Shown in pieces: positions 1-64,000 of a DNA stretch of 64,000 bases; within the stretch, counting starts at the first letter, position 1, and the number at the start of each line of letters is the position of its first letter. Position numbers and translations under genes: made by a program. The DNA is from Carboxylicivirga fragile (GTDB lineage Bacteria; Bacteroidota; Bacteroidia; Bacteroidales; Marinilabiliaceae): contig JAFMVD010000003.1 in NCBI GenBank assembly GCA_025499625.1, forward strand, positions 62,001-126,000, in the 5' to 3' direction. The notes under the pieces are model-generated. The model did no database searches and had not been told where the DNA came from. It worked only from the letters and a program-made list of their open reading frames with translations.

Positions 1-981
1 ATACTGTTTGCCTATTTAATCATTCGGGCTGTGGGTATTCGAAGCATTGAGTATTATGTTGATGTATTGAAGGTTTTTGTGCTGTGTAGTTTGATAATTT
101 ACCTATCAACCTATATTGCGGTTGTTGAACATTTTTGGATAAATACTGTGGCACCCAATTTTGATAATCCTTTAATTACTAATCGAAGCTATCATATTTG
201 GCCAAATATTATTCTATATACTTTTAATAGCCAAGGTGAAGGATTGATGTTTCTGAAGCGTAACTCTGGACCATTTTGGGAACCTGGTGCTTTTGCTGGA
301 TTCTTAATTATAGCTTTGTTATTCAATATTATTCGAAAAGGACGATTAAATAATAAGACTAATTGGATATTGATACTTGGAGTGTTAAGTACGCTTTCAA
401 CATCAGGGTACATTGCATTGGTATTCGTGATATTGTCATATTTTATTACTCAACGAAACCTTGTTCGGAAAATGATCTATGTACCTTTGCTCATTCTAAT
501 ATCAATTATTCTCTTTTTGTCGGTCGATTTTATTGGGGCTAAAATTCAAAGAAAACTCTCATTTACCAACCAAACCTACAATACACGATTTAAAAGTGCC
601 AAGCTGGATGTTGAGGATTTTATAGCTAATCCATTTGTGGGATTGGGACGCTCCGAGAAAACGCGATTTAAAGGTGAAAGTAATGATAGGACTATACATA
701 GGAATAATGGCGTTACCAACTTTTTAGCCATGTATGGGCTCTTTGTTTTTGTCTTTTATTTTGGAATGATTTTTAAGTCGCTTAAGACCATGTGCATCTA
801 TTATGATCGACCCATAAAATTTGCATTTTTAGCACTGTTAGCAGTTTTTATTATTGGTTTTGCCGAAGTGTATTTTACCAAGGTATTCTTCTTTGGGCTA
901 ACCATGTTGCATCTCTTATATCAGCCACGTTCACAAGAAGATGGCGTATTAAGTGAAAAAGATGAGGAGGTTGCTTCATGA
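1..981 (+). CDS. Wzy-type polysaccharide polymerase, 3' part
   Basis: Membrane protein whose reading frame is already open at base 1, so its start lies outside the window; 326 residues are visible. Seen: many hydrophobic segments, the motif GPFWEPGAFAGF in the first third, and HRNNGVTNFLAMYG in the second half before the last membrane segments. An R/G-x-F-x-EPG-x-FA loop and a later H-x-N-x(n)-L-x(n)-G loop are typical of O-antigen polymerase/ligase (Wzy/WaaL) proteins. Inferred role: joining lipid-linked repeat units on the periplasmic side of the inner membrane. It overlaps the next gene by 4 bp (ATGA), so the two are translationally coupled. A GTG at 31 is an internal codon, not the start. 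A ligase role instead of polymerase cannot be excluded. Confidence 0.75.
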   Translation: MLFAYLIIRAVGIRSIEYYVDVLKVFVLCSLIIYLSTYIAVVEHFWINTVAPNFDNPLITNRSYHIWPNIILYTFNSQGEGLMFLKRNSGPFWEPGAFAGFLIIALLFNIIRKGRLNNKTNWILILGVLSTLSTSGYIALVFVILSYFITQRNLVRKMIYVPLLILISIILFLSVDFIGAKIQRKLSFTNQTYNTRFKSAKLDVEDFIANPFVGLGRSEKTRFKGESNDRTIHRNNGVTNFLAMYGLFVFVFYFGMIFKSLKTMCIYYDRPIKFAFLALLAVFIIGFAEVYFTKVFFFGLTMLHLLYQPRSQEDGVLSEKDEEVAS

Positions 982-1856
982 AAGTATATGTTGTAATAGC
1001 TGTGCATAATCGCAAGAAGTACACTTTGAACTGTTTGTCTTTGCTGGAAAAACAGACCTTTCAAAACTTTGAGGTTATCATTGTTGATGATGGTTCAGAT
1101 GATGGCACAAGTAATGATATTAAGGCGATTTATCCGCATGTTAAGATAATACATGGAGATGGATCGTGGTGGTGGACCCGCTCAATGAATGAAGGTTTTA
1201 AGGTTGCTCTTGATGAGGGGGCTGATTTGATTATCACTTTAAATAATGATGTGAGTTTTGATGAAAACTTGATTCAAAACTTAATTGAATTGAATGAGCA
1301 ACACCCAGATAGTCTGATTGGATGTTTGAATTTGATTCATAGAAAGAAACCTTACGTATTTTTCTCAGGGATAAAAAAGAATATTTGGTGGAAAGCAAAA
1401 GAAGTTAAATATCACAAGGCATTTTCATTGCTTGAAAAGGATGAATTGAAAGGTTTGCATCATACTACTTGTTTAAATGGGAGGGGTACATTGATTCCAA
1501 GAGCAGTTTTTGAAAAAGTTGGCCTGCTCGATGAGTTGAGCTTCCCTCAATATGCGTCTGATTACGATTTTGTGCTTCGAGCATCCAATTATGGATTTCC
1601 TGCGTTTATTACTTGGGATGTAGCCATCTCTTCATTTATTGAAGAAACAGGAGAGGGAAAAAGTTTTATCGATCAAAGTTGGTTAGCTTTTATACGATCC
1701 TTTTTTAATCGATATTCATCAACAAGTATTCGCATGTGGGTTAAATATTATATACGTCATGCTGGAATCGGTGCTATGTCAGGTGTTGTTTTTCAGGTTT
1801 TACGTCAGATATACGCTTTTAAACGAAAGCGCAATTTATTAAATACGCTTAAGTAA
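978..1856 (+). CDS. GT2 glycosyltransferase
   Basis: 292-residue GT-A fold family 2 glycosyltransferase, probably adding one sugar to a lipid-linked repeat unit at the cytoplasmic membrane face. Seen: VVIAVHNRKKYT at the N-terminus (nucleotide-binding strand), VDDGSDDGT near residue 38, a NNDV acidic metal-site motif near residue 88, and SDYDFVLRA, where the catalytic-base acidic residues of GT2 enzymes fall. The overall pattern resembles rhamnosyl/WcaA-like transferases; donor and acceptor cannot be read from sequence. It starts inside the stop codon of the polymerase gene and ends immediately before the next GT2 gene, with no gap, indicating one operon. Confidence 0.85.
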   Translation: MKVYVVIAVHNRKKYTLNCLSLLEKQTFQNFEVIIVDDGSDDGTSNDIKAIYPHVKIIHGDGSWWWTRSMNEGFKVALDEGADLIITLNNDVSFDENLIQNLIELNEQHPDSLIGCLNLIHRKKPYVFFSGIKKNIWWKAKEVKYHKAFSLLEKDELKGLHHTTCLNGRGTLIPRAVFEKVGLLDELSFPQYASDYDFVLRASNYGFPAFITWDVAISSFIEETGEGKSFIDQSWLAFIRSFFNRYSSTSIRMWVKYYIRHAGIGAMSGVVFQVLRQIYAFKRKRNLLNTLK

Positions 1857-2822
1857 ATGATCTCATTTATCATCATAGGGCGCAATGAATCAAAGATACT
1901 ACCTAAATGCTTGGATAGTGTTAGAAGCTGTATTGATGAAAATAAATTGGATGCTGAAGTAATCTATCTTGATTCTGATTCTACAGATAATAGCATCGAA
2001 ATAGCCAAAGCTACAAGAGGCGTACGCACAATTCGTATTACGGGTAAGTACAATGCGGCCATCGCTCGTAATGTTGGCGCAAACTTAGCCAAAAGTCATA
2101 GCCTGTTCTTTGTTGATGCGGACATGGAACTACTACATGAATTTATACCTAATGTGCTAAGCGATAATCAGGAGCTGAAATATGAATTCGTTTCAGGTAA
2201 TTTCATAAATCATTATTATTCCAAGGAAGGAAAGTTAGAAAGAAAAGCATTTTATAGGAAAACCTATTGTCAACAAGATACATATCAATCAACAACTGGT
2301 GGTTTATTTGCAATTCGAAAAGAGTTATGGGATAAGTTTGGAGGCATGAGGCCAATGTTTAAGAAGGGGCAGGATCTGGATTTCGGTTATCGATTGGCTA
2401 AAGCAGGACATTTGTTGTTACGTAAATCTCGAACCATGGCCTTACATCATACCGTCGATTATAAAGATTCGCATCGTATTTGGCTTTCGTTAATCAATGG
2501 AGCAAACGTATATCCCAGAGCCCTATTGTATCGCAAGCATTTGAATAATGCTTATGTTATGAAACGCCTGTTAAGTAGTGATCCAACATTATTGATATTG
2601 TTGCTCGTTCTTCTCGTTTTTATTTTTACGGGAAAGTTGTGGGTAATTGCCATTTATGGCTTACTGAGTTTAGTGGCGCTTCTTTATTCAATTAAATTCA
2701 AAATTAAGATTGATTTTATATCTCGATACCTCAATCATATTTGTCGCGATGTGTTAAATTTACTGGCGTTCTTTTTCTATTATCCATCAAATGAGCTTAA
2801 GTATGAGTTTGAAGAGCTGTAA
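1857..2822 (+). CDS. GT2 glycosyltransferase with C-terminal membrane segments
   Basis: 321-residue family 2 glycosyltransferase. Seen: FIIIGRNESKILPKCLDS at the start, LDSDSTDNS for nucleotide binding, FVDADM as the DxD metal site, a GQDLDFGYRLAKAG segment matching the catalytic-base region, and about two hydrophobic helices after residue 240. Membrane-tailed GT2 enzymes of this kind act on lipid-linked intermediates; the sugar is unknown. The ATG follows the preceding TAA directly. Its 3' end overlaps the start of the deacetylase gene by 32 bp, which supports co-translation. It is only distantly similar to the preceding GT2, so it is not a recent duplicate. Confidence 0.85.
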   Translation: MISFIIIGRNESKILPKCLDSVRSCIDENKLDAEVIYLDSDSTDNSIEIAKATRGVRTIRITGKYNAAIARNVGANLAKSHSLFFVDADMELLHEFIPNVLSDNQELKYEFVSGNFINHYYSKEGKLERKAFYRKTYCQQDTYQSTTGGLFAIRKELWDKFGGMRPMFKKGQDLDFGYRLAKAGHLLLRKSRTMALHHTVDYKDSHRIWLSLINGANVYPRALLYRKHLNNAYVMKRLLSSDPTLLILLLVLLVFIFTGKLWVIAIYGLLSLVALLYSIKFKIKIDFISRYLNHICRDVLNLLAFFFYYPSNELKYEFEEL

Positions 2823-3837
2823 GCGATTTATTAAGCGTATTGGATTTAGCTTAGCCAGTATACTACCCTTTGGTTTACTTCGCTCTGCTTCAGGAAGGGA
2901 TGTGCTTATGCTTAATTATCATAGCATTCAAGGTTGGGATGTGAATGAGGTCATTCGAACCAACAATAGCTATAGAACACTTGATGAGTTTGAGATGGAT
3001 ATTTTATTCCTTAAAAAGAAATATTCATTTATTGACTTACCGACTTTTCTGTCCTATGCTAAACGACAAGCTACCATCCCAGTTAATAGTGTGTTATTGA
3101 CTTTTGATGATGGGCTTAGTGTCGTTTATTCGCAAATAAGACCCATATTGCTAAAGCATAAAGTGCCTGCTGTGTTTTTTATTAATCCACATTTCATCGA
3201 TAATAAAGACTTACACTATCAGCGAAAGAAGAATTTGCTTCACAAATCACTAAAGGACAATGACCTTATTGGTGATTTTGAAAGTGCTTCTAATTTACTA
3301 AAAGACGCTGGTATTTCATCGAAATCAATATCAAGTGGAATAGATCAGATATCCTATAGGAATAGAAAAGTATTAAATGATTTGGCTAGGTGCATGTCCT
3401 TTAGTTTTGATGAATACTTAACCAAGAACAAGATTTATTTGGATTCTTCTCAGATAAAGGAAATGATTGAGCAAGGTTTTTATTTTGGAGGTCATAGCTT
3501 GGATCATCCTGATTTCAATGAGTTGTCGATTCAAGAACAGTATGAACAAACCGTTGGGAGTATCGATGAAGTTTGTGAAATGTATAAACAGAAGCAGCGT
3601 GTTTTTGCTTTCCCTCGGAATGATAATAAGATTAAGAATGAATTTTTTGAAATGGTTGCACCACATTGTGAGGCAAGCTTTGGTGTTGGTGGCATGATAG
3701 ATGATGAGGTAGCGTTTCATTGGCGTAGAACCGACATTGAGTCATCACAGGTGAAAGCATGTTCGGCATTAAAGTTCTATTATTGTAAGGCCATTGTGAA
3801 ACAATTGTTTGGGTTTGGAATTTATAAACGAAAATAG
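2791..3837 (+). CDS. Polysaccharide deacetylase (NodB/CE4 family)
   Basis: 348-residue CE4-type deacetylase, expected to remove N- or O-acetyl groups from a glycan using a metal. Seen: TFDDG at residues 104-108 (catalytic base and metal Asp), HSLDH at 235-239 (the two metal His), and FAFPRND downstream. The roughly 125 residues between TFDDG and HSxxH is long for CE4, so an insertion sits in the barrel. No clear signal peptide, which suggests action on a cytoplasmic lipid-linked intermediate, though a hydrophobic stretch near residues 18-30 could be a weak anchor. Starts at 2791 and 2803 are both possible; both overlap the upstream gene. It precedes the flippase gene, fitting repeat-unit tailoring. 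Confidence 0.85.
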   Translation: MSLSMSLKSCKRFIKRIGFSLASILPFGLLRSASGRDVLMLNYHSIQGWDVNEVIRTNNSYRTLDEFEMDILFLKKKYSFIDLPTFLSYAKRQATIPVNSVLLTFDDGLSVVYSQIRPILLKHKVPAVFFINPHFIDNKDLHYQRKKNLLHKSLKDNDLIGDFESASNLLKDAGISSKSISSGIDQISYRNRKVLNDLARCMSFSFDEYLTKNKIYLDSSQIKEMIEQGFYFGGHSLDHPDFNELSIQEQYEQTVGSIDEVCEMYKQKQRVFAFPRNDNKIKNEFFEMVAPHCEASFGVGGMIDDEVAFHWRRTDIESSQVKACSALKFYYCKAIVKQLFGFGIYKRK

Positions 3838-3847
3838 ATATTTGTAA

Positions 3848-5416
3848 GTGAATAATAAACTGGTGAGCACCGATAAAAAAATCCTCGTTGATAATACAAT
3901 GTGGATGTATCTTGGGAAAATTGTTTCTCAGATATTGGGCTTGGTTGCATCAGTGCTTGTTATTCGAAAATTACCTGTTGATGATTATGGAACTTACCTA
4001 TTTATTTTTGGATTGTTCTTCATTTATCAATTGTTAATAACCAGTCCTATCAAACATTTGTTGTTGCGATTTGTACCTGAACTGCGCTCTAAAAAACAAT
4101 ATTTGCCCCTAAAGTACCTTTTGCTGACCACTTTTTTTGGAGCCATCGTATTAATAGTTGTATTCACTCTTTGTTTGGTTTTGTTTCGAGAGCAGATCAT
4201 GCCTTTTTTTAATTTGTCGCAGTTTTATTTATTTGTTAACGCTTTCGTGGTATTTGTGCTTGCATATGCCATGGCTAACTATTTTGAATCTCTTTTGTCA
4301 GCCTACTTATTACATAAGTGGATAGCATTTATAAAAGTGCTTGTTGTAGTAGTGCGAAGTGTTAGTTATTTTGTATTATACAACAAGTTAGGTGTTGAAA
4401 CTCTCTTATTTATTGAAGCAGGTGTTTCTATAGTTTCAGTACTCTTGGCTCTGTTTGCCATTTATTTTAAAGTGCTTCCTGAACTAATAAAATTTCGAGC
4501 AATTCAAAATTCTATCGTAATTGTTAAGCAAAGAATGTGGCGATTCTGGAGTCTATCCTTGTTTTCTGAGTTGGGTTATGGTATCATTGGTCGAACCAGT
4601 GATCAGTATATTATAGCTGCTATGTCAAATCCATACTATGTTGGCCTATATGGATTCTCTTTAAAAGTTTTTGAAATTGTTTATAAAATATTACCCTTAC
4701 GAGAATTTGAATCGGTGCTAAAACCTGTTTTCTTTAAGAAGTTTTCAAAGAAGACAGCCTCATCCGTATTGAATGACTATTACCTGTTTATTATTAAAGT
4801 AATACTTCCGGTTCTGATATTTCCTCTTTTATATTTCCTAATTTTTGGAAAGGGGCTCATTATTCATGTTTTTGATATAAAGTACATTGAAGCTTATCGG
4901 TTGACTGTTATTGCACTTTTATCAATTTGCTTGAATGCATGTTTCTATCCGTTAAGTATGTTAGTTCAATTAAAAGAACGTGTAGAGATTATTTTATACA
5001 CAAGAATAGTTGCTGTTTTTAGTATCACTATGGGCGTTTTTCTTATGGCTAAAATTGGAATTGTGGGAGTTGCCATTGCAAGCTTACTCGGTGAATTATT
5101 TAAAAACCTACTAATGTTAGTGCTATTTAGGAAATATGTCAAGTTAAAATACGATTGGTCAGTTTTGATGAGGTATTTCTTGATACTATTATTGTCCGTT
5201 GCACTGTTTCTTCCATTCTATAGTTACCAGCAAGAATTGATGTTTTTAGTATTAGGAAGTTTGATATTGCCTTTAATCTATTTCCTTACTTTGATTAACT
5301 ATCACTCATTCACACCTGAAGAGTTGAGACGTTTGGAAACTATTTTAATGAGTTCAAATAAAACTGCCAGACTATACGCGCGAATTAATCCTATAATACT
5401 AAAATTAAAATTTTAG
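3848..5416 (+). CDS. Wzx-type polysaccharide flippase (first of two)
   Basis: 522-residue polytopic membrane protein of the MOP/PST superfamily, starting with GTG 10 bp after the deacetylase stop. Seen: about 12-14 hydrophobic segments spread over the whole length and the N-terminal pattern NTMWMYLGKIVSQILGL followed by VIRKLPVDDYGTYLF, typical of Wzx proteins. Known role of the family: moving undecaprenyl-diphosphate-linked repeat units to the periplasmic face. It belongs to the first gene set with the polymerase at 1-981. A second, dissimilar Wzx lies at 17057-18535, so the window contains flippases of two assembly units. Confidence 0.85.
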   Translation: MNNKLVSTDKKILVDNTMWMYLGKIVSQILGLVASVLVIRKLPVDDYGTYLFIFGLFFIYQLLITSPIKHLLLRFVPELRSKKQYLPLKYLLLTTFFGAIVLIVVFTLCLVLFREQIMPFFNLSQFYLFVNAFVVFVLAYAMANYFESLLSAYLLHKWIAFIKVLVVVVRSVSYFVLYNKLGVETLLFIEAGVSIVSVLLALFAIYFKVLPELIKFRAIQNSIVIVKQRMWRFWSLSLFSELGYGIIGRTSDQYIIAAMSNPYYVGLYGFSLKVFEIVYKILPLREFESVLKPVFFKKFSKKTASSVLNDYYLFIIKVILPVLIFPLLYFLIFGKGLIIHVFDIKYIEAYRLTVIALLSICLNACFYPLSMLVQLKERVEIILYTRIVAVFSITMGVFLMAKIGIVGVAIASLLGELFKNLLMLVLFRKYVKLKYDWSVLMRYFLILLLSVALFLPFYSYQQELMFLVLGSLILPLIYFLTLINYHSFTPEELRRLETILMSSNKTARLYARINPIILKLKF

Positions 5417-5417
5417 T

Positions 5418-6524
5418 ATGGTAAAGCTTCATGAAAATAATTTAAGGAAAGTGGCTGTATTCGGCTTGAAAGGTGTGCCAGCAATTGGGGGCACAGCTTC
5501 AGTTGGTGAGAATATTGTAAAGGAGCTAGCTAATCAGTACAATTTCACCATTTATGCGACTTCATCGCATGCTAGTAAGAAAAATCCGATTAATAATGTT
5601 AGGCAGTATGTTTTTAAGAAATTCTTGCCTCATAAATTAAATGTATTCTACTATAATTTAATGAGTGCTTTTCATGCCGTCTTTTTTTGTAATTATGATC
5701 TGGTTCATACACATCAGATTGATACAGCATTTATCCTACCCATACTGAGATTACGTTATAAGGTAATCTCTACGCACCATGGAAGAACTTATAAGATGAG
5801 TAAATGGGGCCTAATCATGCGTCAGTTTTTTAGGTTTAATGAGTGGTTGATGATGAAACTCGCCAATCAGGTGACTTTTGTGGCTAAGACAGAACAAGAG
5901 GATGCTGAAATAAAGTATGGAGGAAGCTATGTTACAATTCCCAACGGGATTAATTTGGATGAAGAAGTGGAGACGGAATGTGCTTATTCTGATTACATAC
6001 TTTTTGCAGCGGGACGAATTATTCCTCATAAAGGATGTCATGTTTTTTTAGAAGCATTAAAGCAGATTAATTACCCTGGTAAAATTCTAATCGTTGGCGA
6101 CCATCATCAAATGCCCGATTATAAAGCTCAATTGGAAGCATATAAATCAGTTCTCGACGTTGAATTTCTTGGAATGATCAAAGAAAAGCCAAAGTTATTG
6201 AGTATAGTAGGTAATGCTAAGCTCTTCGTGTTTCCGTCTTTTTATGAGGCCATGTCAATAATGCTATTAGAGGCAGTATTGGTTAAGGTCCCAATTATAT
6301 GTAGCGATATTAAGGAGAATACATATATTTTTGATGATGATGAAATAACTTTTTTTAAAGTTGGCGATGTGAATGGTCTATGCAAAGAGGTGAATCGTTT
6401 TTTGGATAATCCCGGTTTGTACAAAAGTAAAAGTGATAAAGCTTATAGAAAGCTAGGTGAAAATTATTCATGGAGCAAAATAAGATTATTATACGCAAAA
6501 GAGTATGGCGCATTGATTTGGTGA
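5418..6524 (+). CDS. GT4 glycosyltransferase
   Basis: 368-residue GT-B family 4 glycosyltransferase using a nucleotide sugar. Seen: GLKGVPAIGGTASVGENI near the N-terminus (glycine-rich loop), HTHQID and STHHGRTYKM in the acceptor half, IPNGI at the domain joint, GRIIPHKGCHVFLEAL in the donor half, and FYEAMSIMLLEA, the E-x7-E motif of GT4 enzymes. Starts 1 bp after the flippase stop. It is the last gene of the first plus-strand block; a gap of 401 bp follows. Sugar specificity cannot be assigned. Confidence 0.87.
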   Translation: MVKLHENNLRKVAVFGLKGVPAIGGTASVGENIVKELANQYNFTIYATSSHASKKNPINNVRQYVFKKFLPHKLNVFYYNLMSAFHAVFFCNYDLVHTHQIDTAFILPILRLRYKVISTHHGRTYKMSKWGLIMRQFFRFNEWLMMKLANQVTFVAKTEQEDAEIKYGGSYVTIPNGINLDEEVETECAYSDYILFAAGRIIPHKGCHVFLEALKQINYPGKILIVGDHHQMPDYKAQLEAYKSVLDVEFLGMIKEKPKLLSIVGNAKLFVFPSFYEAMSIMLLEAVLVKVPIICSDIKENTYIFDDDEITFFKVGDVNGLCKEVNRFLDNPGLYKSKSDKAYRKLGENYSWSKIRLLYAKEYGALIW

Positions 6525-6925
6525 TAAGATGTGTTTAAACTATCATAAATGACTATACAACGAGCTTGGTCATCAAGGATCTAATGGTCTAACTGTCTTC
6601 GTATTAATGATGGGTTAATTTAATGCTAGAGAGCTTCATGATTTTTGCTAAATAAATTTCATTGTAATGTGTTGTAATGTAGTGTTTTGAGATCGTGGTT
6701 TGTGTTTGTCAAAGAATTTCTCAATTCAAACCTCTTAATTCTTTGTTTCGTCAAAGATAAAAATGATAGTAAAATAATAGTTGTTTGGGTTAATGTGCAG
6801 TAGGTCAGTTGTTAGGAGTATGTTGTTGTTGTTGTTCGATTTGAACCTTGTTTTGAAGTATACTTGATTAAAAGAATAAAGTGTCTTATTTTTGTTCCAA
6901 ATCTAATTACTAAAAGTAAAAAGAA
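6525..6925 (+). other. Intergenic gap between polysaccharide unit 1 and surface-protein genes
   Basis: 401 bp without a supported gene. It holds no clear hairpin terminator for the preceding operon. Near its right end is a Bacteroidota-type promoter candidate serving the lipoprotein gene. The base composition is AT-rich like the rest of the window. Confidence 0.6.
6864..6894 (+). promoter_or_regulatory. Candidate Bacteroidota promoter for the lipoprotein gene
   Basis: TTG at 6864-6866 and TATTTTTG at 6887-6894, separated by 20 bp. This matches the -33/-7 arrangement (TTTG and TAnnTTTG) known for primary sigma factor promoters in this phylum. The start codon is about 31 bp downstream of the -7 element, a plausible leader length. 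Confidence 0.5.
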
Positions 6926-7747
6926 ATGAGAAAAGTTATATCAATGTTGGCAATTGCAATGCTTGTAGCATTCACTGCCTGTGAGAAAGATGAAGAGGTA
7001 GTCGAAGAAACTCCTGCGAATATTCCAGGTATGGGTGCTGCAGCTGGTGAGTTACAGGTAGATCCTTTTAATATTGAGACAGAGTTTGAAGGTATTGAAA
7101 TTGTTGGAGCGATAGAGGGTGTTAGCCCAGATGCTAGTCCTATAGCAAATGAATTAAAATCTACTTCAGCGGCTCAATCACGCAACTGTTATGGTAGTGG
7201 ACATGATGTACGAGTTCGAGTGACGCTAAAAAATACATCTAGTAAAAGAAGAACTGTATGGTTGCCGCGTGGGTTAGTTTTTAAAGTTAACAAAGCAAAT
7301 TATCAGCATGCTATGTTAATGCAGTGGACATGGATTTGTATTCAAGCAGGAGAAACTAGAACTTTTGACCTTAATTTGTATTGTATAAATAAAGGTGACC
7401 TAGGTTCTGATTCAAGTGCTGAATTCAGTATTCTTGGAATTACTAATTCAAAGGTTATGTGGAGATTGTTGCGTATGATTGGATGGCGTAAAATTAATTT
7501 AGAGCATTACGAGCAAGTAGCTGATAAATCAGCTTTAAAAGCTGAAACTGCATTAAGTTATGAAACTATTGTAGATAATATTCAGGAAGCTGTATGGGAC
7601 TTGACAAACAGGAGCGGACTTGATTCAGAACGCGAAGAGTTTATTATGTCAATTCCAATGTTGGAAGATGGAACTTACCCTACTACTTTAGATGATAAAA
7701 CTGTAGATTTACCTGAGTGGTGGAACGAGTATATCCCTGCAAACTAA
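6926..7747 (+). CDS. Hypothetical lipoprotein
   Basis: 273 residues; I do not recognise the family. Seen: a lipoprotein signal peptide ending LVAFTAC with lipidation Cys19, then an acidic linker rich in Glu/Pro, as in surface-exposed Bacteroidota lipoproteins. A middle domain (about residues 85-180) has a beta-rich pattern with VRVTLKNTSSKRRTVWLPRG, a tryptophan cluster and three cysteines. The C-terminal 90 residues are acidic and helical-looking. It has its own promoter candidate and a strong terminator, so it is monocistronic and may not belong to the polysaccharide pathway. Likely location is the outer membrane; function unknown. Confidence 0.8.
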   Translation: MRKVISMLAIAMLVAFTACEKDEEVVEETPANIPGMGAAAGELQVDPFNIETEFEGIEIVGAIEGVSPDASPIANELKSTSAAQSRNCYGSGHDVRVRVTLKNTSSKRRTVWLPRGLVFKVNKANYQHAMLMQWTWICIQAGETRTFDLNLYCINKGDLGSDSSAEFSILGITNSKVMWRLLRMIGWRKINLEHYEQVADKSALKAETALSYETIVDNIQEAVWDLTNRSGLDSEREEFIMSIPMLEDGTYPTTLDDKTVDLPEWWNEYIPAN

Positions 7748-7767
7748 GAATTTTTAAATTATATAAT

Positions 7768-7801
7768 AAAGAGCTCCATTTGTATGGAGCTCTTTTTTTT
7801 T
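7768..7801 (+). terminator. Rho-independent terminator after the lipoprotein gene
   Basis: Perfect 12-bp stem AAAGAGCTCCAT / ATGGAGCTCTTT with a 4-nt loop (7780-7783), followed by an uninterrupted T run. It lies 20 bp after the stop codon. Confidence 0.9.
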
Positions 7802-7845
7802 GATAAAAAGTTATTTATGTTGGTTGAATAATTCAATAGTTTACA

Positions 7846-7874
7846 TTGTTATTTAATCAATATTTCTAGATTTG
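7846..7874 (+). promoter_or_regulatory. Candidate promoter for the T9SS protein gene
   Basis: TTG at 7846-7848 and TAGATTTG at 7867-7874 with an 18-bp spacer, fitting the Bacteroidota -33/-7 pattern. The start codon lies 26 bp downstream. Located between a strong terminator and a gene start, so a promoter is required here. Confidence 0.5.
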
Positions 7875-7900
7875 TTATGAAAACAACTAAAATCTAGGAA

Positions 7901-8884
7901 ATGAAGAATCTCTACACATTATTATTTGTAGTATTTTGTCTATTACTTACAAATAAATTGACGGCACAGGGCGAAGCATGTGAGAATCCAATTAATGCAA
8001 CAGTTGGGACTAATACTTTTACAGGAGGGCATAATTCTGATCAATGGTTTAGTTTTACTGCTACTCAGACTGGAAAGATAACAATCTCGAGTTGCAGCTT
8101 AACATCAGAAGATACGTATGTGAAAATTTACGGTGGAGGAATTTGTATCCCGTTAATAATTAAAGCAGAAAATGACGATCACTGTAATCTGCAATCGCAA
8201 GTTGCAATAATAGGAACTACTGGAAATGACTATGCCATTGTTTGGGGCAATAAGAGTTCTGCTGCACCTTTTGATTGGACTATAGTTGAAGATACATGGA
8301 GCCAAGGCGAGATTTGTAGTGATCCGTTTGCTGCTTTGGAAGGAAATACAAACCTATGTAATCATAGCGCTGCTGGTGATCAGTGGTTTAGTTATGTAGC
8401 ACCTGGTAGTGGAACAATCAAAGTGTCTACCTGTGGTTTAACTACAGAAAATACAAGTGTTAGGATTTATGATGATTGTTCTGGTATTCAGTTGGATGGC
8501 AATGATGATTTTTGCTCGATTCAATCTGAAGTCGAATTTGCATGTACAGAAAATACAACATACTTGGTCCAATGGGAAGGTTTATATACCTCTGGTTCTT
8601 ACAATTGGAATTTGACTTATAACGCACCTACCTCAATAAGTAAAAATAAGCATGACTATAAGTTGCAAGTTGTGAAAGAATTGAATCACATTAAGCTTGA
8701 ATTACCTGCGAATTTGAATGCAAGAATTAATATTCATAGTATGCTTGGAAATATTGTAAGTTCCAAAATAAGTAATGGCAGGGCAGTGCAAGTTGATTGT
8801 TCTGACTTGGCTGAAGGTATATACATCGTGTCTGTGAGTTCTGAATTAGGTGTTTGGAATGAAAAGATATATTGGAAGAAGTAG
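7901..8884 (+). CDS. Secreted protein with two beta-sandwich repeats and T9SS sorting tail
   Basis: 327 residues. Seen: a Sec signal peptide (about residues 1-22, ending LTAQ), two tandem units of about 110 residues each starting with a GE-x-C pattern and containing D/S-QWFSF or QWFSY, SSC/STCGL and V-x-IY segments, then a C-terminal domain of about 75 residues ending EKIYWKK. The repeats look like pre-peptidase-C/jelly-roll type adhesion modules; paired cysteines suggest disulfides. The tail has the strand pattern and SDLAEGIYIVSV motif of T9SS type A sorting domains, so the protein should be exported and anchored or released at the cell surface. No catalytic motif is visible. Flanked by terminators, so monocistronic. 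Confidence 0.82.
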   Translation: MKNLYTLLFVVFCLLLTNKLTAQGEACENPINATVGTNTFTGGHNSDQWFSFTATQTGKITISSCSLTSEDTYVKIYGGGICIPLIIKAENDDHCNLQSQVAIIGTTGNDYAIVWGNKSSAAPFDWTIVEDTWSQGEICSDPFAALEGNTNLCNHSAAGDQWFSYVAPGSGTIKVSTCGLTTENTSVRIYDDCSGIQLDGNDDFCSIQSEVEFACTENTTYLVQWEGLYTSGSYNWNLTYNAPTSISKNKHDYKLQVVKELNHIKLELPANLNARINIHSMLGNIVSSKISNGRAVQVDCSDLAEGIYIVSVSSELGVWNEKIYWKK

Positions 8885-8907
8885 TAGTAAATACATAAGT
8901 ATATTTG

Positions 8908-8938
8908 AACCCATGAATTTAAATTCATGGGTTTTTTG
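8908..8938 (+). terminator. Rho-independent terminator after the T9SS protein gene
   Basis: Perfect inverted repeat AACCCATGAATTT / AAATTCATGGGTT (8908-8933) followed by TTTT. The arms abut, so a few central base pairs open to form the loop. It separates the surface-protein gene from the large operon that follows. Confidence 0.85.
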
Positions 8939-9391
8939 TTATAAACCAACCAATTATTATTGGCTCTAATGTTGATGTTATAGTTGTTAATTTCCTCATC
9001 GTATTTAGTTGATTTGTTAGAAACGTCATTGATGATAACTAATTCCAAAAACATAGTAATTTATTTAGATGTATAGCTTTTACTTGGCCTATATGTTGCA
9101 GATGATGAATGTGTCATATTTATGAATGATGTTAATCATGATTAAATAATCATTTGGCAAAAAAAAAGACCTCTTTGTCACAATTAAATTTTAGGAAGCC
9201 AAACTAATGTTACTTTCGAAAGACGAAACTCAATTATCTGAAATCACATTTGGACTTAATTCCATTTATGGTTTATGTGACTGAGGAGGCGAAGCTGTAT
9301 ATTAGAGTCGCCATGAGTGAATGAAACTAAAGTTTTTTTAATTCTATTAATTAGATCAATTTCATGCTTGCATGAAAAAAAACTTAACCCA
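8939..9391 (+). other. Leader region upstream of the large polysaccharide operon
   Basis: About 450 bp with no supported gene. It holds nested inverted repeats at 9126-9153, a poly-A tract at about 9159-9168, and two small hairpins further on: GGCGA with TCGCC around 9288-9314, and TTTCATG CTTG CATGAAA at about 9359-9376, just before the wecB start. I see no convincing paired -33/-7 promoter. A long structured leader is compatible with post-initiation control of a long capsule-type operon, but no ops-like or UpxY-like element could be recognised. Confidence 0.45.
9126..9153 (+). promoter_or_regulatory. Nested inverted repeats, possible operator
   Basis: Three overlapping dyads share the half-site AATCAT: ATGAT-GTTA-ATCAT (9126-9139), the perfect 14-bp palindrome TTAATCATGATTAA (9132-9145), and ATGATTA-AA-TAATCAT (9138-9153). 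They lie upstream of the 43-kb plus-strand gene array. A regulator-binding site is inferred only; AT-rich DNA produces short palindromes by chance. Confidence 0.3.
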
Positions 9392-10510
9392 ATGAAAAAG
9401 GTATTGGTTGTGTTTGGGACTAGGCCAGAAGCTATTAAGATGGCCCCCGTTGTTAAGGCATTTCAAGAGTGTGGTGATGGTTTTCAAATGAAAGTTTGTG
9501 TTACTGCGCAGCATCGTGAAATGTTGGATCAAGTATTAGAGTTGTTTAAAATAACGCCAGATTATGATTTAAACCTAATGCGACCGGGGCAAAATCTCTT
9601 CACGCTTACGGCAGATATAGTTACCGGTATGAAGCCTGTACTTGAAGAGTTTAAGCCTGACTATGTCTTAGTACACGGTGATACAACAACTTCAACTGCT
9701 ACTGCCCTTGCTGCATTTTATGCTGGTGCTAAGGTTGGGCATGTTGAAGCAGGCTTGAGAACTTACAATAAACTGGCACCTTTCCCTGAAGAAGTAAACC
9801 GACAACTAACAGGTCGTTTGGCTGATTTTCATTTTGCACCTACAACACAATCAAGAGATAATTTATTATCTGAAGGTGTAAAACAGGAAGATATCGTTGT
9901 TACTGGTAACACGGTGATAGATGCGCTTTTCGAGAGCATTAAGATTGTTGATAGTTTAGATGAGCATCAAGGCTTGGCTAATCTTAAAAAACAATTTGAG
10001 AATGATCGAGATATGGTGTTGGTGACAGGGCACCGTCGTGAAAATTTCGGACAAGGTTTTATTGATATTTGTGAATCGTTGAAATCAATAGCAGAAGGTT
10101 TTGACGGTGATATCGTTTATCCAGTACATTTAAATCCCAACGTTCAAAAACCTGTTTATGAATTATTGAAAGATGTATCAAATATTAAATTAATCGATCC
10201 ACAACCATACGAATGTTTTGTTTGGTTAATGAATAGGGCTAAAATCATTATAACCGATAGTGGAGGAGTACAGGAAGAAGCTCCAAGTCTTGGTAAACCT
10301 GTCTTGGTAATGCGCGATACAACAGAACGTCCCGAAGCTGTAGAAGCGGGTACTGTACTTCTTGTTGGGACGGATAAGAATCGCATTGCAAGTGAAGCAC
10401 TGAGATTATTGAGCGATAAAGATGCTTATTCAGCAATGAGTAAATTGCATAATCCATATGGCGATGGTAAGGCGGCAGGTAGAATTGTGGAATACTTACG
10501 TAGCTGTTAA
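9392..10510 (+). CDS. wecB: UDP-N-acetylglucosamine 2-epimerase (non-hydrolysing)
   Basis: Converts UDP-GlcNAc to UDP-ManNAc in the cytoplasm. Seen in a 372-residue frame: [18 protein letters not shown] at the N-terminus, [16 protein letters not shown], the GHRREN motif and [18 protein letters not shown] in the UDP-binding half, all hallmarks of the bacterial WecB/MnaA family, and the length is typical. I chose the ATG at 9392; an in-frame extension to 9317 adds 25 residues with no family match. The partner dehydrogenase wecC follows at 11033, so the pair should deliver UDP-ManNAcA. The gap between them is filled by a foreign-looking cassette (10511-11032). Confidence 0.95.
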
Positions 10511-10511
10511 A

Positions 10512-10546
10512 GGTAGATAGTGGATAGTTAATCGTTGATAGTAGTA
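10512..10546 (+). repeat. Heptamer repeat tract A (GGTnGAT type)
   Basis: Five contiguous 7-bp units beginning directly after the wecB stop: GGTAGAT, AGTGGAT, AGTTAAT, CGTTGAT and AGTAGTA. The units are degenerate but keep strict 7-bp phase. Orientation is the reverse complement of tract B. Confidence 0.65.
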
Positions 10547-10579
10547 GTGTTTGTAATTTCTAACTTAAACAATAGTTTT

Positions 10580-10935
10580 ATGCATGATTATAAAGATCTA
10601 AATGTATGGAAAGACTCAATTGATTTTGTTGTTTCGGTTTATGAATTGACAAAGTTGTTCCCTAAAGATGAAATTTACGCATTAACGAGCCAGGTTAAAA
10701 AGCAGTTGTTTCAATACCTTCAAATATAGCAGAGGGAGCCAATCGAAATACTAATAAGGAATTTATACAGTTTCTATACATTGCTTTAGGGTCTGCTTCG
10801 GAAGTTGAAACCCAATTAATTATTGCCAACCGTTTAGGCTATTTAAACGAAATTGAGAAGGAATTAGAGCAGATAACAGCCATACGAAAAATGATCAATG
10901 CACTCATTAGGTCAATTAAAAGAAGAATTAAATAG
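10580..10935 (+). pseudogene. Four-helix bundle protein (23S rRNA-intervening-sequence protein family), frameshifted
   Basis: The family is a short four-helix bundle of about 118 residues, found in rRNA intervening sequences and scattered through Bacteroidota intergenic regions; its biological role is poorly defined. Seen: from ATG 10580 the frame reads MHDYKDLNVWKDSIDF and ALTSQVKK, then leaves frame in an A-run near 10700-10706. One base missing there restores AVVSIPSNIAEGANR, followed by FLYIALGSASEVETQL to the TAG at 10933. Total length is 356 bp, one short of 119 codons, so a single deletion in the poly-A stretch explains it. This could be true decay, phase variation or a sequencing error. 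It is flanked on both sides by heptamer tracts and sits alone between wecB and wecC. Confidence 0.8.
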
Positions 10936-10940
10936 CTACC

Positions 10941-11031
10941 ATCAAGTATCATGCAATAACGATTTACAATAACCCATCTACCATTCACATTTTACCATAC
11001 TCCATCCACTAACCATTATAATCTATTATTA
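10941..11031 (+). repeat. Heptamer repeat tract B (ATnnACC type)
   Basis: Thirteen consecutive 7-bp units (for example ATAACCC, ATCTACC, TTTTACC, ATACTCC, ATCCACT) fill the whole space between the four-helix-bundle stop and the wecC start codon. Unit 6 (ATCTACC, 10976-10982) is the inverse complement of the first unit of tract A. Degenerate but in phase throughout. Confidence 0.65.
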
Positions 11032-11032
11032 A

Positions 11033-12247
11033 ATGAAAAAAAACATAACAGTATCAACCGTAGGACTTGGCTATATAGGGTTGCCAACAAGTGCTTTGGT
11101 AGCATCAGGTGGGATCAAAGTTAATGGCATGGATATTAATGCCAAGGTGGTTGAAACCATTAATCAAGGTAAGGTTCATATAGTGGAACCGGATTTAAAT
11201 AAATATGTAAAAGAAGCTGTTGATAAGGGCTTGCTTAGTGCATCAACTGAAGTAAAAGAAGCTGATGTTTATCTAATAGTGGTTCCAACTCCTTTTAAGG
11301 GAAATCACGAGCCAGACATTTCGTTTGTTGAAGCGGCAACGCTTAATGTTTTGCCATTATTGAAAGAAGGGGATTTATTTATTATTGAATCAACTTCACC
11401 GATAGGTACAACTGAAAAAATGCGCGATTTGATTTATGCAAGTCGTCCGGAGCTGGAAGGGAAGATTAGTCTTGCTTATTGCCCTGAAAGAGTTTTGCCT
11501 GGTAATGTTATGTACGAATTGGTACAAAACGATAGAGTTATTGGTGGTGTAGATGAAGTATCCACACGAAAAGCGATTGAGTTTTATGAGCTATTTGTTA
11601 AAGGTCAATTGCATGAAACGAATGCACGTACCGCTGAAATGTGCAAGTTAACTGAGAATGCAAGTCGCGATGTACAAATAGCCTTTGCCAATGAATTATC
11701 ATTAATTTGTGATAAGGCTGATATTAATGTTTGGAAATTAATTGAACTAGCAAATAAACATCCTCGCGTAAATATTTTACAGCCAGGTTGTGGCGTTGGA
11801 GGGCATTGTATTGCTGTAGATCCGTATTTTATTGTGTCGGATTACCCGCGTGAATCGCAGATGATTGGTAAGGCGAGAGAAACGAATAATTATAAAGCTT
11901 TTTGGGTAGCTGAAAAAATACAGAATGCGATGCTCAATTTCCAATTAAAGAATGGTAGAACAGCTTCTGTAGCAATTATGGGATTGGCATTTAAACCAAA
12001 TATTGATGACTTACGTGAGTCGCCAGCCAAATACATTGCGCAAAAAGTGCTTCAAGGTACTAATGATGAGCAAATTTTCTTTGTGGAACCAAATATTGAA
12101 GATCATCAGATTTTTAAAATTTCGGATTATAAAGATGCCTATGTGAAGGCTGATATTGTTGCTTTCTTAGTTGCTCATGATGAGTTTAAGGACTTGAAGC
12201 CATCTGATGATAAAGAAGTGTTAGATTTTTGCGGGGTTTATAAGTAA
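11033..12247 (+). CDS. wecC: UDP-N-acetyl-D-mannosamine dehydrogenase
   Basis: NAD-dependent oxidation of UDP-ManNAc to UDP-ManNAcA, a uronic acid donor. Seen in 404 residues: VGLGYIGLPT Rossmann loop at the N-terminus, VPTPFKGNHEPD, ENASRDVQIAFANE in the central dimerisation region, the catalytic-cysteine motif CGVGGHCIAVDPYF, and GLAFKPNIDDLRESPAKY in the C-terminal UDP-binding domain. Length and motif order are normal for the UDP-Glc/ManNAc dehydrogenase family; the wecB partner upstream favours ManNAc over other substrates. The upstream heptamer tract leaves only 1 bp before the ATG, so its ribosome binding must rely on that tract. Confidence 0.93.
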   Translation: MKKNITVSTVGLGYIGLPTSALVASGGIKVNGMDINAKVVETINQGKVHIVEPDLNKYVKEAVDKGLLSASTEVKEADVYLIVVPTPFKGNHEPDISFVEAATLNVLPLLKEGDLFIIESTSPIGTTEKMRDLIYASRPELEGKISLAYCPERVLPGNVMYELVQNDRVIGGVDEVSTRKAIEFYELFVKGQLHETNARTAEMCKLTENASRDVQIAFANELSLICDKADINVWKLIELANKHPRVNILQPGCGVGGHCIAVDPYFIVSDYPRESQMIGKARETNNYKAFWVAEKIQNAMLNFQLKNGRTASVAIMGLAFKPNIDDLRESPAKYIAQKVLQGTNDEQIFFVEPNIEDHQIFKISDYKDAYVKADIVAFLVAHDEFKDLKPSDDKEVLDFCGVYK

Positions 12248-12248
12248 G

Positions 12249-12370
12249 TTTTAAATGTTAAGTTGTGAGTTTTAAGTGATGAATTTTTGTTATGATGACA
12301 ATGCACATACCATCCACCTTTAACTATCAACCATAGACCATCCACCATTTACCATACACTATTAACTATT
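12249..12370 (+). repeat. Heptamer repeat tract C between wecC and the first FdtA-like gene
   Basis: Two 7-bp-phased arrays. Directly after the wecC stop are five units of TTnTAAG type (12249-12283). After a short spacer come nine units of NACCATN type (12308-12370, for example TACCATC, AACCATA, GACCATC, CACCATT) ending 6 bp before the next start codon. The second array resembles tract B. No four-helix-bundle gene is present in this gap. Confidence 0.65.
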
Positions 12371-12376
12371 AAAAAA

Positions 12377-12778
12377 ATGGAACCAAGCCTTATAGAATTA
12401 CCAAAATTTTTAGATGAAAGAGGTAATCTATCTTTTATTGAAGAGGATTCTCAATTGCCGTTTAAAATAAAGCGTGTTTATTGGATTTATGATGTGCCTG
12501 GTGGACAAATAAGAGGTGGACATGCTTTCAAAGATACTGAAGAGTTGATTGTTGCTATTTCAGGTAGTCTTGATGTGGTTCTTAACGACGGTCAAAAGGA
12601 ATATCGTTTTCATTTGAATCGTTCGTATAGTGGTATCTATGTCCCGAAAATGATGTGGCGTATGTTGGACAATTTTTCAACTAATTCGTTAGCCATGATT
12701 ATTTCATCAACAGAATATGATGAAAATGATTATATCCGCAATTTTAATACATTTAAGAAGGAGGCTCAGTCATGTTAA
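12377..12778 (+). CDS. FdtA/WxcM-like sugar 3,4-ketoisomerase family cupin (variant active site)
   Basis: 133-residue small cupin of the FdtA/QdtA/WxcM-like family, whose characterised members isomerise dTDP-4-keto-6-deoxyglucose to a 3-keto sugar. Seen: RVYWIYDVPGG, RGGHAFKDTEELIVAISGS and YDENDYIR, the standard family landmarks. The usual pair of active-site histidines in RGxHAHK is reduced to one because the second is Phe here, whereas the next gene keeps both. This copy may therefore be a different isomerase, a binding partner, or inactive. It overlaps the next gene by 7 bp, so the two are probably made together. Confidence 0.8.
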   Translation: MEPSLIELPKFLDERGNLSFIEEDSQLPFKIKRVYWIYDVPGGQIRGGHAFKDTEELIVAISGSLDVVLNDGQKEYRFHLNRSYSGIYVPKMMWRMLDNFSTNSLAMIISSTEYDENDYIRNFNTFKKEAQSC

Positions 12779-13197
12779 GTTACGTTTCGGATATTCATAA
12801 TTGCAATGTGCTTGAGTTACCTAAAAATCATAATCCGGCAGGTAATTTAACCGTTATTCAGAATGGCCTTCATTTACCATTTGATGTTAAGCGTGTTTAT
12901 TATTTATATGATGTACCAGGTGGTTCGGATAGAGGTGGTCATGCACATAAAGGACTGCACCAATTAATTGTAGCAGCTAGTGGTAGTTTTGATGTTGTGT
13001 TAGATGATGGAAAACAAAAGAAGATTATCCAGCTAAACAGACCTAACTTTGGTTTAATGGTTATTCCTGGTATTTGGCGTGAGTTAGTAAATTTCTCATC
13101 AGGTGCTATTTGCCTTGTATTAGCATCGGAGAAGTATAGTGAGGATGATTATATTCGTGAATACTCAGAATTTGAGAAATGGAAGTCGTTGAAGTAG
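12772..13197 (+). CDS. dTDP-4-keto-6-deoxyhexose 3,4-ketoisomerase (FdtA/QdtA-like)
   Basis: 141-residue cupin, paralog of the preceding gene. Seen: RVYYLYDVPGGSDRGGHAHK with the full His-x-His active-site motif, HQLIVAASGSFDVVLDDG, and YSEDDYIREYSEFEKW at the C-terminus. Characterised family members (FdtA giving the galacto, QdtA the gluco 3-keto product) feed a PLP aminotransferase; a suitable one lies at 15930. The product here, Fuc3N or Qui3N, cannot be decided from sequence. RmlA/RmlB for making the dTDP-4-keto sugar are not in this window. It overlaps the following gene by 19 bp. Confidence 0.85.
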   Translation: MLSYVSDIHNCNVLELPKNHNPAGNLTVIQNGLHLPFDVKRVYYLYDVPGGSDRGGHAHKGLHQLIVAASGSFDVVLDDGKQKKIIQLNRPNFGLMVIPGIWRELVNFSSGAICLVLASEKYSEDDYIREYSEFEKWKSLK

Positions 13198-14117
13198 CTT
13201 GTAACGAATTTGAAAATATAGCTGAAAAACCCTTACACGTTTTTCAGAGTGTTGGTTTTAATGAGTTGAATAAGGATAAATGTGATCAATTACATTATTT
13301 GTTATTTAAAGAGAGTAAATATAAACTAGCCCTTGTTCTAGGAGTACGAGGTCAGAAAGTGTTTTCTCCTTTTTCAGCGCCTTTTGGAGGATTCTTCCCA
13401 ATATCCTTTGATACTAAATTAAGTGCTGTTGGTGAAGCTATAAAAGAACTGAGCTTGTGGTTGAAAGAAAAAGATTACAAGGCAATTGATATAACTTTAC
13501 CACCGGATATTTATCACCCTAGCTTTATTGCTAAGCAAATTAATTGCTTGTGGCGCTATGGTTATGATGCGGTAAATGTTGATTTAAACTATGCTTTTGA
13601 TCTCAATCAATTTACTGATAGTTACATTGAAGATATTCCGCGTAATGCTCGTAAAAACCTTAAGGTAGGTCTAAAGGCAAATTTGTCTTTACATAAATGT
13701 GAAGAAGAAATTGAGAAGAAGGAAGCTTATCAAGTCATTGCTCAGAATAGAAAGGAGAGAGGATTTCCTCTAAGGATGACTTGGGAGCAGGTGAAGACCA
13801 CAAGTGAATTTATTAAATCTGATTTTTTTCTTTTAAGAGATACAAATGGAATTTCAATTGCTTCGGCAGTTGTTTTTCATGTTACAAAAGAAATTGTACA
13901 AGTTATTTATTGGGGCGACTTAGGAGAATTCTCTAAGTTAAAAACCATGAATGTGCTTTCGTTTCGCATCTTTGAATATTATAAAGGGCTCAATTTATCA
14001 ATCGTTGATATTGGCCCTTCTACAGAAGATTCTGAACCTAATCATGGCTTAGCTGAATTTAAAGAAAGTATTGGGTGTACTGTTAGCCCTAAATATAAAT
14101 TTAGTCTTCAGATCTAG
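13179..14117 (+). CDS. FemAB/GNAT-like acyltransferase
   Basis: 312-residue protein resembling FemAB-type peptidyl/acyltransferases built from two GNAT folds. Seen: FSPFSAPFGGFFPIS in the first domain, DIPRNARKNLKVGLKANL in the middle, a KERGFPLRMTWEQ segment, and IASAVVFHV followed by QVIYWGD and DIGPSTEDSEPNHGLAEFKESIG at the C-terminus. The NHGLAEFKESIG-like ending is common in such proteins in polysaccharide loci. Inferred role: acylation of the amino sugar made by this module or of a glycan intermediate. Acyl donor is unknown. The start inside the preceding gene is the only ATG compatible with the N-terminal homology; coupling is likely. Confidence 0.65.
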   Translation: MEVVEVACNEFENIAEKPLHVFQSVGFNELNKDKCDQLHYLLFKESKYKLALVLGVRGQKVFSPFSAPFGGFFPISFDTKLSAVGEAIKELSLWLKEKDYKAIDITLPPDIYHPSFIAKQINCLWRYGYDAVNVDLNYAFDLNQFTDSYIEDIPRNARKNLKVGLKANLSLHKCEEEIEKKEAYQVIAQNRKERGFPLRMTWEQVKTTSEFIKSDFFLLRDTNGISIASAVVFHVTKEIVQVIYWGDLGEFSKLKTMNVLSFRIFEYYKGLNLSIVDIGPSTEDSEPNHGLAEFKESIGCTVSPKYKFSLQI

Positions 14118-14118
14118 T

Positions 14119-15048
14119 ATGTTTGTGCTCAATCCCGATCCTTATTGTTTACCTTGCTATAGAATTGGCCCTTTTCAAACAAAGGACATAAGGTTAAATC
14201 AATTATTACCGGAAAGTAATTCTATAGATAAATACTTTCATAATCGCCTTGCCAATAAACATTATGAGTACACGCTTAACGGTAGAGAGGCAATACATCT
14301 GGCGTTGAGAGCTTATGGTTTAGAAAAGGATGATACGGTTACAATTTTAACCACTAGTGGTAATACTTATATCAGTGGATGTGTTACTTCTGAAATTGAA
14401 AAATACTGTCAATGGTCACGCGAAATAAAGGATACCACCAAACTTTTGTTTGTTAATCATGAGTTTGGTTACCCTTTTGAAAATATAACTGAATTAAAGA
14501 AATATAACTTGCCAATTATTGAAGATTGTGCAAGTTCTTTCTTTTCTGAGGATAAGGAAGGTGGTATTGGTAACGTTGGTGATTTTGTTATTTATAGTTT
14601 TCCAAAAATGTTTAACCTACAGATTGGAGGCTTATTGGTTTGTAATGATAAGAGTAAGAAGTTAAAAGAAAGTGATATTTCTGAAGAAGAAGTAGGTCAC
14701 GTCAAAAAGGTGTTATCATCTCAAATTATTAATAAAGAAAAAATCATTCGAGATCGCTTGAGTAATTATCAATATTTGAGAAACGAATTTCTAAAATTAG
14801 GATTAAAAGAACGTTTTGAGATTAATGAAGGTGTTGTGCCTGGAGTATTTATGTTTAAAGCGACGTATTTAGATCTGAACAGTTTAAAAGTGTATTATAA
14901 TGTCCATGGTGTTCAATGTAGTGTGTTTTATGGAGAAAACACCTTTTTTATACCAGTGCATCAAGGTTTAGCAAAAGAAGATTTGGATTATTTCGTAACT
15001 ATTATGAAATCATTTTTGAAATTGAATAAAAAGGAAAGTAATGCTTAA
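14119..15048 (+). CDS. DegT/DnrJ-family PLP protein, short divergent member
   Basis: 309-residue protein of the DegT/DnrJ/EryC1 (sugar aminotransferase) fold. Seen: NGREAIHLALRAYGL near residue 55, IIEDCASSFFSE (the PLP-ring Asp strand), and YSFPKMFNLQIGG with Lys163 in the position of the Schiff-base lysine. It is about 60 residues shorter than typical family members and lacks the usual G-EGG loop. I chose ATG 14119, 1 bp after the upstream stop; a TTG at 14071 extends into the upstream gene without homology. It may be a true aminotransferase or a partner protein; the better candidate for 3-amination is the gene at 15930. Confidence 0.7.
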   Translation: MFVLNPDPYCLPCYRIGPFQTKDIRLNQLLPESNSIDKYFHNRLANKHYEYTLNGREAIHLALRAYGLEKDDTVTILTTSGNTYISGCVTSEIEKYCQWSREIKDTTKLLFVNHEFGYPFENITELKKYNLPIIEDCASSFFSEDKEGGIGNVGDFVIYSFPKMFNLQIGGLLVCNDKSKKLKESDISEEEVGHVKKVLSSQIINKEKIIRDRLSNYQYLRNEFLKLGLKERFEINEGVVPGVFMFKATYLDLNSLKVYYNVHGVQCSVFYGENTFFIPVHQGLAKEDLDYFVTIMKSFLKLNKKESNA

Positions 15049-15925
15049 GCTCCTAATCCTTGGTAATGGTCAGCCTGTACAAATGATAATTAATTCTTTT
15101 TTAAAGGAGGATATCAAAGTTGTTAATGTTGAGCAGGACAGAACTTTGCCGGATACTCAACAAGACGAGTTTGCTCAATATCTAAGTGATAAAAATATTG
15201 GTTTAAATACCTTGAATAATTTGGATGATGCAGATTATGATATCGTGCTATCGATGAATTATAATCGTATCATTCAAGTCGATAAATTTTCAGACAAAAT
15301 ATTAGTCAATCTTCATATGGGACTTTTGCCTATGTATCGAGGCAATAATGCAAATGCTTGGGCTGTCATAAATGGTGAAAAGGAAGTTGGTTACACTTTA
15401 CATGAGATTTCGGATGTATTAGATGGAGGAGCTATCTATTATAAATACGCTTATAATATTGGAAGTGATCAATCTTATTTTAATGCTAAGAATGCTATTA
15501 ATCAAGATATAATTGATAATCTGGGGAAAGTTCTTATTGCTATAACTGAAGGTAGTATTCTAGCAGAGGATCAGAAAAGTGCTGAGTTCGTTTATTGTGC
15601 AAAGCTTAGGTCATCAGATGGTGTTGTAAAAGATTGGAATGTTGATACAGAATTATTACTTAAGAAGGGATACGTATTTGGTAAACCTTTGGGTACAGGT
15701 CTGAAGTTTAGTTTTAAAGGAAAGTCTTACGATATTGGACGAATAGAACCAATACAAGGTTTTGCACAATCCATTGGTGCACCGGGTAGTATTGTTTATA
15801 TGTTTGACAATAAGATGTGGGTTAAAACGCGAGATACGGCCGTTCAGATATCGGAATTGGAATGTGACTCAGAAGCTGTGGTAATAGCTAAGGATTTTAA
15901 AATTGGAATGCGATTAAATAGTTAA
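15041..15925 (+). CDS. Sugar N-formyltransferase
   Basis: 294 residues, methionyl-tRNA formyltransferase-like fold, using N10-formyl-tetrahydrofolate to formylate an amino sugar nucleotide. Seen: [20 protein letters not shown] with Asn90 and His92, and Asp128 in DVLDGG. These match the Asn-His-Asp catalytic triad and its 36-residue His-to-Asp spacing in the family. The C-terminal third differs from tRNA formyltransferase, as expected for a sugar enzyme. Inside the FdtA/FdtB module the likely product is a dTDP-3-formamido-3,6-dideoxyhexose. Overlaps the preceding gene by 8 bp and is followed 4 bp later by the aminotransferase. Confidence 0.88.
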
Positions 15926-15929
15926 TGAT

Positions 15930-17057
15930 ATGGATGTTAAGTTTCTAGATATACAAAAAATTACAAACAGTTTTCAACCAGAGCTTTCCGACGCAATAAA
16001 CAGGGTAGTTTCTAAAGGGTGGTTTCTGTTAGGAGAGGAAACGAATAAATTTGAAGCCGAATATGCTAAGTTTATTGGGACTAACCATTGTATTGGCGTT
16101 GGAAATGGATTGGATGCATTGCGTTTAATACTTAAAGCATACATCGAACTAGGCGTGATGAGCCAGGGAGATGAAATTATTGTTCCAGCGAATACCTACA
16201 TCGCATCTTTATTAGCAATTACTGATAACAAATTAAAACCTGTATTAGTTGAGCCTGATGCGGATACCTTTAATATGGATATTTCTCAAATCGAGAAATT
16301 AATTACTCCAAAAACAAAGGGTATTATGGTGGTTCATCTGTATGGACAAACCTGTTGGTCAGAGGAACTCGAATTGCTTGCTAATAAATATCAGCTTAAA
16401 GTTATTGAAGATAATGCTCAGGCGGTTGGTGCTTTTGAATCCTCAAATATAAAAAGAACAGGTGCATTGGGAGATGCCTCTGGTCATAGTTTTTATCCGG
16501 GTAAGAATTTAGGTGCCCTAGGTGATGGTGGAGCTGTAACCACAAATGATGAGCAATTATCAAACATGATTAGAGCTCTGGCTAATTATGGCTCAACTAA
16601 AAAGTATGTAAATGACTTTATGGGCTTAAATTCACGTTTAGATGAAATACAAGCGGCGGTTCTTAGAGTTAAACTACAGCGTATTGATATTGATAATCAG
16701 TACAGAAGAGAAGTTGCAGAGCGATATGCCAATGAAATAAAACTTGAAGGTGTTCAGTTGCCAAAGCTTGATAATGGTGCTATAAATAACCTACAGCATG
16801 TATTCCATTTATTTGTTGTGCGTTATGAAAAACGTGATGAATTACAAGCATATCTTTCAGAGAACGGTATACAAACCTTAATTCATTATCCTATTCCACC
16901 ACATCGGCAAAATGCGTATAAAGAATTGAGTACTAATGTGTATCCAATTACAGAGGAAATTCACAACGATGTATTAAGTCTACCTATTAGTCAAGTTATG
17001 GGCGATATAGATGTCGATAGAGTGATTAGGACTGTAAATGAATTTAAAGCTATTTAA
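15930..17057 (+). CDS. Sugar-nucleotide 3-aminotransferase (FdtB/DegT family)
   Basis: 375-residue PLP enzyme, full length for DegT/DnrJ/EryC1 sugar aminotransferases. Seen: [37 protein letters not shown] with Asp161, [18 protein letters not shown] with Schiff-base Lys192, [16 protein letters not shown] and HLFVVR near the C-terminus. The pattern is that of FdtB/QdtB-type enzymes, which transaminate the 3-keto product of FdtA. In this context it should use the product of the 12772 isomerase and pass it to the formyltransferase. Its TAA overlaps the ATG of the flippase gene (TAATG), so expression is coupled. Confidence 0.9.
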
Positions 17058-18535
17058 TGTCTAAACAGCAATCATCTTATCGTCAAATTTTCAAGGCTAC
17101 CTCATTGTTTGGCGGTGTTCAGGTGTTTAATATACTTATTGGTATTGTTCGAGTCAAGTTCGTTGCCATATTATTAGGTACTGCTGGTGTAGGAATGATT
17201 AGTTTGTTCAATGCCCCCATGCAAATGATAATGTCGATTACCGGACTTGGCATCGCCTTAAGTGCTGTTCGTGATATTTCAGAAGCTAGTGCTAGCGGCG
17301 AAAGAAGTCGAATTGCAAAAACTGTTTTGACATTAAGACGATGGTCGTGGTTTACTGGAATATTAGGTGCGCTTGTCACCATTGTTTTGTCACCCAAATT
17401 AAGTGAGTGGTCATTTGGTAATCAAGAGTATACCTGGGCATTTATATGGCTTTCAGTAACCATGGTGTTACAGGCCATTAGTAAGGGGCAAAATACATTA
17501 TTGCAAGGGTCACGTCGATTGAAGGATATGGCCAAATCAGGTGTCATTGGTTCTATTATCGGTTTACTTACTTCACTTCCTCTTTATTATTATTATGGAA
17601 CAGATGGTATTGTTCCTGCAATGATTATTACTGCAGTGACCGCATTAATTCTATCTTGGTATTTCGCAAGAAAAATTGAGGTGGATAAAGTCAAGATGTC
17701 CTATAAAAGCACAGTGAAATCTGGTATGGGCATGGCTAAACTTGGTATGTCAATGACCTTAGCTGGCTTTATCACAGCTTTTTCTGCCTACATATTAAAT
17801 GCTTTCATTAGTAATATTGGTGGAATTGAGCAAGTTGGTTTGTATGGTGCTGGATGGGGTGTAGTAGGGCAATATACTAGTATTGTTTTTACTGCTATGG
17901 CAACGGATTATTTCCCTAGATTATCTGCTATCCAGCAGGACAATGGAGCAGTTAAAGACTTGGTGAAACAACAAAGTGAAACGGCCTTATTAATAATGAC
18001 ACCATTGCTTGCATTGCTGATTGTGTCAATGCCTTTGGCAATTCGTGTTTTATATACCGCGGAGTTTTTGCCAGTGGTTATGTTTGCTAATCTGACAATA
18101 TTGGGGATGCACTTTAAGACCATTTCCTGGGCAATGGGATATGTTTACTTAGCGAAGGGCGATGGAAAACTTTTCCTTATTATGGAAATAGCAGCGGGCA
18201 TGATTATTTTAGGATTTAACCTACTGTTTTATTATTATTTTGGCATTAATGGATTAGGTGTTTCATTTATAATTTCTTATTTCATAGGTATGGTAGGCTC
18301 ATATGTTGTACTTAATAGAAAATACAAATTAAGTTTTCAACGAAGCTTTTATTATAAGTCACTATTGACGTATGTAATTGTAGCTGTTTCTTTCTCAACA
18401 GTTTTCATAGAAAATGAATATTTAAGATATGGAACAGGCATTATTGTGTTGATTTGTGCCACACTTTATTCAATTTACAAGCTCAACCAGTTGATGGATT
18501 TAAAATCATTGATTTTAAAGAAGTTCAATAAATAA
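17057..18535 (+). CDS. Wzx/WzxE-type O-antigen flippase (second of two)
   Basis: 492-residue polytopic protein with about 12 membrane segments. Seen: FKATSLFGGVQVFNILIGIV, RVKFVAILLGTAGVGMISLF and GLGIALSAVRDISEA near the N-terminus, a signature of WzxE-like flippases, which move lipid-linked repeat units containing amino sugars and ManNAcA. Presence of wecB/wecC and an amino-deoxy sugar module immediately upstream fits this family. It is unlike the Wzx at 3848, so it probably serves a different repeat unit. Confidence 0.88.
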   Translation: MSKQQSSYRQIFKATSLFGGVQVFNILIGIVRVKFVAILLGTAGVGMISLFNAPMQMIMSITGLGIALSAVRDISEASASGERSRIAKTVLTLRRWSWFTGILGALVTIVLSPKLSEWSFGNQEYTWAFIWLSVTMVLQAISKGQNTLLQGSRRLKDMAKSGVIGSIIGLLTSLPLYYYYGTDGIVPAMIITAVTALILSWYFARKIEVDKVKMSYKSTVKSGMGMAKLGMSMTLAGFITAFSAYILNAFISNIGGIEQVGLYGAGWGVVGQYTSIVFTAMATDYFPRLSAIQQDNGAVKDLVKQQSETALLIMTPLLALLIVSMPLAIRVLYTAEFLPVVMFANLTILGMHFKTISWAMGYVYLAKGDGKLFLIMEIAAGMIILGFNLLFYYYFGINGLGVSFIISYFIGMVGSYVVLNRKYKLSFQRSFYYKSLLTYVIVAVSFSTVFIENEYLRYGTGIIVLICATLYSIYKLNQLMDLKSLILKKFNK

Positions 18536-18545
18536 ATATAGTTAA

Positions 18546-19517
18546 ATGACCCCATTAGTTTCTGTTATTATCTCGGCCTATAATTCTTCGGGCTTTATTA
18601 TTGAAACTTTGCAAAGTATCAAAGAACAGTCGTATGAAAATGTAGAACTCATTATTACCGACGACTATTCGACTGATGATACGGTTGAGGTATGCGAAAA
18701 ATGGATTGAGACTAATGGAGATAGATTCATTAATGCGATTGTTTTAAAATCAGATGTTAATACTGGCGTTTCTGCCAATGCCAATAGAGGATTAAAACAA
18801 GCTAAAGGCGATTGGGTAAAATTACTCGGTGCAGATGATACCTTAAAAATAGATTGTCTTAAAGATAATGTTCATTGGGTCGTTACTCATCCAGAGGTAA
18901 AAGTATTATTATCTCGGATTGAAATATACATGGATACTTTTGATAAGAATAACCTTATTGAAACAACGCCAGGTATTCCTTATAGTCCTGAAGGTATTCT
19001 TGGGGAAAGCAGAAGTGCTGAATCGCAATACAAGATGTTATTGGTCAGCGATAGGATACATTTTACGCCATCAATTTTTTTTAATACTGAAACAGTTAGA
19101 AAGGTTGGCGGATTTGATGAGCGATTCCGGTTGTTAGAAGATTATCCTTTATGGTTAAACTTAACAAGAGCAGGATTTAAGATTCACTTCATGGAGAAAA
19201 TTACTGTTAATTATCGTCGACATAAGAAAGCGATCAATAATACAGGTATTAATTATTTAATAAACCCTAATTATTTTAGATCTGAGGAATTCAGAAAAAT
19301 ATATACCTACCAATATTTACCTTTGGATTTAAGATGTAGTGCGCGATTATTTTGGTTATATTCACAGTTGTTCAGAGCTGAAAAGAATAATAAAAATACA
19401 GTGTGGCGTAAAAGAGTATTCTCTTTATTAACATTTTATCTTAATCCATTTACTTATGTGATTTGGTTAAGAAAGAGACTAATACCAAGTGTTCGGCAAA
19501 GTGAGTTCTATATATAA
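18546..19517 (+). CDS. GT2 glycosyltransferase
   Basis: 323-residue family 2 enzyme. Seen: PLVSVIISAYNSSGFIIETL at the N-terminus, ITDDYSTDDT for nucleotide binding, LGADDT as the metal-binding DxD-type site, and GGFDERFRLLEDYPLWLNL in the acceptor/catalytic region. It lies 10 bp after the flippase gene and begins a run of glycosyltransferases that presumably assemble the repeat unit from the sugars made upstream. No transmembrane segments of note. Sugar specificity unknown. Confidence 0.87.
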   Translation: MTPLVSVIISAYNSSGFIIETLQSIKEQSYENVELIITDDYSTDDTVEVCEKWIETNGDRFINAIVLKSDVNTGVSANANRGLKQAKGDWVKLLGADDTLKIDCLKDNVHWVVTHPEVKVLLSRIEIYMDTFDKNNLIETTPGIPYSPEGILGESRSAESQYKMLLVSDRIHFTPSIFFNTETVRKVGGFDERFRLLEDYPLWLNLTRAGFKIHFMEKITVNYRRHKKAINNTGINYLINPNYFRSEEFRKIYTYQYLPLDLRCSARLFWLYSQLFRAEKNNKNTVWRKRVFSLLTFYLNPFTYVIWLRKRLIPSVRQSEFYI

Positions 19518-19549
19518 TTGATTACTATTATTCAATAAATACTGAAAAG

Positions 19550-20584
19550 ATGAAGCGCCTTTCAATTGTTGTTCCTATGTATAATGTTGAACCTTTCGTG
19601 GAGAAATGTTTACGTTATCTAGTGGAGCAGGATATTCCGCAAGAGGAGTATGAAATCATTTGTGTTAATGATGGTTCTCCGGATAATAGTAGAGATATTG
19701 TATTAAAGTTTAAGGAGAAGTATTCCAATGTCGTGTTACTTGATCAAGAAAATCAAGGGGTTTCTATGGCTAGAAATAATGGTATTGATATAGCAACAGG
19801 AAAATACCTGTTATTTATTGATCCTGATGATTATACTGACTCAAATTGCTTTAAAAACATCCTTCAGAAAGCTGATGATAATGATGCTGAGGTCGTACAT
19901 CTTGGTTTTACAGTTCTCGATGAGTTTGATAAGGAAAAGGCTGCTGTTCATCATGAGGGAATAAGCACTACTGTTGTTGAAGGAATTAAAGCATATTCAT
20001 TATGCCACGTAGAAGGTAGGCCAGATCCAGATAGAATTTATGGTATTTTAATTAAAAGAGATCTTTTAAATACTTATAAACTTAGGTTTTTGGAAGGCGT
20101 ACCGTACCTTGAAGATGGTGAATTAATGACTCGTATTTCATGCATTGCAAGTCGTTGTTTATTTATTAAAGGGACATTTTATTGGAGAACAACAAGGCCT
20201 GGTTCAGCTACAAATAGTGACTTATTTTATTCAAAAAGAGCAATTGATGGATTTATTAAGTCTGCTTCTAATTTAAGAGTTTTCAGAGAAACATTGTCTT
20301 TAAGTGTAGAACAGAGACAATACTTGAATCAGCCTATTGTAAAGTATGTTATTCTTTCTTTGTCAGCTTCGAGTAAATTTACCGATTACAAAACATATAG
20401 ATATGTTCGTGCCAGTTTGTTGAAAAATAATTTCAATAAATTAGAACTGGAAGGTATAGATAAAACATATAAGAAGTTGGGTGGATTCTTTAACATCTCA
20501 ATTAGTCTATTACATTGCTATCTTTTGTTTAGACCAATAGGGTTATCTGTAAAAAATATATTAAACAAATTAAAGTTTAAATAA
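19550..20584 (+). CDS. GT2 glycosyltransferase
   Basis: 344-residue GT2 enzyme. Seen: RLSIVVPMYNVEPFVEKCL, CVNDGSPDNS, NQGVSMARNNGI, and FIDPDDYT as the DxD site, all in the first 100 residues, then PYLEDGELMTRI, a position used for the catalytic base in this family. The pattern resembles capsule-type transferases such as EpsH/WaaV-like enzymes. The stop codon abuts the TTG start of the following gene. Confidence 0.87.
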   Translation: MKRLSIVVPMYNVEPFVEKCLRYLVEQDIPQEEYEIICVNDGSPDNSRDIVLKFKEKYSNVVLLDQENQGVSMARNNGIDIATGKYLLFIDPDDYTDSNCFKNILQKADDNDAEVVHLGFTVLDEFDKEKAAVHHEGISTTVVEGIKAYSLCHVEGRPDPDRIYGILIKRDLLNTYKLRFLEGVPYLEDGELMTRISCIASRCLFIKGTFYWRTTRPGSATNSDLFYSKRAIDGFIKSASNLRVFRETLSLSVEQRQYLNQPIVKYVILSLSASSKFTDYKTYRYVRASLLKNNFNKLELEGIDKTYKKLGGFFNISISLLHCYLLFRPIGLSVKNILNKLKFK

Positions 20585-21742
20585 TTGAAAATTCTTTTTT
20601 GTTATCGGAATTGGATGAACCCCAATAAAGGAGGTGTTCAAAGAGTATCAGATACCTTAGCAAATTATTTTAAGACAAAGGGGCATCAGTTGTACTATCT
20701 TACTTTTGAGTATGAGAAAGAAGATAAGTATCAATTTCCTGCAGAGCTTATTCAGCTACCTGACTCAGATTTTTATTCTGAGGTAAATGTGCGTTTTTAT
20801 CACAAATTACTGGATGATTTATCCATAGATATAATGATAAATCATGATGCAGCAAATGATCGTTCAAGGCTATTTCTGAACACAGGAAGAAGTTCAGTGA
20901 AAAAAATATCATTATACCATACTGATCCGCTGCATGAATTAAATCGTAAACCTAATTTAGGCGGACGAATTAATAATGAACTGCTAAGAAATTTAGTTGT
21001 CAATAACTTGTCAGGTTTAATACAAAAGTTAAGAATTGGCAAGAAGAAAAAGCAGATCAAAGATTTATTACGAAATAGTGATCGATTAATTGTTTTATCG
21101 AAGCAACACAAACAAAGAATCGAGACTGTTCTTAATATAAAAACACCAAAAATTGTGGCCTTATCAAATCCCATAGCGATTCTTAATGTGGAAGGTGAAA
21201 TACTCAAAAAGAAACAAATTCTGTTCGTTGCGCGCATGGAATTAGTTGTGAAACGGCCTGATAAGATGTTAAAAATATGGTCAAGAATAAATGATAAACA
21301 TCCCGATTGGGAGCTTATTTTTTTAGGAGATGGACCTGAGAAAGATAAAATGATTGAGTTAGCATCCTCTCTCAATATTAGTAATGTACGATTTGAAGGC
21401 TTTGTTTTACCAGCACCTTACTATCAAGAAGCATCAGTATTATGTATGACTTCGGAATATGAAGGATTCCCTTCTGTTTTGGTAGAAGCTATGGAGAAAG
21501 AGATGGCGCCAGTAACTTTTAATAATTGGATTTCATTAAAGGATGTGATTGATGATGGTAAAAATGGATTGTTAGCCTCAAGAGATAATCTCGATCAGTT
21601 TGCTGAGAAGCTTGATAAATTACTTTCTGAAGATAGCTATAGGAATGAGATAGCTTTAAATGCGAAAGTTTCAGTTGCTAAATTTAAAGTCGAAAACATT
21701 GGGCCTCTTTGGGAGCAACTATTCAAAGAACTGGTTAATTAG
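20585..21742 (+). CDS. GT4 glycosyltransferase
   Basis: 385-residue GT-B enzyme starting with TTG directly after the upstream TAA; the N-terminal strand MKILFCYRNWMNPNKGGVQR only fits this start. Seen: GGVQRVSDTLANYF in the acceptor domain, a lysine-rich linker, LFVARMELVVKRPDKMLKIW in the donor domain, and SEYEGFPSVLVEAMEKEM, the E-x7-E GT4 motif. Use of TTG with no spacing suggests low or coupled translation. Sugar unknown. Confidence 0.87.
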   Translation: MKILFCYRNWMNPNKGGVQRVSDTLANYFKTKGHQLYYLTFEYEKEDKYQFPAELIQLPDSDFYSEVNVRFYHKLLDDLSIDIMINHDAANDRSRLFLNTGRSSVKKISLYHTDPLHELNRKPNLGGRINNELLRNLVVNNLSGLIQKLRIGKKKKQIKDLLRNSDRLIVLSKQHKQRIETVLNIKTPKIVALSNPIAILNVEGEILKKKQILFVARMELVVKRPDKMLKIWSRINDKHPDWELIFLGDGPEKDKMIELASSLNISNVRFEGFVLPAPYYQEASVLCMTSEYEGFPSVLVEAMEKEMAPVTFNNWISLKDVIDDGKNGLLASRDNLDQFAEKLDKLLSEDSYRNEIALNAKVSVAKFKVENIGPLWEQLFKELVN

Positions 21743-21783
21743 TAAAAGAACAGATAAAACAAAGAGCTTTAATTAAAAAGTAA

Positions 21784-22887
21784 ATGTCGGATAAAAAGAA
21801 TATCTTATTAGTTTCAAGTGCATTTTACCCTGAAATATCACCTCGAAGTTTTCGAGCGACAGAATTGGCTAAAGAGTTCTTTAGGCAAGGACATTCAGTA
21901 ACCGTTATTACTAAGCATAGAGATGCAGATTATTCTGATTTATTGAATGAATATCCTTTTCAATTTAAAATGTGGAAAAAAGTTTCGTTCCCTTCTGTAC
22001 CTCAATTTGAGTCAAAACCGTTATCTATTATTTCAGCCGTATTAACACGCTTGTTGTTAATGTTTTTTGAATACCCTGGAATTGAAGAAATGTTTAGGGT
22101 TAGAAAAATGTTAAAAACAGAGAAGGATTATGATTTGATGATTTCCTTTGCTGTTCCTTATCCTGTTCATTGGGGCGTAGCTTGGAGTCGCAAGAAAAGT
22201 CACCGAATTTCGAAAACTTGGGTAGCTGATTGCGGAGATCCATATATGGGCGATGTCCTTGATTCGTTTAGAAAATTGTTTTACTTCAGTTTTCTCGAAA
22301 AAGCCTTTTTTCGTAAAGCGGATGCAGTTGCTATTCCTGTAGAAAGCGCAATAGATTCGTATTATAAACAGTTTCATGATAAAATTAAGATTATACCTCA
22401 AGGATTCGACTTTGACATTAATAAACCAAAGTCAGAAGTAAACAATAAAGTGCCGCAATTTGCTTATGCGGGAGGCTTTTTAAAAGGCATTCGAGATCCA
22501 GAGTTGCTTTTGAGTTTTTTATCTAAGATTGCTAAACCGTTTGTGTTTCATGTTTTCACAAATCAACCTGAGCTTTTGTTACCCTATAAAGAGCGTTTAA
22601 AAGATAAGTTGAATATTCGAGCATATATTCCTAGAAGCGAGCTTATGGAAGTGCTTGGGAAAATGGACTTTCTTATAAACTTTGATAATAATACAACAAG
22701 GAATGTTCCTAGTAAACTTATTGATTACGCAATAACGGGTAGACCGGTATTAAATATTGATAAGAATTTTCAATTTAATTGTATTGAGAAGTTTATAGAG
22801 CAGGATTATTCTAATAAGTTGAAACTTCCCGATATTAACAATTATCATATTAGCAATATATCTCGAAGCTTTTTAGATATCATGTAG
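21784..22887 (+). CDS. Probable GT4-like glycosyltransferase
   Basis: 367 residues with a GT-B layout. Seen: SSAFYPEISPRSFRATELAK at the N-terminus, as in WbuB/WcaI-type transferases; ADCGDPYMGD near the middle; IPQGFD at the domain joint; and a weak donor-site region (FDNNTTRNVPSKLIDYAITG) in which the usual E-x7-E glutamates are not obvious, with VPSKLIDY carrying the substrate-loop role instead. Family membership is therefore probable but distant. It sits between a GT4 and the polymerase gene. Confidence 0.72.
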   Translation: MSDKKNILLVSSAFYPEISPRSFRATELAKEFFRQGHSVTVITKHRDADYSDLLNEYPFQFKMWKKVSFPSVPQFESKPLSIISAVLTRLLLMFFEYPGIEEMFRVRKMLKTEKDYDLMISFAVPYPVHWGVAWSRKKSHRISKTWVADCGDPYMGDVLDSFRKLFYFSFLEKAFFRKADAVAIPVESAIDSYYKQFHDKIKIIPQGFDFDINKPKSEVNNKVPQFAYAGGFLKGIRDPELLLSFLSKIAKPFVFHVFTNQPELLLPYKERLKDKLNIRAYIPRSELMEVLGKMDFLINFDNNTTRNVPSKLIDYAITGRPVLNIDKNFQFNCIEKFIEQDYSNKLKLPDINNYHISNISRSFLDIM

Positions 22888-22894
22888 TTGACAT

Positions 22895-24151
22895 ATGTTA
22901 AGTAAGGCAATCAAATACAATACTAATTCTGTAGCGACTGATAATAAGTATTTTTTAATACTTTTTATTGTATGGCCATTTCTGGCCTTTGTATTTGCAA
23001 TTTTGAACTATAGTAGGCCTATTGCTAAAAAAATAGTCTATTTATTTATGGTATATATCGGCTTAACATTTGTTGTAAATATATTTGCTGATGGTGCTGA
23101 ATATGCAAGGCGATTGGTGAAGTTCTCATATCTGCCTTTTTCTGATTTTTATCAGATGATTGGAGGAATGTACTCATCGGATACAACTGTTGATATTGTG
23201 CAGCCATTAATTACCTTTATTGTAAGTCGATTCACAAGTCATTACAGTGCCTTGTTTGCAGTATTTGCCGCCGTATTTAGCATTGCGCATGTCAAATCAA
23301 TAAATCTTCTTTACAATCGCTTTAAAGAAAATATGGGATGGCATACATATCTTTTTATGGCTTTCTTTGTTTTTATTTTACCTGTTACTGCTATTAACGG
23401 GTTTAGGATGTGGACGGCAATATGGATATTCTTTTATGGTGCTTACTATGTTATTTTATACAAGGATGCTAGGTACTTATTAATTACCTTAAGTGCTTGT
23501 CTTGTTCATTTTAGCATGATTTCAGTAAATGCCCTATTGGTAATTTATTATTTTGCAGGTAATCGCAATTCTATTTATTTTTCCTTAGCTGTTCTATCAT
23601 TCATATTGCCTAGCTTTATGGGGCCTGTTTTTGAAGTTATATCTCAAAAATTAGGTGGTGCATTGGAAACTCGATATGAGATGTATTCTAATGAAGAGTA
23701 TGCTTCCGGAAGAAGACAAACGATGCAGCAAGCGATATGGTATGTAAGTTTTGGTAGAGACATAATATTCTATTACTTATCCATTGCCATTATGATAGTA
23801 GGATATACTTACCGAAATATAGAAATCAAAAAGGAGGATAAAAATCTATATAGTTTTTTATTATTACTGATATCCTTTGTTAATTTTGGTAAAACAATCC
23901 CATCCTTTGGAGGAAGGTTTCAAATTCTATTTGTTCTTTTCGGTACACTATATATGTTAATGTATTATATAAAGAAGCCAACGGGTAGAGTATACCCATT
24001 AGCTTTGATTGGTGTATTTCCTATGTTGATATTTGCAGCTTTACAGTTTAGAAATGCCGCAGATTGTATAAATGCGTGGATTATTACACCTGGTTTCTGC
24101 TTACCGTTATTTGTAACAGAAATATCTTTGTCTGATTTTCTATTTAATTAA
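22895..24151 (+). CDS. EpsG-family polysaccharide polymerase (second polymerase)
   Basis: 418-residue polytopic protein. Seen: about ten membrane segments, FADGAEYARRL and PLITFIVSRFTSHYSALFAV in the first third, then NGFRMWTAIWIFFYGAYYV with the Asn-x-x-R pattern characteristic of EpsG family proteins, followed by LSACLVHFSM. EpsG members act as Wzy-like polymerases in exopolysaccharide loci. Together with the Wzx at 17057 it makes a complete assembly unit. It differs completely from the Wzy fragment at 1-981. Starts 7 bp after the preceding stop. Confidence 0.82.
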   Translation: MLSKAIKYNTNSVATDNKYFLILFIVWPFLAFVFAILNYSRPIAKKIVYLFMVYIGLTFVVNIFADGAEYARRLVKFSYLPFSDFYQMIGGMYSSDTTVDIVQPLITFIVSRFTSHYSALFAVFAAVFSIAHVKSINLLYNRFKENMGWHTYLFMAFFVFILPVTAINGFRMWTAIWIFFYGAYYVILYKDARYLLITLSACLVHFSMISVNALLVIYYFAGNRNSIYFSLAVLSFILPSFMGPVFEVISQKLGGALETRYEMYSNEEYASGRRQTMQQAIWYVSFGRDIIFYYLSIAIMIVGYTYRNIEIKKEDKNLYSFLLLLISFVNFGKTIPSFGGRFQILFVLFGTLYMLMYYIKKPTGRVYPLALIGVFPMLIFAALQFRNAADCINAWIITPGFCLPLFVTEISLSDFLFN

Positions 24152-24162
24152 AACATCTGTAA

Positions 24163-25278
24163 ATGTTTGTTCTAAATAATACTAAAAAGCATTTACTAAA
24201 CTTCTCCGGTCATAGATTAAAGAAGAAATATGTCCTCTTTGAATCTGACGATTGGGGTAGTGAGCGAATACCATCAAATGAAAGTGTCGATTTTCTTAGT
24301 AAAAAAGGTGTTGATGTAAAAAAGAATCCGTTTAATTATTTGGATTCTTTAGAATCAGATGATGATTTGTCTGCTACTTTTGAGATGCTTAGAAATCATG
24401 TTGATCACCTTGGAAATCATCCTGTAATAACTGCTAATAGTGTTGTTGCTAATCCTGATTTTGAGAAGATAAAAGCCTCGGGTTTTAAAGAATATCATTT
24501 TGAAAAAAGCACAGATACCTATGCCAATAAAGGTAATGCAAAGAATGCTTTTGAGATCATCAAGCAAGGAATGAAGGAAGGGGTTTATCATCCCCAATTT
24601 CATGGTAGAGAACATGTCAATGTAGAGCAGTGGCTTAAAGCTTTGCAATCAGGAAATCAAGTGCTACTTGATGCATTTAATACTGGTGTATTCGGTATTG
24701 ATTTAGATATTGATTTAACCAACAGGAGCAACTTTATGGCTGCCTTTGATGCACATTCTAATCAAGGTATTGCTTTACATGAAGATATAGTATCGGAAGG
24801 CACTTCAATGTTTGAAGAATTATATGGCTTTCGATCAGAATCATTTATTGCACCTTGTTATGTGTGGCATAATTCGCATAACGATGTTTTGTGGAAAAAT
24901 GGAATAAAATATTTTCAAGGATTACCAGTACAATTATCGCCAGATGCGGTGAAGCAATACAAACGAATATATCATTATCAAGGTCAGAAGAATAAATTAG
25001 GTCAACGATATTTTGTACGTAATTGTTTTTTTGAACCATCACTTAAACCCACGTTTAACTGGATTGATGATGTTTTGAATCGTCTTAAGATCATTTTTTT
25101 TTGGGGCAAACCAGCTATAATTGGAACACATCGTATTAATTTTGTTGGTAGCTTGAATGAAGATAATCGAAAGGTTAATTTAACTATGCTTGATGAATTA
25201 ATTAAACGAATGTTAAAGCTCTGGCCTGATATTGAATTTATAACAACTGATAAGTTAGGGAATCTTTATAAAAACTAA
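24163..25278 (+). CDS. Divergent CE4-like polysaccharide deacetylase-type protein (paralog 1)
   Basis: 371 residues; I recognise no named family, but it is a clear paralog of the gene at 32520. Seen, in order: FESDDWGSERIP near residue 28, PQFHGREHVNVEQW at about 145, FIAPCYVWHN at about 225, NGIKYFQ, KNKLG, RNCFFEP, GTHRINFVG near 325, and LWPDIEF near the C-terminus. An N-terminal Asp-Asp, a His-x-x-x-His, an Ala-Pro step and a late His follow the motif order of CE4 metal-dependent deacetylases, though each motif differs from the canonical form. No signal peptide. Inferred role: a hydrolase or deacetylase acting on a sugar intermediate in the cytoplasm. Activity is unproven. Confidence 0.6.
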   Translation: MFVLNNTKKHLLNFSGHRLKKKYVLFESDDWGSERIPSNESVDFLSKKGVDVKKNPFNYLDSLESDDDLSATFEMLRNHVDHLGNHPVITANSVVANPDFEKIKASGFKEYHFEKSTDTYANKGNAKNAFEIIKQGMKEGVYHPQFHGREHVNVEQWLKALQSGNQVLLDAFNTGVFGIDLDIDLTNRSNFMAAFDAHSNQGIALHEDIVSEGTSMFEELYGFRSESFIAPCYVWHNSHNDVLWKNGIKYFQGLPVQLSPDAVKQYKRIYHYQGQKNKLGQRYFVRNCFFEPSLKPTFNWIDDVLNRLKIIFFWGKPAIIGTHRINFVGSLNEDNRKVNLTMLDELIKRMLKLWPDIEFITTDKLGNLYKN

Positions 25279-25364
25279 ATAAGTTGTGTAATTACTATTA
25301 AATTAGTGTTGAAATTATACCCCGATAATAATTAACTCGAAGAAAACGGAATAAATAAAATACA

Positions 25365-26468
25365 ATGAGATACGTTAATAAATATTTACGGAACCTTGCA
25401 CCATATAAATTGGCTTCTCATAAAATTTGGGATGTACCTAAAAGCGAAAGAAGCAATATTTTAAAACTAGATTGGAATGAAGCAACAATTCCACCAAGCC
25501 CTCTGGTTCATGAGCGATTGATGGAGTTGATGAATGATCAACCTGATTATAATCTATATCCAAGTTCTTATTGTGAAGAGTTGCACAAAGCTTTTGCTGA
25601 ATATGCAGGAGTGCCAAAGGGTAACTTACAATACTTTGCTAGCTCTGATGTGTTACACGAGTATATTGCACGTGTTTTTATTAGTGTTGGAGATCCGGTT
25701 TTAATTTTAGGGCCTACCTACGATAATTTTCGTTTGACTTGTGAAGCTCAGGGAGGAAAAGTCTACTATAGTGAATATACCAATGATTTTACGCTTTCGG
25801 AGAGTCGTTTTGAAAATGATATTTACCGTACCAATCCATCATTGGTTTATATCTGTAATCCTAATAATCCTACAGGCAACTTACTACCACTTGATTATTT
25901 AGAGAGGTTGTTGAGTACTTTTACTGAAACATTATTTTTAATTGATGAGGCCTACTTTGAGTTTATTGGTGTAACAGCTAAAGAATTAATATTTAAGTAT
26001 GATAATATACTTATCTCTAGAACAATGTCGAAGGCATTTGCCTTGGCTTCTTTTAGAGTTGGTTATATGTTGTCTTCTGTTGACAATATCAATACTATTT
26101 CTAAAGTTCGTAATCCTAAGAATTTTACAACTTTTGCTCAAGTAGCTGCTATTGCCGCCTTGAATGACGTAAAATACATGTATGATTACGTTAAGGAGGT
26201 GAACAAGGCAAAGAAAGAATTTGTACAATTCATTAGCTCTATGAGTCCTTCGTTAGAGACATTTAATGATGCGGGTAACTTTTTGTTGATTCGAGTATCA
26301 AGTTTAGTGAATAAAAATGATTTGATAGCACACTTTGAAGCATCGGATATTTTCGTTCGTGATTTTGCACATAGTTCATTGTTACTAGATTGTTTCAGAA
26401 TTACCATTGGCACACGTGAACAAATGAAACGTGTACAAGGTGTTATCAAGCAATTCCTGAATAAGTAA
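25365..26468 (+). CDS. HisC-like PLP aminotransferase
   Basis: 367-residue fold-type I class II aminotransferase. Seen: LDWNEATIPPSP near the N-terminus, ICNPNNPTGN, LIDEAYFEF (Asp194 pairs with the PLP ring), RTMSKAFALASFRVGY with Schiff-base Lys223 and phosphate-binding Arg231, and CFRITIGTREQM with the carboxylate-binding Arg. This is the histidinol-phosphate aminotransferase/CobD-like family. In a surface-glycan locus next to a HAD phosphatase, I infer that it makes or decarboxylates a small phosphorylated amino compound used as a non-sugar substituent, rather than histidine. No other his genes are here. The HAD gene starts 1 bp after its stop. Confidence 0.82.
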   Translation: MRYVNKYLRNLAPYKLASHKIWDVPKSERSNILKLDWNEATIPPSPLVHERLMELMNDQPDYNLYPSSYCEELHKAFAEYAGVPKGNLQYFASSDVLHEYIARVFISVGDPVLILGPTYDNFRLTCEAQGGKVYYSEYTNDFTLSESRFENDIYRTNPSLVYICNPNNPTGNLLPLDYLERLLSTFTETLFLIDEAYFEFIGVTAKELIFKYDNILISRTMSKAFALASFRVGYMLSSVDNINTISKVRNPKNFTTFAQVAAIAALNDVKYMYDYVKEVNKAKKEFVQFISSMSPSLETFNDAGNFLLIRVSSLVNKNDLIAHFEASDIFVRDFAHSSLLLDCFRITIGTREQMKRVQGVIKQFLNK

Positions 26469-26469
26469 G

Positions 26470-27150
26470 ATGAACAAAATTGCTTATTTTGATTTTTGCG
26501 AGACTTTAGCAAACTTTCAGACGGCCGATGCTTTTGTCGACTTCGTTCGAAAGAAAAGCAATAAGTCTTCAATGAGATTTCTGAATTTCAGTTTGCTTGT
26601 GCTCTTAAAACTAAGGTTTAATCTTTTTTTAAATAAGTTTTTTCCGAATGCTGGTGTTATTAAGAAGTTTAAATTAATGCAGTTAAAAGGTGTTTCTTCT
26701 GATACACTTAATGAATATGCAAAGGAGTATTACTTAACGCAGATAAAACCAAACTTGATTAGCAAAGTACTTGATGAATTATTAGACCTTCAAAAAAAAG
26801 ATTATAACATCATTGTTGTTTCAGCAGGGTATGCCGTTTATTTAAAATATTTTACTCAAGAATATAGTATTAAGCATCTTATTGCTACTGAATTGGCTTT
26901 TAGTTCGGATGGAAAAAAGTGCTTAGGTAAGATGTTGGGTAAAGATTGTATTTATACCGAAAAAGTTAAACGTATCGAAGCTTATTTTGGTAATGAAGAT
27001 TTAGATTATTCAGATAGTATTTCTTATTCGGATAGCCCTTCTGATTTACCTATGATGCGATTAACTGAGAAAGCCGTAGTTGTGTCAGAGTCTATGTCAC
27101 AGAATTGGAGTAAAGAAAATAATTTCCAAGAGATTATCTGGTCAAAGTGA
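26470..27150 (+). CDS. HAD-IB-like phosphatase with altered first motif
   Basis: 226-residue haloacid dehalogenase superfamily member. Seen: YFDFCETLANFQTAD at the N-terminus, VSAGYAVYLKYF (motif II), a Lys in YTEKVKRI (motif III), and YSDSPSDLPMM (motif IV, metal-binding acids). Motif I is normally DxDxT; here nucleophile Asp8 is kept, but the general acid/base Asp is Cys10. The rest is intact, so the enzyme may be a phosphatase with changed mechanism or a different phosphotransferase. It is translationally coupled to the HisC-like aminotransferase, suggesting successive steps on one phosphorylated metabolite. Confidence 0.75.
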   Translation: MNKIAYFDFCETLANFQTADAFVDFVRKKSNKSSMRFLNFSLLVLLKLRFNLFLNKFFPNAGVIKKFKLMQLKGVSSDTLNEYAKEYYLTQIKPNLISKVLDELLDLQKKDYNIIVVSAGYAVYLKYFTQEYSIKHLIATELAFSSDGKKCLGKMLGKDCIYTEKVKRIEAYFGNEDLDYSDSISYSDSPSDLPMMRLTEKAVVVSESMSQNWSKENNFQEIIWSK

Positions 27151-27197
27151 TTGGGTAATCAAGGTTTGATAATAATAGAGAAATAAACCATAAAAAG

Positions 27198-28148
27198 ATG
27201 AGTGCGAAGTCGTTCTTTAAGAATTTAATAGAAAACAATAGACTGTTTTTTCCATTGTATCTGGGCGTTAAAAATTTGAGACTGTATTTTACAAGTAAAC
27301 GTTATTCAGATGAAACGTATTTGAAAAAGAAATTTTCTATTTTTCAAGATTATCCATTGGATTTAGAAAACCCACTTACTCTTAATGAGAAATTGCAATG
27401 GTTGAAAATTCACGATCGTCAAGAACATTATACGATTCATGCAGATAAGTATGCTGCTCGCGAATACATTGCAGAGAAATTTGGTAAAGAATATCTCATT
27501 CCACTTCCATTTCATACAACGAACTACCGTGATTTAAAACCTGAGAACCTACCTGATTATCCAATCGCCATGAAAACAAACCATGGGTTTGGAAATACGG
27601 TTATTGTTAGGGATAAGAACAAGGAGGATTGGAAAGAGATTAGACACTACTATCGAAAATGGATGAAGACCAACTATTTTTGGATCGAGAGAGAGTGGCA
27701 GTATAAAAATATAGAACCTCGCATTGTAGTAGAGAAGATGCTGTTTGATAAGGATGGTTATGTACCTAATGATTACAAACTAAACTTTGTGGAGGGTAAA
27801 CTTGAGTTTATTTATGTGTCGGTTGATCGTGAGGGCTCAAATAAGCGAAATATTTATGATGCCAACTGGAAACAGATGGATTTCACATGGGCTCGCAAAG
27901 GGAAGGATTTATCTGATATTACAGGCGAAGATATTGATCCACCAGCGACCCTGGATAAGATGATTGAATTTGGTAAAGAAGTTGCCAAATTATATAAATA
28001 TGTTCGTGTAGACTTTTATGATGTGGATGGGGTGCTCTACTTCGGTGAAATTACACAATGCCATGGAGGAGGTTTTGATCAATTATTGCCATACGAAATG
28101 GATTTGAGTTTTGGAGAGAAGATTGATTTATCTACAATTAAGTCCTAA
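27198..28148 (+). CDS. TupA-like ATP-grasp protein
   Basis: 316-residue ATP-grasp protein of the TupA-like group common in capsule loci. Seen: TLNEKLQWLKIHDRQEHYT and HADKYAAREYIAEKFG in the N-terminal region, AMKTNHGFGNTVIV as the ATP-binding loop, RIVVEKML as the central strand, DYKLNFVEGKLEFIYVSVDR, and YVRVDFYDVDGVLYFGEIT with the metal-binding acidic residues. ATP-grasp enzymes couple ATP hydrolysis to amide or similar bond formation; TupA from teichuronopeptide loci is linked to attachment of poly-amino acid chains to glycan. The substrate here is unknown. It lies between the aminotransferase/HAD pair and a GT4. Confidence 0.85.
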   Translation: MSAKSFFKNLIENNRLFFPLYLGVKNLRLYFTSKRYSDETYLKKKFSIFQDYPLDLENPLTLNEKLQWLKIHDRQEHYTIHADKYAAREYIAEKFGKEYLIPLPFHTTNYRDLKPENLPDYPIAMKTNHGFGNTVIVRDKNKEDWKEIRHYYRKWMKTNYFWIEREWQYKNIEPRIVVEKMLFDKDGYVPNDYKLNFVEGKLEFIYVSVDREGSNKRNIYDANWKQMDFTWARKGKDLSDITGEDIDPPATLDKMIEFGKEVAKLYKYVRVDFYDVDGVLYFGEITQCHGGGFDQLLPYEMDLSFGEKIDLSTIKS

Positions 28149-28177
28149 AGAACTTTATTTATTCATCGAGTACAATC

Positions 28178-29275
28178 ATGAGTAATAAACGAATTTGTTT
28201 AGTTATCCCATCTCTTCAAGCTGGAGGGATGGAACGTGTTATGTCGGAATTGGCGGCGATTTTTTCAGCTAAACCAAATGTTGAAGTACACTTGATTTTG
28301 TATGGAATAACACGTGAAATGTTTTTCTCTGTTCCTGATAACATTACAATACATAAACCGGCGTTTGAATTTAATAACAAGAAACGTTTTTTCAGTACTG
28401 TAAAAACATTGTTTTTTTTAAGAAAGAAAGTTAAGCAATTAGGCCCTGATACCTTATTGAGTTTTGGTGAGTATTGGAATAACTTCTTTTTACTATCACT
28501 ACTCGGATTAAACTACAAAACCTACGTTTCGGATCGGAGCCAACCAGATAAGAGTCTTGGGAAGTTGCACGATGCTTTACGTCATTGGTTGTATCCTAAA
28601 GCTACAGGTGTAATACTGCAAACGGAACGAGGGAAAGATATTTTTCTTAAGCACACCTTACATGACAACATTGCTGTTATTGGTAATCCGATTCGAGAAA
28701 TAAAAATGGCGGAACCAGAGTTGCAAAGAGATAAAGTTGTTGTAATGGTTGGGCGCTTAATCAAAAGTAAAAATCAAGATCGCTTGATTCAGATTTTTGC
28801 AAAAATAGCTAATCCCGATTGGAAATTAATGTTGGTTGGATACGATCATTTGAAGCAAAACAATATGGATCGTTTGAAACAATTAGCAAGTGATTTAAAT
28901 ATCGCGGAGCAAGTAATTTTTACGGGAAAGCAGAATAACATTGATGAAATTTTAAATAAGAGCTCAATTTTCGCTTTTACATCAAGCTCCGAGGGTTTTC
29001 CAAATGTGATTGGAGAAGCTATGTCTTCTGGTTTGCCAGTAATAGCCTACGACTGTAATGCCGGACCAGCTGAAATGATTAATGATGGAAATAATGGTTT
29101 TCTGATTCCTCTTTTTAATGACGATTTGTTTGAGACGAACTTGTCAAAATTGATGGATGATGCCACCATGCGAGCTGAATTTGGTGTCCAAGGGCAGAGT
29201 GATATTAAAGCTTTCTCCAAAGAACACATAGGAGAGCGCTTCTATAATTTCATAACTCAAAAACATAACAGATGA
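28178..29275 (+). CDS. GT4 glycosyltransferase
   Basis: 365 residues. Seen: ICLVIPSLQAGGMERVMSEL at the N-terminus (donor/acceptor glycine loop), SDRSQPDK, VGRLIKSKNQDRLIQIF in the donor domain, and SSSEGFPNVIGEAMSSGLPV, the E-x7-E GT4 motif. The AGGMERV start is typical of N-acetylhexosamine transferases such as PglA/PglH-type enzymes, but this is only suggestive. It overlaps the epimerase gene by 4 bp (ATGA). Confidence 0.9.
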   Translation: MSNKRICLVIPSLQAGGMERVMSELAAIFSAKPNVEVHLILYGITREMFFSVPDNITIHKPAFEFNNKKRFFSTVKTLFFLRKKVKQLGPDTLLSFGEYWNNFFLLSLLGLNYKTYVSDRSQPDKSLGKLHDALRHWLYPKATGVILQTERGKDIFLKHTLHDNIAVIGNPIREIKMAEPELQRDKVVVMVGRLIKSKNQDRLIQIFAKIANPDWKLMLVGYDHLKQNNMDRLKQLASDLNIAEQVIFTGKQNNIDEILNKSSIFAFTSSSEGFPNVIGEAMSSGLPVIAYDCNAGPAEMINDGNNGFLIPLFNDDLFETNLSKLMDDATMRAEFGVQGQSDIKAFSKEHIGERFYNFITQKHNR

Positions 29276-30171
29276 AGGTAGTTGTTATTGGTTCAAAAGG
29301 GTTTATTGGTCAACATTTGGTAAAACACTTTAAAAGTAATGGGCATTCTGTTTGGGGAGCGGATGTAGTTGTTGATTATGCAGAAGCGGATACTTATTTT
29401 TTAATAGATGCTTCTAATTCTGATTTTAATAATGTTTTTCAGAATAACGAATTTGACTTGTGTGTAAATTGCTCCGGAGCAGCAAGTGTACCTGATTCGA
29501 TAAAAAATCCGATGCGAGATTATTATCTAAATACAGTTAATGTATTTAATATTCTCTCAGCGATAAATAAGTATCAATCGGCATGTCAATTTATCAACCT
29601 TGGTAGCGCTGCCGTATATGGTAATCCACAACAATTACCTATAAAGGAAAGTGATCCTACAGGCCCACTATCTCCATACGGAATTCATAAGCACCAAGCT
29701 GAACAAATATGTGAAGAGTTCCATCGGTTTTTTGGGATAAAGACGTGTTCATTACGAATCTTCTCTGTTTATGGAACGGGCTTAATGAAACAGTTATTCT
29801 GGGATTTGAATAAAAAGACAGAAACTAAAGGGTCCATTGAATTATTTGGTACTGGAGAGGAGTCTCGCGATTTTATTCATGTAGATGATTTAGTAAGAGC
29901 CATTGAATTAGTTGCTAAGAACACAAGTTTTGAAGCTGAGATTATTAATATAGCAAATGGCGTAGAAGTCAAAATAAAAGATGCTGTTGGTATTTTCTTT
30001 GGCTTTTATAATGAAAAAGTAGATTATCGTTTTTCAGGCTCAAATCGTAAAGGAGATCCGTTAAACTGGCGAGCCGATATATCTCGTTTACAAGAGTTAG
30101 GTTACAAACCTGAAGTTGATATCAATGATGGTTTAAAGGATTATTATAAATGGGTAAAAAGCATTAACTAA
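29272..30171 (+). CDS. NAD-dependent sugar-nucleotide epimerase/dehydratase (extended SDR)
   Basis: 299 residues, extended short-chain dehydrogenase fold. Seen: VVIGSKGFIGQHLVKHF (nucleotide-binding GxxGxxG), LGSAAVYGNP, YGIHKHQAE with the catalytic Tyr-x-x-x-Lys, RIFSVYGTG, and FGTGEESRDFIHVDDLVRAI near the substrate site. The pattern is that of UDP/GDP/dTDP-sugar 4-epimerases, dehydratases or 4-reductases; I cannot say which. Coupled to the upstream GT4 and followed 7 bp later by another GT4, so the sugar it makes is probably used by one of these transferases. Confidence 0.87.
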   Translation: MKVVVIGSKGFIGQHLVKHFKSNGHSVWGADVVVDYAEADTYFLIDASNSDFNNVFQNNEFDLCVNCSGAASVPDSIKNPMRDYYLNTVNVFNILSAINKYQSACQFINLGSAAVYGNPQQLPIKESDPTGPLSPYGIHKHQAEQICEEFHRFFGIKTCSLRIFSVYGTGLMKQLFWDLNKKTETKGSIELFGTGEESRDFIHVDDLVRAIELVAKNTSFEAEIINIANGVEVKIKDAVGIFFGFYNEKVDYRFSGSNRKGDPLNWRADISRLQELGYKPEVDINDGLKDYYKWVKSIN

Positions 30172-30178
30172 GTATAAA

Positions 30179-31327
30179 ATGACAAATCAAGCCGGAGATA
30201 AAAGAGTCAAATTAGGACTGTTATTCGACTTCCAAGCTACCTGGATGGGTGGCATTACATATGTAATTAATCTAGTAAAGACTTTAAATTACTTAGACGA
30301 TAAGGATAAACCTGAAGTCGTGTTCTTTTATACAAGCGAATTAGAGAAACATCTAGGAGATATAAAGTATCCATATATAACATTTGTAAAAAAGACGACT
30401 CCATCCATTATCAAAGGATTTTGGAAATCATGGATGAGTCGAAAAAACTTATTTGTCGACGATCTCATCGAGGAACATGAACTTGATGCGGTTTATCCTA
30501 ATCGAAATTACCCGATTAAAACACGTACTAAGGCTAAGGTTATTGCTTGGTATGCAGATTTACAGCACAAGTATTATCCTGAATTTTTCACGAAAGAAAC
30601 CTTAATTCATCGAGCTATTCGTCTATTTTTTATGTTGCGAAACACATCGGATTTAGTTGTCTCGAGTCAAGCTGTTAAAGATGATTTTTCGAAGTTTTAC
30701 AAACTGAAGAAACGTTTAAAAATACATGTTTATCATTTTGTTACCATAAATGAAGATTTTGAAGAAGTAAGCAAAGAAGTGCTTAATTCTAAGTACAATT
30801 GTCCCGATGAGTATTTTATGGTATGCAATCAATTTCACACGCATAAAAACCATAAAGCCGTTTTATTAGCCTTGGCAGAGTTGAAGAAGAGAGGTGTTAA
30901 AAAGCACATCGTCTTTACAGGAAGTTTTCCTCAGAATAAGCAATCACCTTATATCGCCGAATTATTGAGGATAATAGAAGAAAACCAATTGGAAGATCAA
31001 ATAAGTATGTTGAAGCTTATTCCTCGACAAGATCAAATTCAATTGATGAAAAATAGTCAAGCCATTATTCAGCCTAGTCTTTTTGAAGGGTGGAGTACGG
31101 TTATTGAGGATGCCAGATCGTTGCAGGTGCCAGTTGTAGCATCAAATATTCCTGTCAATATTGAACAAGTGGGTGAATTTGCTAAGTTCTTTAACGCTGA
31201 AAAATATATGGAGTTAGCTGACATCTTAGTAGAAATGCCAAAGAGGGATATGCAAGCAAAGATTTATGAAGACTACGGACAGAGAATAAAAGTTGAGGCT
31301 GAAAACTTCTTGAAAGTTTTCAATTAA
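30179..31327 (+). CDS. GT4 glycosyltransferase
   Basis: 382 residues. Seen: LGLLFDFQATWMGGITYVIN at the N-terminus, AWYADLQHKYYPEFF in the acceptor half, VSSQAVKDDF, MVCNQFHTHKNHKAVLLAL in the donor domain, and PSLFEGWSTVIEDARSLQVPV, a GT4 E-x7-E motif with Trp. The AWYADLQHKYYPEFF stretch resembles mannosyl/rhamnosyl transferases of O-antigen loci. Cytoplasmic or peripheral membrane. Acts presumably in repeat-unit assembly. Confidence 0.87.
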   Translation: MTNQAGDKRVKLGLLFDFQATWMGGITYVINLVKTLNYLDDKDKPEVVFFYTSELEKHLGDIKYPYITFVKKTTPSIIKGFWKSWMSRKNLFVDDLIEEHELDAVYPNRNYPIKTRTKAKVIAWYADLQHKYYPEFFTKETLIHRAIRLFFMLRNTSDLVVSSQAVKDDFSKFYKLKKRLKIHVYHFVTINEDFEEVSKEVLNSKYNCPDEYFMVCNQFHTHKNHKAVLLALAELKKRGVKKHIVFTGSFPQNKQSPYIAELLRIIEENQLEDQISMLKLIPRQDQIQLMKNSQAIIQPSLFEGWSTVIEDARSLQVPVVASNIPVNIEQVGEFAKFFNAEKYMELADILVEMPKRDMQAKIYEDYGQRIKVEAENFLKVFN

Positions 31328-31343
31328 GAATCCTATTTGAGAA

Positions 31344-32495
31344 ATGAAGAAGAAAATTGTATTAGTTAATCAAGATTCGGGTTACCTGTCTATTGATATT
31401 GCCAATGCCTTTGCCAAAGGGTATGATGAAATAGTTTTGATGACAGGCTATCTTGTGAGTATGGATTCGGAACTTAGTGAAAAAATAAAGGTTCATAACC
31501 TATATAAATACAACCGTAAGAGTACATTGACAAGAGCCATATCATGGATTTTTGCAACAATACAGGTGTTCTTTAATGTGCTAACAAAGTATCGTAAATA
31601 TGAGCTGTTTTTTTCCACTAATCCACCAACAATAGTTTTCCTATTAGCTTTTCTAAAGAAAAGATGTTTTTCGTTATTGGTTTTAGATTTATACCCAGAT
31701 GCAATACACATGGGTAATTTCACAAAGAATGATAATTTTATCATTAAATTTTGGACATCGGTTAATCGGAAGTATTTAAAGTATGCCAAATCGTTGGTTA
31801 CTTTAACTTCAGGAATGGCTGATAGTTTAAGTAATTATGTTGATAAAGAGAAAATTAAAGTCATTCCAGCTTGGTCTTCAGGCTTCAATTTACCCGATTA
31901 TTCTACTAAGGATAATCCATTCGTTGTGAAATATGGGTTTCAAGATAAGTTTATCGTTATGTATTCTGGTAATTTGGGCAAAGAGCATGAAGTTGAAGCT
32001 TTGGTCGATTTAGCTGAGCAATTGAAGGATAACAATGATATAATGATAGTAATTGCGGGACAAGGCTGGAAATACAAGATGCTAAATGAGGAAATTGAAC
32101 AGAGGAAATTGAACAATTGTCAGTTACTTCCGAAACAATCAGTTGAGTTATTTTTGGCAGGTTTGGCTGCGACTAATTTAGGCGTGGTATCGCTTTCTCA
32201 ATCTTTAGCTAACGTTTCAATACCAAGTAAAACATTTAATTTGTTAGGTGCGGGTACTCCTATTCTTTGCATCGGTGGTAAAGATTCAGATTTATCTCGT
32301 TTGCTTGAATCAAGTAAAACTGGCGATGCTTTTACTTCGAATCATATTAACGAGATGGCAGCTTTTGTTCAGAATCTGAAAGACGATAAAAACCTATATG
32401 CTGAGTATTGTGAAAATGCCATTCAAGAAGCTAAGAAATTTACTTCAGCAAATGCCGATCAAATAAGAGAGGCGCACATGAGCGCATCAAAATAA
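31344..32495 (+). CDS. GT4-type glycosyltransferase (WcaI/WbuB-like)
   Basis: 383 residues. Seen: IVLVNQDSGYLSIDIANAFA at the N-terminus, FFSTNPPTIVFLLAFL and DLYPDA in the acceptor half (typical of WcaI/WbuB-like transferases), VIPAWS at the joint, MYSGNLGKEHEVEALVDLA in the donor half, and SIPSKTFNLLGAGTPIL in the sugar-binding loop. A hydrophobic patch around residue 95-110 may attach it to the membrane. Last glycosyltransferase of the run in unit 2. Confidence 0.85.
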   Translation: MKKKIVLVNQDSGYLSIDIANAFAKGYDEIVLMTGYLVSMDSELSEKIKVHNLYKYNRKSTLTRAISWIFATIQVFFNVLTKYRKYELFFSTNPPTIVFLLAFLKKRCFSLLVLDLYPDAIHMGNFTKNDNFIIKFWTSVNRKYLKYAKSLVTLTSGMADSLSNYVDKEKIKVIPAWSSGFNLPDYSTKDNPFVVKYGFQDKFIVMYSGNLGKEHEVEALVDLAEQLKDNNDIMIVIAGQGWKYKMLNEEIEQRKLNNCQLLPKQSVELFLAGLAATNLGVVSLSQSLANVSIPSKTFNLLGAGTPILCIGGKDSDLSRLLESSKTGDAFTSNHINEMAAFVQNLKDDKNLYAEYCENAIQEAKKFTSANADQIREAHMSASK

Positions 32496-32519
32496 TAATA
32501 GAATATTCTAATACATCAA

Positions 32520-33659
32520 ATGTCCATGATTAATACGCTCAAAACTAATGTCCAACTTCACCTTAAAAACCTGCTAGGTTGGAAGACTAATCGTAAAATA
32601 CTTGTACTAGCGGTTGATGATTATGGAAATGTTAGAGTAGACTCAAAAGAAGCAAGGGAACGCATGGATCAAGCTGGTTTGGAAGTGCCATTAAGGTTTG
32701 ATGCTTATGATGCGATGGAAAATCGTGAAGATTTAGAAATACTATACGAAACCCTTGACTCTGTTAAAGGTAAAAATGGGGAGCATGCCAAAGTAACAGC
32801 TTTCTCGGTACCATGCAATATTGACTATGATAGAATGGTCGAGGAGGATTATCAAGAATACAGATATGAATTGCTACCGCAGACTTTTAAAAAGTTAGCA
32901 GACCGTGACGATAAGGCCTATTCAGGGACTTGGGATTTATGGAAAAAGGGAATGGATGAAGGTTATCTTATGCCTCAATTTCACGGCAGAGAGCATATTA
33001 GCTTGAAAGTATTAAATGAGAAGTTGGCAAAACGTGATCCTGAAATATTGACGGTTTTAAAGAATCGTTCTTACACAAGTATCTCAAGCACGGGTTATGC
33101 CACAATCGACTGGAGTGCAGCTTTTGATTTTTGGAAATTAGAAGAAACCTTAAACTTTGGACCTATTATCGAGGATGGTTTAAATGCCTTTGAGAAAGTA
33201 TTTGGATTTCGCTCAGTCTACTTTAACGCCCCCGGGCAGCCAGAGCATAGTTCGCTTCATCAGCATCTTCATAGAAATGGAATAAAATACCTTGATACAC
33301 CATTCATCAAGAATGAACACCTTGGAGAAGGACAGTTTAGAAAAGAGATTAATTACATCGGCAAGAAGAATAAATTAGGGATGATCTATAACATCCGGAA
33401 TGTGCTTTTTGAACCATGTGAAGATCGAGGGTTTGATTGGGTAAATTATACACTAAAGCAGATTGAAGTGGCCTTTCGAATGAAGCATCCTGCTGTTATA
33501 AGTTCACACCGGGTTAATTATTGTGGACATATCTCAGTCGAAAACCGTAAAAAAGGATTATCTGATCTTAAGCGTTTACTGAAGGAAGTGAAAAAACGTT
33601 GGCCGGATATTGAATTCATGAATTCGGTTGAGTTAATGGATCTTGTGAGTCAGAAATAA
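32520..33659 (+). CDS. Divergent CE4-like polysaccharide deacetylase-type protein (paralog 2)
   Basis: 379 residues, clear paralog of the gene at 24163 with the same motif order: LAVDDYGNVRVDS near residue 38, PQFHGREHISLKVL near 155, FNAPGQPEHSSLH near 235, NGIKYLD, KNKLGMIYNIRNVLFEP, ISSHRVNYCGH near 325, and RWPDIEF. The strictly shared residues (Asp-Asp, His-Gly-Arg-Glu-His, Ala-Pro, His-Arg) are good candidates for a metal or catalytic site; the layout mirrors CE4 enzymes. No signal peptide. It precedes the PaaK/CapK-like ligase by 15 bp. Two copies in one locus suggest each acts on a different intermediate. Function inferred. Confidence 0.6.
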   Translation: MSMINTLKTNVQLHLKNLLGWKTNRKILVLAVDDYGNVRVDSKEARERMDQAGLEVPLRFDAYDAMENREDLEILYETLDSVKGKNGEHAKVTAFSVPCNIDYDRMVEEDYQEYRYELLPQTFKKLADRDDKAYSGTWDLWKKGMDEGYLMPQFHGREHISLKVLNEKLAKRDPEILTVLKNRSYTSISSTGYATIDWSAAFDFWKLEETLNFGPIIEDGLNAFEKVFGFRSVYFNAPGQPEHSSLHQHLHRNGIKYLDTPFIKNEHLGEGQFRKEINYIGKKNKLGMIYNIRNVLFEPCEDRGFDWVNYTLKQIEVAFRMKHPAVISSHRVNYCGHISVENRKKGLSDLKRLLKEVKKRWPDIEFMNSVELMDLVSQK

Positions 33660-33674
33660 AGTAATTAATTACGA

Positions 33675-34991
33675 ATGGCAGGTATAGGAGATAAAGTTAG
33701 AGCATTAGCCTTTTGGCAAATGGACTTGTTAAAAGGAGGTAAGTTACGATCGCACTTTAATGATGTGCAACAGCAGGTTGAGCATTATTCAGGTACTAAA
33801 TCAAATCAACAGCATGGAGCTTACTTAAAAACACTACTCAAGCATGTATGCGAGAGTGTTCCATATTATAATGGTATTGAAAGCACTACATTAACTGATT
33901 TTCCGGTAGTAAATAAATTATTGATTCGTGATAATGATGCGCAATTCGTAAGTTCTAATGAGTCCTATCAAGAATTTAAAAGTGTTGTAACCAGTGGTTC
34001 AACAGGTACTCCATTTTCGATAAAACAAGATCTTCGTAAAAGCATTCGTAATACCAGTGATACCATTTATTTTGGTAAGCTCGCTGGTTTTGATATTGGT
34101 CAGAAGTTGTTCTATTTCAAAATCTGGAATAAAGTCAATCAAAAGGGCAGTCTACTGCAGAAGATGCAAAATATAGTTCCGATTGATGTATCCATACTTG
34201 ATGATGAGACTTTGCCACAAATTGTAAAAGCATTACAAAAGGATAAAAGTGCAAAAGCTCTTTTGGCCTATTCGTCGGTTTATGATGCTATCGCATTTTA
34301 TATGCAAAAGAATGAATTAAAGCCACTAAATCACAATGTGAAAGCAATCATCGCAATGTCTGAGGCTTTTAGCAAGGCTAGTAGAGAATTGATTTCAAAA
34401 TATCTAAATGCCAATGCCGTTTCACGTTATTCTAACATGGAAAATGGCATTATTGCTCAACAATTAAATGATGGTTCTGATGAGTTTTTAATAAACAATG
34501 CTAGTTACCATGTCGAAATTCTAGATTTGGATTCTGATAAACCTGTTGCATATGGAGAAGCTGGTCGGATAGTCATTACTGATTTGTTCAACTTTTGCAT
34601 GCCTCTAATTCGTTACGATACTGGCGATATAGGTGTACTTGATCAAAAAGAAGTGTTTGGTGATATTAGACCGGTATTTAAAAGTATTGAAGGTAGAAAG
34701 ATGGATTTGATTTACGATACTTCTGGTTCTCTGATGTCTTCTTACATTGTAACAAATAACCTGTGGAAATACAAAGAGGTAAAACAATATCAGTTTATTC
34801 AGAATTCTGAAACAGACTATAAGTTTCTTTTAAATCTTGACGGTGAATTTAGTCGAGCTGAAGAATTAAAGGAAGAATTTGCAGCCTATTTAGGGGAAGG
34901 CGCCAAAGTTGAGATTGAGTATGTTGATGAAATTCCGGTATTATCATCAGGTAAGAGAAAAAAAGTATTAAATAACTTTACTAATAAATAA
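33675..34991 (+). CDS. CapK/PaaK-like adenylate-forming ligase
   Basis: 438-residue member of the phenylacetate-CoA ligase/coenzyme F390 synthetase-like group found in capsule loci as CapK. Seen: TSGSTGTPFSIKQD (ATP-binding P-loop of adenylate-forming enzymes), RYSNMENGIIAQQ, LIRYDTGDIG, and a C-terminal SSGKRKKV with the lysine that acts in adenylation. Known family chemistry is carboxylate activation with ATP; capsule CapK substrates are largely uncharacterised. Could activate an acid for attachment to a glycan. Ends 157 bp before the initiating transferase gene, in a gap containing an imperfect GC-rich hairpin without a T tail. Confidence 0.85.
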   Translation: MAGIGDKVRALAFWQMDLLKGGKLRSHFNDVQQQVEHYSGTKSNQQHGAYLKTLLKHVCESVPYYNGIESTTLTDFPVVNKLLIRDNDAQFVSSNESYQEFKSVVTSGSTGTPFSIKQDLRKSIRNTSDTIYFGKLAGFDIGQKLFYFKIWNKVNQKGSLLQKMQNIVPIDVSILDDETLPQIVKALQKDKSAKALLAYSSVYDAIAFYMQKNELKPLNHNVKAIIAMSEAFSKASRELISKYLNANAVSRYSNMENGIIAQQLNDGSDEFLINNASYHVEILDLDSDKPVAYGEAGRIVITDLFNFCMPLIRYDTGDIGVLDQKEVFGDIRPVFKSIEGRKMDLIYDTSGSLMSSYIVTNNLWKYKEVKQYQFIQNSETDYKFLLNLDGEFSRAEELKEEFAAYLGEGAKVEIEYVDEIPVLSSGKRKKVLNNFTNK

Positions 34992-35148
34992 GTTCATGGC
35001 GAGTGCGTTTGCTAGCGCGCCCATGTGACTAATAAAATATTTACACATGAAACGACCATGTAAATTTGATTATCTAAATTTTCACACAGAAGGATGATAA
35101 AATTTACTTGAGAGTTCCATATGGCAAATGAAAGTAAATTAGAATTAT

Positions 35149-35742
35149 ATGAAACGACTACTTGATTTAGTTGTAGTATTGCTTGGATTGACAGTTGTAT
35201 TGCCTGTTTCATTAATAACGGCGGTGTTTGTTTTGATCTATCATGGAAAACCTGTATTGTTTTCACAGGTTCGACCAGGTAAAGATGCCAAGCCTTTTAA
35301 TATGTATAAATTTAGGTCAATGACGAATGCGACCGATCCAAACGGTAAGCTTTTACCCAATGCTCAACGTATGACAAAATTCGGTGCTTTTCTGAGAAGT
35401 TCGAGTTTGGATGAATTACCAGGTTTGTACAATGTCTTAATTGGAAAGATGAGCCTTGTGGGACCACGACCTTTGTTGATGGATTATTTGCCATTGTACA
35501 ACGATTTTCAGAATAAACGTCATGAAGTCTTACCTGGTATTACAGGTTGGGCACAAGTTAATGGTCGTAACGCAATATCTTGGGACGATAAATTTAAGTT
35601 GGATGTTTGGTATGTTGAGAACCGAAGTTTTTGGCTCGATATTAAAATATTATTCTTAACCTTTTTTAAAGTGTTCAAGCGCGAAGGAATTTCGCATGAA
35701 GGGGATGTGGCTATGCCACGTTTTACTGGTAGTAAAAACTAA
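35149..35742 (+). CDS. Initiating phosphoglycosyl transferase (PglC-like, small monotopic)
   Basis: 197 residues, the size of the PglC catalytic core rather than of long WcaJ enzymes. Seen: a hydrophobic re-entrant helix at residues 1-30, [33 protein letters not shown] with the Asp-Glu catalytic dyad, [10 protein letters not shown], and [20 protein letters not shown]. It transfers a phospho-sugar from a UDP-sugar to undecaprenyl phosphate, the first step of repeat-unit synthesis at the inner membrane. PglC-type enzymes favour UDP-di-N-acetylbacillosamine or related sugars, and a matching 4,6-dehydratase (59583) and aminotransferase (47161) are present. Confidence 0.92.
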
Positions 35743-35788
35743 TATCTTAAAATAGATACAATAACATTATTAATAAAACCTGATAGCT

Positions 35789-36844
35789 ATGAAAATATTA
35801 ATTACTGGTGTAGGCGGTGTAACTCCACGTAGTTTTGCACATTCATTAAGAAAATATAGTAAGTATGCACGTTATGAGATCATTGGCACTGATATTAATA
35901 AGTACGCCATTGGACTTTATATGAATGAGTTGTTTAATAAAACTTATTTAGTTCCTCGTGTTGATGCGCCAAACTATTGGGAAGAGATTGATAAAATAAT
36001 AAAAGAAGAGAAAATTGATATTGCAATAATAAACCCTGAATTGGAAGTTGTAGAGTGGGCCAAAAGAGCTCAAAGTTATGATTTTCCTTGTAAAGTATTA
36101 TTGCCTGATTATAACCTCGCATCTGTTATTGTTGATAAAGCACAATTAACCGATGCCTTAATGCCGTTAGGAATAGTTCCAAAGTCATTTACCATCGATA
36201 AAGATGCTGACATTGATGAACAAGAAGGGAAGTTGGCCTATCCATTTTGGATAAGAAGTGCCTTAGGCTCAAGTGGTCTTGGTTCAATGCTGATTAAATC
36301 TGCTGGTGACTTAAAAAATTGGATTACAATAAATCCAAATGTTGAGAAGTTTTTGGCTAGTGAATACCTGCCAGGAAGAAATCTAGGCTGTAAGATGCTT
36401 TATTATAATGGTAAGTTAGTTAGAAGTGCAATTGCTGAAAGGGTTTACTACATCATGTCAAAGGTTTCCCCATCGGGAATAACAGGTAATACGTGTTTTG
36501 GACGTTTAGTAAATGACGAGGGTGTATTTGATGTTGCCAAGCAGGCTATTGAAACTATGATTGAAAAGACAGGCGCACCAAAGCATGGTTTTTTTACGGT
36601 AGATTTAAAAGAAGATGCTGATGGTAAGCCTATGGTGACAGAGATTAATGTACGTTTTGTTGCATTTACTCAAGCATATGCCGCTGGTGGAGCTAACATT
36701 CCTGAGGATATGATTAGATTGCTCGATGGAGATCCTAACTTCGATATGGAATTCAAATTGTATGAGTTTGAAAAAGACATGATTTTCCTTCGCGATGTGG
36801 ATGAGCAACCAATTATCATGAAGGAGTCACAATTGTTTAGTTAG
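35789..36844 (+). CDS. ATP-grasp carboxylate ligase-like protein
   Basis: 351 residues with PylC/CarB-like ATP-grasp architecture. Seen: ILITGVGGVTPRSFAHSLRK at the N-terminus (Rossmann-like lid), GTDINKYA, PFWIRSALGSSGLGSMLI (ATP-binding loop), FLASEYLPGRNLGCKML, and VDLKEDADGKPMVTEINVR with the metal-binding Glu-x-Asn. Such proteins ligate an amine to a carboxylate using ATP. It sits between the PglC-like gene and the adenylation-ligase module, so I infer a role in amide formation on an amino sugar or in making the group loaded by the module. Substrates unknown. Confidence 0.82.
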   Translation: MKILITGVGGVTPRSFAHSLRKYSKYARYEIIGTDINKYAIGLYMNELFNKTYLVPRVDAPNYWEEIDKIIKEEKIDIAIINPELEVVEWAKRAQSYDFPCKVLLPDYNLASVIVDKAQLTDALMPLGIVPKSFTIDKDADIDEQEGKLAYPFWIRSALGSSGLGSMLIKSAGDLKNWITINPNVEKFLASEYLPGRNLGCKMLYYNGKLVRSAIAERVYYIMSKVSPSGITGNTCFGRLVNDEGVFDVAKQAIETMIEKTGAPKHGFFTVDLKEDADGKPMVTEINVRFVAFTQAYAAGGANIPEDMIRLLDGDPNFDMEFKLYEFEKDMIFLRDVDEQPIIMKESQLFS

Positions 36845-36881
36845 AAATAACTTTTCTAAATTCGTGGTTTTATAAAGAATA

Positions 36882-38369
36882 ATGATGTTTGTAAAAGAAA
36901 TATTAAATCCAGTTTTAAATTCTATTGAGCAGTTTGCGGATCGTAATGCTTTTATGATAGGAGAATCCTATTATACGTATCGCGATTTTGGCTTATGCAT
37001 ATCAAAGGTTAGAGCAAGAATACAAGAATCTGACTTTGAAGGCAAGAACGTTGGATTAATGGCTAATGATGACTTAGAGACATATGCATCAATTTTTGCA
37101 ATATGGTTAGAAGGATTGGCATATGTACCTATTCACCCTAGTTATCCTTTGGATAGAGGGCAAGGAATTATTGAAGAAGCGGAAATTGGATTGTTTATTG
37201 ATTCTTCACTGGATTGTCATTATCAGGAAGTTGTCATTATTAAGAGTAAGGAGCTTTCTGATTGCGAATTAAACCTTGTGCCAGTCAATACCAATGAAGA
37301 TAGTTTAGCCTATATCCTATTTACTTCTGGTAGCACAGGTAAACCTAAAGGCGTGCCCATTACACGAGCTAACTTGGTTGCCTTTATGAGTGCTTTTTGG
37401 CAGATTGGTTTCCAAGTTGATGAAACGGATAAGTGTTTACAGTATTTCGATCTTTCATTTGATATTTCAATTCAATCGTATTTGGTGCCACTACAAAAAG
37501 GGGCTTGTACTTATACAGTAGGTCATGACAAGATAAAACCAACATATACTGTTGAATTACTTGAAGATCATGAATTAACATTTGGAGCGACACCTCCTTC
37601 GATGATACGGTTCTTACGCCCATATTTTGAAGAGATTGATTTACCACATTTAAAATGTAATATTCTTTGTGCGGAGGCATCAGCTCTTGATTTAATTAAG
37701 GAATGGAAGGATTGCATTCCAAATTCAAATATTTATAATTTATATGGTCCAACTGAAGCGACCATATATTGCACATATTCTGAGTTTTACCAGAATAAGA
37801 AAAATAAACATTTAAATGGGATGTTGTCAATTGGAAAGCCTTTAAACGGTGTTGATATTCTTGTTGTTGATGAAGACAATAAGGAGGTATTGAAGGGTGA
37901 GAAAGGTGAGCTTTGCGTTTCAGGAGAACTTGTTACAAAAGGATATTGGAAGAATGAACTGAAAAATGAGGAAGCCTTTTTTATAGAACTATATAATGGC
38001 AAAGAGAAAAGATTTTATAAAACAGGAGATCTTTGTTTTATTGATTCTGATTCTGATATAATGCTTTCCGGAAGATTGGATTATCAAGTAAAGGTGCAAG
38101 GTTATCGAATTGAGCTGGGTGAAATAGAACATTTAGCACGCGAATTTTCTCAAGGTCATAACGCAGTGGCTGTTATTTTTGATAATCGATTAGGTCATAC
38201 AGAAATAGCATTGTTTATTGAGGGAAAAATTGATGTAAAGGAATTAGCAAATTATTTAAAAACTAAGTTGCCAGTTTACATGTGTCCGACAAAACTGATT
38301 TGTGACATTGAATTTCCATTGAATATTAATGGTAAGGTTGATAGGCCACAATTGAGAAAATTAGTTTAA
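36882..38369 (+). CDS. Amino-acid adenylation ligase 1 (DltA-like)
   Basis: 495-residue stand-alone adenylation domain of the NRPS/DltA type, which activates a carboxylic acid with ATP and loads it on a carrier protein. Seen: FTSGSTGKPKG (core A3, residues 147-157), FDLSFD (A4, about 189-194), YGPTEATIY (A5, from 288), YKTGDL (A7), RLDYQVKVQGYRIELGEIE (A8), and NGKVDR with Lys485 (A10). The Asp in the A4 FD-x-S-FD block is the residue that binds the alpha-amino group in amino-acid-activating domains and DltA, suggesting an amino acid substrate. A paralog lies at 39476. Followed by its likely carrier protein after 109 bp. Confidence 0.88.
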   Translation: MMFVKEILNPVLNSIEQFADRNAFMIGESYYTYRDFGLCISKVRARIQESDFEGKNVGLMANDDLETYASIFAIWLEGLAYVPIHPSYPLDRGQGIIEEAEIGLFIDSSLDCHYQEVVIIKSKELSDCELNLVPVNTNEDSLAYILFTSGSTGKPKGVPITRANLVAFMSAFWQIGFQVDETDKCLQYFDLSFDISIQSYLVPLQKGACTYTVGHDKIKPTYTVELLEDHELTFGATPPSMIRFLRPYFEEIDLPHLKCNILCAEASALDLIKEWKDCIPNSNIYNLYGPTEATIYCTYSEFYQNKKNKHLNGMLSIGKPLNGVDILVVDEDNKEVLKGEKGELCVSGELVTKGYWKNELKNEEAFFIELYNGKEKRFYKTGDLCFIDSDSDIMLSGRLDYQVKVQGYRIELGEIEHLAREFSQGHNAVAVIFDNRLGHTEIALFIEGKIDVKELANYLKTKLPVYMCPTKLICDIEFPLNINGKVDRPQLRKLV

Positions 38370-38478
38370 TAAACAGTAGACGTGTTTTAAGAAAGAATTA
38401 CACATTGATAGAGGGTGTCTAATCTGTTGAGCATGATTGTTCGTGTTCAAATGGATAATGAAAATAAATTATTGACGC

Positions 38479-38766
38479 ATGAAAAAAGAAGTTATACAGT
38501 TGATACTTGATTGCATCAAAAATCAAAATAAGAATGATTTAGAATGCAATATAATAGTTGAAGAAACAACAATGTTAATAGGGCAGGATAGTTGTTTTGG
38601 CTCGCTTAGTCTCGCAAATTTATTGATAAGTATTGAAGAAAAGGTTTACGAGCGATTCGAAACTCGAATTGATTTAGTGGATGAGAAAGCTCTAGGCCGA
38701 CCTGATAGTCCTTATAAAAATGTTGAATCCTTAGCTAGTTTTATAAGCGATACAATTAGTTCATAA
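38479..38766 (+). CDS. Acyl carrier protein 1 (atypical)
   Basis: 95-residue acidic helical protein with the carrier-protein pattern. Seen: FGSLSLANLLISIEEKV at about residues 40-56, where Ser42 sits in the place of the phosphopantetheine serine. The usual Asp before it is Gly (GSL rather than DSL). Helix II (LANLLISIEEKV) is otherwise typical. It is about 15 residues longer than common ACPs. Lies between ligase 1 and GNAT 1, so it is the likely thioester partner of both. Whether it can be phosphopantetheinylated is uncertain because of the Asp change. Preceded by a 109-bp gap with no promoter seen. Confidence 0.75.
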   Translation: MKKEVIQLILDCIKNQNKNDLECNIIVEETTMLIGQDSCFGSLSLANLLISIEEKVYERFETRIDLVDEKALGRPDSPYKNVESLASFISDTISS

Positions 38767-38799
38767 ACTGTCGTCTCAATATATTGTAAATATTAAAAT

Positions 38800-39450
38800 A
38801 TGAAAGATTATACATTCAGGAAAGCGAATGAATCCGACATCGATTTTATAGTTGAAAGCATTATTGAAGCTGAGAAATCGGGAACTGATAGGTTAAGTTA
38901 TTCAACATTATTTGGATTGACAGAAGCTGAAGTCCGTAGTTTGTTGTCTGAGGCGTTGATGGAAGATATGGAAGATTGTGATTTATGGTTGTCGGGTTTT
39001 GTTGTTGCAGAATACGAAGGTAGACCAGTTGCATCGCTTAGTGCTTGGGTTGAAGCCTTAAACGGAATTCCCTCAGTAAATGTTAAAGGTAATCTGTTAG
39101 GTTTTTTATTGCCTAGAGAAGCTCTTATGCGGGCTAATAAATTAAACCATATTTGTTCCGAGCTGTCCACAGAATATAAACCTGGTAGTTTTTGGTTGGG
39201 AGCCGCATATGTTGCGCCCGAGCATCAAGGGAATTTACTTTTAGTTAGGCTCTGTCAGGAACAAATTAATCTACACCCTGAAGCAACAGGTGTATATTGT
39301 CAAGTTTTTGCAAATAATGCAGCCTCCATTCAGAACTTTAAACTGATGAAGTTTGAGCTAAGTGAGGAATACAATTCAAATAATGAAAAGATTAATGAGT
39401 TGTTGCCATCAAATGGTAAGTTTATTTTTTATAAAGAATTAAGTCGCTGA
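38800..39450 (+). CDS. GNAT acyltransferase 1
   Basis: 216 residues, GCN5-related N-acyltransferase fold. Seen: FRKANESDIDFIVESIIEAEKSGT at the N-terminus (split here as FRKANESDID and FIVESIIEAEKSG), VVAEYEGRPVASLSAWVEA (strand 4), VAPEHQGNLLLVRL with the acyl-CoA/phosphopantetheine loop, and VFANNAASIQNFKLMKFE, the late Asn-x(n)-F motif. Paralog of the gene at 40965. By position beside an adenylation ligase and carrier protein I infer that it either acetylates the carrier-bound amino acid or moves the carrier-bound acyl group to an amino sugar. Both are untested. Confidence 0.82.
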   Translation: MKDYTFRKANESDIDFIVESIIEAEKSGTDRLSYSTLFGLTEAEVRSLLSEALMEDMEDCDLWLSGFVVAEYEGRPVASLSAWVEALNGIPSVNVKGNLLGFLLPREALMRANKLNHICSELSTEYKPGSFWLGAAYVAPEHQGNLLLVRLCQEQINLHPEATGVYCQVFANNAASIQNFKLMKFELSEEYNSNNEKINELLPSNGKFIFYKELSR

Positions 39451-39475
39451 TAATAAATCTTAAGGATTAGAAATT

Positions 39476-40981
39476 ATGTTTCAAAATTACATTTTACAAC
39501 CAATAGTTAATGCTATTGAATCTTTTTCTCAAAGAAATGCTTTTTTTATTGATGAGAAGCACTATACGTATTCAGAATTAGGTGAAAGTATTTCTAAAAT
39601 TAGAAAAGAGCTAAAATCCATAAATACACCGTCTAAAAATATAGGCTTAATTACGAATGATGATATTGAAACTTACGCATCTATATTAGCGTTATGGATG
39701 GAAGGTTTCGCTTATGTTCCGATTCATCCAGGACATCCACGAAATAGAGGTGAAGAGATCATTAAACAGGCTGATGTTTCTTGGATTGTTGACTCAAGTG
39801 ATAAATCTTTTTTTGATTCCATTAATACGATTAAAACTAAAGATTTAGAGTTTTCGAGTCTTAATCTGGAACTTAGCGAAATTGATGATAGAGAATTAGC
39901 ATATATCTTATTTACTTCGGGGAGTACAGGTGCTCCGAAAGGAGTAACTATTACTAGAAAGAATGTTGGTGCATTTTTAAAATCATTCTGGGATATTGGC
40001 TTTGAGATTGATGAGAATGATAGATGTTTACAATGTTTCGATTTAACTTTCGATGTATCTGTTCAATCTTTTCTTGTGCCTTTAACAAAGGGAGCATGTA
40101 TGTACACCATCCCTCATGATAGAATAAAATATAGCTATGCTTCTGAGTTGCTTGAAGAGCAAGCGTTAACATTTGGGGCTATGGCGCCATCTATGGTCAG
40201 GTTTCTTAAACCATATTTCGATGAAATTGATTTGCCAGAATTAAGGTATAATATATTAACAGCTGAAGCATCACCTTTAAGTTTAATTGATGAATGGTCT
40301 AAGTGTATTCCAAATGCTAAAATATTTGATTTATACGGTCCAACAGAAGCTACCATTTATTGTACTCATAATTTATACACTCGTGAAGGAGAGAATAAAG
40401 AGTTAAATGGAATGTTCTGTATTGGAAAGCCTATGGATGGGGTTTATGCTATTATTTGTGATGAAGAAGGTAAAATTTTACCAAAGAATAAAAAAGGAGA
40501 GCTTTGTGTAGCCGGTGATCAAGTAACTTTAGGATATTGGCGTAATCCTGAGAAAAATGAAAGTTCATTTTTTACTACTGAGTACAATAATGAACAAATG
40601 CGTTTTTATAAAACTGGTGATGCATGTTATATTGATGATCAGGGTGATTTAATGCTAAGTGGTAGATTAGATTACCAAGTTAAAATTCAAGGTTATAGAA
40701 TTGAATTGGGCGAGATTGAATGTCATGTGCGAGACGTACTTGAAGGTAGTAATGCAGTTGCAGTTGTGTATCAGAACAGTTTTGGTACTGATGAAATTGC
40801 CATGTTCATTGAAAATGAAGAGCCAAATAATGAAGCTGTAGTCAAGGAATATTTAAAAACAAAGTTGCCGATATATATGATACCATCAAAGTTTGTATTT
40901 GTTTCAAAGTTTCCAATTAATACGAATGGTAAAACGGATCGGTTAGAGTTAAAAAAACAATTGAGTGATGGATTATATTAA
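39476..40981 (+). CDS. Amino-acid adenylation ligase 2 (DltA-like)
   Basis: 501-residue paralog of the ligase at 36882, sharing by eye roughly half of its residues. Seen: FTSGSTGAPKGV (A3), FDLTFDVSVQSFLVP (A4, again with the amino-group-binding Asp), YGPTEATIYCTH (A5), YKTGDA (A7), RLDYQVKIQGYRIELGEIE (A8), and NGKTDR with Lys486 (A10). The N-terminus aligns with ligase 1 from the first residues, so the start is reliable. Overlaps GNAT 2 by 17 bp. Presumed partner carrier is the ACP at 41643. Substrate probably an amino acid or related acid, and may differ from that of ligase 1. Confidence 0.88.
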   Translation: MFQNYILQPIVNAIESFSQRNAFFIDEKHYTYSELGESISKIRKELKSINTPSKNIGLITNDDIETYASILALWMEGFAYVPIHPGHPRNRGEEIIKQADVSWIVDSSDKSFFDSINTIKTKDLEFSSLNLELSEIDDRELAYILFTSGSTGAPKGVTITRKNVGAFLKSFWDIGFEIDENDRCLQCFDLTFDVSVQSFLVPLTKGACMYTIPHDRIKYSYASELLEEQALTFGAMAPSMVRFLKPYFDEIDLPELRYNILTAEASPLSLIDEWSKCIPNAKIFDLYGPTEATIYCTHNLYTREGENKELNGMFCIGKPMDGVYAIICDEEGKILPKNKKGELCVAGDQVTLGYWRNPEKNESSFFTTEYNNEQMRFYKTGDACYIDDQGDLMLSGRLDYQVKIQGYRIELGEIECHVRDVLEGSNAVAVVYQNSFGTDEIAMFIENEEPNNEAVVKEYLKTKLPIYMIPSKFVFVSKFPINTNGKTDRLELKKQLSDGLY

Positions 40982-41624
40982 CATACGTCATGCGACGGAG
41001 GCAGATATACCTTTTCTGGTTAAAACTATTATTGAAGCTGAAAAGAGTGGTACAGAAGTGTTATCTTATAGTTCGATCTTCGGAGTTACTGAAGCAGAAA
41101 CTGAAGATTATTTAACGCAGGTGCTTGAAGAAGAGATAGATGGTTGTGAATTATCTGTGTCTAGTTTTATGGTGGCTGAGTCAGATAACCAAATAGTAGC
41201 TGCTTTAAGCGCTTGGGTTGAAGGTAGCGAAGGATTAGCGTCGAGTAAATTGAAAGGTAACTTGTTAAGTTTTGTGTTACCTCCTCAGGCAATACAAAAG
41301 GCTGCAAAGGTGAGTGGATTATTAAATCAAGTTCACATTGATTACATAGATGGTACTGTACAGAAAGGGGCAGGTTATGTTATTGAATCATTCCGAAAGA
41401 AAGGCCTACTAGGTCGACTGACAGAAGAGATATTTGCTTATTATAAAGAAAAGAACCCTGAAATAAAAATAGCGCATACTCAGGTGTTTGAGTGTAATAT
41501 ACCTGCTTTAAAAGCGAATCAAAAAATTGGTTTTGAGGTGGTTGATTCGGTTGAGTGTGAGGATTTAACTGTGTTAAAATATTTGCCTTCTAACAAAAAA
41601 TTATTATTAAAAAGACAATTATAA
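40965..41624 (+). CDS. GNAT acyltransferase 2
   Basis: 219-residue GNAT, paralog of GNAT 1. Shared segments include IIEAEKSGTE near residue 22, LSYSSIFGVTEAE, SSFMVAE, ALSAWVEG and SSKLKGNLLSFVLP. The coenzyme loop is FRKKGLLGRLTEEI and the late motif is VFECNIPALKANQKIGFE, closer to a textbook GNAT than GNAT 1. The order is ligase-GNAT-ACP here and ligase-ACP-GNAT in the first set, so a rearrangement followed duplication. Its start lies inside ligase 2, indicating coupled translation. Confidence 0.82.
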   Translation: MMDYINIRHATEADIPFLVKTIIEAEKSGTEVLSYSSIFGVTEAETEDYLTQVLEEEIDGCELSVSSFMVAESDNQIVAALSAWVEGSEGLASSKLKGNLLSFVLPPQAIQKAAKVSGLLNQVHIDYIDGTVQKGAGYVIESFRKKGLLGRLTEEIFAYYKEKNPEIKIAHTQVFECNIPALKANQKIGFEVVDSVECEDLTVLKYLPSNKKLLLKRQL

Positions 41625-41642
41625 CTAATTAAACTATTACTT

Positions 41643-41882
41643 ATGGAAAGAGCTGAAATGTATAAGGAATTGACAGTATTGTTTAGAAAAGTGTTTAATA
41701 ACGATACGCTTGAAGTTACTGATGAACTAACAGCTAACGACGTTGAAAACTGGGATTCATTATCTCACATGTTATTAATAAATGAAGTTGAAGAAAAGTA
41801 CTCAGTTAAATTTAGATTAAAGGAATTGAATAAGATGCGCAATGTCGGTGACATGGTAGATATCTTATTGACAAAGGTATAG
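41643..41882 (+). CDS. Acyl carrier protein 2 (DltC/ACP-like)
   Basis: 79-residue acidic carrier protein. Seen: WDSLSHMLLINEVEEKY with Ser39 in a normal D-S-L phosphopantetheine site, LTANDVENWDSLSH before it, and FRLKELNKMRNVGDMVDIL as the last helix. Typical length and charge for DltC/PCP/ACP. It is the last gene before a hairpin terminator and the MBOAT genes. Inferred: holds the acyl group activated by ligase 2 and presents it to GNAT 2 or the MBOAT proteins. Confidence 0.9.
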   Translation: MERAEMYKELTVLFRKVFNNDTLEVTDELTANDVENWDSLSHMLLINEVEEKYSVKFRLKELNKMRNVGDMVDILLTKV

Positions 41883-41952
41883 CTTGTGTAATTAGCAGTC
41901 CTACTATATTATGTATTGATATATAGGATACTACTTATTGGTAAAAGACTAT

Positions 41953-42007
41953 TAGGCTCTTCTTGTTTACTATTTATTTAGTAAATGATGAGAGCCTATT
42001 CTTTTAT
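41953..42007 (+). terminator. Hairpin terminator after ACP 2
   Basis: TAGGCTCT (41953-41960) pairs with AGAGCCTA (41991-41998), and inside it TTTACT (41966-41971) pairs with AGTAAA (41980-41985). A T-rich stretch follows. Strongest terminator-like structure within the large plus-strand array. Confidence 0.6.
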
Positions 42008-42098
42008 TGTTTGATGGGGATTTTAATGTAGTTTATCAGTGCAAATAGATCACTTATCAAATTGACCAAATTCTGCCCTGTAGCGCTGACAAAATTTC

Positions 42099-42107
42099 TA
42101 TTTTTGC
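42099..42107 (+). promoter_or_regulatory. Candidate promoter -7 element for MBOAT 1
   Basis: TATTTTTGC fits the TAnnTTTGC -7 consensus of Bacteroidota. No TTTG is found at the right distance upstream, so this is a partial match. It would give a leader of about 100 nt before the MBOAT 1 start at 42212. Confidence 0.35.
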
Positions 42108-42211
42108 ATTGCTATAATTTCGTTGAAGGATGATGAAATGATACTTATTTTATGCCTTATGTCATTTTTTGTTCGATTATATTAGAAATAGATGATTAAT
42201 TCGTATTTGTA

Positions 42212-43645
42212 ATGGTTTTTACCTCGTTAAATTTTTTTATTTTCTTCCCGATCGTCCTGTTGTTATTTTATCTGGTTCCGGTAAAGTATAGATGGATTGT
42301 GTTGCTCGGAGCTAGTTACTTCTTTTATATTAACATTAAGCCTGTATATGTAGTTTTACTTCTGTTCATTACGCTGTCAACTTACATTTTTACAAGGTGG
42401 ATTGATTCAAGTCCCGATGAAGATAAAAAAAGGTTATTGATGCGAGTCAATATCGTCTTAATCCTGTTGCCACTTTTATTTTTTAAGTATTTTGCCTTTG
42501 TAAATAATCAATTGTTGGATCTAATGGTTGCTAATAATTTAAGGTGGCCATTACCTGAAGTTAGCTTCTTATTACCAATCGGAATTTCGTATTACACATT
42601 TATGTGTATTGGATATACAATTGATGTATATAATGAAGATATAAAAGCAGAAAAACATCTGGGTATTGTTGCATTATTTACAGCCTTCTTTCCTTTGATA
42701 TTATCAGGCCCAATTGAACGAGCCGGAAATATGATTCCGCAGTTCAAAAATATTAAATCAATTAAAGCTCATAACTTGTCGGCTGGTTTAAAATTTATGC
42801 TTTGGGGCTATTTTATGAAATTAGTTGTTGCCGATCGTTTAGGTATATATATTGATAATGTATATGGTGATATTGTTGGTCATAATGGGAATAGTTTATT
42901 AATAGCGACTGTACTCTACCCTTTTCAAGTATACGCCGATTTAGGAGGGTATTCATTAATCGCCATTGGTGTGGCTAAACTTATGGGATTTGATGTTATG
43001 CAGAATTTTGAACGGCCATTTTTTGCGACAAGTATGGCTGACTTTTGGCGACGATGGCATATGTCATTAATTACTTGGTTAACAGACTATGTTTATACAC
43101 CATTGTCTTTTACATTTCGTAAAATTGGCATGATTGGAATTATAATTGCTTTAATGGTTACCTTTTTGTTAAGTGGTATTTGGCACCACACTGATATGAC
43201 TTCAGTTATGTGGGGATTATCACAAGGTACTTTTTTAAGTATTGAAGCTATATTTCATAAACGGAGAAATAAATTTGAGGAAAAATACAGACTTAACTCC
43301 CGAGCTTTATACATTACTTTTTGCATAATTACTACATTCATCTTATTTACATCTTCACAGGTATTTGGTAGAGCAGATACCTTGGGTGAATCTTGGATGA
43401 TATTTAATAAAATCTTTGTTGATAGAGGTGTCCCATATCTCGATATGACAACTCTTGCCTTTGCGCTCTTAGGGCTTGGTGTATTGCTTTTAAAAGATTT
43501 TAAGAATGAGTTTAAACCTCGAATTTTGGTATGGGTATTTGATAAGAACTTGGTACGCTACCTATCTTATTCAATTGTGTTTTATATGATATTGTTGATG
43601 GGGGTTTTTAACAATGGTGGATCCTTTATCTATTTTAAATATTAG
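42212..43645 (+). CDS. MBOAT acyltransferase 1 (DltB/AlgI superfamily)
   Basis: 477-residue polytopic membrane-bound O-acyltransferase that carries acyl groups across the inner membrane onto a glycan. Seen: ILPIGISYYTFMCIGYTIDVY-type block near 120-140, SGPIERAGNMIPQF, FWRRWH at 278-283, and SGIWHH with catalytic His325. Compared with AlgI-like enzymes it lacks the IPLGG loop (YTPLSF instead) and has His after the catalytic His, so it belongs to a distinct subgroup. MBOAT 2 at 44717 is very similar throughout. The stop overlaps the SGNH 1 start. DltB works with a carrier protein, a ligase and an SGNH partner, all present here. Confidence 0.9.
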   Translation: MVFTSLNFFIFFPIVLLLFYLVPVKYRWIVLLGASYFFYINIKPVYVVLLLFITLSTYIFTRWIDSSPDEDKKRLLMRVNIVLILLPLLFFKYFAFVNNQLLDLMVANNLRWPLPEVSFLLPIGISYYTFMCIGYTIDVYNEDIKAEKHLGIVALFTAFFPLILSGPIERAGNMIPQFKNIKSIKAHNLSAGLKFMLWGYFMKLVVADRLGIYIDNVYGDIVGHNGNSLLIATVLYPFQVYADLGGYSLIAIGVAKLMGFDVMQNFERPFFATSMADFWRRWHMSLITWLTDYVYTPLSFTFRKIGMIGIIIALMVTFLLSGIWHHTDMTSVMWGLSQGTFLSIEAIFHKRRNKFEEKYRLNSRALYITFCIITTFILFTSSQVFGRADTLGESWMIFNKIFVDRGVPYLDMTTLAFALLGLGVLLLKDFKNEFKPRILVWVFDKNLVRYLSYSIVFYMILLMGVFNNGGSFIYFKY

Positions 43646-44667
43646 TGATGAGAAAGTTTTACATTAAAATAGTCGTTTTTGGTACGGCATTGGTTATTCC
43701 ACTGTTAGTTTTTATTGGGCTTTACATTCACTTTGATCCATTTAAGATTGTTGGAGAATATGATACCTTCTATGATACTGAGATTGTTCCTAATCGCGAT
43801 TATATATCAACCGAGATTTTTTTAGATCAGAAGTACGATTATAATTCCTTTATTTTTGGAAGCTCGAGAGCAATAGCCTTTAAGGCTAGGTCATGGGAGA
43901 AGTATCTGGATGAAAATGCAAAACCTTTTGTATTTGATGCCTCTGGAGAATCATTATTTGGAATCTATAAGAAGATAAAGTTTTTAGAGAAGAGGGGAAC
44001 TAATCTTGATAATGTTTTTATCTTATTTTGCCGAAATGGTGTTTGCATCAATGATAATTATGACGAACATTTGAATATTAAGCACCCATTGGTTTCTGAG
44101 GAGAGTTGGTTCAAATTTCATTTTACTTTTTTTAAATCGTATTTTGAGCTCAAGTTTTTACTTGGCTATTATTCGTATATGATTACTGGACAAGAAAGTG
44201 CTTTGACTTCTGGAATAATACAAGATGGAGGTATCTCTATTGATTATGAGAATAATCAAATTCTGCTGGACACATTAGATCTTCAAATAAATAGCAACAC
44301 TGCAAAATATTATAAGGAGAACCGACATATCTTTTACGAGCAGGAGAATGAGTCGTATGAAGAAGAGCAAAAATTACAAGCTTCACATATTGAAATGCTA
44401 AAGGAAATAAAAGAGATATTGGAGCGGAATAATACTAAATACAAGGTTGTTCTTAGTCCAATTTACGATCAGGTTAAATTCTCACCAGAGGATAAGAGTA
44501 GTCTAAAAATGGTTTTTGGTGATCACCTTTACGATTTTACAGGAGAAAACTTCATAACAAGTGATTATACCAATTGGTATGAAACTTTTCACTATCGACC
44601 ATTTATTGCTGATAGTATAATGAATATTGTTTATTCAGATACCATTGATGTGAAACAGTGGAGATGA
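43645..44667 (+). CDS. SGNH-type membrane-anchored partner 1 (DltD/AlgJ-like role)
   Basis: 340 residues. Seen: one N-terminal membrane anchor (about residues 8-28), then a periplasmic domain with FIFGSSRAI, the Ser block of SGNH-like proteins, and a C-terminal block NWYETFHYRP that corresponds to the Asp/His region, although a clean D-x-x-H is not evident. Proteins of this layout are encoded directly after MBOAT genes in Dlt, alginate and cellulose acetylation systems and act in the final acyl transfer. It begins in the stop codon of MBOAT 1. It is not closely similar to SGNH 2 or 3. Confidence 0.75.
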   Translation: MMRKFYIKIVVFGTALVIPLLVFIGLYIHFDPFKIVGEYDTFYDTEIVPNRDYISTEIFLDQKYDYNSFIFGSSRAIAFKARSWEKYLDENAKPFVFDASGESLFGIYKKIKFLEKRGTNLDNVFILFCRNGVCINDNYDEHLNIKHPLVSEESWFKFHFTFFKSYFELKFLLGYYSYMITGQESALTSGIIQDGGISIDYENNQILLDTLDLQINSNTAKYYKENRHIFYEQENESYEEEQKLQASHIEMLKEIKEILERNNTKYKVVLSPIYDQVKFSPEDKSSLKMVFGDHLYDFTGENFITSDYTNWYETFHYRPFIADSIMNIVYSDTIDVKQWR

Positions 44668-44716
44668 TTTGTGAGTGTAGTTATTGTATAGTAATTCAAA
44701 ATGTTAAGTAGATAAT

Positions 44717-46150
44717 ATGCTTTTTACTTCTTTTAATTTTTTCATCTTTTTCCCCATAGTAATCTTACTTTACTACCTAACGCCTGTTAAGTATAGGTGG
44801 ATGGTGCTACTGGGGGCAAGTTATTTTTTCTACATTAATATAAAGCCTGTTTATGCAATCTTATTATTAGCAATCACAGCTTCAACCTATATTTTTACCA
44901 GAATGATTGATTCAACTGGAGATGAAGATAGGAAGTTGTTGCTGATGCGGATTAATGTAGCTTTGATTTTAGTGCCACTATTCTTTTTTAAGTATTTTAC
45001 AATAATAAATAATGAATTACTCGAATTGTTGGAATTGAATAACCTTAGGTGGCCTTTACCTGAGATAAAATTCATTCTCCCCATAGGTATTTCCTATTAT
45101 ACCTTTATGAGTATTGGTTATACTATCGATGTCTATAATGAAGACATAAAGGCTGATAAACATTTTGGTCGAGTGGCTTTATTTACTGCTTTCTTTCCTT
45201 TAATTCTTTCAGGTCCAATTGAACGTGCGGGCAATATGTTACCACAATTCAAAAACCTTAAACAAATAAATTTCAGTAATATCTCGGGTGGATTAAAAAT
45301 GATGCTGTGGGGATATTTTATGAAATTAGTTGTAGCTGATAGAATTGGAATATATGTTGATGCTATCTATGGTGATATTCTTGGTCATAATGGAACTAGC
45401 TTATTAATTGCCACAGTACTTTATCCTTTCCAAGTATATGCTGATTTAGGTGGTTATTCGTTAATCGCTATAGGTGTTGCAAAGATCTTAGGAATAGATG
45501 TAATGCAAAATTTTAATAGACCATTTTTTGCAACAAGTATGGCTGAGTTTTGGCGTCGTTGGCACATGTCGTTAATAACTTGGTTAACTGATTATGTTTA
45601 CACTCCATTATCTTTTGCTTTCAGAAAAATTGGAATGCTTGGTATAATAATAGCTTTAATGGTAACCTTTCTTTTAAGTGGGATATGGCATCACGCCGAT
45701 ATGACATCGATAATGTGGGGACTTACGCAAGGTACTTTTTTAAGTATAGAGGCGCTACTGCACAAAAGAAGGTTTAGGCTTGAAGAAAAGTATCAATTAA
45801 CGAAAAGTTCACTGTACCTTTTTTCTTGTATGTTGGTCACATTTGTATTGTTTTCGGCTTCCCAAATATTCGGTAGAGCTGTAACAATTGAAGATTCTTG
45901 GGCAATTTTTGATAAGTTATTTACGAATATAGGTGTCCCATATCTTGATCTAACAACCTTGTTATATTCTTTTATTGGCATCTTTTTACTACTTATAAAA
46001 GATTTTAAGAATGAATTTATGCCTGTTGCGTTCAATTCTTATTGGAATCGAAAATTATACTTACGTTATGCCGCCTACTTAACGGTTCTATTTGGAATAA
46101 TATTATTCGGTGTTTTTGAAGGAGGTAACTTTATTTATTTTCAATTTTAA
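44717..46150 (+). CDS. MBOAT acyltransferase 2 (DltB/AlgI superfamily)
   Basis: 477 residues, same length as MBOAT 1 and similar along the whole length (for example KYRWMVLLGASYFFYINIKP against KYRWIVLLGASYFFYINIKP). Seen: FWRRWHMSLITWLTDYVYTP and SGIWHHADMTSIMWG, with the same His-His pair and missing IPLGG loop. The two genes arose by tandem duplication of an MBOAT-SGNH unit, but the SGNH partners have diverged much more. Likely serves the second ligase/ACP set, or a second acceptor site. Confidence 0.9.
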   Translation: MLFTSFNFFIFFPIVILLYYLTPVKYRWMVLLGASYFFYINIKPVYAILLLAITASTYIFTRMIDSTGDEDRKLLLMRINVALILVPLFFFKYFTIINNELLELLELNNLRWPLPEIKFILPIGISYYTFMSIGYTIDVYNEDIKADKHFGRVALFTAFFPLILSGPIERAGNMLPQFKNLKQINFSNISGGLKMMLWGYFMKLVVADRIGIYVDAIYGDILGHNGTSLLIATVLYPFQVYADLGGYSLIAIGVAKILGIDVMQNFNRPFFATSMAEFWRRWHMSLITWLTDYVYTPLSFAFRKIGMLGIIIALMVTFLLSGIWHHADMTSIMWGLTQGTFLSIEALLHKRRFRLEEKYQLTKSSLYLFSCMLVTFVLFSASQIFGRAVTIEDSWAIFDKLFTNIGVPYLDLTTLLYSFIGIFLLLIKDFKNEFMPVAFNSYWNRKLYLRYAAYLTVLFGIILFGVFEGGNFIYFQF

Positions 46151-46154
46151 TATA

Positions 46155-47066
46155 ATGAAGAAAAAGGATTTTGTTATAAAATTACTCGTGCTGGTTGTAG
46201 CATTTTTTATAATAGATTTTGGATTGTCGACAGTACTGTTGAGAGGTTTAAATAAGTATTATGGTTTGGAAAAACAAACTGAGGTATTATTTAATGGTTC
46301 TTCAATGTTTATGTCTGGTTTTGACAGAAATGTGGTTGAAAATAAAACAGGGTTAACCGTTAGTAATTATTCGCACGAAGGCGTTTCAATCAGAGAGCGA
46401 TTGGAAATGATAAAACAAGTTTACCATAAACATCCTGAGGGATTTGAAACTGTAGTGTTTGAGTTGTCGCCTGTTATTTTTTCCGGTGTTGAAACATCGG
46501 CAAATGTCTATACGGCATTCTTTCCATTTATGGATGATGAATCAATAAATGTATACATTAAAGAATTTGCGACGACACGTGAATATTATATTCGTAAAAT
46601 AGTTCGTACATCGAGATTTGATTCTCGATTAATTGTGAATATTATTAAAGGCTACCTGGGGAAGTTTCAAAATGTAAAAACAAGTCAGCTACATTCTCGC
46701 ATTGACGAAGAACTTAAAGCGAGTGAAGGAGCAGTGAATATTTATATGAAAGAATCTAATATTGCGATTTTTAAAGAAGCGATTGACTTAATAATTTCTA
46801 AAAATTCCAAAGTTATACTTGTAAATATGCCTGTTTATAATGCTAAGTTGAGAACTTTTAATGTTAATGATTATAAAGAGTTTAACGACTTTTTAGAAAC
46901 GTATAGTTTGTCTAATAGTCAGATTTCATATTTAAATATGAATGTGGATAGTATAATTTCAGAAAGAAAATATTTTTCTGACCCTTTACATATTAATAAC
47001 TATGGACAAAAAGTGCTTAATAGTATTGTCAGTGAAGAATTAAACAAAATTACTTCAATCAATTAA
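46155..47066 (+). CDS. SGNH-type membrane-anchored partner 2 (DltD-like)
   Basis: 303 residues from ATG 46155, 4 bp after the MBOAT 2 stop; an upstream in-frame start at 46110 lies inside MBOAT 2 and adds no plausible sequence. Seen: N-terminal membrane segment (about residues 7-30), LFNGSSMFMSGFD with the SGNH serine, VVFELSPVIFSG, and FSDPLHINNYGQKVL with the catalytic Asp-x-x-His. All key residues of a DltD/SGNH periplasmic domain are visible. Role inferred from the MBOAT pair: last step of acyl transfer to the glycan. Confidence 0.82.
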   Translation: MKKKDFVIKLLVLVVAFFIIDFGLSTVLLRGLNKYYGLEKQTEVLFNGSSMFMSGFDRNVVENKTGLTVSNYSHEGVSIRERLEMIKQVYHKHPEGFETVVFELSPVIFSGVETSANVYTAFFPFMDDESINVYIKEFATTREYYIRKIVRTSRFDSRLIVNIIKGYLGKFQNVKTSQLHSRIDEELKASEGAVNIYMKESNIAIFKEAIDLIISKNSKVILVNMPVYNAKLRTFNVNDYKEFNDFLETYSLSNSQISYLNMNVDSIISERKYFSDPLHINNYGQKVLNSIVSEELNKITSIN

Positions 47067-47160
47067 TTTGGGTTATTGTGGAAAGAGTTTTTGTGTTTGA
47101 GTGCAATTCAAATACAAACGTTCAGTCTAGAAGAACATTAAATAATTAGATTTAACTATT

Positions 47161-48303
47161 ATGAGTGATACTTTGAAAAGAATATATTTGTCTAGCCCAC
47201 ACATGTCTGGGCATGAACAGAAATACATTAATGAAGCTTTTGAACAGAATTGGATTGCTCCATTAGGACCTAATGTTAATGAATTGGAAAATATCTTGGC
47301 AAAGTATTGCAATGTGAAACATGCATCTGCTTTGAGTTCTGGTACGGCTGCCCTGCACTTAGCTTTAATCATGTTAGGAGTTAACTCAGGAGATGAAGTA
47401 CTTGTTTCCACTTTTACTTTTTCGGCATCTGTTAATCCAATTGTATATCAGGGTGCTGTGCCTGTCTTTATTGATAGTGAGAAGGAAACCTGGAATATGG
47501 ATCCGGATTTACTTCGTAAAGCCTTAGTGGAACGAAAAAAGAATGGTACCATTGGTAAGGTTAAAGCTATTGTGGTTGTTCATTTATATGGTATGCCTGC
47601 CAAGATGGATGAAATTATGAGTGTTGCCAATGAGTATAAAATTCCAGTTATTGAAGATGCTGCCGAAGCGCTGGGAAGTACTTATAAAGGGCAAGCATTG
47701 GGTTCATTTGGAAGAATGGCAATCTTGTCATTTAATGGAAACAAAATTATTACAACATCGGGTGGAGGAGCCTTACTTTCAAATGATGAAACTTTGATTT
47801 CAAAGTCAAGATTCTTAGCAACCCAAGCCAGGGATAATGCACCACATTATCAACATAGCCAGATTGGTTATAATTATCGAATGAGCAATGTGCTGGCGGG
47901 GATTGGACGTGGTCAAATGGAAGTAATTGATGAAAGAGTTCAACAAAGAAGAGCCAATGGCGTTTTCTATAAAAAGGCTTTTGAAAATATCGAATGTTTG
48001 CAAGTTCTAGAAGAACCGAGTAGTGATTTTTTCTCTAACAGATGGTTAACAACTATGCTTATTAATGAAAACAAAACTAAGGTTACTTATTCCGATATTC
48101 AAGTAGCGCTTGAGAAATATAATATAGAATCCAGACCTTTGTGGAAGCCGATGCATATGCAACCAATATTCTCTTCTTATCCAAGTGTATTAAATGGAAC
48201 ATCTGAGCAATTGTTTAAAACTGGAATATGTCTTCCTTCTGGTTCTAACCTTTCAGAAACTGATAGAGAGAATATATGTAACGTTATAAAAAGCTGTTTT
48301 TAA
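47161..48303 (+). CDS. UDP-4-keto-sugar aminotransferase (PglE/DegT family)
   Basis: 380-residue DegT/DnrJ/EryC1 PLP aminotransferase. Seen: SSPHMSGHEQKYINEAF near the N-terminus, SSGTAALHLAL, VSTFTFSASVNPIVYQGA, VIEDAAEALGS with Asp166, and SFNGNKIITTSGGGAL with Schiff-base Lys195. The SFNGNKIITTSGGG form and the EAFEQNWIAPLGP start are those of PglE-like enzymes that turn UDP-4-keto-6-deoxy-GlcNAc into the 4-amino sugar. The matching dehydratase is at 59583 and the PglC-like transferase at 35149. A dedicated PglD is not obvious; the LbH protein at 49398 is CysE-like. It is followed 18 bp later by a deacetylase. Confidence 0.87.
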   Translation: MSDTLKRIYLSSPHMSGHEQKYINEAFEQNWIAPLGPNVNELENILAKYCNVKHASALSSGTAALHLALIMLGVNSGDEVLVSTFTFSASVNPIVYQGAVPVFIDSEKETWNMDPDLLRKALVERKKNGTIGKVKAIVVVHLYGMPAKMDEIMSVANEYKIPVIEDAAEALGSTYKGQALGSFGRMAILSFNGNKIITTSGGGALLSNDETLISKSRFLATQARDNAPHYQHSQIGYNYRMSNVLAGIGRGQMEVIDERVQQRRANGVFYKKAFENIECLQVLEEPSSDFFSNRWLTTMLINENKTKVTYSDIQVALEKYNIESRPLWKPMHMQPIFSSYPSVLNGTSEQLFKTGICLPSGSNLSETDRENICNVIKSCF

Positions 48304-48321
48304 TATAGAAGTTGAAACCGG

Positions 48322-49332
48322 ATGAATAAGGCAGAACGCATACAAAAAACTAAAATTCATAAGTTGTTTCGTCCCTTTTACGGAGGAATTGGACATGCGA
48401 TAATGTTTCATCGTATTCAGAATGAAGAAGGTCATCTAATTACAAAAGGTTTACAAATAACTCAAAGTTTTCTCGAAGAAATAATTCAATACTTTATTTC
48501 TCAAAATATTGACATGGTTTCGCTTGATGAATTTTATGAGCGTTTAACCTCACGTAAAAAAACTAAACGATTTGTGACCTTTACCTTTGATGATGGTTAT
48601 GTTGATAACCTAACGCATGCATTACCTGTTTTTGAAAAGTATAATGCACCATTTTCGGTATTTGTAACAACAGGTTATTCCGATAAAAAAGTCACACTTT
48701 GGTGGTATCTAGTGGAGCAATATATCCTTAAGAATGATACAATAGAGTTTGATTATGATGATAAAAAGTATTTATTTCATACAAGCAGTGAAGAGGAGAA
48801 AAGAATTGCATTTTCTAAGATAAAGGTATTGCTTTTAGAGAGTAAAAGTGAGAACGAGTATCGGAATAGGGTAAATGCGATTTTTGAAAATACTGATATT
48901 GACCTTTACGGTTTGAATGATGAATTAATTATGTCATGGGATCAAGTGAAGGAGTTAAGTGAGCATCCTCTTGCAACGATAGGAGCACATACGGTTAATC
49001 ATTTAGCGTTAAGGCAACTTGATGAAAAAGAGGTGGTTGAGGAGATTAAGGGGTCGATTAAACGCTTGGAAGAGGTTATAGGAGATAGCGTTTCGTATTT
49101 TGCTTATCCTTATGGAACAAAAAATGAGGCTGGTGAAAAAGATTTTGTAATAGCCGAGCAGTGTGGTCTTAAAATGGCTTTTACAACTGAGAAGGATAAT
49201 ATCTTTAAAAAACAAGTCAACGAATTACATTCAATTCCTCGTTTGGGAATTAATAGTACTATGACTACTGCGCATATTGATATGTTTGTAAATGGTATGA
49301 CGCCTTTTATAAGTAAATTTGTTGAAGTATAA
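48322..49332 (+). CDS. Polysaccharide deacetylase (NodB/CE4 family)
   Basis: 336 residues. Seen: AIMFHRI at the N-terminus, TFTFDDGYVDNLTHALP (catalytic Asp and metal Asp), IGAHTVNHLAL (His-Thr-x-x-His metal site), and YFAYPYG. These are canonical CE4 motifs in correct order. No signal peptide is visible. A cytoplasmic CE4 downstream of an aminotransferase could deacetylate an acetamido sugar of the lipid-linked intermediate. It is more canonical than the CE4 at 2791 and unrelated in detail to the divergent paralogs at 24163 and 32520. Confidence 0.88.
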   Translation: MNKAERIQKTKIHKLFRPFYGGIGHAIMFHRIQNEEGHLITKGLQITQSFLEEIIQYFISQNIDMVSLDEFYERLTSRKKTKRFVTFTFDDGYVDNLTHALPVFEKYNAPFSVFVTTGYSDKKVTLWWYLVEQYILKNDTIEFDYDDKKYLFHTSSEEEKRIAFSKIKVLLLESKSENEYRNRVNAIFENTDIDLYGLNDELIMSWDQVKELSEHPLATIGAHTVNHLALRQLDEKEVVEEIKGSIKRLEEVIGDSVSYFAYPYGTKNEAGEKDFVIAEQCGLKMAFTTEKDNIFKKQVNELHSIPRLGINSTMTTAHIDMFVNGMTPFISKFVEV

Positions 49333-49397
49333 ATAGTGATGGTGGTATTTATCACTTACTATATAGTTTAAATTTTGAAATTAAATAATATTACGAT

Positions 49398-49964
49398 ATG
49401 AACTCCCCACAAGAATACATACTACTATTTATAAATGCCATTCGTTGTATTCCACATTTGATTTTGTTTTTGTTACATCCAAATAAAGAAGTAATAAAAG
49501 CTGATATTATTCGCGGTTTAGATAATATGGATAAAAAGTACGGAATTTATTTTGGGTTACTTTATATGTTATCATTCTGTAAAGAGTTTAGAAATCTTTT
49601 TTATTACAGAACTCGTCCGTTTTCTTTTTTCTTTAATTTCATTTGTCGCCAACAATCAACCCTTTATATACAATCCCAAAATATCGGTGAGGGATTGGTC
49701 ATTATTCATGGTTTTGCAAGTGCAATTGGTGCTGAATCAATTGGGAAAAACTGTACCATTTTTCAACAAGTAACAATTGGTGGTACCGATAAAGGTGCTC
49801 CAACCTTGAAGGATAATGTAAAAGTTTTTGCGGGAGCTGTTATTATTGGAAAAATAACGATTGGTAACAATGTTATTATTGGTGCTAATGCAACAGTATA
49901 TAATAATGTACCCGACAATAGTACGGTATTGCCAGGTACGTCCAAAGTGTTTAAATGGAAGTAA
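49398..49964 (+). CDS. CysE-like left-handed beta-helix acetyltransferase
   Basis: 188 residues. Seen: a mixed N-terminal half with hydrophobic stretches, then hexapeptide repeats from about residue 90 (IGEGLVIIHG, IGAESIGKNCTIFQQVTIGG, VFAGAVIIGKITIGNNVIIGANATV) typical of serine acetyltransferase and sugar O/N-acetyltransferases. It uses acetyl-CoA. In this locus it is more likely a sugar acetyltransferase than a cysteine biosynthesis enzyme; it might acetylate the amino sugar made by the aminotransferase at 47161. Substrate not determined. Confidence 0.82.
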   Translation: MNSPQEYILLFINAIRCIPHLILFLLHPNKEVIKADIIRGLDNMDKKYGIYFGLLYMLSFCKEFRNLFYYRTRPFSFFFNFICRQQSTLYIQSQNIGEGLVIIHGFASAIGAESIGKNCTIFQQVTIGGTDKGAPTLKDNVKVFAGAVIIGKITIGNNVIIGANATVYNNVPDNSTVLPGTSKVFKWK

Positions 49965-50015
49965 ATTAAGTATATCATCTGTCATATAATTTAGACGTAG
50001 GTTAATTGTTGTAAA

Positions 50016-51467
50016 ATGTTATTTAACTCACTTGATTTTGCCGTATTTCTTCCGCTTGTTTTTATACTCTATTGGTTTATATGCAATAGAAACCTTCGAC
50101 TGCAGAATTTATTAATAGTAGCTGCCAGTTATGTTTTTTATGGCTGGTGGGATTATCGCTTTTTGTTATTGATCGTTATTAGTACAGTCGTTGATTACTT
50201 AATTGGGCATAGACTAAGAACCGAAGAGCGGAAAGATATTCGGAAAGTTCTGTTATGGACTAGCATCTGTGTTAACCTTGGTTTTTTAGGCTTCTTTAAA
50301 TATTATAATTTTTTTATAGATAACTTTACTTCTGCATTTAGTTTCTTTGGCAGAGACATTCAGATTAGTTCATTACACATTATCTTACCTGTTGGAATTA
50401 GTTTTTATACGTTTCAAACCCTAAGCTATACCTTTGATGTTTATAAGTATAAACTTGAACCAACAAAGGATTTTATTGCTTTTTCGGCTTATGTGAGTTT
50501 CTTTCCACAATTAGTTGCTGGTCCTATTGAAAGGGCCATTAACTTACTACCACAGTTTTATAAAAAACGTAGTTTTGAGTATTCAAAGGCAGTTGATGGA
50601 TTAAGGCAGATTCTGTGGGGATTTTTTAAAAAACTGGTTATCGCTGATAATTGTGCAGAATTCGCTAATATTATTTTTAACAATAGTGAACTCTACTCTG
50701 GGAGCACACTATTTCTTGGAGCCATCTTTTTTACCTTTCAAATTTACGGTGATTTTTCTGGTTATTCGGATATTGCTATTGGTACCTCGCGCTTGTTTGG
50801 TTTTAATTTAATGCAGAATTTTGCTTTTCCATATTTCTCACGGGATATTGCCGAATTTTGGAGGCGTTGGCATATTTCATTGTCGACCTGGTTTCGTGAT
50901 TATTTATACATACCATTAGGCGGGAGCAAAGGTGGAACATGGATGAAAATTAGAAATACATTCATCATCTTTTTGGTGAGTGGATTTTGGCATGGTGCAA
51001 ACTGGACCTTCATTATTTGGGGAGCTTTAAACGCTATCTATTTTCTTCCATTGATGCTGACTAAGAATAATCGCAAGAACATTGAAATAGTTGCTAATAA
51101 ATCCTTTCTACCGGGATTAAGAGAGTCTGGCGCCATTATTATCACATTTTTATTGACTGTATTTGCATGGATCTTCTTTAGAGCAGAAAATGTAGGTCAG
51201 GCATTTGATATTATTATTAAAGTATTATCGCCTTCTTTATTTATGAAGCCATTTTTTCCAAATTTAAGTGGGGCACTAACAACTTTAATTCTTATTGCAA
51301 TTTTTGTGATTATTGAGTGGAATGGAAGAAGGGGTAAGTATGCCATTGAGAACTTAGGTCATAATTATAAGCGCCCTATTCGATGGGCTTTTTATTCGTG
51401 TATCATTTTCATGATTGGTTTATTTATGCAAACCAGCGAAAGTCCATTTATTTATTTTCAGTTTTAA
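50016..51467 (+). CDS. MBOAT acyltransferase 3 (AlgI-like)
   Basis: 483-residue polytopic MBOAT. Seen: ILPVGISFYTFQTLSYTFDVY-type block near 125-143, AGPIERAINLLPQF, FWRRWHISLSTWFRDYLYIP followed by LGGSKGG, and SGFWHGANWTFIIWG with catalytic His326. These are the full motifs of AlgI-like polysaccharide O-acetyltransferases, so it differs from MBOAT 1 and 2, which lack the IPLGG loop and have His-His. It is likely to perform plain O-acetylation and to work independently of the duplicated pair. The SGNH 3 gene follows after 10 bp. Confidence 0.92.
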   Translation: MLFNSLDFAVFLPLVFILYWFICNRNLRLQNLLIVAASYVFYGWWDYRFLLLIVISTVVDYLIGHRLRTEERKDIRKVLLWTSICVNLGFLGFFKYYNFFIDNFTSAFSFFGRDIQISSLHIILPVGISFYTFQTLSYTFDVYKYKLEPTKDFIAFSAYVSFFPQLVAGPIERAINLLPQFYKKRSFEYSKAVDGLRQILWGFFKKLVIADNCAEFANIIFNNSELYSGSTLFLGAIFFTFQIYGDFSGYSDIAIGTSRLFGFNLMQNFAFPYFSRDIAEFWRRWHISLSTWFRDYLYIPLGGSKGGTWMKIRNTFIIFLVSGFWHGANWTFIIWGALNAIYFLPLMLTKNNRKNIEIVANKSFLPGLRESGAIIITFLLTVFAWIFFRAENVGQAFDIIIKVLSPSLFMKPFFPNLSGALTTLILIAIFVIIEWNGRRGKYAIENLGHNYKRPIRWAFYSCIIFMIGLFMQTSESPFIYFQF

Positions 51468-51477
51468 AGTATAAATT

Positions 51478-52431
51478 GTGAAAAGATTTTTTTTAACTCT
51501 CTTATCATTTGCTCTTTTTTCGATAGTGTGCTATTTAAGTTTACTTGTTATTTGGGCTCAGTTTGAACCTGAGAAACTAAAGACAAATTTTAATTATCGA
51601 ATTGGTTCTTTCGGGCACACATATACAAGGTTGAAAGAGGTTAAAACTGTTAGTGATGTTGATATATTGTTTTTAGGTTCTTCTCATGCATATAGGGGGT
51701 TTGATACAAGAAATTTTGAAGCGAATGGGTATAAAACTTTTAACTTAGGAACGAGTGCCCAAACACCAATGCAAACAAAAATTCTTTTAAATAAGTATTT
51801 AGATCAATTAGGCCCAAAATTGGTAATTCTAGAGGTATATCCTGAAATAATGACCATTGATGGCATGGAGTCCTTTCTTGACATTATATCGAATGATGAG
51901 GTTAATTTTGAAATTCTTAAACTTTCGTTAAAGGTAAATCATACGAAAGTGTACAATACTCTTTTTTATAGTGTTATATCTGATTTTTTTGGTATTCATG
52001 ACAACCACATTGAACCAAAGGTAAAAGGAATTGATATATATATTAATGGGGGATATGTTGAAACTAAATTGAATAAGCAATTTGTTGGGGATTCGATAGG
52101 TAGTAAGGAGCTTATTTTTTTGGATGAACAACTAGAGGCTTTCGAGGATATAATACAACTAATTAATAATAATGGCTCGGAATTACTGCTAGTGTTTGCT
52201 CCTGTTAGTTCTGTTTTGTACGATAGTTATGTGAATGTTGACATTTTTAATGACTTGATGACTAGCCATGGTAACTATTATAATTTTAACAAGAATATAA
52301 ACATTGAGGATAGTATTCATTTTTTTGATGATAATCATTTAAATCAAAAAGGGGTAAATATTTTTAATGAAGAGTTGATTAAGCTAATTAATCAAACTAA
52401 CTTGCTTAATAAAATCATTTCAGATATTTAA
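51478..52431 (+). CDS. SGNH-type membrane-anchored partner 3 (AlgJ/DltD-like role)
   Basis: 317 residues starting with GTG. Seen: one N-terminal membrane anchor (about residues 5-25), LFLGSSHAYRGFD with the Ser block, KLVILEVYPEIM, and FFDDNHLNQKGVNIF with an acidic residue and His of the last block. As with other SGNH proteins next to an MBOAT gene, it should act in the periplasm at the acetylation step. Not closely similar to SGNH 1 or 2. Last gene of the long plus-strand polysaccharide array. Confidence 0.78.
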   Translation: MKRFFLTLLSFALFSIVCYLSLLVIWAQFEPEKLKTNFNYRIGSFGHTYTRLKEVKTVSDVDILFLGSSHAYRGFDTRNFEANGYKTFNLGTSAQTPMQTKILLNKYLDQLGPKLVILEVYPEIMTIDGMESFLDIISNDEVNFEILKLSLKVNHTKVYNTLFYSVISDFFGIHDNHIEPKVKGIDIYINGGYVETKLNKQFVGDSIGSKELIFLDEQLEAFEDIIQLINNNGSELLLVFAPVSSVLYDSYVNVDIFNDLMTSHGNYYNFNKNINIEDSIHFFDDNHLNQKGVNIFNEELIKLINQTNLLNKIISDI

Positions 52432-52484
52432 CTATTTAATAATAGTTTGTTTATAATTTAACCCAAATAACCATTAAATTAAGA

Positions 52485-53750
52485 ATGATGAAAAAACTCA
52501 TACTAACTCTGATTTTAGGACAGTTTTATCTTTTCAGTACAGCTCAAATAATTGTTGCTGATCATACTGTAGTTGATCAATATGATAAAATACCTCAGGA
52601 ATGGATAGATAAGGTGGAAAAAATATGGGTGGCTATGGTTGGTGCAAGTCATGGCTCTAACTATGTGAATGGAGGTCAGTTGCTCGAGGATTTAAATAGT
52701 AAGTTCCAATTTAATAAACAAACATACGGTACCCCTAGTAAAAGCTTAACCAATGGTCTTAGATTTAATGCAGCTCATTGGGGTACGCGTGAATCTACTA
52801 CAGGTTGGTCATGGTATGATGTTGCTGATGACTTTTGGACAAATGATGCTGCCATTTCGCAAGTAAAAACAAGTTTGAGTTATAGTAATCAAGGTGGTTG
52901 GACTTTGTTTGGGTTTATGTATGGATGGTCTTATGAAGTTAGTCAGAAAGAGCCAACTGGTCAATATGATCCTGTTTATCATGTGCGTTGGGCAGGAAAA
53001 ACGGAAGCAGGTATCGATGGTTCTGAAAACTGGGGACTTGATGCTGGTGATGTATCTCTAACAGGAAATCGGGTTACTATGCAAAACTATATTGATGCGA
53101 TGCATGAATTTGAAGATTATATTGCTGATAATAACCTTGGCACTAAAATGATATGGACTACTGGCCCTGTTGATACGGATGCTGGTAATTTGGCAATTGA
53201 TGAAGTCGGTTATCAAGCTTATTTAAAGTGGGAGCATATTCGTAATTATGTGGGAGGGTTGAGTGGAACTCACTATCTATTGGATTATGCGGACATTTTA
53301 ACATATAATGATGCTGGTGTTCAAAGTACAACTACCTGGAGAGATAATAATGGTACATTGCAGACATTTCCGATTATTAGCCCTGAGAATGAGCAAGTTC
53401 CTATTGAGGCGCATATTGGTGATGCAGGAAAGCTGAAACTTGCCAAAGCAAGTTGGTGGCTGTTTGCACGTATGTTAGGATGGGATGGAACGCCAACAGC
53501 GATTAACGATCTTAACTTGGACAAAGATTTTACGCTTGTTTTAAATGGAGATGATTTAAGTCTAAAGTTTGAAGATAATTATATTGGAAGTACTGTGAGT
53601 TTGTATGATACTTCTGGACGAGTGTTGGATAAAAAAAAAGTATTGAGTAATTCGTGCCGGTTTAATATTGGTCAATTATCTAAAGGGGTATACTTACTTG
53701 TTTTATCAGACGGCAAAAGTGGTAGCACTAAGTTTGTTAAGTTCAAATAA
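52485..53750 (+). CDS. Secreted SGNH-like protein with T9SS sorting tail
   Basis: 421 residues. Seen: Sec signal peptide (residues 1-20, ending STAQ), then VAMVGASHGSNYVNGGQL, a possible catalytic Ser block, several Trp-rich stretches, and EAHIGDAGKLKLAKASWW, where a His could serve as the last SGNH residue. The C-terminal 75 residues (LSLKFEDNYIGSTVSLYDT to TKFVKFK) are a T9SS type A sorting domain. Export to the surface is well supported; hydrolase function is only suggested. Its position beside the MBOAT 3/SGNH 3 pair hints at a role on the acylated polymer. Ends before a bidirectional terminator. Confidence 0.75.
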   Translation: MMKKLILTLILGQFYLFSTAQIIVADHTVVDQYDKIPQEWIDKVEKIWVAMVGASHGSNYVNGGQLLEDLNSKFQFNKQTYGTPSKSLTNGLRFNAAHWGTRESTTGWSWYDVADDFWTNDAAISQVKTSLSYSNQGGWTLFGFMYGWSYEVSQKEPTGQYDPVYHVRWAGKTEAGIDGSENWGLDAGDVSLTGNRVTMQNYIDAMHEFEDYIADNNLGTKMIWTTGPVDTDAGNLAIDEVGYQAYLKWEHIRNYVGGLSGTHYLLDYADILTYNDAGVQSTTTWRDNNGTLQTFPIISPENEQVPIEAHIGDAGKLKLAKASWWLFARMLGWDGTPTAINDLNLDKDFTLVLNGDDLSLKFEDNYIGSTVSLYDTSGRVLDKKKVLSNSCRFNIGQLSKGVYLLVLSDGKSGSTKFVKFK

Positions 53751-53764
53751 TCTATTTATATATA

Positions 53765-53804
53765 AAACCCCGATTAGAATCTTTCTAATCAGGGTTTATT
53801 TTTT
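53765..53804. terminator. Bidirectional terminator between convergent genes
   Basis: Left arm AAACCC-C-GATTAGAA (53765-53779) pairs with TTCTAATC-A-GGGTTT (53783-53797), with a 3-nt loop and one mismatch. A T-rich tail follows on the plus strand. It lies between genes ending at 53750 (plus) and 53803 (minus), so it can serve both. Confidence 0.75.
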
Positions 53805-54693
53805 AGTTTAACGACTCACCGGTGAGCTTAGTATTATTACCGTTGTTTTCTATGATGTCGATAGTTCTATTAAAGAATAATTTGGATGTTTTTATTGAAA
53901 AATTACCTCCGGGGTGAGAGTTATGAGGCGTCAAGGCGTAATCGTCTTTAAAATATAATCCACCCTCTGTTTGAAGTGCATAAAGGTCCCAAAGGAAAAT
54001 ATTATCATCAGCTTCTGACCATTCATTAATTATCCAATTATGGAATTGTTTAGCTCTTAATGCCTCTTCTTCCGATAAATAGTACTTAACTTGAACTGCA
54101 CCCGTAAAAAGTACGAATTTCGTGTCAGGGAATTGATGCATTTTTTCTTTAAGTGCGTTATATTGAAGTTTGTAGTTAGCAAGCGTTTTCTCCGGAGAAT
54201 TAATATCGGCAGAATCAAGATCAGCTTTAATGTTACTTGCTGGATAACAATGTTTAAAAATAATTACTTGATATTCTTTAGCCAAAATTTCTAAAGTTGG
54301 TTCTTCCATGAATGGTTCAGAACCTGCATTTTTCACCCAAATATTATAATAGTCGTAAGGATAATTATTCCATCCATATGGTGCGCGTTTAGGAAAAGCT
54401 TGTTCAGTAATTTTATAATTCGTATTGTTTTCAGAGTTATAATTATTCATGAAAATTGGCAACTGAGGATCCTTTGTCAGTTTTTGAGCCAATTTTTTAC
54501 TTACTCTGGTAATTGCTTTAATAAAGAATGTGCGTTTTGTTCCGTTCCATATATTATTGCCAGTACTATGATGGAGAAAGATAATATTCATATCTGAGTT
54601 TTTTTTACTATTATTTGTTTTATCAACCTCATTGCAAGAGTAAAATGTTATTGATGGTATTAATATAATCAGAAAAGAAATTAAATATTTCAT
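53803..54693 (-). CDS. SGNH-like lipoprotein
   Basis: 296 residues from ATG 54693, chosen because it gives a normal lipoprotein signal (MKYLISFLIILIPSITFYSC, Cys20); a longer frame to 54804 adds 37 residues without signal features. Seen: NIIFLHHSTGNNIWNG, a Ser-containing block close to those of SGNH/GDSL-like proteins, VIIFKHCYPASNI in the middle, LFTGAVQVKYYL, and HNSHPGGNFSIKTSKLFF near the C-terminus with the expected late His. A lipid-anchored esterase or acyl-binding protein is a reasonable inference. The physical neighbours (T9SS SGNH-like protein and MBOAT 3) support an acyl-related role. Confidence 0.7.
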   Translation of the reverse strand: MKYLISFLIILIPSITFYSCNEVDKTNNSKKNSDMNIIFLHHSTGNNIWNGTKRTFFIKAITRVSKKLAQKLTKDPQLPIFMNNYNSENNTNYKITEQAFPKRAPYGWNNYPYDYYNIWVKNAGSEPFMEEPTLEILAKEYQVIIFKHCYPASNIKADLDSADINSPEKTLANYKLQYNALKEKMHQFPDTKFVLFTGAVQVKYYLSEEEALRAKQFHNWIINEWSEADDNIFLWDLYALQTEGGLYFKDDYALTPHNSHPGGNFSIKTSKLFFNRTIDIIENNGNNTKLTGESLN

Positions 54694-54732
54694 GTGCATA
54701 GCATTAATTGAAACCATGGGTTTTGAGATAAA

Positions 54733-54740
54733 CAAAGTTA
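54733..54740 (-). promoter_or_regulatory. Candidate -7 element for the SGNH-like lipoprotein gene
   Basis: On the minus strand TAACTTTG matches TAnnTTTG about 40 bp upstream of the chosen start at 54693. No convincing -33 TTTG was found at the right spacing. It also supports the internal start, because the longer frame would begin upstream of this element. Confidence 0.35.
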
Positions 54741-54820
54741 TAATATTAATGTTTATTTCATTCGAATGATACAATTTATTCCACATCGGATTGAACGACT
54801 GCATATATTTCCTTTATATA

Positions 54821-54860
54821 AACAAAAGGCTATCTGAAAATTTCAGATAGCCTTTTGTTC
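54821..54860 (-). terminator. Terminator after the beta-helix protein gene
   Basis: Near-perfect 19-bp inverted repeat (54821-54839 with 54841-54859) around one central base. Read on the minus strand it starts 17 bp after the stop codon at 54876, and the distal arm ends in a T-rich TTTTGTT sequence. Confidence 0.85.
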
Positions 54861-54875
54861 TATTTTCATCTCTGC

Positions 54876-57368
54876 TTATTGATAAAAAGACTGCTTTGTT
54901 ACATTTAGAATAATAACAGCACTTTGGTCGCTTACTTCTACCGTGTAATTACCAGCAGGAAGGCTAGACAGGTTTAGCACTGCCTTGTTTTTACCCTTAC
55001 TTGTTTGATAGGTGTCTATTAAACCAACTTTACCTATTTCATCTTTTACCGTAAAAATAATTGACTTGACTTCAGGATACATAAATTCGATAGCAAACAA
55101 ATCAACTGTTGGATTTGGTAATCCAGATAAAATCTCGAATTTAATTACTTCTTCTTTCATAAGAACTTCAACATAGCAATCTACAGAATTTGTACCGTCG
55201 TACAATGAAACTCTATAATCTCCTTTGTCTAAGCCTATTAAACTGAGGCTCGATTCATTATTTCCTTTTACAGCAGCTTCGGTTTTATTTCTTACTCTAG
55301 AACCGGTAGAGCTAAAGACTTCAATCTCAACATTACCATCTTCAGGTACAAAGTAGGTTACATTGAATATGTCATAAGTGGTTTCTGTTGAACTAATAAT
55401 TTCAATTTGCTCAACTGGTGGAGGATTATCATCCTCTAATGTTACAGAACAAGAAACCTTTGTTATTCCATCATCTAAGGTTATAGTATATTGTCCTAAC
55501 GTTTCATTAGTTAAATCAACGGTAGTTTGATTATTTTCACCTTCTGTAGCATCGTGATCAAACGATACCACCTGCGTACCATCTGAGAAATTAGCACTTA
55601 CAGCTACTTTTTGAGTGTTTGGCGAAAAGTAAGTTATTGTTACCAAACCTGTTGTTGGATTAGGGGTATATTCATTAATTTCTAACTGTCTCGGTTTGCT
55701 AATAGTTATAGTTTTAGAAACTGAAGCCTTGATGTTTTCATTATCCGTAATGGTTAATTTCACTATGTAAGAACCTTCTTCTGTATAACTATGCGAAGAA
55801 TTTACTCCTGTTCCTTCTTGTTCATCTCCGTAATCCCAAGTGTAACTTACAATATTACCATCATCACTTGAAGCTGAAGCATCAAAGCTTATTAATTCAT
55901 CTATCTCAGCGTTAGTTGGATTAGCCGTAAATTTTGCTGTGGGTGCTCCTCCATCATATTCAAATACGCCAATGTCCGGAGCATTTCCGTTATATTCATT
56001 TCCATAGTCTGTTCCAGCGTCAATTAAATCTGAACCTGCAACAAGTTTAAAGAAATTAACATCAGGAAGTGAGCCATCAGCTTTTCGGGGAGACGATAAT
56101 TCGTTGATATCTACACTAACAAAGTCATCATCAGTTACGGTACATACATCATTAGGTATTTTGTAGGGAACACTTCCTTTTGCAAAATCCCAGTTACACG
56201 TATAAATTGGATATCCCCATTCGAATATTCCCATTTGTCTACTTGTGTTTTCGTAAGTGATACAATTGTAAAACTCAGTATCGTGCCATGGTTTACTTTT
56301 GTTACCAAAACTAAATATACCTTCTTCGTTCTTGTAGAATAAGGTATTGTAAACCCTTGCATTATTACGATAATATGGCGTGTAATCTAATGCGTGTATA
56401 GCAAAGCGCAGATTACCTGCCGAAATACAGTTGTACATCTCCCAATTGGAGAATTCGATAGTGTCTCGTACACCTCCGAGTTTAAATCCGTTACCATCAT
56501 CAACCGGAGCTCCATTAATACCATCAAAATTCACTCCATTATGAAAGGACCAACAATTCTTAACTATTTTTTTTCCAGGACCACTTGCGTCGAGACCATC
56601 ATCTGAACAATTCCAGAAACGGCAGCCTTCGTATAATAAAAGTCCACCAACTTCACAATCACTTTTAACTCCGTCACTCATATTAAATGGGTGACTCATT
56701 AGTGTATCTGCTAAATTATAGAAATCACAATTTATCCAACGAGTGGTATCAGATTCTATTCCTAAATAACCAACTATACTACTACATCCCATTCCACGTC
56801 CGCCTAAATCATGTATCTTTAAATTTTCAAAGGTGCGATAACTTGCGGTAGCACTTGTAATACCTTGAATTTGAACACCAGATCTACCGTGAGACCAAAT
56901 GTTTTTTATTTCAAGACCACGTAACGTAATGTGGTGAACTGAATGCATTGATATACCAACTAAGTAGTTGCCATCAGGTTTTATATGTCTACAATCTAAA
57001 ATTGGATATTCTCCAGGATAATTTAAGTATTTAATAGGCTTTCCTTCTTCACCAGAGTATCCTCTTGGTTTGCTCGGGTGATATTCTCCTAGAGGGTCGA
57101 TCAGGCAAATAGCTGCCTGAAATTCAACTTCTTTAGGATACCATGTGCCGCCCCTGAAATATACAACATCACCTGGTTTTGCTGTTAGAAATGCTTGTTG
57201 CCATGTGGCAAATGGATGAGCATAACTACCATCATTACTATCACTAGCTTCACCCATGTCTGAGTATGAATGACCTTTTGGCGCCACATAATAATCTCCC
57301 CCTATATCCTGCGCATTTGCTGATATTACGGTTGACAGGATTAATATTGTTAATATAATTCTTCTCAT
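54876..57368 (-). CDS. Secreted beta-helix/PKD protein with three C-terminal sorting-like domains
   Basis: 830 residues. Seen: Sec signal (1-20, ending ANAQ); a right-handed parallel beta-helix region (about 20-440) beginning YYVAPKGHSYSDMGEASDSN and DGSYAHPFATWQQAFLTA, of the pectate-lyase/DUF1565-like kind; a PKD domain (about 475-560) with SFDASASSDDGNIVSYTWDY; then three related modules of about 85 residues, the first and third with PNPT starts, each ending in a G-x-Y-x-V/I-x-L/V strand. The last is a T9SS sorting domain. The beta-helix suggests glycan binding or lyase activity, but no catalytic set was recognised. Likely in an operon with the gene at 57434. Confidence 0.8.
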   Translation of the reverse strand: MRRIILTILILSTVISANAQDIGGDYYVAPKGHSYSDMGEASDSNDGSYAHPFATWQQAFLTAKPGDVVYFRGGTWYPKEVEFQAAICLIDPLGEYHPSKPRGYSGEEGKPIKYLNYPGEYPILDCRHIKPDGNYLVGISMHSVHHITLRGLEIKNIWSHGRSGVQIQGITSATASYRTFENLKIHDLGGRGMGCSSIVGYLGIESDTTRWINCDFYNLADTLMSHPFNMSDGVKSDCEVGGLLLYEGCRFWNCSDDGLDASGPGKKIVKNCWSFHNGVNFDGINGAPVDDGNGFKLGGVRDTIEFSNWEMYNCISAGNLRFAIHALDYTPYYRNNARVYNTLFYKNEEGIFSFGNKSKPWHDTEFYNCITYENTSRQMGIFEWGYPIYTCNWDFAKGSVPYKIPNDVCTVTDDDFVSVDINELSSPRKADGSLPDVNFFKLVAGSDLIDAGTDYGNEYNGNAPDIGVFEYDGGAPTAKFTANPTNAEIDELISFDASASSDDGNIVSYTWDYGDEQEGTGVNSSHSYTEEGSYIVKLTITDNENIKASVSKTITISKPRQLEINEYTPNPTTGLVTITYFSPNTQKVAVSANFSDGTQVVSFDHDATEGENNQTTVDLTNETLGQYTITLDDGITKVSCSVTLEDDNPPPVEQIEIISSTETTYDIFNVTYFVPEDGNVEIEVFSSTGSRVRNKTEAAVKGNNESSLSLIGLDKGDYRVSLYDGTNSVDCYVEVLMKEEVIKFEILSGLPNPTVDLFAIEFMYPEVKSIIFTVKDEIGKVGLIDTYQTSKGKNKAVLNLSSLPAGNYTVEVSDQSAVIILNVTKQSFYQ

Positions 57369-57433
57369 CTCTCTATGATTTGCTAAATGGTAATTATAAT
57401 TAAGTCTAAGCTCTTATTAAGAATTAAAATTTA

Positions 57434-58720
57434 CTATTTCTTAATAAACTTCGTGGTTGCTTGTCCTGATTCTAAGGTAACAATTGCGATATAAACGCCA
57501 GCTTGAAGGGTGCTAACATTGATGGCTTGATATATGTTAGGAAGTTGCTGTTGGAGTACTAAGGCTCCATCCATGCTATAAATTTCAAGTTGTTTAGCAT
57601 CACCTGTAAAAGTGAGGTTGATCTCTTTGTCAGCTGGGTTTGGATAAATGATTAAATCCTGGTTTGGTGTAGTTTCTTCTTCCTCTATATCATTAACTTT
57701 TTTGTAGTGATAAACAGTTTTAGAATGACTTTCCCATGTGTTAAGTGATGAATTTGGGTAAAATGTTATTTCTTCTGTTTTAATTCCATCAACATTATAA
57801 ACTATGTTGTCAATTCTATGAGGAAGCCATTCTTCATTAGTATTATCCCAATAATCTCTTTTTATTTCAAAAACATTACCACTATTGTCGCTGGTTTCTG
57901 TCACCCTCATGGTTTTCATCCATGCATTGGATTCTTCATTCCAACTTTCACTTACTTTAATGGTAATATTATTTTGAGAATTATCTATTGTGTTTCGATT
58001 TATAATTTTCCACTCATTATTAGTGTTATCCCAATCAATGATTTGCTCACTTAACAATCCCTCAGAATTATATTCAAGTATACATTCGTATTCGTCAAGT
58101 AATTCTCCCGATTCTTTATTATACGATTTATTATTGACTTGTAATAAATTGCCTTCACCATCATATTGGCAACTATAATTCCAGTAGTCTTTAAGTTGAG
58201 AAGTAGATTCGTCTAATTTTCTTGTTTGGTAAGAAGCAAGTTTTCCTTCAGAATTGTAGTTTTGATCTTGTTGCCATATTTCCTCCCAATTATTTGCAGA
58301 CCATTCTGAATAGGCAATTTTTAATTCGTTCTTGTTTTCATCTTGAATAAAGTGTTTTTTCCAAACCTTATTCCACATATTATTATTCCAATTTTGAATT
58401 TCTTTAGTCCAAGATTTGGATTCGTCAGTATAAGTATAAAAAATTTGACTTCTATTAGACCATGTATTGCTTTGGAAAGCTTGTGTGTGTGATTCTTTTA
58501 TTTTACGATTATCATTATAAATAAATGATGTTTTACTATCAACTAACCATTCTCCATTGTTTTCTGAAAATGTGAAAGTTGAGTCCAATTGATAATACAC
58601 CTCTTCAGAGAGTTGAATTACCTGAACGTCATTCATTGTTCCAGATTGAGTATCAAGTTGTGCGCTAACACTCACTATACATGCCACATAGGCCGCCACT
58701 AAAGTTACTATACTTTTCAT
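57434..58720 (-). CDS. Secreted repeat protein with T9SS sorting tail
   Basis: 428 residues from ATG 58720, which gives a Sec signal peptide (MKSIVTLVAAYVACIVSVSA); a frame to 58759 adds 13 poorly fitting residues. Seen: four to six degenerate repeats of about 40 residues rich in Trp, Asn and Tyr, with the pattern W-x(n)-N-x-W followed by a Y-x-Y-x(n)-G-x-L strand, resembling YD-like/RHS-like beta repeats. The C-terminal 75 residues start IIYPNPADKEINLTFTGDA and end ATTKFIKK, a clear T9SS type A sorting domain. No catalytic motif; likely a surface adhesin or structural protein. Followed 65 bp later by the beta-helix gene. Confidence 0.8.
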   Translation of the reverse strand: MKSIVTLVAAYVACIVSVSAQLDTQSGTMNDVQVIQLSEEVYYQLDSTFTFSENNGEWLVDSKTSFIYNDNRKIKESHTQAFQSNTWSNRSQIFYTYTDESKSWTKEIQNWNNNMWNKVWKKHFIQDENKNELKIAYSEWSANNWEEIWQQDQNYNSEGKLASYQTRKLDESTSQLKDYWNYSCQYDGEGNLLQVNNKSYNKESGELLDEYECILEYNSEGLLSEQIIDWDNTNNEWKIINRNTIDNSQNNITIKVSESWNEESNAWMKTMRVTETSDNSGNVFEIKRDYWDNTNEEWLPHRIDNIVYNVDGIKTEEITFYPNSSLNTWESHSKTVYHYKKVNDIEEEETTPNQDLIIYPNPADKEINLTFTGDAKQLEIYSMDGALVLQQQLPNIYQAINVSTLQAGVYIAIVTLESGQATTKFIKK

Positions 58721-59280
58721 TTCAACAATAATTGAGGTGTTTAGCACATAGTACGGCATAAATTAAAAATGGTTATCAATCATCAAATAAAATTGTGAAT
58801 TAAAGTAATAAATAGTGGCATTAAAATATAAATAAATAGTGTTCGTCAAATCAATTTAAGCTCCTAATAAAGTTAAAGTCTTAGAATGTATTTAGCCCTT
58901 AACTTCAATAAAATTAGTCTGTCTATGATGATTGTAAAACAAAAGGAGTTTATCACAGTTTGTGCAATAAATGAAAACTATAATGAAATTATTAGCTTGA
59001 AAAATAAATTTATTTTTTTAAACACGCTAAATAAAATACATTAATAACACACTTTTCTTTACGGTTTGTGAAAATAGTAAATACTTTTTTATAAGGGTAC
59101 CCATTTGTTTATAAAAAACCAAAGATTGTTGATAAAAAAATAATCAAGAGATGTTATGTCTGTTTGAATAATGGGCTGAAGGTGATAGAATTGTTAAATT
59201 TCCTAGTGTCAGAGGGGAATTGGTGTGATAGTAGTGTGGTAGAGTAATTTAATTTATTAATTGGTGAATATCTGTTAATT

Positions 59281-59371
59281 CAACCCTTGTCAGGGTTGTT
59301 TTAATATGTTTGGAAGTATCCCCGAGTTGCAACTCGGACTTATTAACATTAAATCCCGTTGGGATTTTACA
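59281..59371. repeat. Cluster of three REP-like palindromes
   Basis: CAACCCT-TGTC-AGGGTTG (59281-59298), the perfect 16-bp palindrome CCGAGTTGCAACTCGG (59332-59347), and AAATCCC-GTT-GGGATTT near 59351-59367. They are more GC-rich than the surroundings and closely spaced. The layout resembles REP/BIME clusters mobilised by RAYT transposases. Confidence 0.5.
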
Positions 59372-59541
59372 GAGTAATGGAATAGTTTGGAAATCAGCAA
59401 TGCCAAATTATCATAGATGTCAATTTCTGGAATACCAGCTAAATGCAATTCGAAGCCCTGACGCAGACCAAACCATGATTTTTATAATAATTAGATTGTC
59501 ACTGTTGTAAAGTAATATGACGCTTGTGAGTGTTTTGTAAA

Positions 59542-59580
59542 TAAATCTAATATCTCTAAATCTAAAATCTAACGATCTAT
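59542..59580. repeat. Degenerate TCT-phased repeat array
   Basis: TCT trinucleotides occur at 59546, 59553, 59561, 59568 and 59576, that is every 7-8 bp, within A-rich sequence of AAATCTA type. It ends at the stop codon of the dehydratase gene, as tracts A-C abut gene ends or starts elsewhere in the window. Confidence 0.4.
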
Positions 59581-59582
59581 AT

Positions 59583-61493
59583 TTAACTAGCACTGCTTTC
59601 GAATTGTTTATCTAGCTCAGCGAATTCGCTATTCTGAGACTTGTATTCAGGAACTAAAGCTTTCATTCTAGTAACAAGAAGTTTTGGGTTTTCAATTTGA
59701 AGTGCAAGCATCATTTCTTCAATCTGTTTATTTACTTTTTTATGATCATGCTTCCTCACTTTTCCGATCATTATCTTTTTGTGGTGAGTAGGCAAGGTGT
59801 TTTCCTTAGAAGCTAGAAGCTCTTCATATAATTTCTCACCTGGTCGTAACCCTGTATATTTTATTTTTATATCCTCATCAACCTTTAATCCAGATAGTCG
59901 TATCATTTCAGTAGCCAAGTTTACAATCTTAACAGGTTCTCCCATATCAAATAGGAAAATCTCTCCACCTTCACCCATGAAACCTGCTTCTAAAACTAAT
60001 TGACATGCTTCAGGTATTGTCATAAAATAGCGTGTGATATCTTTATGAGTGACTGTTAAAGGTCCTCCTTGTTCTATTTGTTTTTTAAATAGTGGCACCA
60101 CTGAACCATTAGAACCAAGAACATTACCAAAGCGTGTTGTTATGAAAGCTGTATTAATGTCCTGCCTTTGTGATAGAGCTTGAATATAGATTTCGCATAT
60201 TCTTTTCGAGGTTCCCATGACATTTGTTGGGTTTACCGCCTTATCAGTAGATATCATTACAAATTTCTCAACCTTGTGTCTTACAGCTAAATCTGCTAAC
60301 ACTTTAGCCCCTCCAATATTAACTCTAATCGCTTCATAAGGGTATGCTTCCATTAGTGGAACATGCTTGTAAGCAGCAGCATTAAACACTATTTCTGGTT
60401 TATATTCTTCAAAAATATCATTTAAACGTTTTTTATTGGTAACATCAGCCAAAACCACTTCGAATGGCGCATCACTGTGACTGAGTAGCAGTTCTTGTTG
60501 TAAATCATATAATGCAGACTCCGCAATGTCAACCATAATAATTTTCTGAATTGAAAAACGCAACAATTGCCTTACTATTTCAGATCCAATAGAACCCGCT
60601 GCACCAGTTACTAAAATAACCTTACCATCGAGTCCCATCATAATACGACCAAGATTTAATTGTATTTCATCTCGACCGAGAATATCTTCAATTCTGATGT
60701 CCCTAATTTGTTTCTCATTTGAAATACCATTTACCCAATTACCAACAGAAGGCATCACTTTTAGTTTCCAACCTTTATCGAGACAATCTTTCGTTATTTC
60801 ATGCTTTTTCTGGACACTAATTTTTTTAATAGCTAATATAACGCTATGAACTTGTTTATCTTCGTTTATTTCCAGTGCTTTTTTCCACGACATAACTGGA
60901 CAAGAATGAAGCATAATGTTCCATTTTGAAGCTTTATCATCAATAAAGCCAACAACATTATAGTGGTTGTCTTTATCATTTTTAATGGCTTCCATTGTAA
61001 TCTGTCCCATATCACCTGCACCATATATTAGCACATTATGCGACGTTTGTTTCTTAGTTAAGAATATGTACATTTCTTTTACAATCATTCTAAAGCCAAT
61101 CGTCAGTATTATGGATAGAAAGAAATGAAGCATCAAAACTAGCCTAGATACTCGTATCCAAGCTAAATCGTATTTTATAATTATTTGGTTGGCAGCTAGT
61201 AGGAATATGAAAGCTCCAAGGCAAGTTATTGCCATAAGCTTAAATTCACTATAATTACTATGTCTGATAACTCCTTTAAAAGATCCAGAAATAAGAAATG
61301 CAATTAGAAATACAAAAACAACCCATAGACTACTTAGAATAATATTAGAAGCAGAATAGGATGAAAGTAATACGTTCAATCTTACGATATAAGCTAGGAT
61401 GTATGCATTTATTACAATAACTAGATCAATCAATAGTATTAACCAAGGTGAGACTATTCGTCCGTTAAAAATATTTAATAATAATGATTTCAT
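59583..61493 (-). CDS. Membrane-bound UDP-GlcNAc 4,6-dehydratase (WbpM/PglF/CapD-like)
   Basis: About 636 residues from ATG 61493 (longer frames start at 61514 or 61556). Seen: four N-terminal membrane helices, a first Rossmann domain (IYGAGDMGQITMEAI), a second (VTGAAGSIGSEIVRQLL), AAYKHVPLMEAYPYEAIRVN, and STDKAVNPTNVMGTSKR. In the last, the usual SDR Tyr is Met, as in PglF/WbpM enzymes that form UDP-4-keto-6-deoxy-GlcNAc. TGLRPGEKLYEEL near the C-terminus also fits. The product is the substrate of the aminotransferase at 47161. It is on the opposite strand to the rest of the pathway and about 11 kb from it. Confidence 0.92.
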   Translation of the reverse strand: MKSLLLNIFNGRIVSPWLILLIDLVIVINAYILAYIVRLNVLLSSYSASNIILSSLWVVFVFLIAFLISGSFKGVIRHSNYSEFKLMAITCLGAFIFLLAANQIIIKYDLAWIRVSRLVLMLHFFLSIILTIGFRMIVKEMYIFLTKKQTSHNVLIYGAGDMGQITMEAIKNDKDNHYNVVGFIDDKASKWNIMLHSCPVMSWKKALEINEDKQVHSVILAIKKISVQKKHEITKDCLDKGWKLKVMPSVGNWVNGISNEKQIRDIRIEDILGRDEIQLNLGRIMMGLDGKVILVTGAAGSIGSEIVRQLLRFSIQKIIMVDIAESALYDLQQELLLSHSDAPFEVVLADVTNKKRLNDIFEEYKPEIVFNAAAYKHVPLMEAYPYEAIRVNIGGAKVLADLAVRHKVEKFVMISTDKAVNPTNVMGTSKRICEIYIQALSQRQDINTAFITTRFGNVLGSNGSVVPLFKKQIEQGGPLTVTHKDITRYFMTIPEACQLVLEAGFMGEGGEIFLFDMGEPVKIVNLATEMIRLSGLKVDEDIKIKYTGLRPGEKLYEELLASKENTLPTHHKKIMIGKVRKHDHKKVNKQIEEMMLALQIENPKLLVTRMKALVPEYKSQNSEFAELDKQFESSAS

Positions 61494-61556
61494 GCTCAAT
61501 AATTGTTTCTTCATTACTCTACAGCTTTCAAGACGGTTGATTTTAAACCGTTTCAC

Positions 61557-61973
61557 CTAACAACTTCGAATAAAGAACTTTTATTAGTAAATAGTATTCT
61601 TCTTGTAAAAAATTAAAGAACTCTAGTTTATATAAGCAATATCATTTATCCTTTTTATGATTTCTACTGCTCTTAACTTAGGTGCAATATATGACATGAT
61701 CGTATAAATAAAGAGTAACTTGAATACTATTTACCTTAGATTATGACGAATGTTCAGTTTGTTTGGTTAAAAGGTAAAAAAACACATATAAAGTTATGGA
61801 AAGCTTATGTGAAATTTATTAAGAGTGTGTAAGAAGGGCTGTAACATATTGATTAAACGTATTTAGTGAATGATCTAGAGCTGTTGAACCGATGTTTTTG
61901 TATGGTTTATGTTTCTAATTTTGAAATACTACATTGAGTTTTGGTCCTCTTGGTGTGTATTATGTACATTATA
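61557..61973. other. Gap between the dehydratase gene and the IS element
   Basis: About 420 bp of AT-rich sequence. No ORF, clear hairpin or paired promoter element was seen; the dehydratase promoter presumably lies here. It is the left flank of an insertion sequence, and would have been contiguous with the sequence at 63321. Confidence 0.5.
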
Positions 61974-62147
61974 ATTCCCCCATATGATTGGACAACTTTT
62001 TCACAAACTTAGTTTTTTTGTTTAAACATCATAAGCTTATTTCATAGTCAATCTAAAGGTTCAGTCAAGGGAGGCAGAGGAACGAGGCCGTTTATATACC
62101 CTTGACGGGTTCTTTGGTTGATTATACTTTTGCTTTTGATGCTTAAA

Positions 62148-63005
62148 TTAAGCCGCACAATACACCTCTTTAGGTCTTTTGTGATTGATTGAACTATGCC
62201 TTCGCACCTCGTTATAATAGATAAAATACCGTTTAATACCTCTATAAACATCAAGTCCATTCTCATATGCATTGAGATAAATATCCTCATATTTCAAACT
62301 TCTCCATAAGCGCTCAATAAAGATATTATCAGTCGCTCGTCCCTTCCCATCCATGCTTATGGTTATATCATTTTCATGTAAATAATTTGTGAATACCTCA
62401 CTAGTAAACTGACTACCTTGATCTGTATTAATTATTTCAGGTAAACCATGCTCAGCTATTGCTTTTTTGACTGTCTCCATACACCATTCTGACTCCATCG
62501 TGTTTGATAATGACCAACCTACGACATATCTACTGTACAAGTCTATAATGGCTATTAGATACATATATCCGTTTTTTATCGGAATGTAAGTAATATCCAG
62601 TGCCCAAACCTGGTTGGTACGATTAACTTCTAGGTTGCGTAGTAGATATGGGTATTTTTTGTGCTTCTTATTGCCTTTGGATGTATGAGGTCCGGGAACA
62701 ATGGCACATATATCCATGAGCTTATAAAGGCGTTCTATTCGTTTTGTATTAATCGAGTAATTCATATCACGGCGAAGCCATTGTGTCATGGTAGGTACTC
62801 CCATGAATGGATACTTCATGTGTTGTTTATCAATTACTTCCATTAATTCTTTATTAAGAGTAGATTCTCTTTTGGGCTTATGGTAATAGCCTGACCTAGA
62901 TAAGGACAGTAGATTACATTGTTTTTTGATACTTAGCTTTTTACTGGCCTTGTTGACTAATGCATGACGTTGGTGCAGCCCAATATTTAGGACAAGGCTT
63001 TCTTT
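62148..63005 (-). CDS. IS3 transposase OrfB (in -1 frame to OrfA)
   Basis: The open frame runs about 285 residues without stop from the frameshift site at 63005, matching the normal OrfB size; the first in-frame ATG is only at 62843. Seen: [20 protein letters not shown] near the start (HTH-like region), then the rve integrase core with [12 protein letters not shown] (Asp 1), [11 protein letters not shown] (Asp 2), and [17 protein letters not shown] (Glu), completing the DDE triad, and [15 protein letters not shown] at the C-terminus. All catalytic residues are present. It is produced as an OrfAB fusion by frameshifting. Confidence 0.92.
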
Positions 63006-63265
63006 AAAAAATCAATCTCGACTTTTTGCTGACCAATAACTTCAAATAACTTTTGCTTTTCTTTATCCTCATTGACAGAGGATACTTTAGAATCTGATGT
63101 AAAGGCATTAGTTGCATTACTTAGAAACTCTTTTTTCCAATTTGTTATTTGATTGGGATGAAGCTCGTATTTCTTCGCTAATTCAGCTACACTCTCTCGT
63201 TCTTTAACCGCTTCAATAGCTACCTTAGCCTTAAATTCTGATGTGAATTTTCTTCGTGTTCTCAT
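62987..63265 (-). CDS. IS3 transposase OrfA
   Basis: 92 residues. Seen: [19 protein letters not shown] at the N-terminus, [20 protein letters not shown] as the helix-turn-helix, and a C-terminal leucine-zipper-like heptad region ([20 protein letters not shown]). It binds the IS ends and is made in excess over OrfAB. The last codons contain the slippery sequence T TTT TTA at 63011-63005. Confidence 0.92.
63005..63011 (-). promoter_or_regulatory. Programmed -1 frameshift site of the IS
   Basis: On the minus strand the codons GAT TTT TTA supply a T TTT TTA heptamer (63011-63005), a classical X-XXY-YYZ slippery sequence. Slipping back one base joins OrfA to the OrfB frame, which has no stop from this point to 62148. 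Confidence 0.7.
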
Positions 63266-63375
63266 GACTACAATTTTAATAATTTCAAATTAAACTTGCT
63301 GTCCAATATTTTGGGAGAACTATAGTTTTTTGACTAACAAAGGATTTAGACTGATTAAATTAAATCCTTAGCAAC

Positions 63376-63383
63376 TATATTTG
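63376..63383 (+). promoter_or_regulatory. Candidate -7 element upstream of the export gene
   Basis: TATATTTG at 63376-63383 matches TAnnTTTG and lies 55 bp to the right of the IS end. No -33 TTTG at the expected distance was found, so it may have been separated from upstream elements by the IS or may be chance. Confidence 0.35.
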
Positions 63384-63465
63384 TTCAAACTTTGTTGAGG
63401 CCACTTCATTTGATTGGTTTATTTCGAAGTCGTATAAAAAATATATGAAAGAAAATTACAATATA

Positions 63466-64000
63466 ATGAAACAGTTAATATTATTTTTTGTCATTCTAAC
63501 ATCTTTAAGTTCATGTGTCTCGTTAAAGAAATCTATTTACCTTCAAGGTGATTTGGCTAAAGATTTAGAAGAGATAGAAAATACTTATAATCCTGAAAAG
63601 TCTTCTTATTTAATTAAGCCAAATGATAATTTATTTATTAGAGTTACCAGTCTTGATTCGAGAACTTCAGCATTCTTAAACAATGATATGGGTAATAGTA
63701 GCTCAAATATTGATAACGCTATGGCTGCAAGTCTTGTTGGTTATCGTGTTGATTTAGATGGTTCAATCAATTATCCTTTTGTAGGTAAAATTTATGTTGC
63801 AAATTTAACTTTAGATCAAATTCGCGATAAAATTCAACTAGCGGTAAGTAAGTTTATTGAAGAAAGTAGCGTAAATGTAAAGTTATTAAATGATAATATT
63901 ACAATTATTGGAGAGGTTGTAAATCCTGGGCGATTTCTACTGTATGCTGAAGAAGTTAATATTTTAGAAGCTATAAGTATGGCAGGTGATATGACTGATT
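63466..64000 (+). CDS. wza: Polysaccharide export lipoprotein (Wza-like), 5' part
   Basis: 178 residues visible before the window ends. Seen: lipoprotein signal ending LTSLSSC (Cys17), SSYLIKPNDNLFIRVTSLD (start of the Poly_export domain), VDLDGSINYPFVGKIYV, and ITIIGEVVNPGRFLLYAEEV with VNILEAISMAGDMT (SLBB-like part). These are the landmarks of Wza/KpsD-type outer-membrane export proteins. ATG 63466 gives the best signal peptide; an in-frame ATG at 63445 adds seven residues. Forms the channel that exports the polymer; a Wzc-like partner probably follows to the right of the window. It sits directly downstream of an insertion sequence. Confidence 0.9.
   Translation, partial: MKQLILFFVILTSLSSCVSLKKSIYLQGDLAKDLEEIENTYNPEKSSYLIKPNDNLFIRVTSLDSRTSAFLNNDMGNSSSNIDNAMAASLVGYRVDLDGSINYPFVGKIYVANLTLDQIRDKIQLAVSKFIEESSVNVKLLNDNITIIGEVVNPGRFLLYAEEVNILEAISMAGDMTD

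Follow-up and report, generated by a model that had tools for sequence, protein, structure and literature searches.

What does a run of Dlt-like genes, most of them present in twos and joined by GNAT enzymes, do in a polysaccharide locus of a Gram-negative marine bacterium? Positions 36882–47066 of the window (the whole 64,000-nucleotide stretch of Carboxylicivirga fragile DNA that was analysed) encode two adenylation ligases, two GNATs, two carrier-like proteins, two MBOATs and two SGNH proteins, all in one direction, and the ten ORFs listed in the preliminary description were all present. A priming sugar transferase, a flippase and an EpsG-type protein in the surroundings agree with its placement of these genes in a polysaccharide locus. 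The segment is an expanded local form of a cassette that occurs in various Bacteroidota, here lying inside such a locus. The features referred to below are as follows.

35149..35742, + strand: priming sugar transferase of the polysaccharide locus (PF02397, E 5e-63)
35789..36844, + strand: ATP-grasp protein, also in view of the cassette in loci L018 and L022
36882..38369, + strand: ligase A1 (AMP-binding, E 6e-64; TIGR01733 match; pocket code DIQAICLIYK)
38479..38766, + strand: carrier-like protein CP1, 95 aa, GSL motif, with a weak ACP/DltC profile match
38800..39450, + strand: GNAT1, with the pyrophosphate-loop Arg replaced by Gln and the family Tyr by Phe
39476..40981, + strand: ligase A2 (AMP-binding, E 7e-57; TIGR01733 match; pocket code DVQAITLIYK)
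40965..41624, + strand: GNAT2, overlapping the end of A2, with the Arg kept and the family Tyr replaced by Asn
41643..41882, + strand: carrier protein CP2, ACP-like, DSL motif (PP-binding, E 7e-4, 20.2 bits; cut-off 20.8)
42212..43645, + strand: MBOAT1 (PF03062 above cut-off; DltB structures, E 1e-23)
43625–43642, + strand: MBOAT1 tail FIYFKY, residues 472–477, ending in Tyr and thus a relaxed form of FxYxxF
43645..44667, + strand: SGNH1 (low-confidence model; best fold match DltD 6o93)
44717..46150, + strand: MBOAT2 (PF03062 above cut-off; 74% identical to MBOAT1)
46130–46147, + strand: MBOAT2 shuttle tail FIYFQF, strict FxYxxF
46155..47066, + strand: SGNH2, DltD-like by relative and profile (the ORF tool gives a GTG start at 46110)
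47161..48303, + strand: LegC/PseC-like amino-sugar aminotransferase, scoring under the LegC/PseC model cut-offs
50016..52431, + strand: third MBOAT–SGNH pair (MBOAT3, SGNH3) without its own ligase; tail FIYFQF

Profile and structure matches recovered Dlt-like ligase, carrier and MBOAT parts together with putative DltD-like SGNH proteins, and the ligases bear out the amino-acid type of substrate that had been proposed. A1 and A2 scored 306 and 311 bits against the amino-acid adenylation domain TIGR01733, slightly below its cut-off of 317. In an alignment of 69 ligases, two of them references, 68 have the Asp that binds the alpha-amino group (the exception, in L011, has a gap there; L042_2904, an adjoining AMP-binding protein that lacks the Asp, had been taken out beforehand). 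We rejected a fatty-acid ligase reading on two grounds, the retained Asp and an amino-acid adenylation family as the best match; both favour an amino acid, not a fatty acid, as the predicted substrate. D-Ala itself is not indicated, as A1 and A2 have only three and two of ten pocket residues in common with the D-Ala pocket of Enterococcus casseliflavus DltA (DLMILCTVAK), and they scored 256 and 275 bits against the DltA equivalog TIGR01734, not reaching its cut-off of 559.85. Code-I ligases of the wider family share six of the ten residues with the same DltA. A ligase of this kind may be labelled a D-alanine ligase by similarity, a label to which the window pockets lend no support. The code DVQ.I presumably resembles prolyl-type codes, a resemblance that was not used in the analysis, and among the papers listed in a literature search for a DVQ.I-type code string none contained it.

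The two carriers are different proteins. CP2 is the carrier type of the conserved cassette, a stand-alone carrier beside a ligase as in Dlt. CP1 had no Pfam match even at E 10; its three-member profile matched ACP at E 0.24 and DltC at E 0.38, both weak matches, and an iterated search over 1052 ORFs brought up the reference DltC at E 0.003. Ser occupies the carrier position in the alignment of all three family members, and relatives among the fetched loci occurred only in L013 and L030, which come from the same genomes as L008 and L009. CP1 is thus a probable, although unproven, carrier; for its assignment as an ordinary ACP, which we also considered, the profile evidence is too weak to decide.

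The GNATs had been singled out as an addition to the Dlt parts, and they are a real one. Although both fell below the Pfam cut-off (E 0.003), the AlphaFold2 model of GNAT2 has a GNAT fold (pLDDT 96.5), its nearest solved structures are amine N-acetyltransferases (Foldseek; agmatine N-acetyltransferase, E 5e-10), and GNAT1 is assigned through its 39% identity to GNAT2. Glu86 is kept in all 56 GNAT relatives and the pyrophosphate-loop Arg in 51 of 56, GNAT2 having this Arg and GNAT1 lacking it. The family Tyr, found in 46 of the 56, is absent from both window proteins, and because of these losses their activity may be altered relative to the family. GNAT2 had no match in a plasmid collection.

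The MBOATs depart from the Dlt pattern. MBOAT1 and MBOAT2 carry the motif GIWHH and MBOAT3 the motif GFWHG, with the catalytic His of PatA/AlgI-type MBOATs present; none reached the DltB equivalog TIGR04091 (160 and 154 bits for the window cassette's MBOATs and 138 for MBOAT3, against 375). The acyl-shuttle motif FxYxxF lies, in its strict form, in the MBOAT's own tail in 52 of 54 proteins, compared with 1 of 691 other ORFs, itself an MBOAT3-like piece; in its relaxed form it is present in 54 of 54. We found no DltX-like gene: among 140 ORFs of 25–110 aa in 35000–53800, none had a strict FxYxxF near its end (three had the relaxed F.Y..x), leaving no candidate for a separate DltX and the shuttle motif fused to the MBOATs instead. 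Such a tail is not proof of a carrier donor, because MBOAT3, to which no ligase belongs, carries it too. The preliminary description had mentioned neither the third MBOAT–SGNH pair nor the lack of a DltX gene.

SGNH1 is probably DltD-like: the best fold match of its low-confidence model (pLDDT 63.9) is DltD 6o93 (E 2.8e-4), with the G-S-S and His kept. None of SGNH1, SGNH2 and SGNH3 had a Pfam match at E 0.001, Pfam DltD included, but a relative of SGNH2 in L009 (41% identical) passes Pfam DltD at 28.5 bits (cut-off 22.7), and a profile of 18 SGNH2-like proteins reaches DltD 6o93 at E 8e-4. The iterated SGNH2 profile gathered 41 SGNH rows, without the reference DltD. SGNH2 probably begins with the ATG at 46155, five bases past the MBOAT2 stop, rather than with the GTG.

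Co-occurrence in other genomes, which the preliminary description had named beforehand among the tests on which its reading could fail, was found. Among 48 loci with a GNAT relative, a ligase was present in 36 and a carrier in 32 (each within 1 kb on the same strand), an MBOAT lay within 6 kb in 27, and all three stood beside the GNAT in 24; these tallies exclude L009 and L010, which are copies of L030 and L033, and L024 and L039 are near copies. Counted by gene, 39 of 55 GNATs had a ligase within 1 kb on the same strand and 12 of 55 had no ligase, carrier or MBOAT nearby under the same-strand rule. The repeated unit elsewhere is one cassette, ligase–GNAT–carrier–MBOAT. Across a class sample of 395 genomes, a ligase (E≤1e-120) was found in 17 of 19 GNAT genomes (E<1e-25) versus 18 of 376 without a GNAT, and in five of those 17 the two genes were on different contigs. 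A further 30 of the 49 genomes matching in the GNAT search were weak (E 3e-9 to 9e-4) and were excluded from the 19; the GNAT and ligase searches were taken as covering the same 395 genomes, in that size and handles agree, and the L077 GNAT, missed by the ORF rule of the locus tally, is counted here.

GNAT presence also tracked the ligase pocket. In the class sample, all 15 genomes with the DltA-like code DLxL[LQ]CxI (code I) also encoded a GNAT, at whatever position, whereas of 20 genomes with other ligases 2 did so; in an order sample, examined after the pattern had been written from the class sample, the figures were 8 of 9 and 4 of 20. One ligase locus was coded per genome, with the second ligase of G543 uncoded, that of G273 (L144, not code I) outside the table, and G000, already in the class table, left out of the order table (n = 29). 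The association is far from significance once relatedness is taken into account, because too few independent pairs are left: three supported pairs, of which two agree on average and none opposes. The GNAT link of 18 of 18 code-II ligases in the tree holds by construction, since the 30 loci involved were found through GNAT. In 9 of the 29 order genomes, ligases with other codes are accompanied by a second GNAT-like family (~250 aa), and the window-type GNAT was found in none of these nine at E≤1e-15. An obligate partnership between GNAT and every such ligase was rejected, as no GNAT was found for the code-II genomes G671 and G830 or the code-I genome G136. The same class also holds 11 GNAT-free ligase–carrier–MBOAT loci (L121, L127, L129, L130, L132–L134, L137 and L139–L141), one of which, L121 from G394, has a GNAT on another contig.

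This survey did not uphold the claim that the locus holds the full Dlt part list twice. L009/L030 have one ligase, one GNAT, one ligase-linked MBOAT and both carriers, and L008/L013 have two ligases, two GNATs, both carriers and one ligase-linked MBOAT, so the ligase-linked MBOAT is doubled in the window alone among the three. These uneven copy numbers, the difference between the carriers and the SGNH pair, which at 22% identity are not close paralogues, led us to reject the view that a four-gene Dlt operon had simply been duplicated in tandem.

Comparison with known systems places the cassette between two of them. Like Dlt (DltA, DltX, DltB, DltC and DltD, which D-alanylate teichoic acid), it has a ligase, a carrier, an MBOAT and a putative DltD-like SGNH protein; unlike Dlt, it adds a GNAT, has its shuttle motif fused to the MBOAT in place of a separate DltX, and by gene context would act on a Gram-negative polysaccharide rather than teichoic acid. 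PatA/PatB and AlgI/J/X O-acetylation likewise use an MBOAT with a C-terminal FxYxxF and conserved His and an SGNH partner, and the available part of PMC12148441 gives non-Dlt MBOAT–SGNH pathways an acyl-CoA donor and no carrier protein, setting carrier-fed Dlt, with DltX, apart from CoA-fed pairs with a fused shuttle. The window, in contrast, has ligase and carrier genes beside the MBOAT. Because its MBOATs carry FxYxxF, which is absent from the reference DltB and present in PatA, the cassette would thus couple carrier feeding of the Dlt kind with a transfer end of the PatA/AlgI kind, a pairing not listed in that part of PMC12148441. Lipid A glycylation by AlmE/AlmF/AlmG in Vibrio cholerae also employs a stand-alone amino-acid ligase on a Gram-negative envelope glycolipid (PMC11253843, available part). 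The AlmE structure 4oxi was among the structural matches of the ligase. To our knowledge, AlmG is not part of an MBOAT–SGNH pair and AlmEFG has no GNAT. A polysaccharide locus of Segatella copri (L156) likewise combines a ligase (40% identical to A2) with a carrier and an acyltransferase, but its acyltransferase is AAC(3)-like, an alanine racemase is present, and in the 13.4 kb covered no GNAT, MBOAT or SGNH protein is annotated. That racemase gave only two matches, both at chance level, among the fetched loci examined, and the idea of an alanine racemase near the cassettes was rejected.

We propose, with about even confidence, that the locus represents an enlarged version of a conserved cassette for carrier-fed acylation of glycans, working in four steps. 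A ligase would activate an alpha-amino acid and load CP2; family and pocket are seen, and the loading and substrate are putative. The GNAT would then N-acylate, probably N-acetylate, this amino acid while it sits on the carrier, which we consider the most likely role of the GNAT before transfer to the glycan. The MBOAT would carry the group over the membrane and onto the Tyr within its C-terminal FxYxxF tail, as modelled on PatA, and the DltD-like SGNH protein, via its Ser, would pass it to a hydroxyl of the exported polysaccharide. In the window, with ligase, GNAT and MBOAT doubled, CP1 added and GNAT1 without the Arg by which the CoA pyrophosphate is normally bound, each arm probably loads a group of its own, or else one arm does the loading and the second lengthens what was loaded.

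The neighbouring aminotransferase suggests another acceptor. PseH and WecD acylate 4-amino sugar nucleotides, and the GNAT could do the same to a product of the LegC/PseC-like enzyme at 47161, perhaps with an aminoacyl-carrier as donor, the MBOAT–SGNH pairs then performing ordinary O-acetylation. The aminotransferase adjoins the cassette and has close relatives in L013, L022 and L030, and the S. copri set of ligase, ACP, AAC(3)-like transferase and alanine racemase, with no annotated MBOAT, would fit such chemistry. N-acetylalanyl and N-acetylglycyl substituents have been described on O-polysaccharides, where amides join them to amino sugars (PMC3210612, available part); they are a precedent for the group of the four-step proposal but not for its ester linkage. 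Nevertheless, the aminotransferase lies outside the conserved cassette, a relative (>100 bits) being in view at 3 of the 24 cassette loci, whose flanks reached at most 10 kb and which in several cases lay on short contigs, and the MBOAT recurs near the GNAT in more than half of the loci, making this explanation unlikely.

Plain Dlt-like aminoacylation, yielding free amino acid esters with the GNAT in a side role, producing or salvaging the amino acid or acetylating leaked product, strikes us as equally improbable. The GNAT-free loci fit it, L121 with its GNAT on another contig included, but the closeness of most GNAT genes to a same-strand ligase, and the overlap of GNAT2 with A2, count against it. 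The different GNAT-like family beside ligases with other codes is easier to reconcile with a role on the loaded group than with an accessory one. A short assembly line, in which one GNAT takes aminoacyl-CP1 as donor and joins its aminoacyl group to the amine of aminoacyl-CP2, so that a dipeptide-like group is exported, would account for CP1 and CP2 occurring together with one ligase (L009/L030) or two (L008/L013 and the window), and the missing Arg of GNAT1 might suit a carrier-bound donor. However, CP1 occurs in three loci only, and the one ligase and two carriers of L030 would give a homo-dimer at most, so that we regard this as very unlikely.

Dlt makes cationic esters. If the GNAT caps the amino acid as in the four-step proposal, the decoration would not be positively charged, which is the reverse of what Dlt is accepted to be for, and GNAT-bearing bacteria (19 of 395 class genomes) would carry a glycan chemistry that has apparently not been looked for yet; we found no description of a carrier-loaded amino acid, a GNAT cap and export onto a sugar chain in combination. 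More broadly, and with somewhat less than even confidence, we suggest an envelope-acylation branch, mainly in Bacteroidota, in which a ligase-matched GNAT would N-cap carrier-bound amino acids and MBOATs with a built-in shuttle would deliver neutral N-acylaminoacyl esters, the two arms and two carriers of the window building or mixing two groups. Because the cassettes combine the carrier-fed Dlt type and the fused-shuttle type distinguished in the available text of PMC12148441, they could be used to test what an MBOAT needs in order to accept a carrier.

The cassette of the window lies at 36882–47066 on the plus strand and comprises ten genes in the order A1-CP1-GNAT1-A2-GNAT2-CP2-MBOAT1-SGNH1-MBOAT2-SGNH2 (A, adenylation ligase; CP, carrier-like protein), upholding the preliminary description, which had placed two genes of each kind in one 10-kb stretch. 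Profile searches backed the family assignments of A1, A2, MBOAT1 and MBOAT2. The gap at 41883–42211 holds no listed ORF of at least 60 amino acids, and the DltX motif was absent from all small ORFs examined in the locus. Judged by the neighbouring genes, the cassette is part of a polysaccharide locus:

Upstream of the cassette: flippase, EpsG-type protein, glycosyltransferases and UDP-sugar dehydrogenase
Upstream of the cassette: priming sugar transferase and ATP-grasp protein
Downstream of the cassette: amino-sugar aminotransferase, polysaccharide deacetylase and hexapeptide transferase
50016–52431, downstream of the cassette in the same locus: third MBOAT–SGNH pair (MBOAT3–SGNH3), without a ligase of its own
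Downstream of the cassette: protein bearing a type IX secretion tail
54876–57368, minus strand, adjoining the locus: secreted beta-helix protein (Pel9A-like) with a PKD domain and a type IX secretion tail, possibly acting on the locus polysaccharide

An MBOAT–SGNH pair likewise follows an aminotransferase in two related loci, L013 and L030. A second exopolysaccharide-like locus opens within the window's final bases and extends beyond it (L012, G000:C74:120001-136000, 8661–15262); it encodes a glyoxalase-like protein, an ACP with a DSM motif, a third ligase and a sugar transferase, as well as asparagine synthase-like and NAD synthase-like proteins (judged by eye).

The relationships among the parts indicate an expanded cassette and not two Dlt operons, contrary to the earlier view of a full DltA/C/B/D part list present twice. 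In the ligase tree, A1 groups with ligase 1 of L013 and A2 with ligase 2, both within one group of pocket codes (code II). MBOAT1 and MBOAT2 are sisters with 74% identity, whereas L013 and L030 each have a single ligase-linked MBOAT. SGNH1 and SGNH2 are only 22% identical, CP1 and CP2 29% over 73 residues, and L030 carries both carriers beside one ligase and one GNAT.

GNAT1 was present in 5 of 149 genomes, its own included, among them 3 of the 14 from its genus; the loci nearest to that of the window belong to a Marinilabiliaceae bacterium and an uncultured Carboxylicivirga. A six-row GNAT alignment, run against species genomes, yielded 30 loci, which by title are mostly from Bacteroidota, with three from Ignavibacteria, one each from Chlorobiaceae and Gammaproteobacteria and two labelled 'uncultured bacterium', and a strong GNAT match occurred in 19 of 395 genomes of a class-level sample. 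The unit that recurs around GNAT relatives is ligase-GNAT-carrier-MBOAT, mostly adjoined by an SGNH gene (an uncounted impression from neighbourhood maps). Among 48 GNAT loci, 36 had a ligase, 32 a carrier and 27 an MBOAT; all three accompanied the GNAT in 24, a co-occurrence of the kind that the preliminary description had proposed to seek by genome search. Twelve of 55 GNAT genes had no ligase, carrier or MBOAT nearby.

PMC12148441 describes an acyl group that travels via the DltX Tyr in Dlt and via a Tyr in the C-terminal FxYxxF of the MBOAT in PatA, and PatA-type pathways as lacking a carrier protein. FxYxxF lay within the final 25 residues of 52 of 54 MBOATs from the fetched loci and the window (54 of 54 in relaxed form), but in only 1 of 691 other ORFs of at least 200 amino acids, itself an MBOAT3-like piece (L032, 13728). 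Within 5 kb, 24 of these MBOATs had a ligase, carrier and GNAT, and a further 13 a ligase and carrier. The cassettes resemble Dlt in their ligase and carrier, whereas reference DltB lacks the tail; they resemble PatA in the fused FxYxxF and differ from it in the ligase and carrier beside the MBOAT. They thus join a Dlt-like front end to a PatA-like back end. Caution about a carrier as donor is in order: neighbouring genes are no proof of it, and MBOAT3, with no ligase of its own, bears the same tail. No description of a ligase-GNAT-carrier-MBOAT-SGNH cassette appeared in titles or abstract openings among the open PMC matches listed.

CP2 is ACP-like with a DSL motif, and CP1 is a probable carrier, for which alignments, a profile and an iterated search gave weak support. 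Iterated profile searching of the fetched loci placed SGNH2 in a family of 41 members, without recruiting reference DltD. A profile built from 18 family members nevertheless had DltD as its best solved-structure match (E 8e-4), and one SGNH2 relative passed the Pfam DltD cut-off. DltD was also the best fold match of SGNH1, from a low-confidence model.

Of the 69 ligases aligned, which include two references, 68 retain the Asp that contacts the alpha-amino group. The most frequent ten-residue pocket code, DLMLLCVIFK, shares six positions with true DltA of E. casseliflavus (DLMILCTVAK), including the Leu and Cys positions that, according to PMC11253843, touch D-Ala in DltA and are close to Gly in AlmE; the window codes share three (DIQAICLIYK) and two (DVQAITLIYK). 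Ligases with DLxL[LQ]CxI (code I) plausibly use a small neutral amino acid.

When the class sample was searched starting from the ligase, 35 of 395 genomes had it, with the GNAT in 15/15 genomes bearing code I versus 2/20 others (Fisher P = 4e-8). In an order-level sample (ligase in 30 of 393 genomes; 29 analysed, G000 left out), the proportions were 8/9 and 4/20 (P = 9e-4). Relatedness inflates both P values: there are just three supported independent pairs, of which on average two agree and none opposes. In several genomes the GNAT and ligase were on separate contigs. Another GNAT-like family, of about 250 amino acids, adjoins ligases of other codes, such as DAHKLGVINK (9/29 order genomes), and the window-type GNAT was detected in none of those nine genomes. 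We read this tie of two GNAT families to differing codes as a matching of GNAT to the amino acid loaded. The family of about 250 amino acids lies beside a ligase in L131 (8611), L128 (1604), L143 (6374), L015 (4324) and, in the order sample, nine loci from L169–L185.

GNAT1 and GNAT2 fell slightly below the Pfam cut-off. A family profile matched N-terminal, spermidine and phosphinothricin acetyltransferases, and an AlphaFold2 model of GNAT2 (30-sequence alignment, pLDDT 96.5) matched agmatine, dopamine, polyamine, puromycin and N-terminal acetyltransferases in Foldseek. Across 56 aligned relatives, Glu86 was present in 56, Arg144 in 51 and the motif B Tyr in 46. At the latter two positions Gln and Phe stand in GNAT1, Arg and Asn in GNAT2. 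The residues lost in GNAT1 are likewise missing from the first of the L013 GNATs and from the only one of L030. GNATs with such losses may use another donor, for example a carrier-bound one, or be partially inactive. N-capping by the GNAT is the bold, unproven part of the proposal.

Cassettes also vary in content. In one variant, two larger proteins lie between carrier and MBOAT; L010 (4634–9617) has two large GDSL proteins 3' of the carrier, one with LysM domains, and L031, L035, L036 and L082–L084 are of this type by similarity. The order ligase-[glyoxalase-family protein]-GNAT occurs in L009, L024, L032, L039 and L159 (assigned by Pfam for L009 and by similarity elsewhere), and, speculatively, this protein could act on the loaded group at its alpha carbon. 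Genes for such glyoxalase-superfamily proteins (Pfam assignment in L009) lie within cassettes at L009 11013, L024 9560, L032 9534, L039 7157, L159 1088 and L167 3021. GNAT-CP is present in two copies in L014. FkbH-type proteins occur in GNAT-bearing cassettes of L038 (7244, by Pfam), where four GNATs surround it, and L023 (2644, by similarity). In L156 (Segatella copri, NZ_CP085933.1, labelled plasmid), a ligase, an ACP, an AAC(3)-like transferase and an alanine racemase are adjacent inside a polysaccharide locus.
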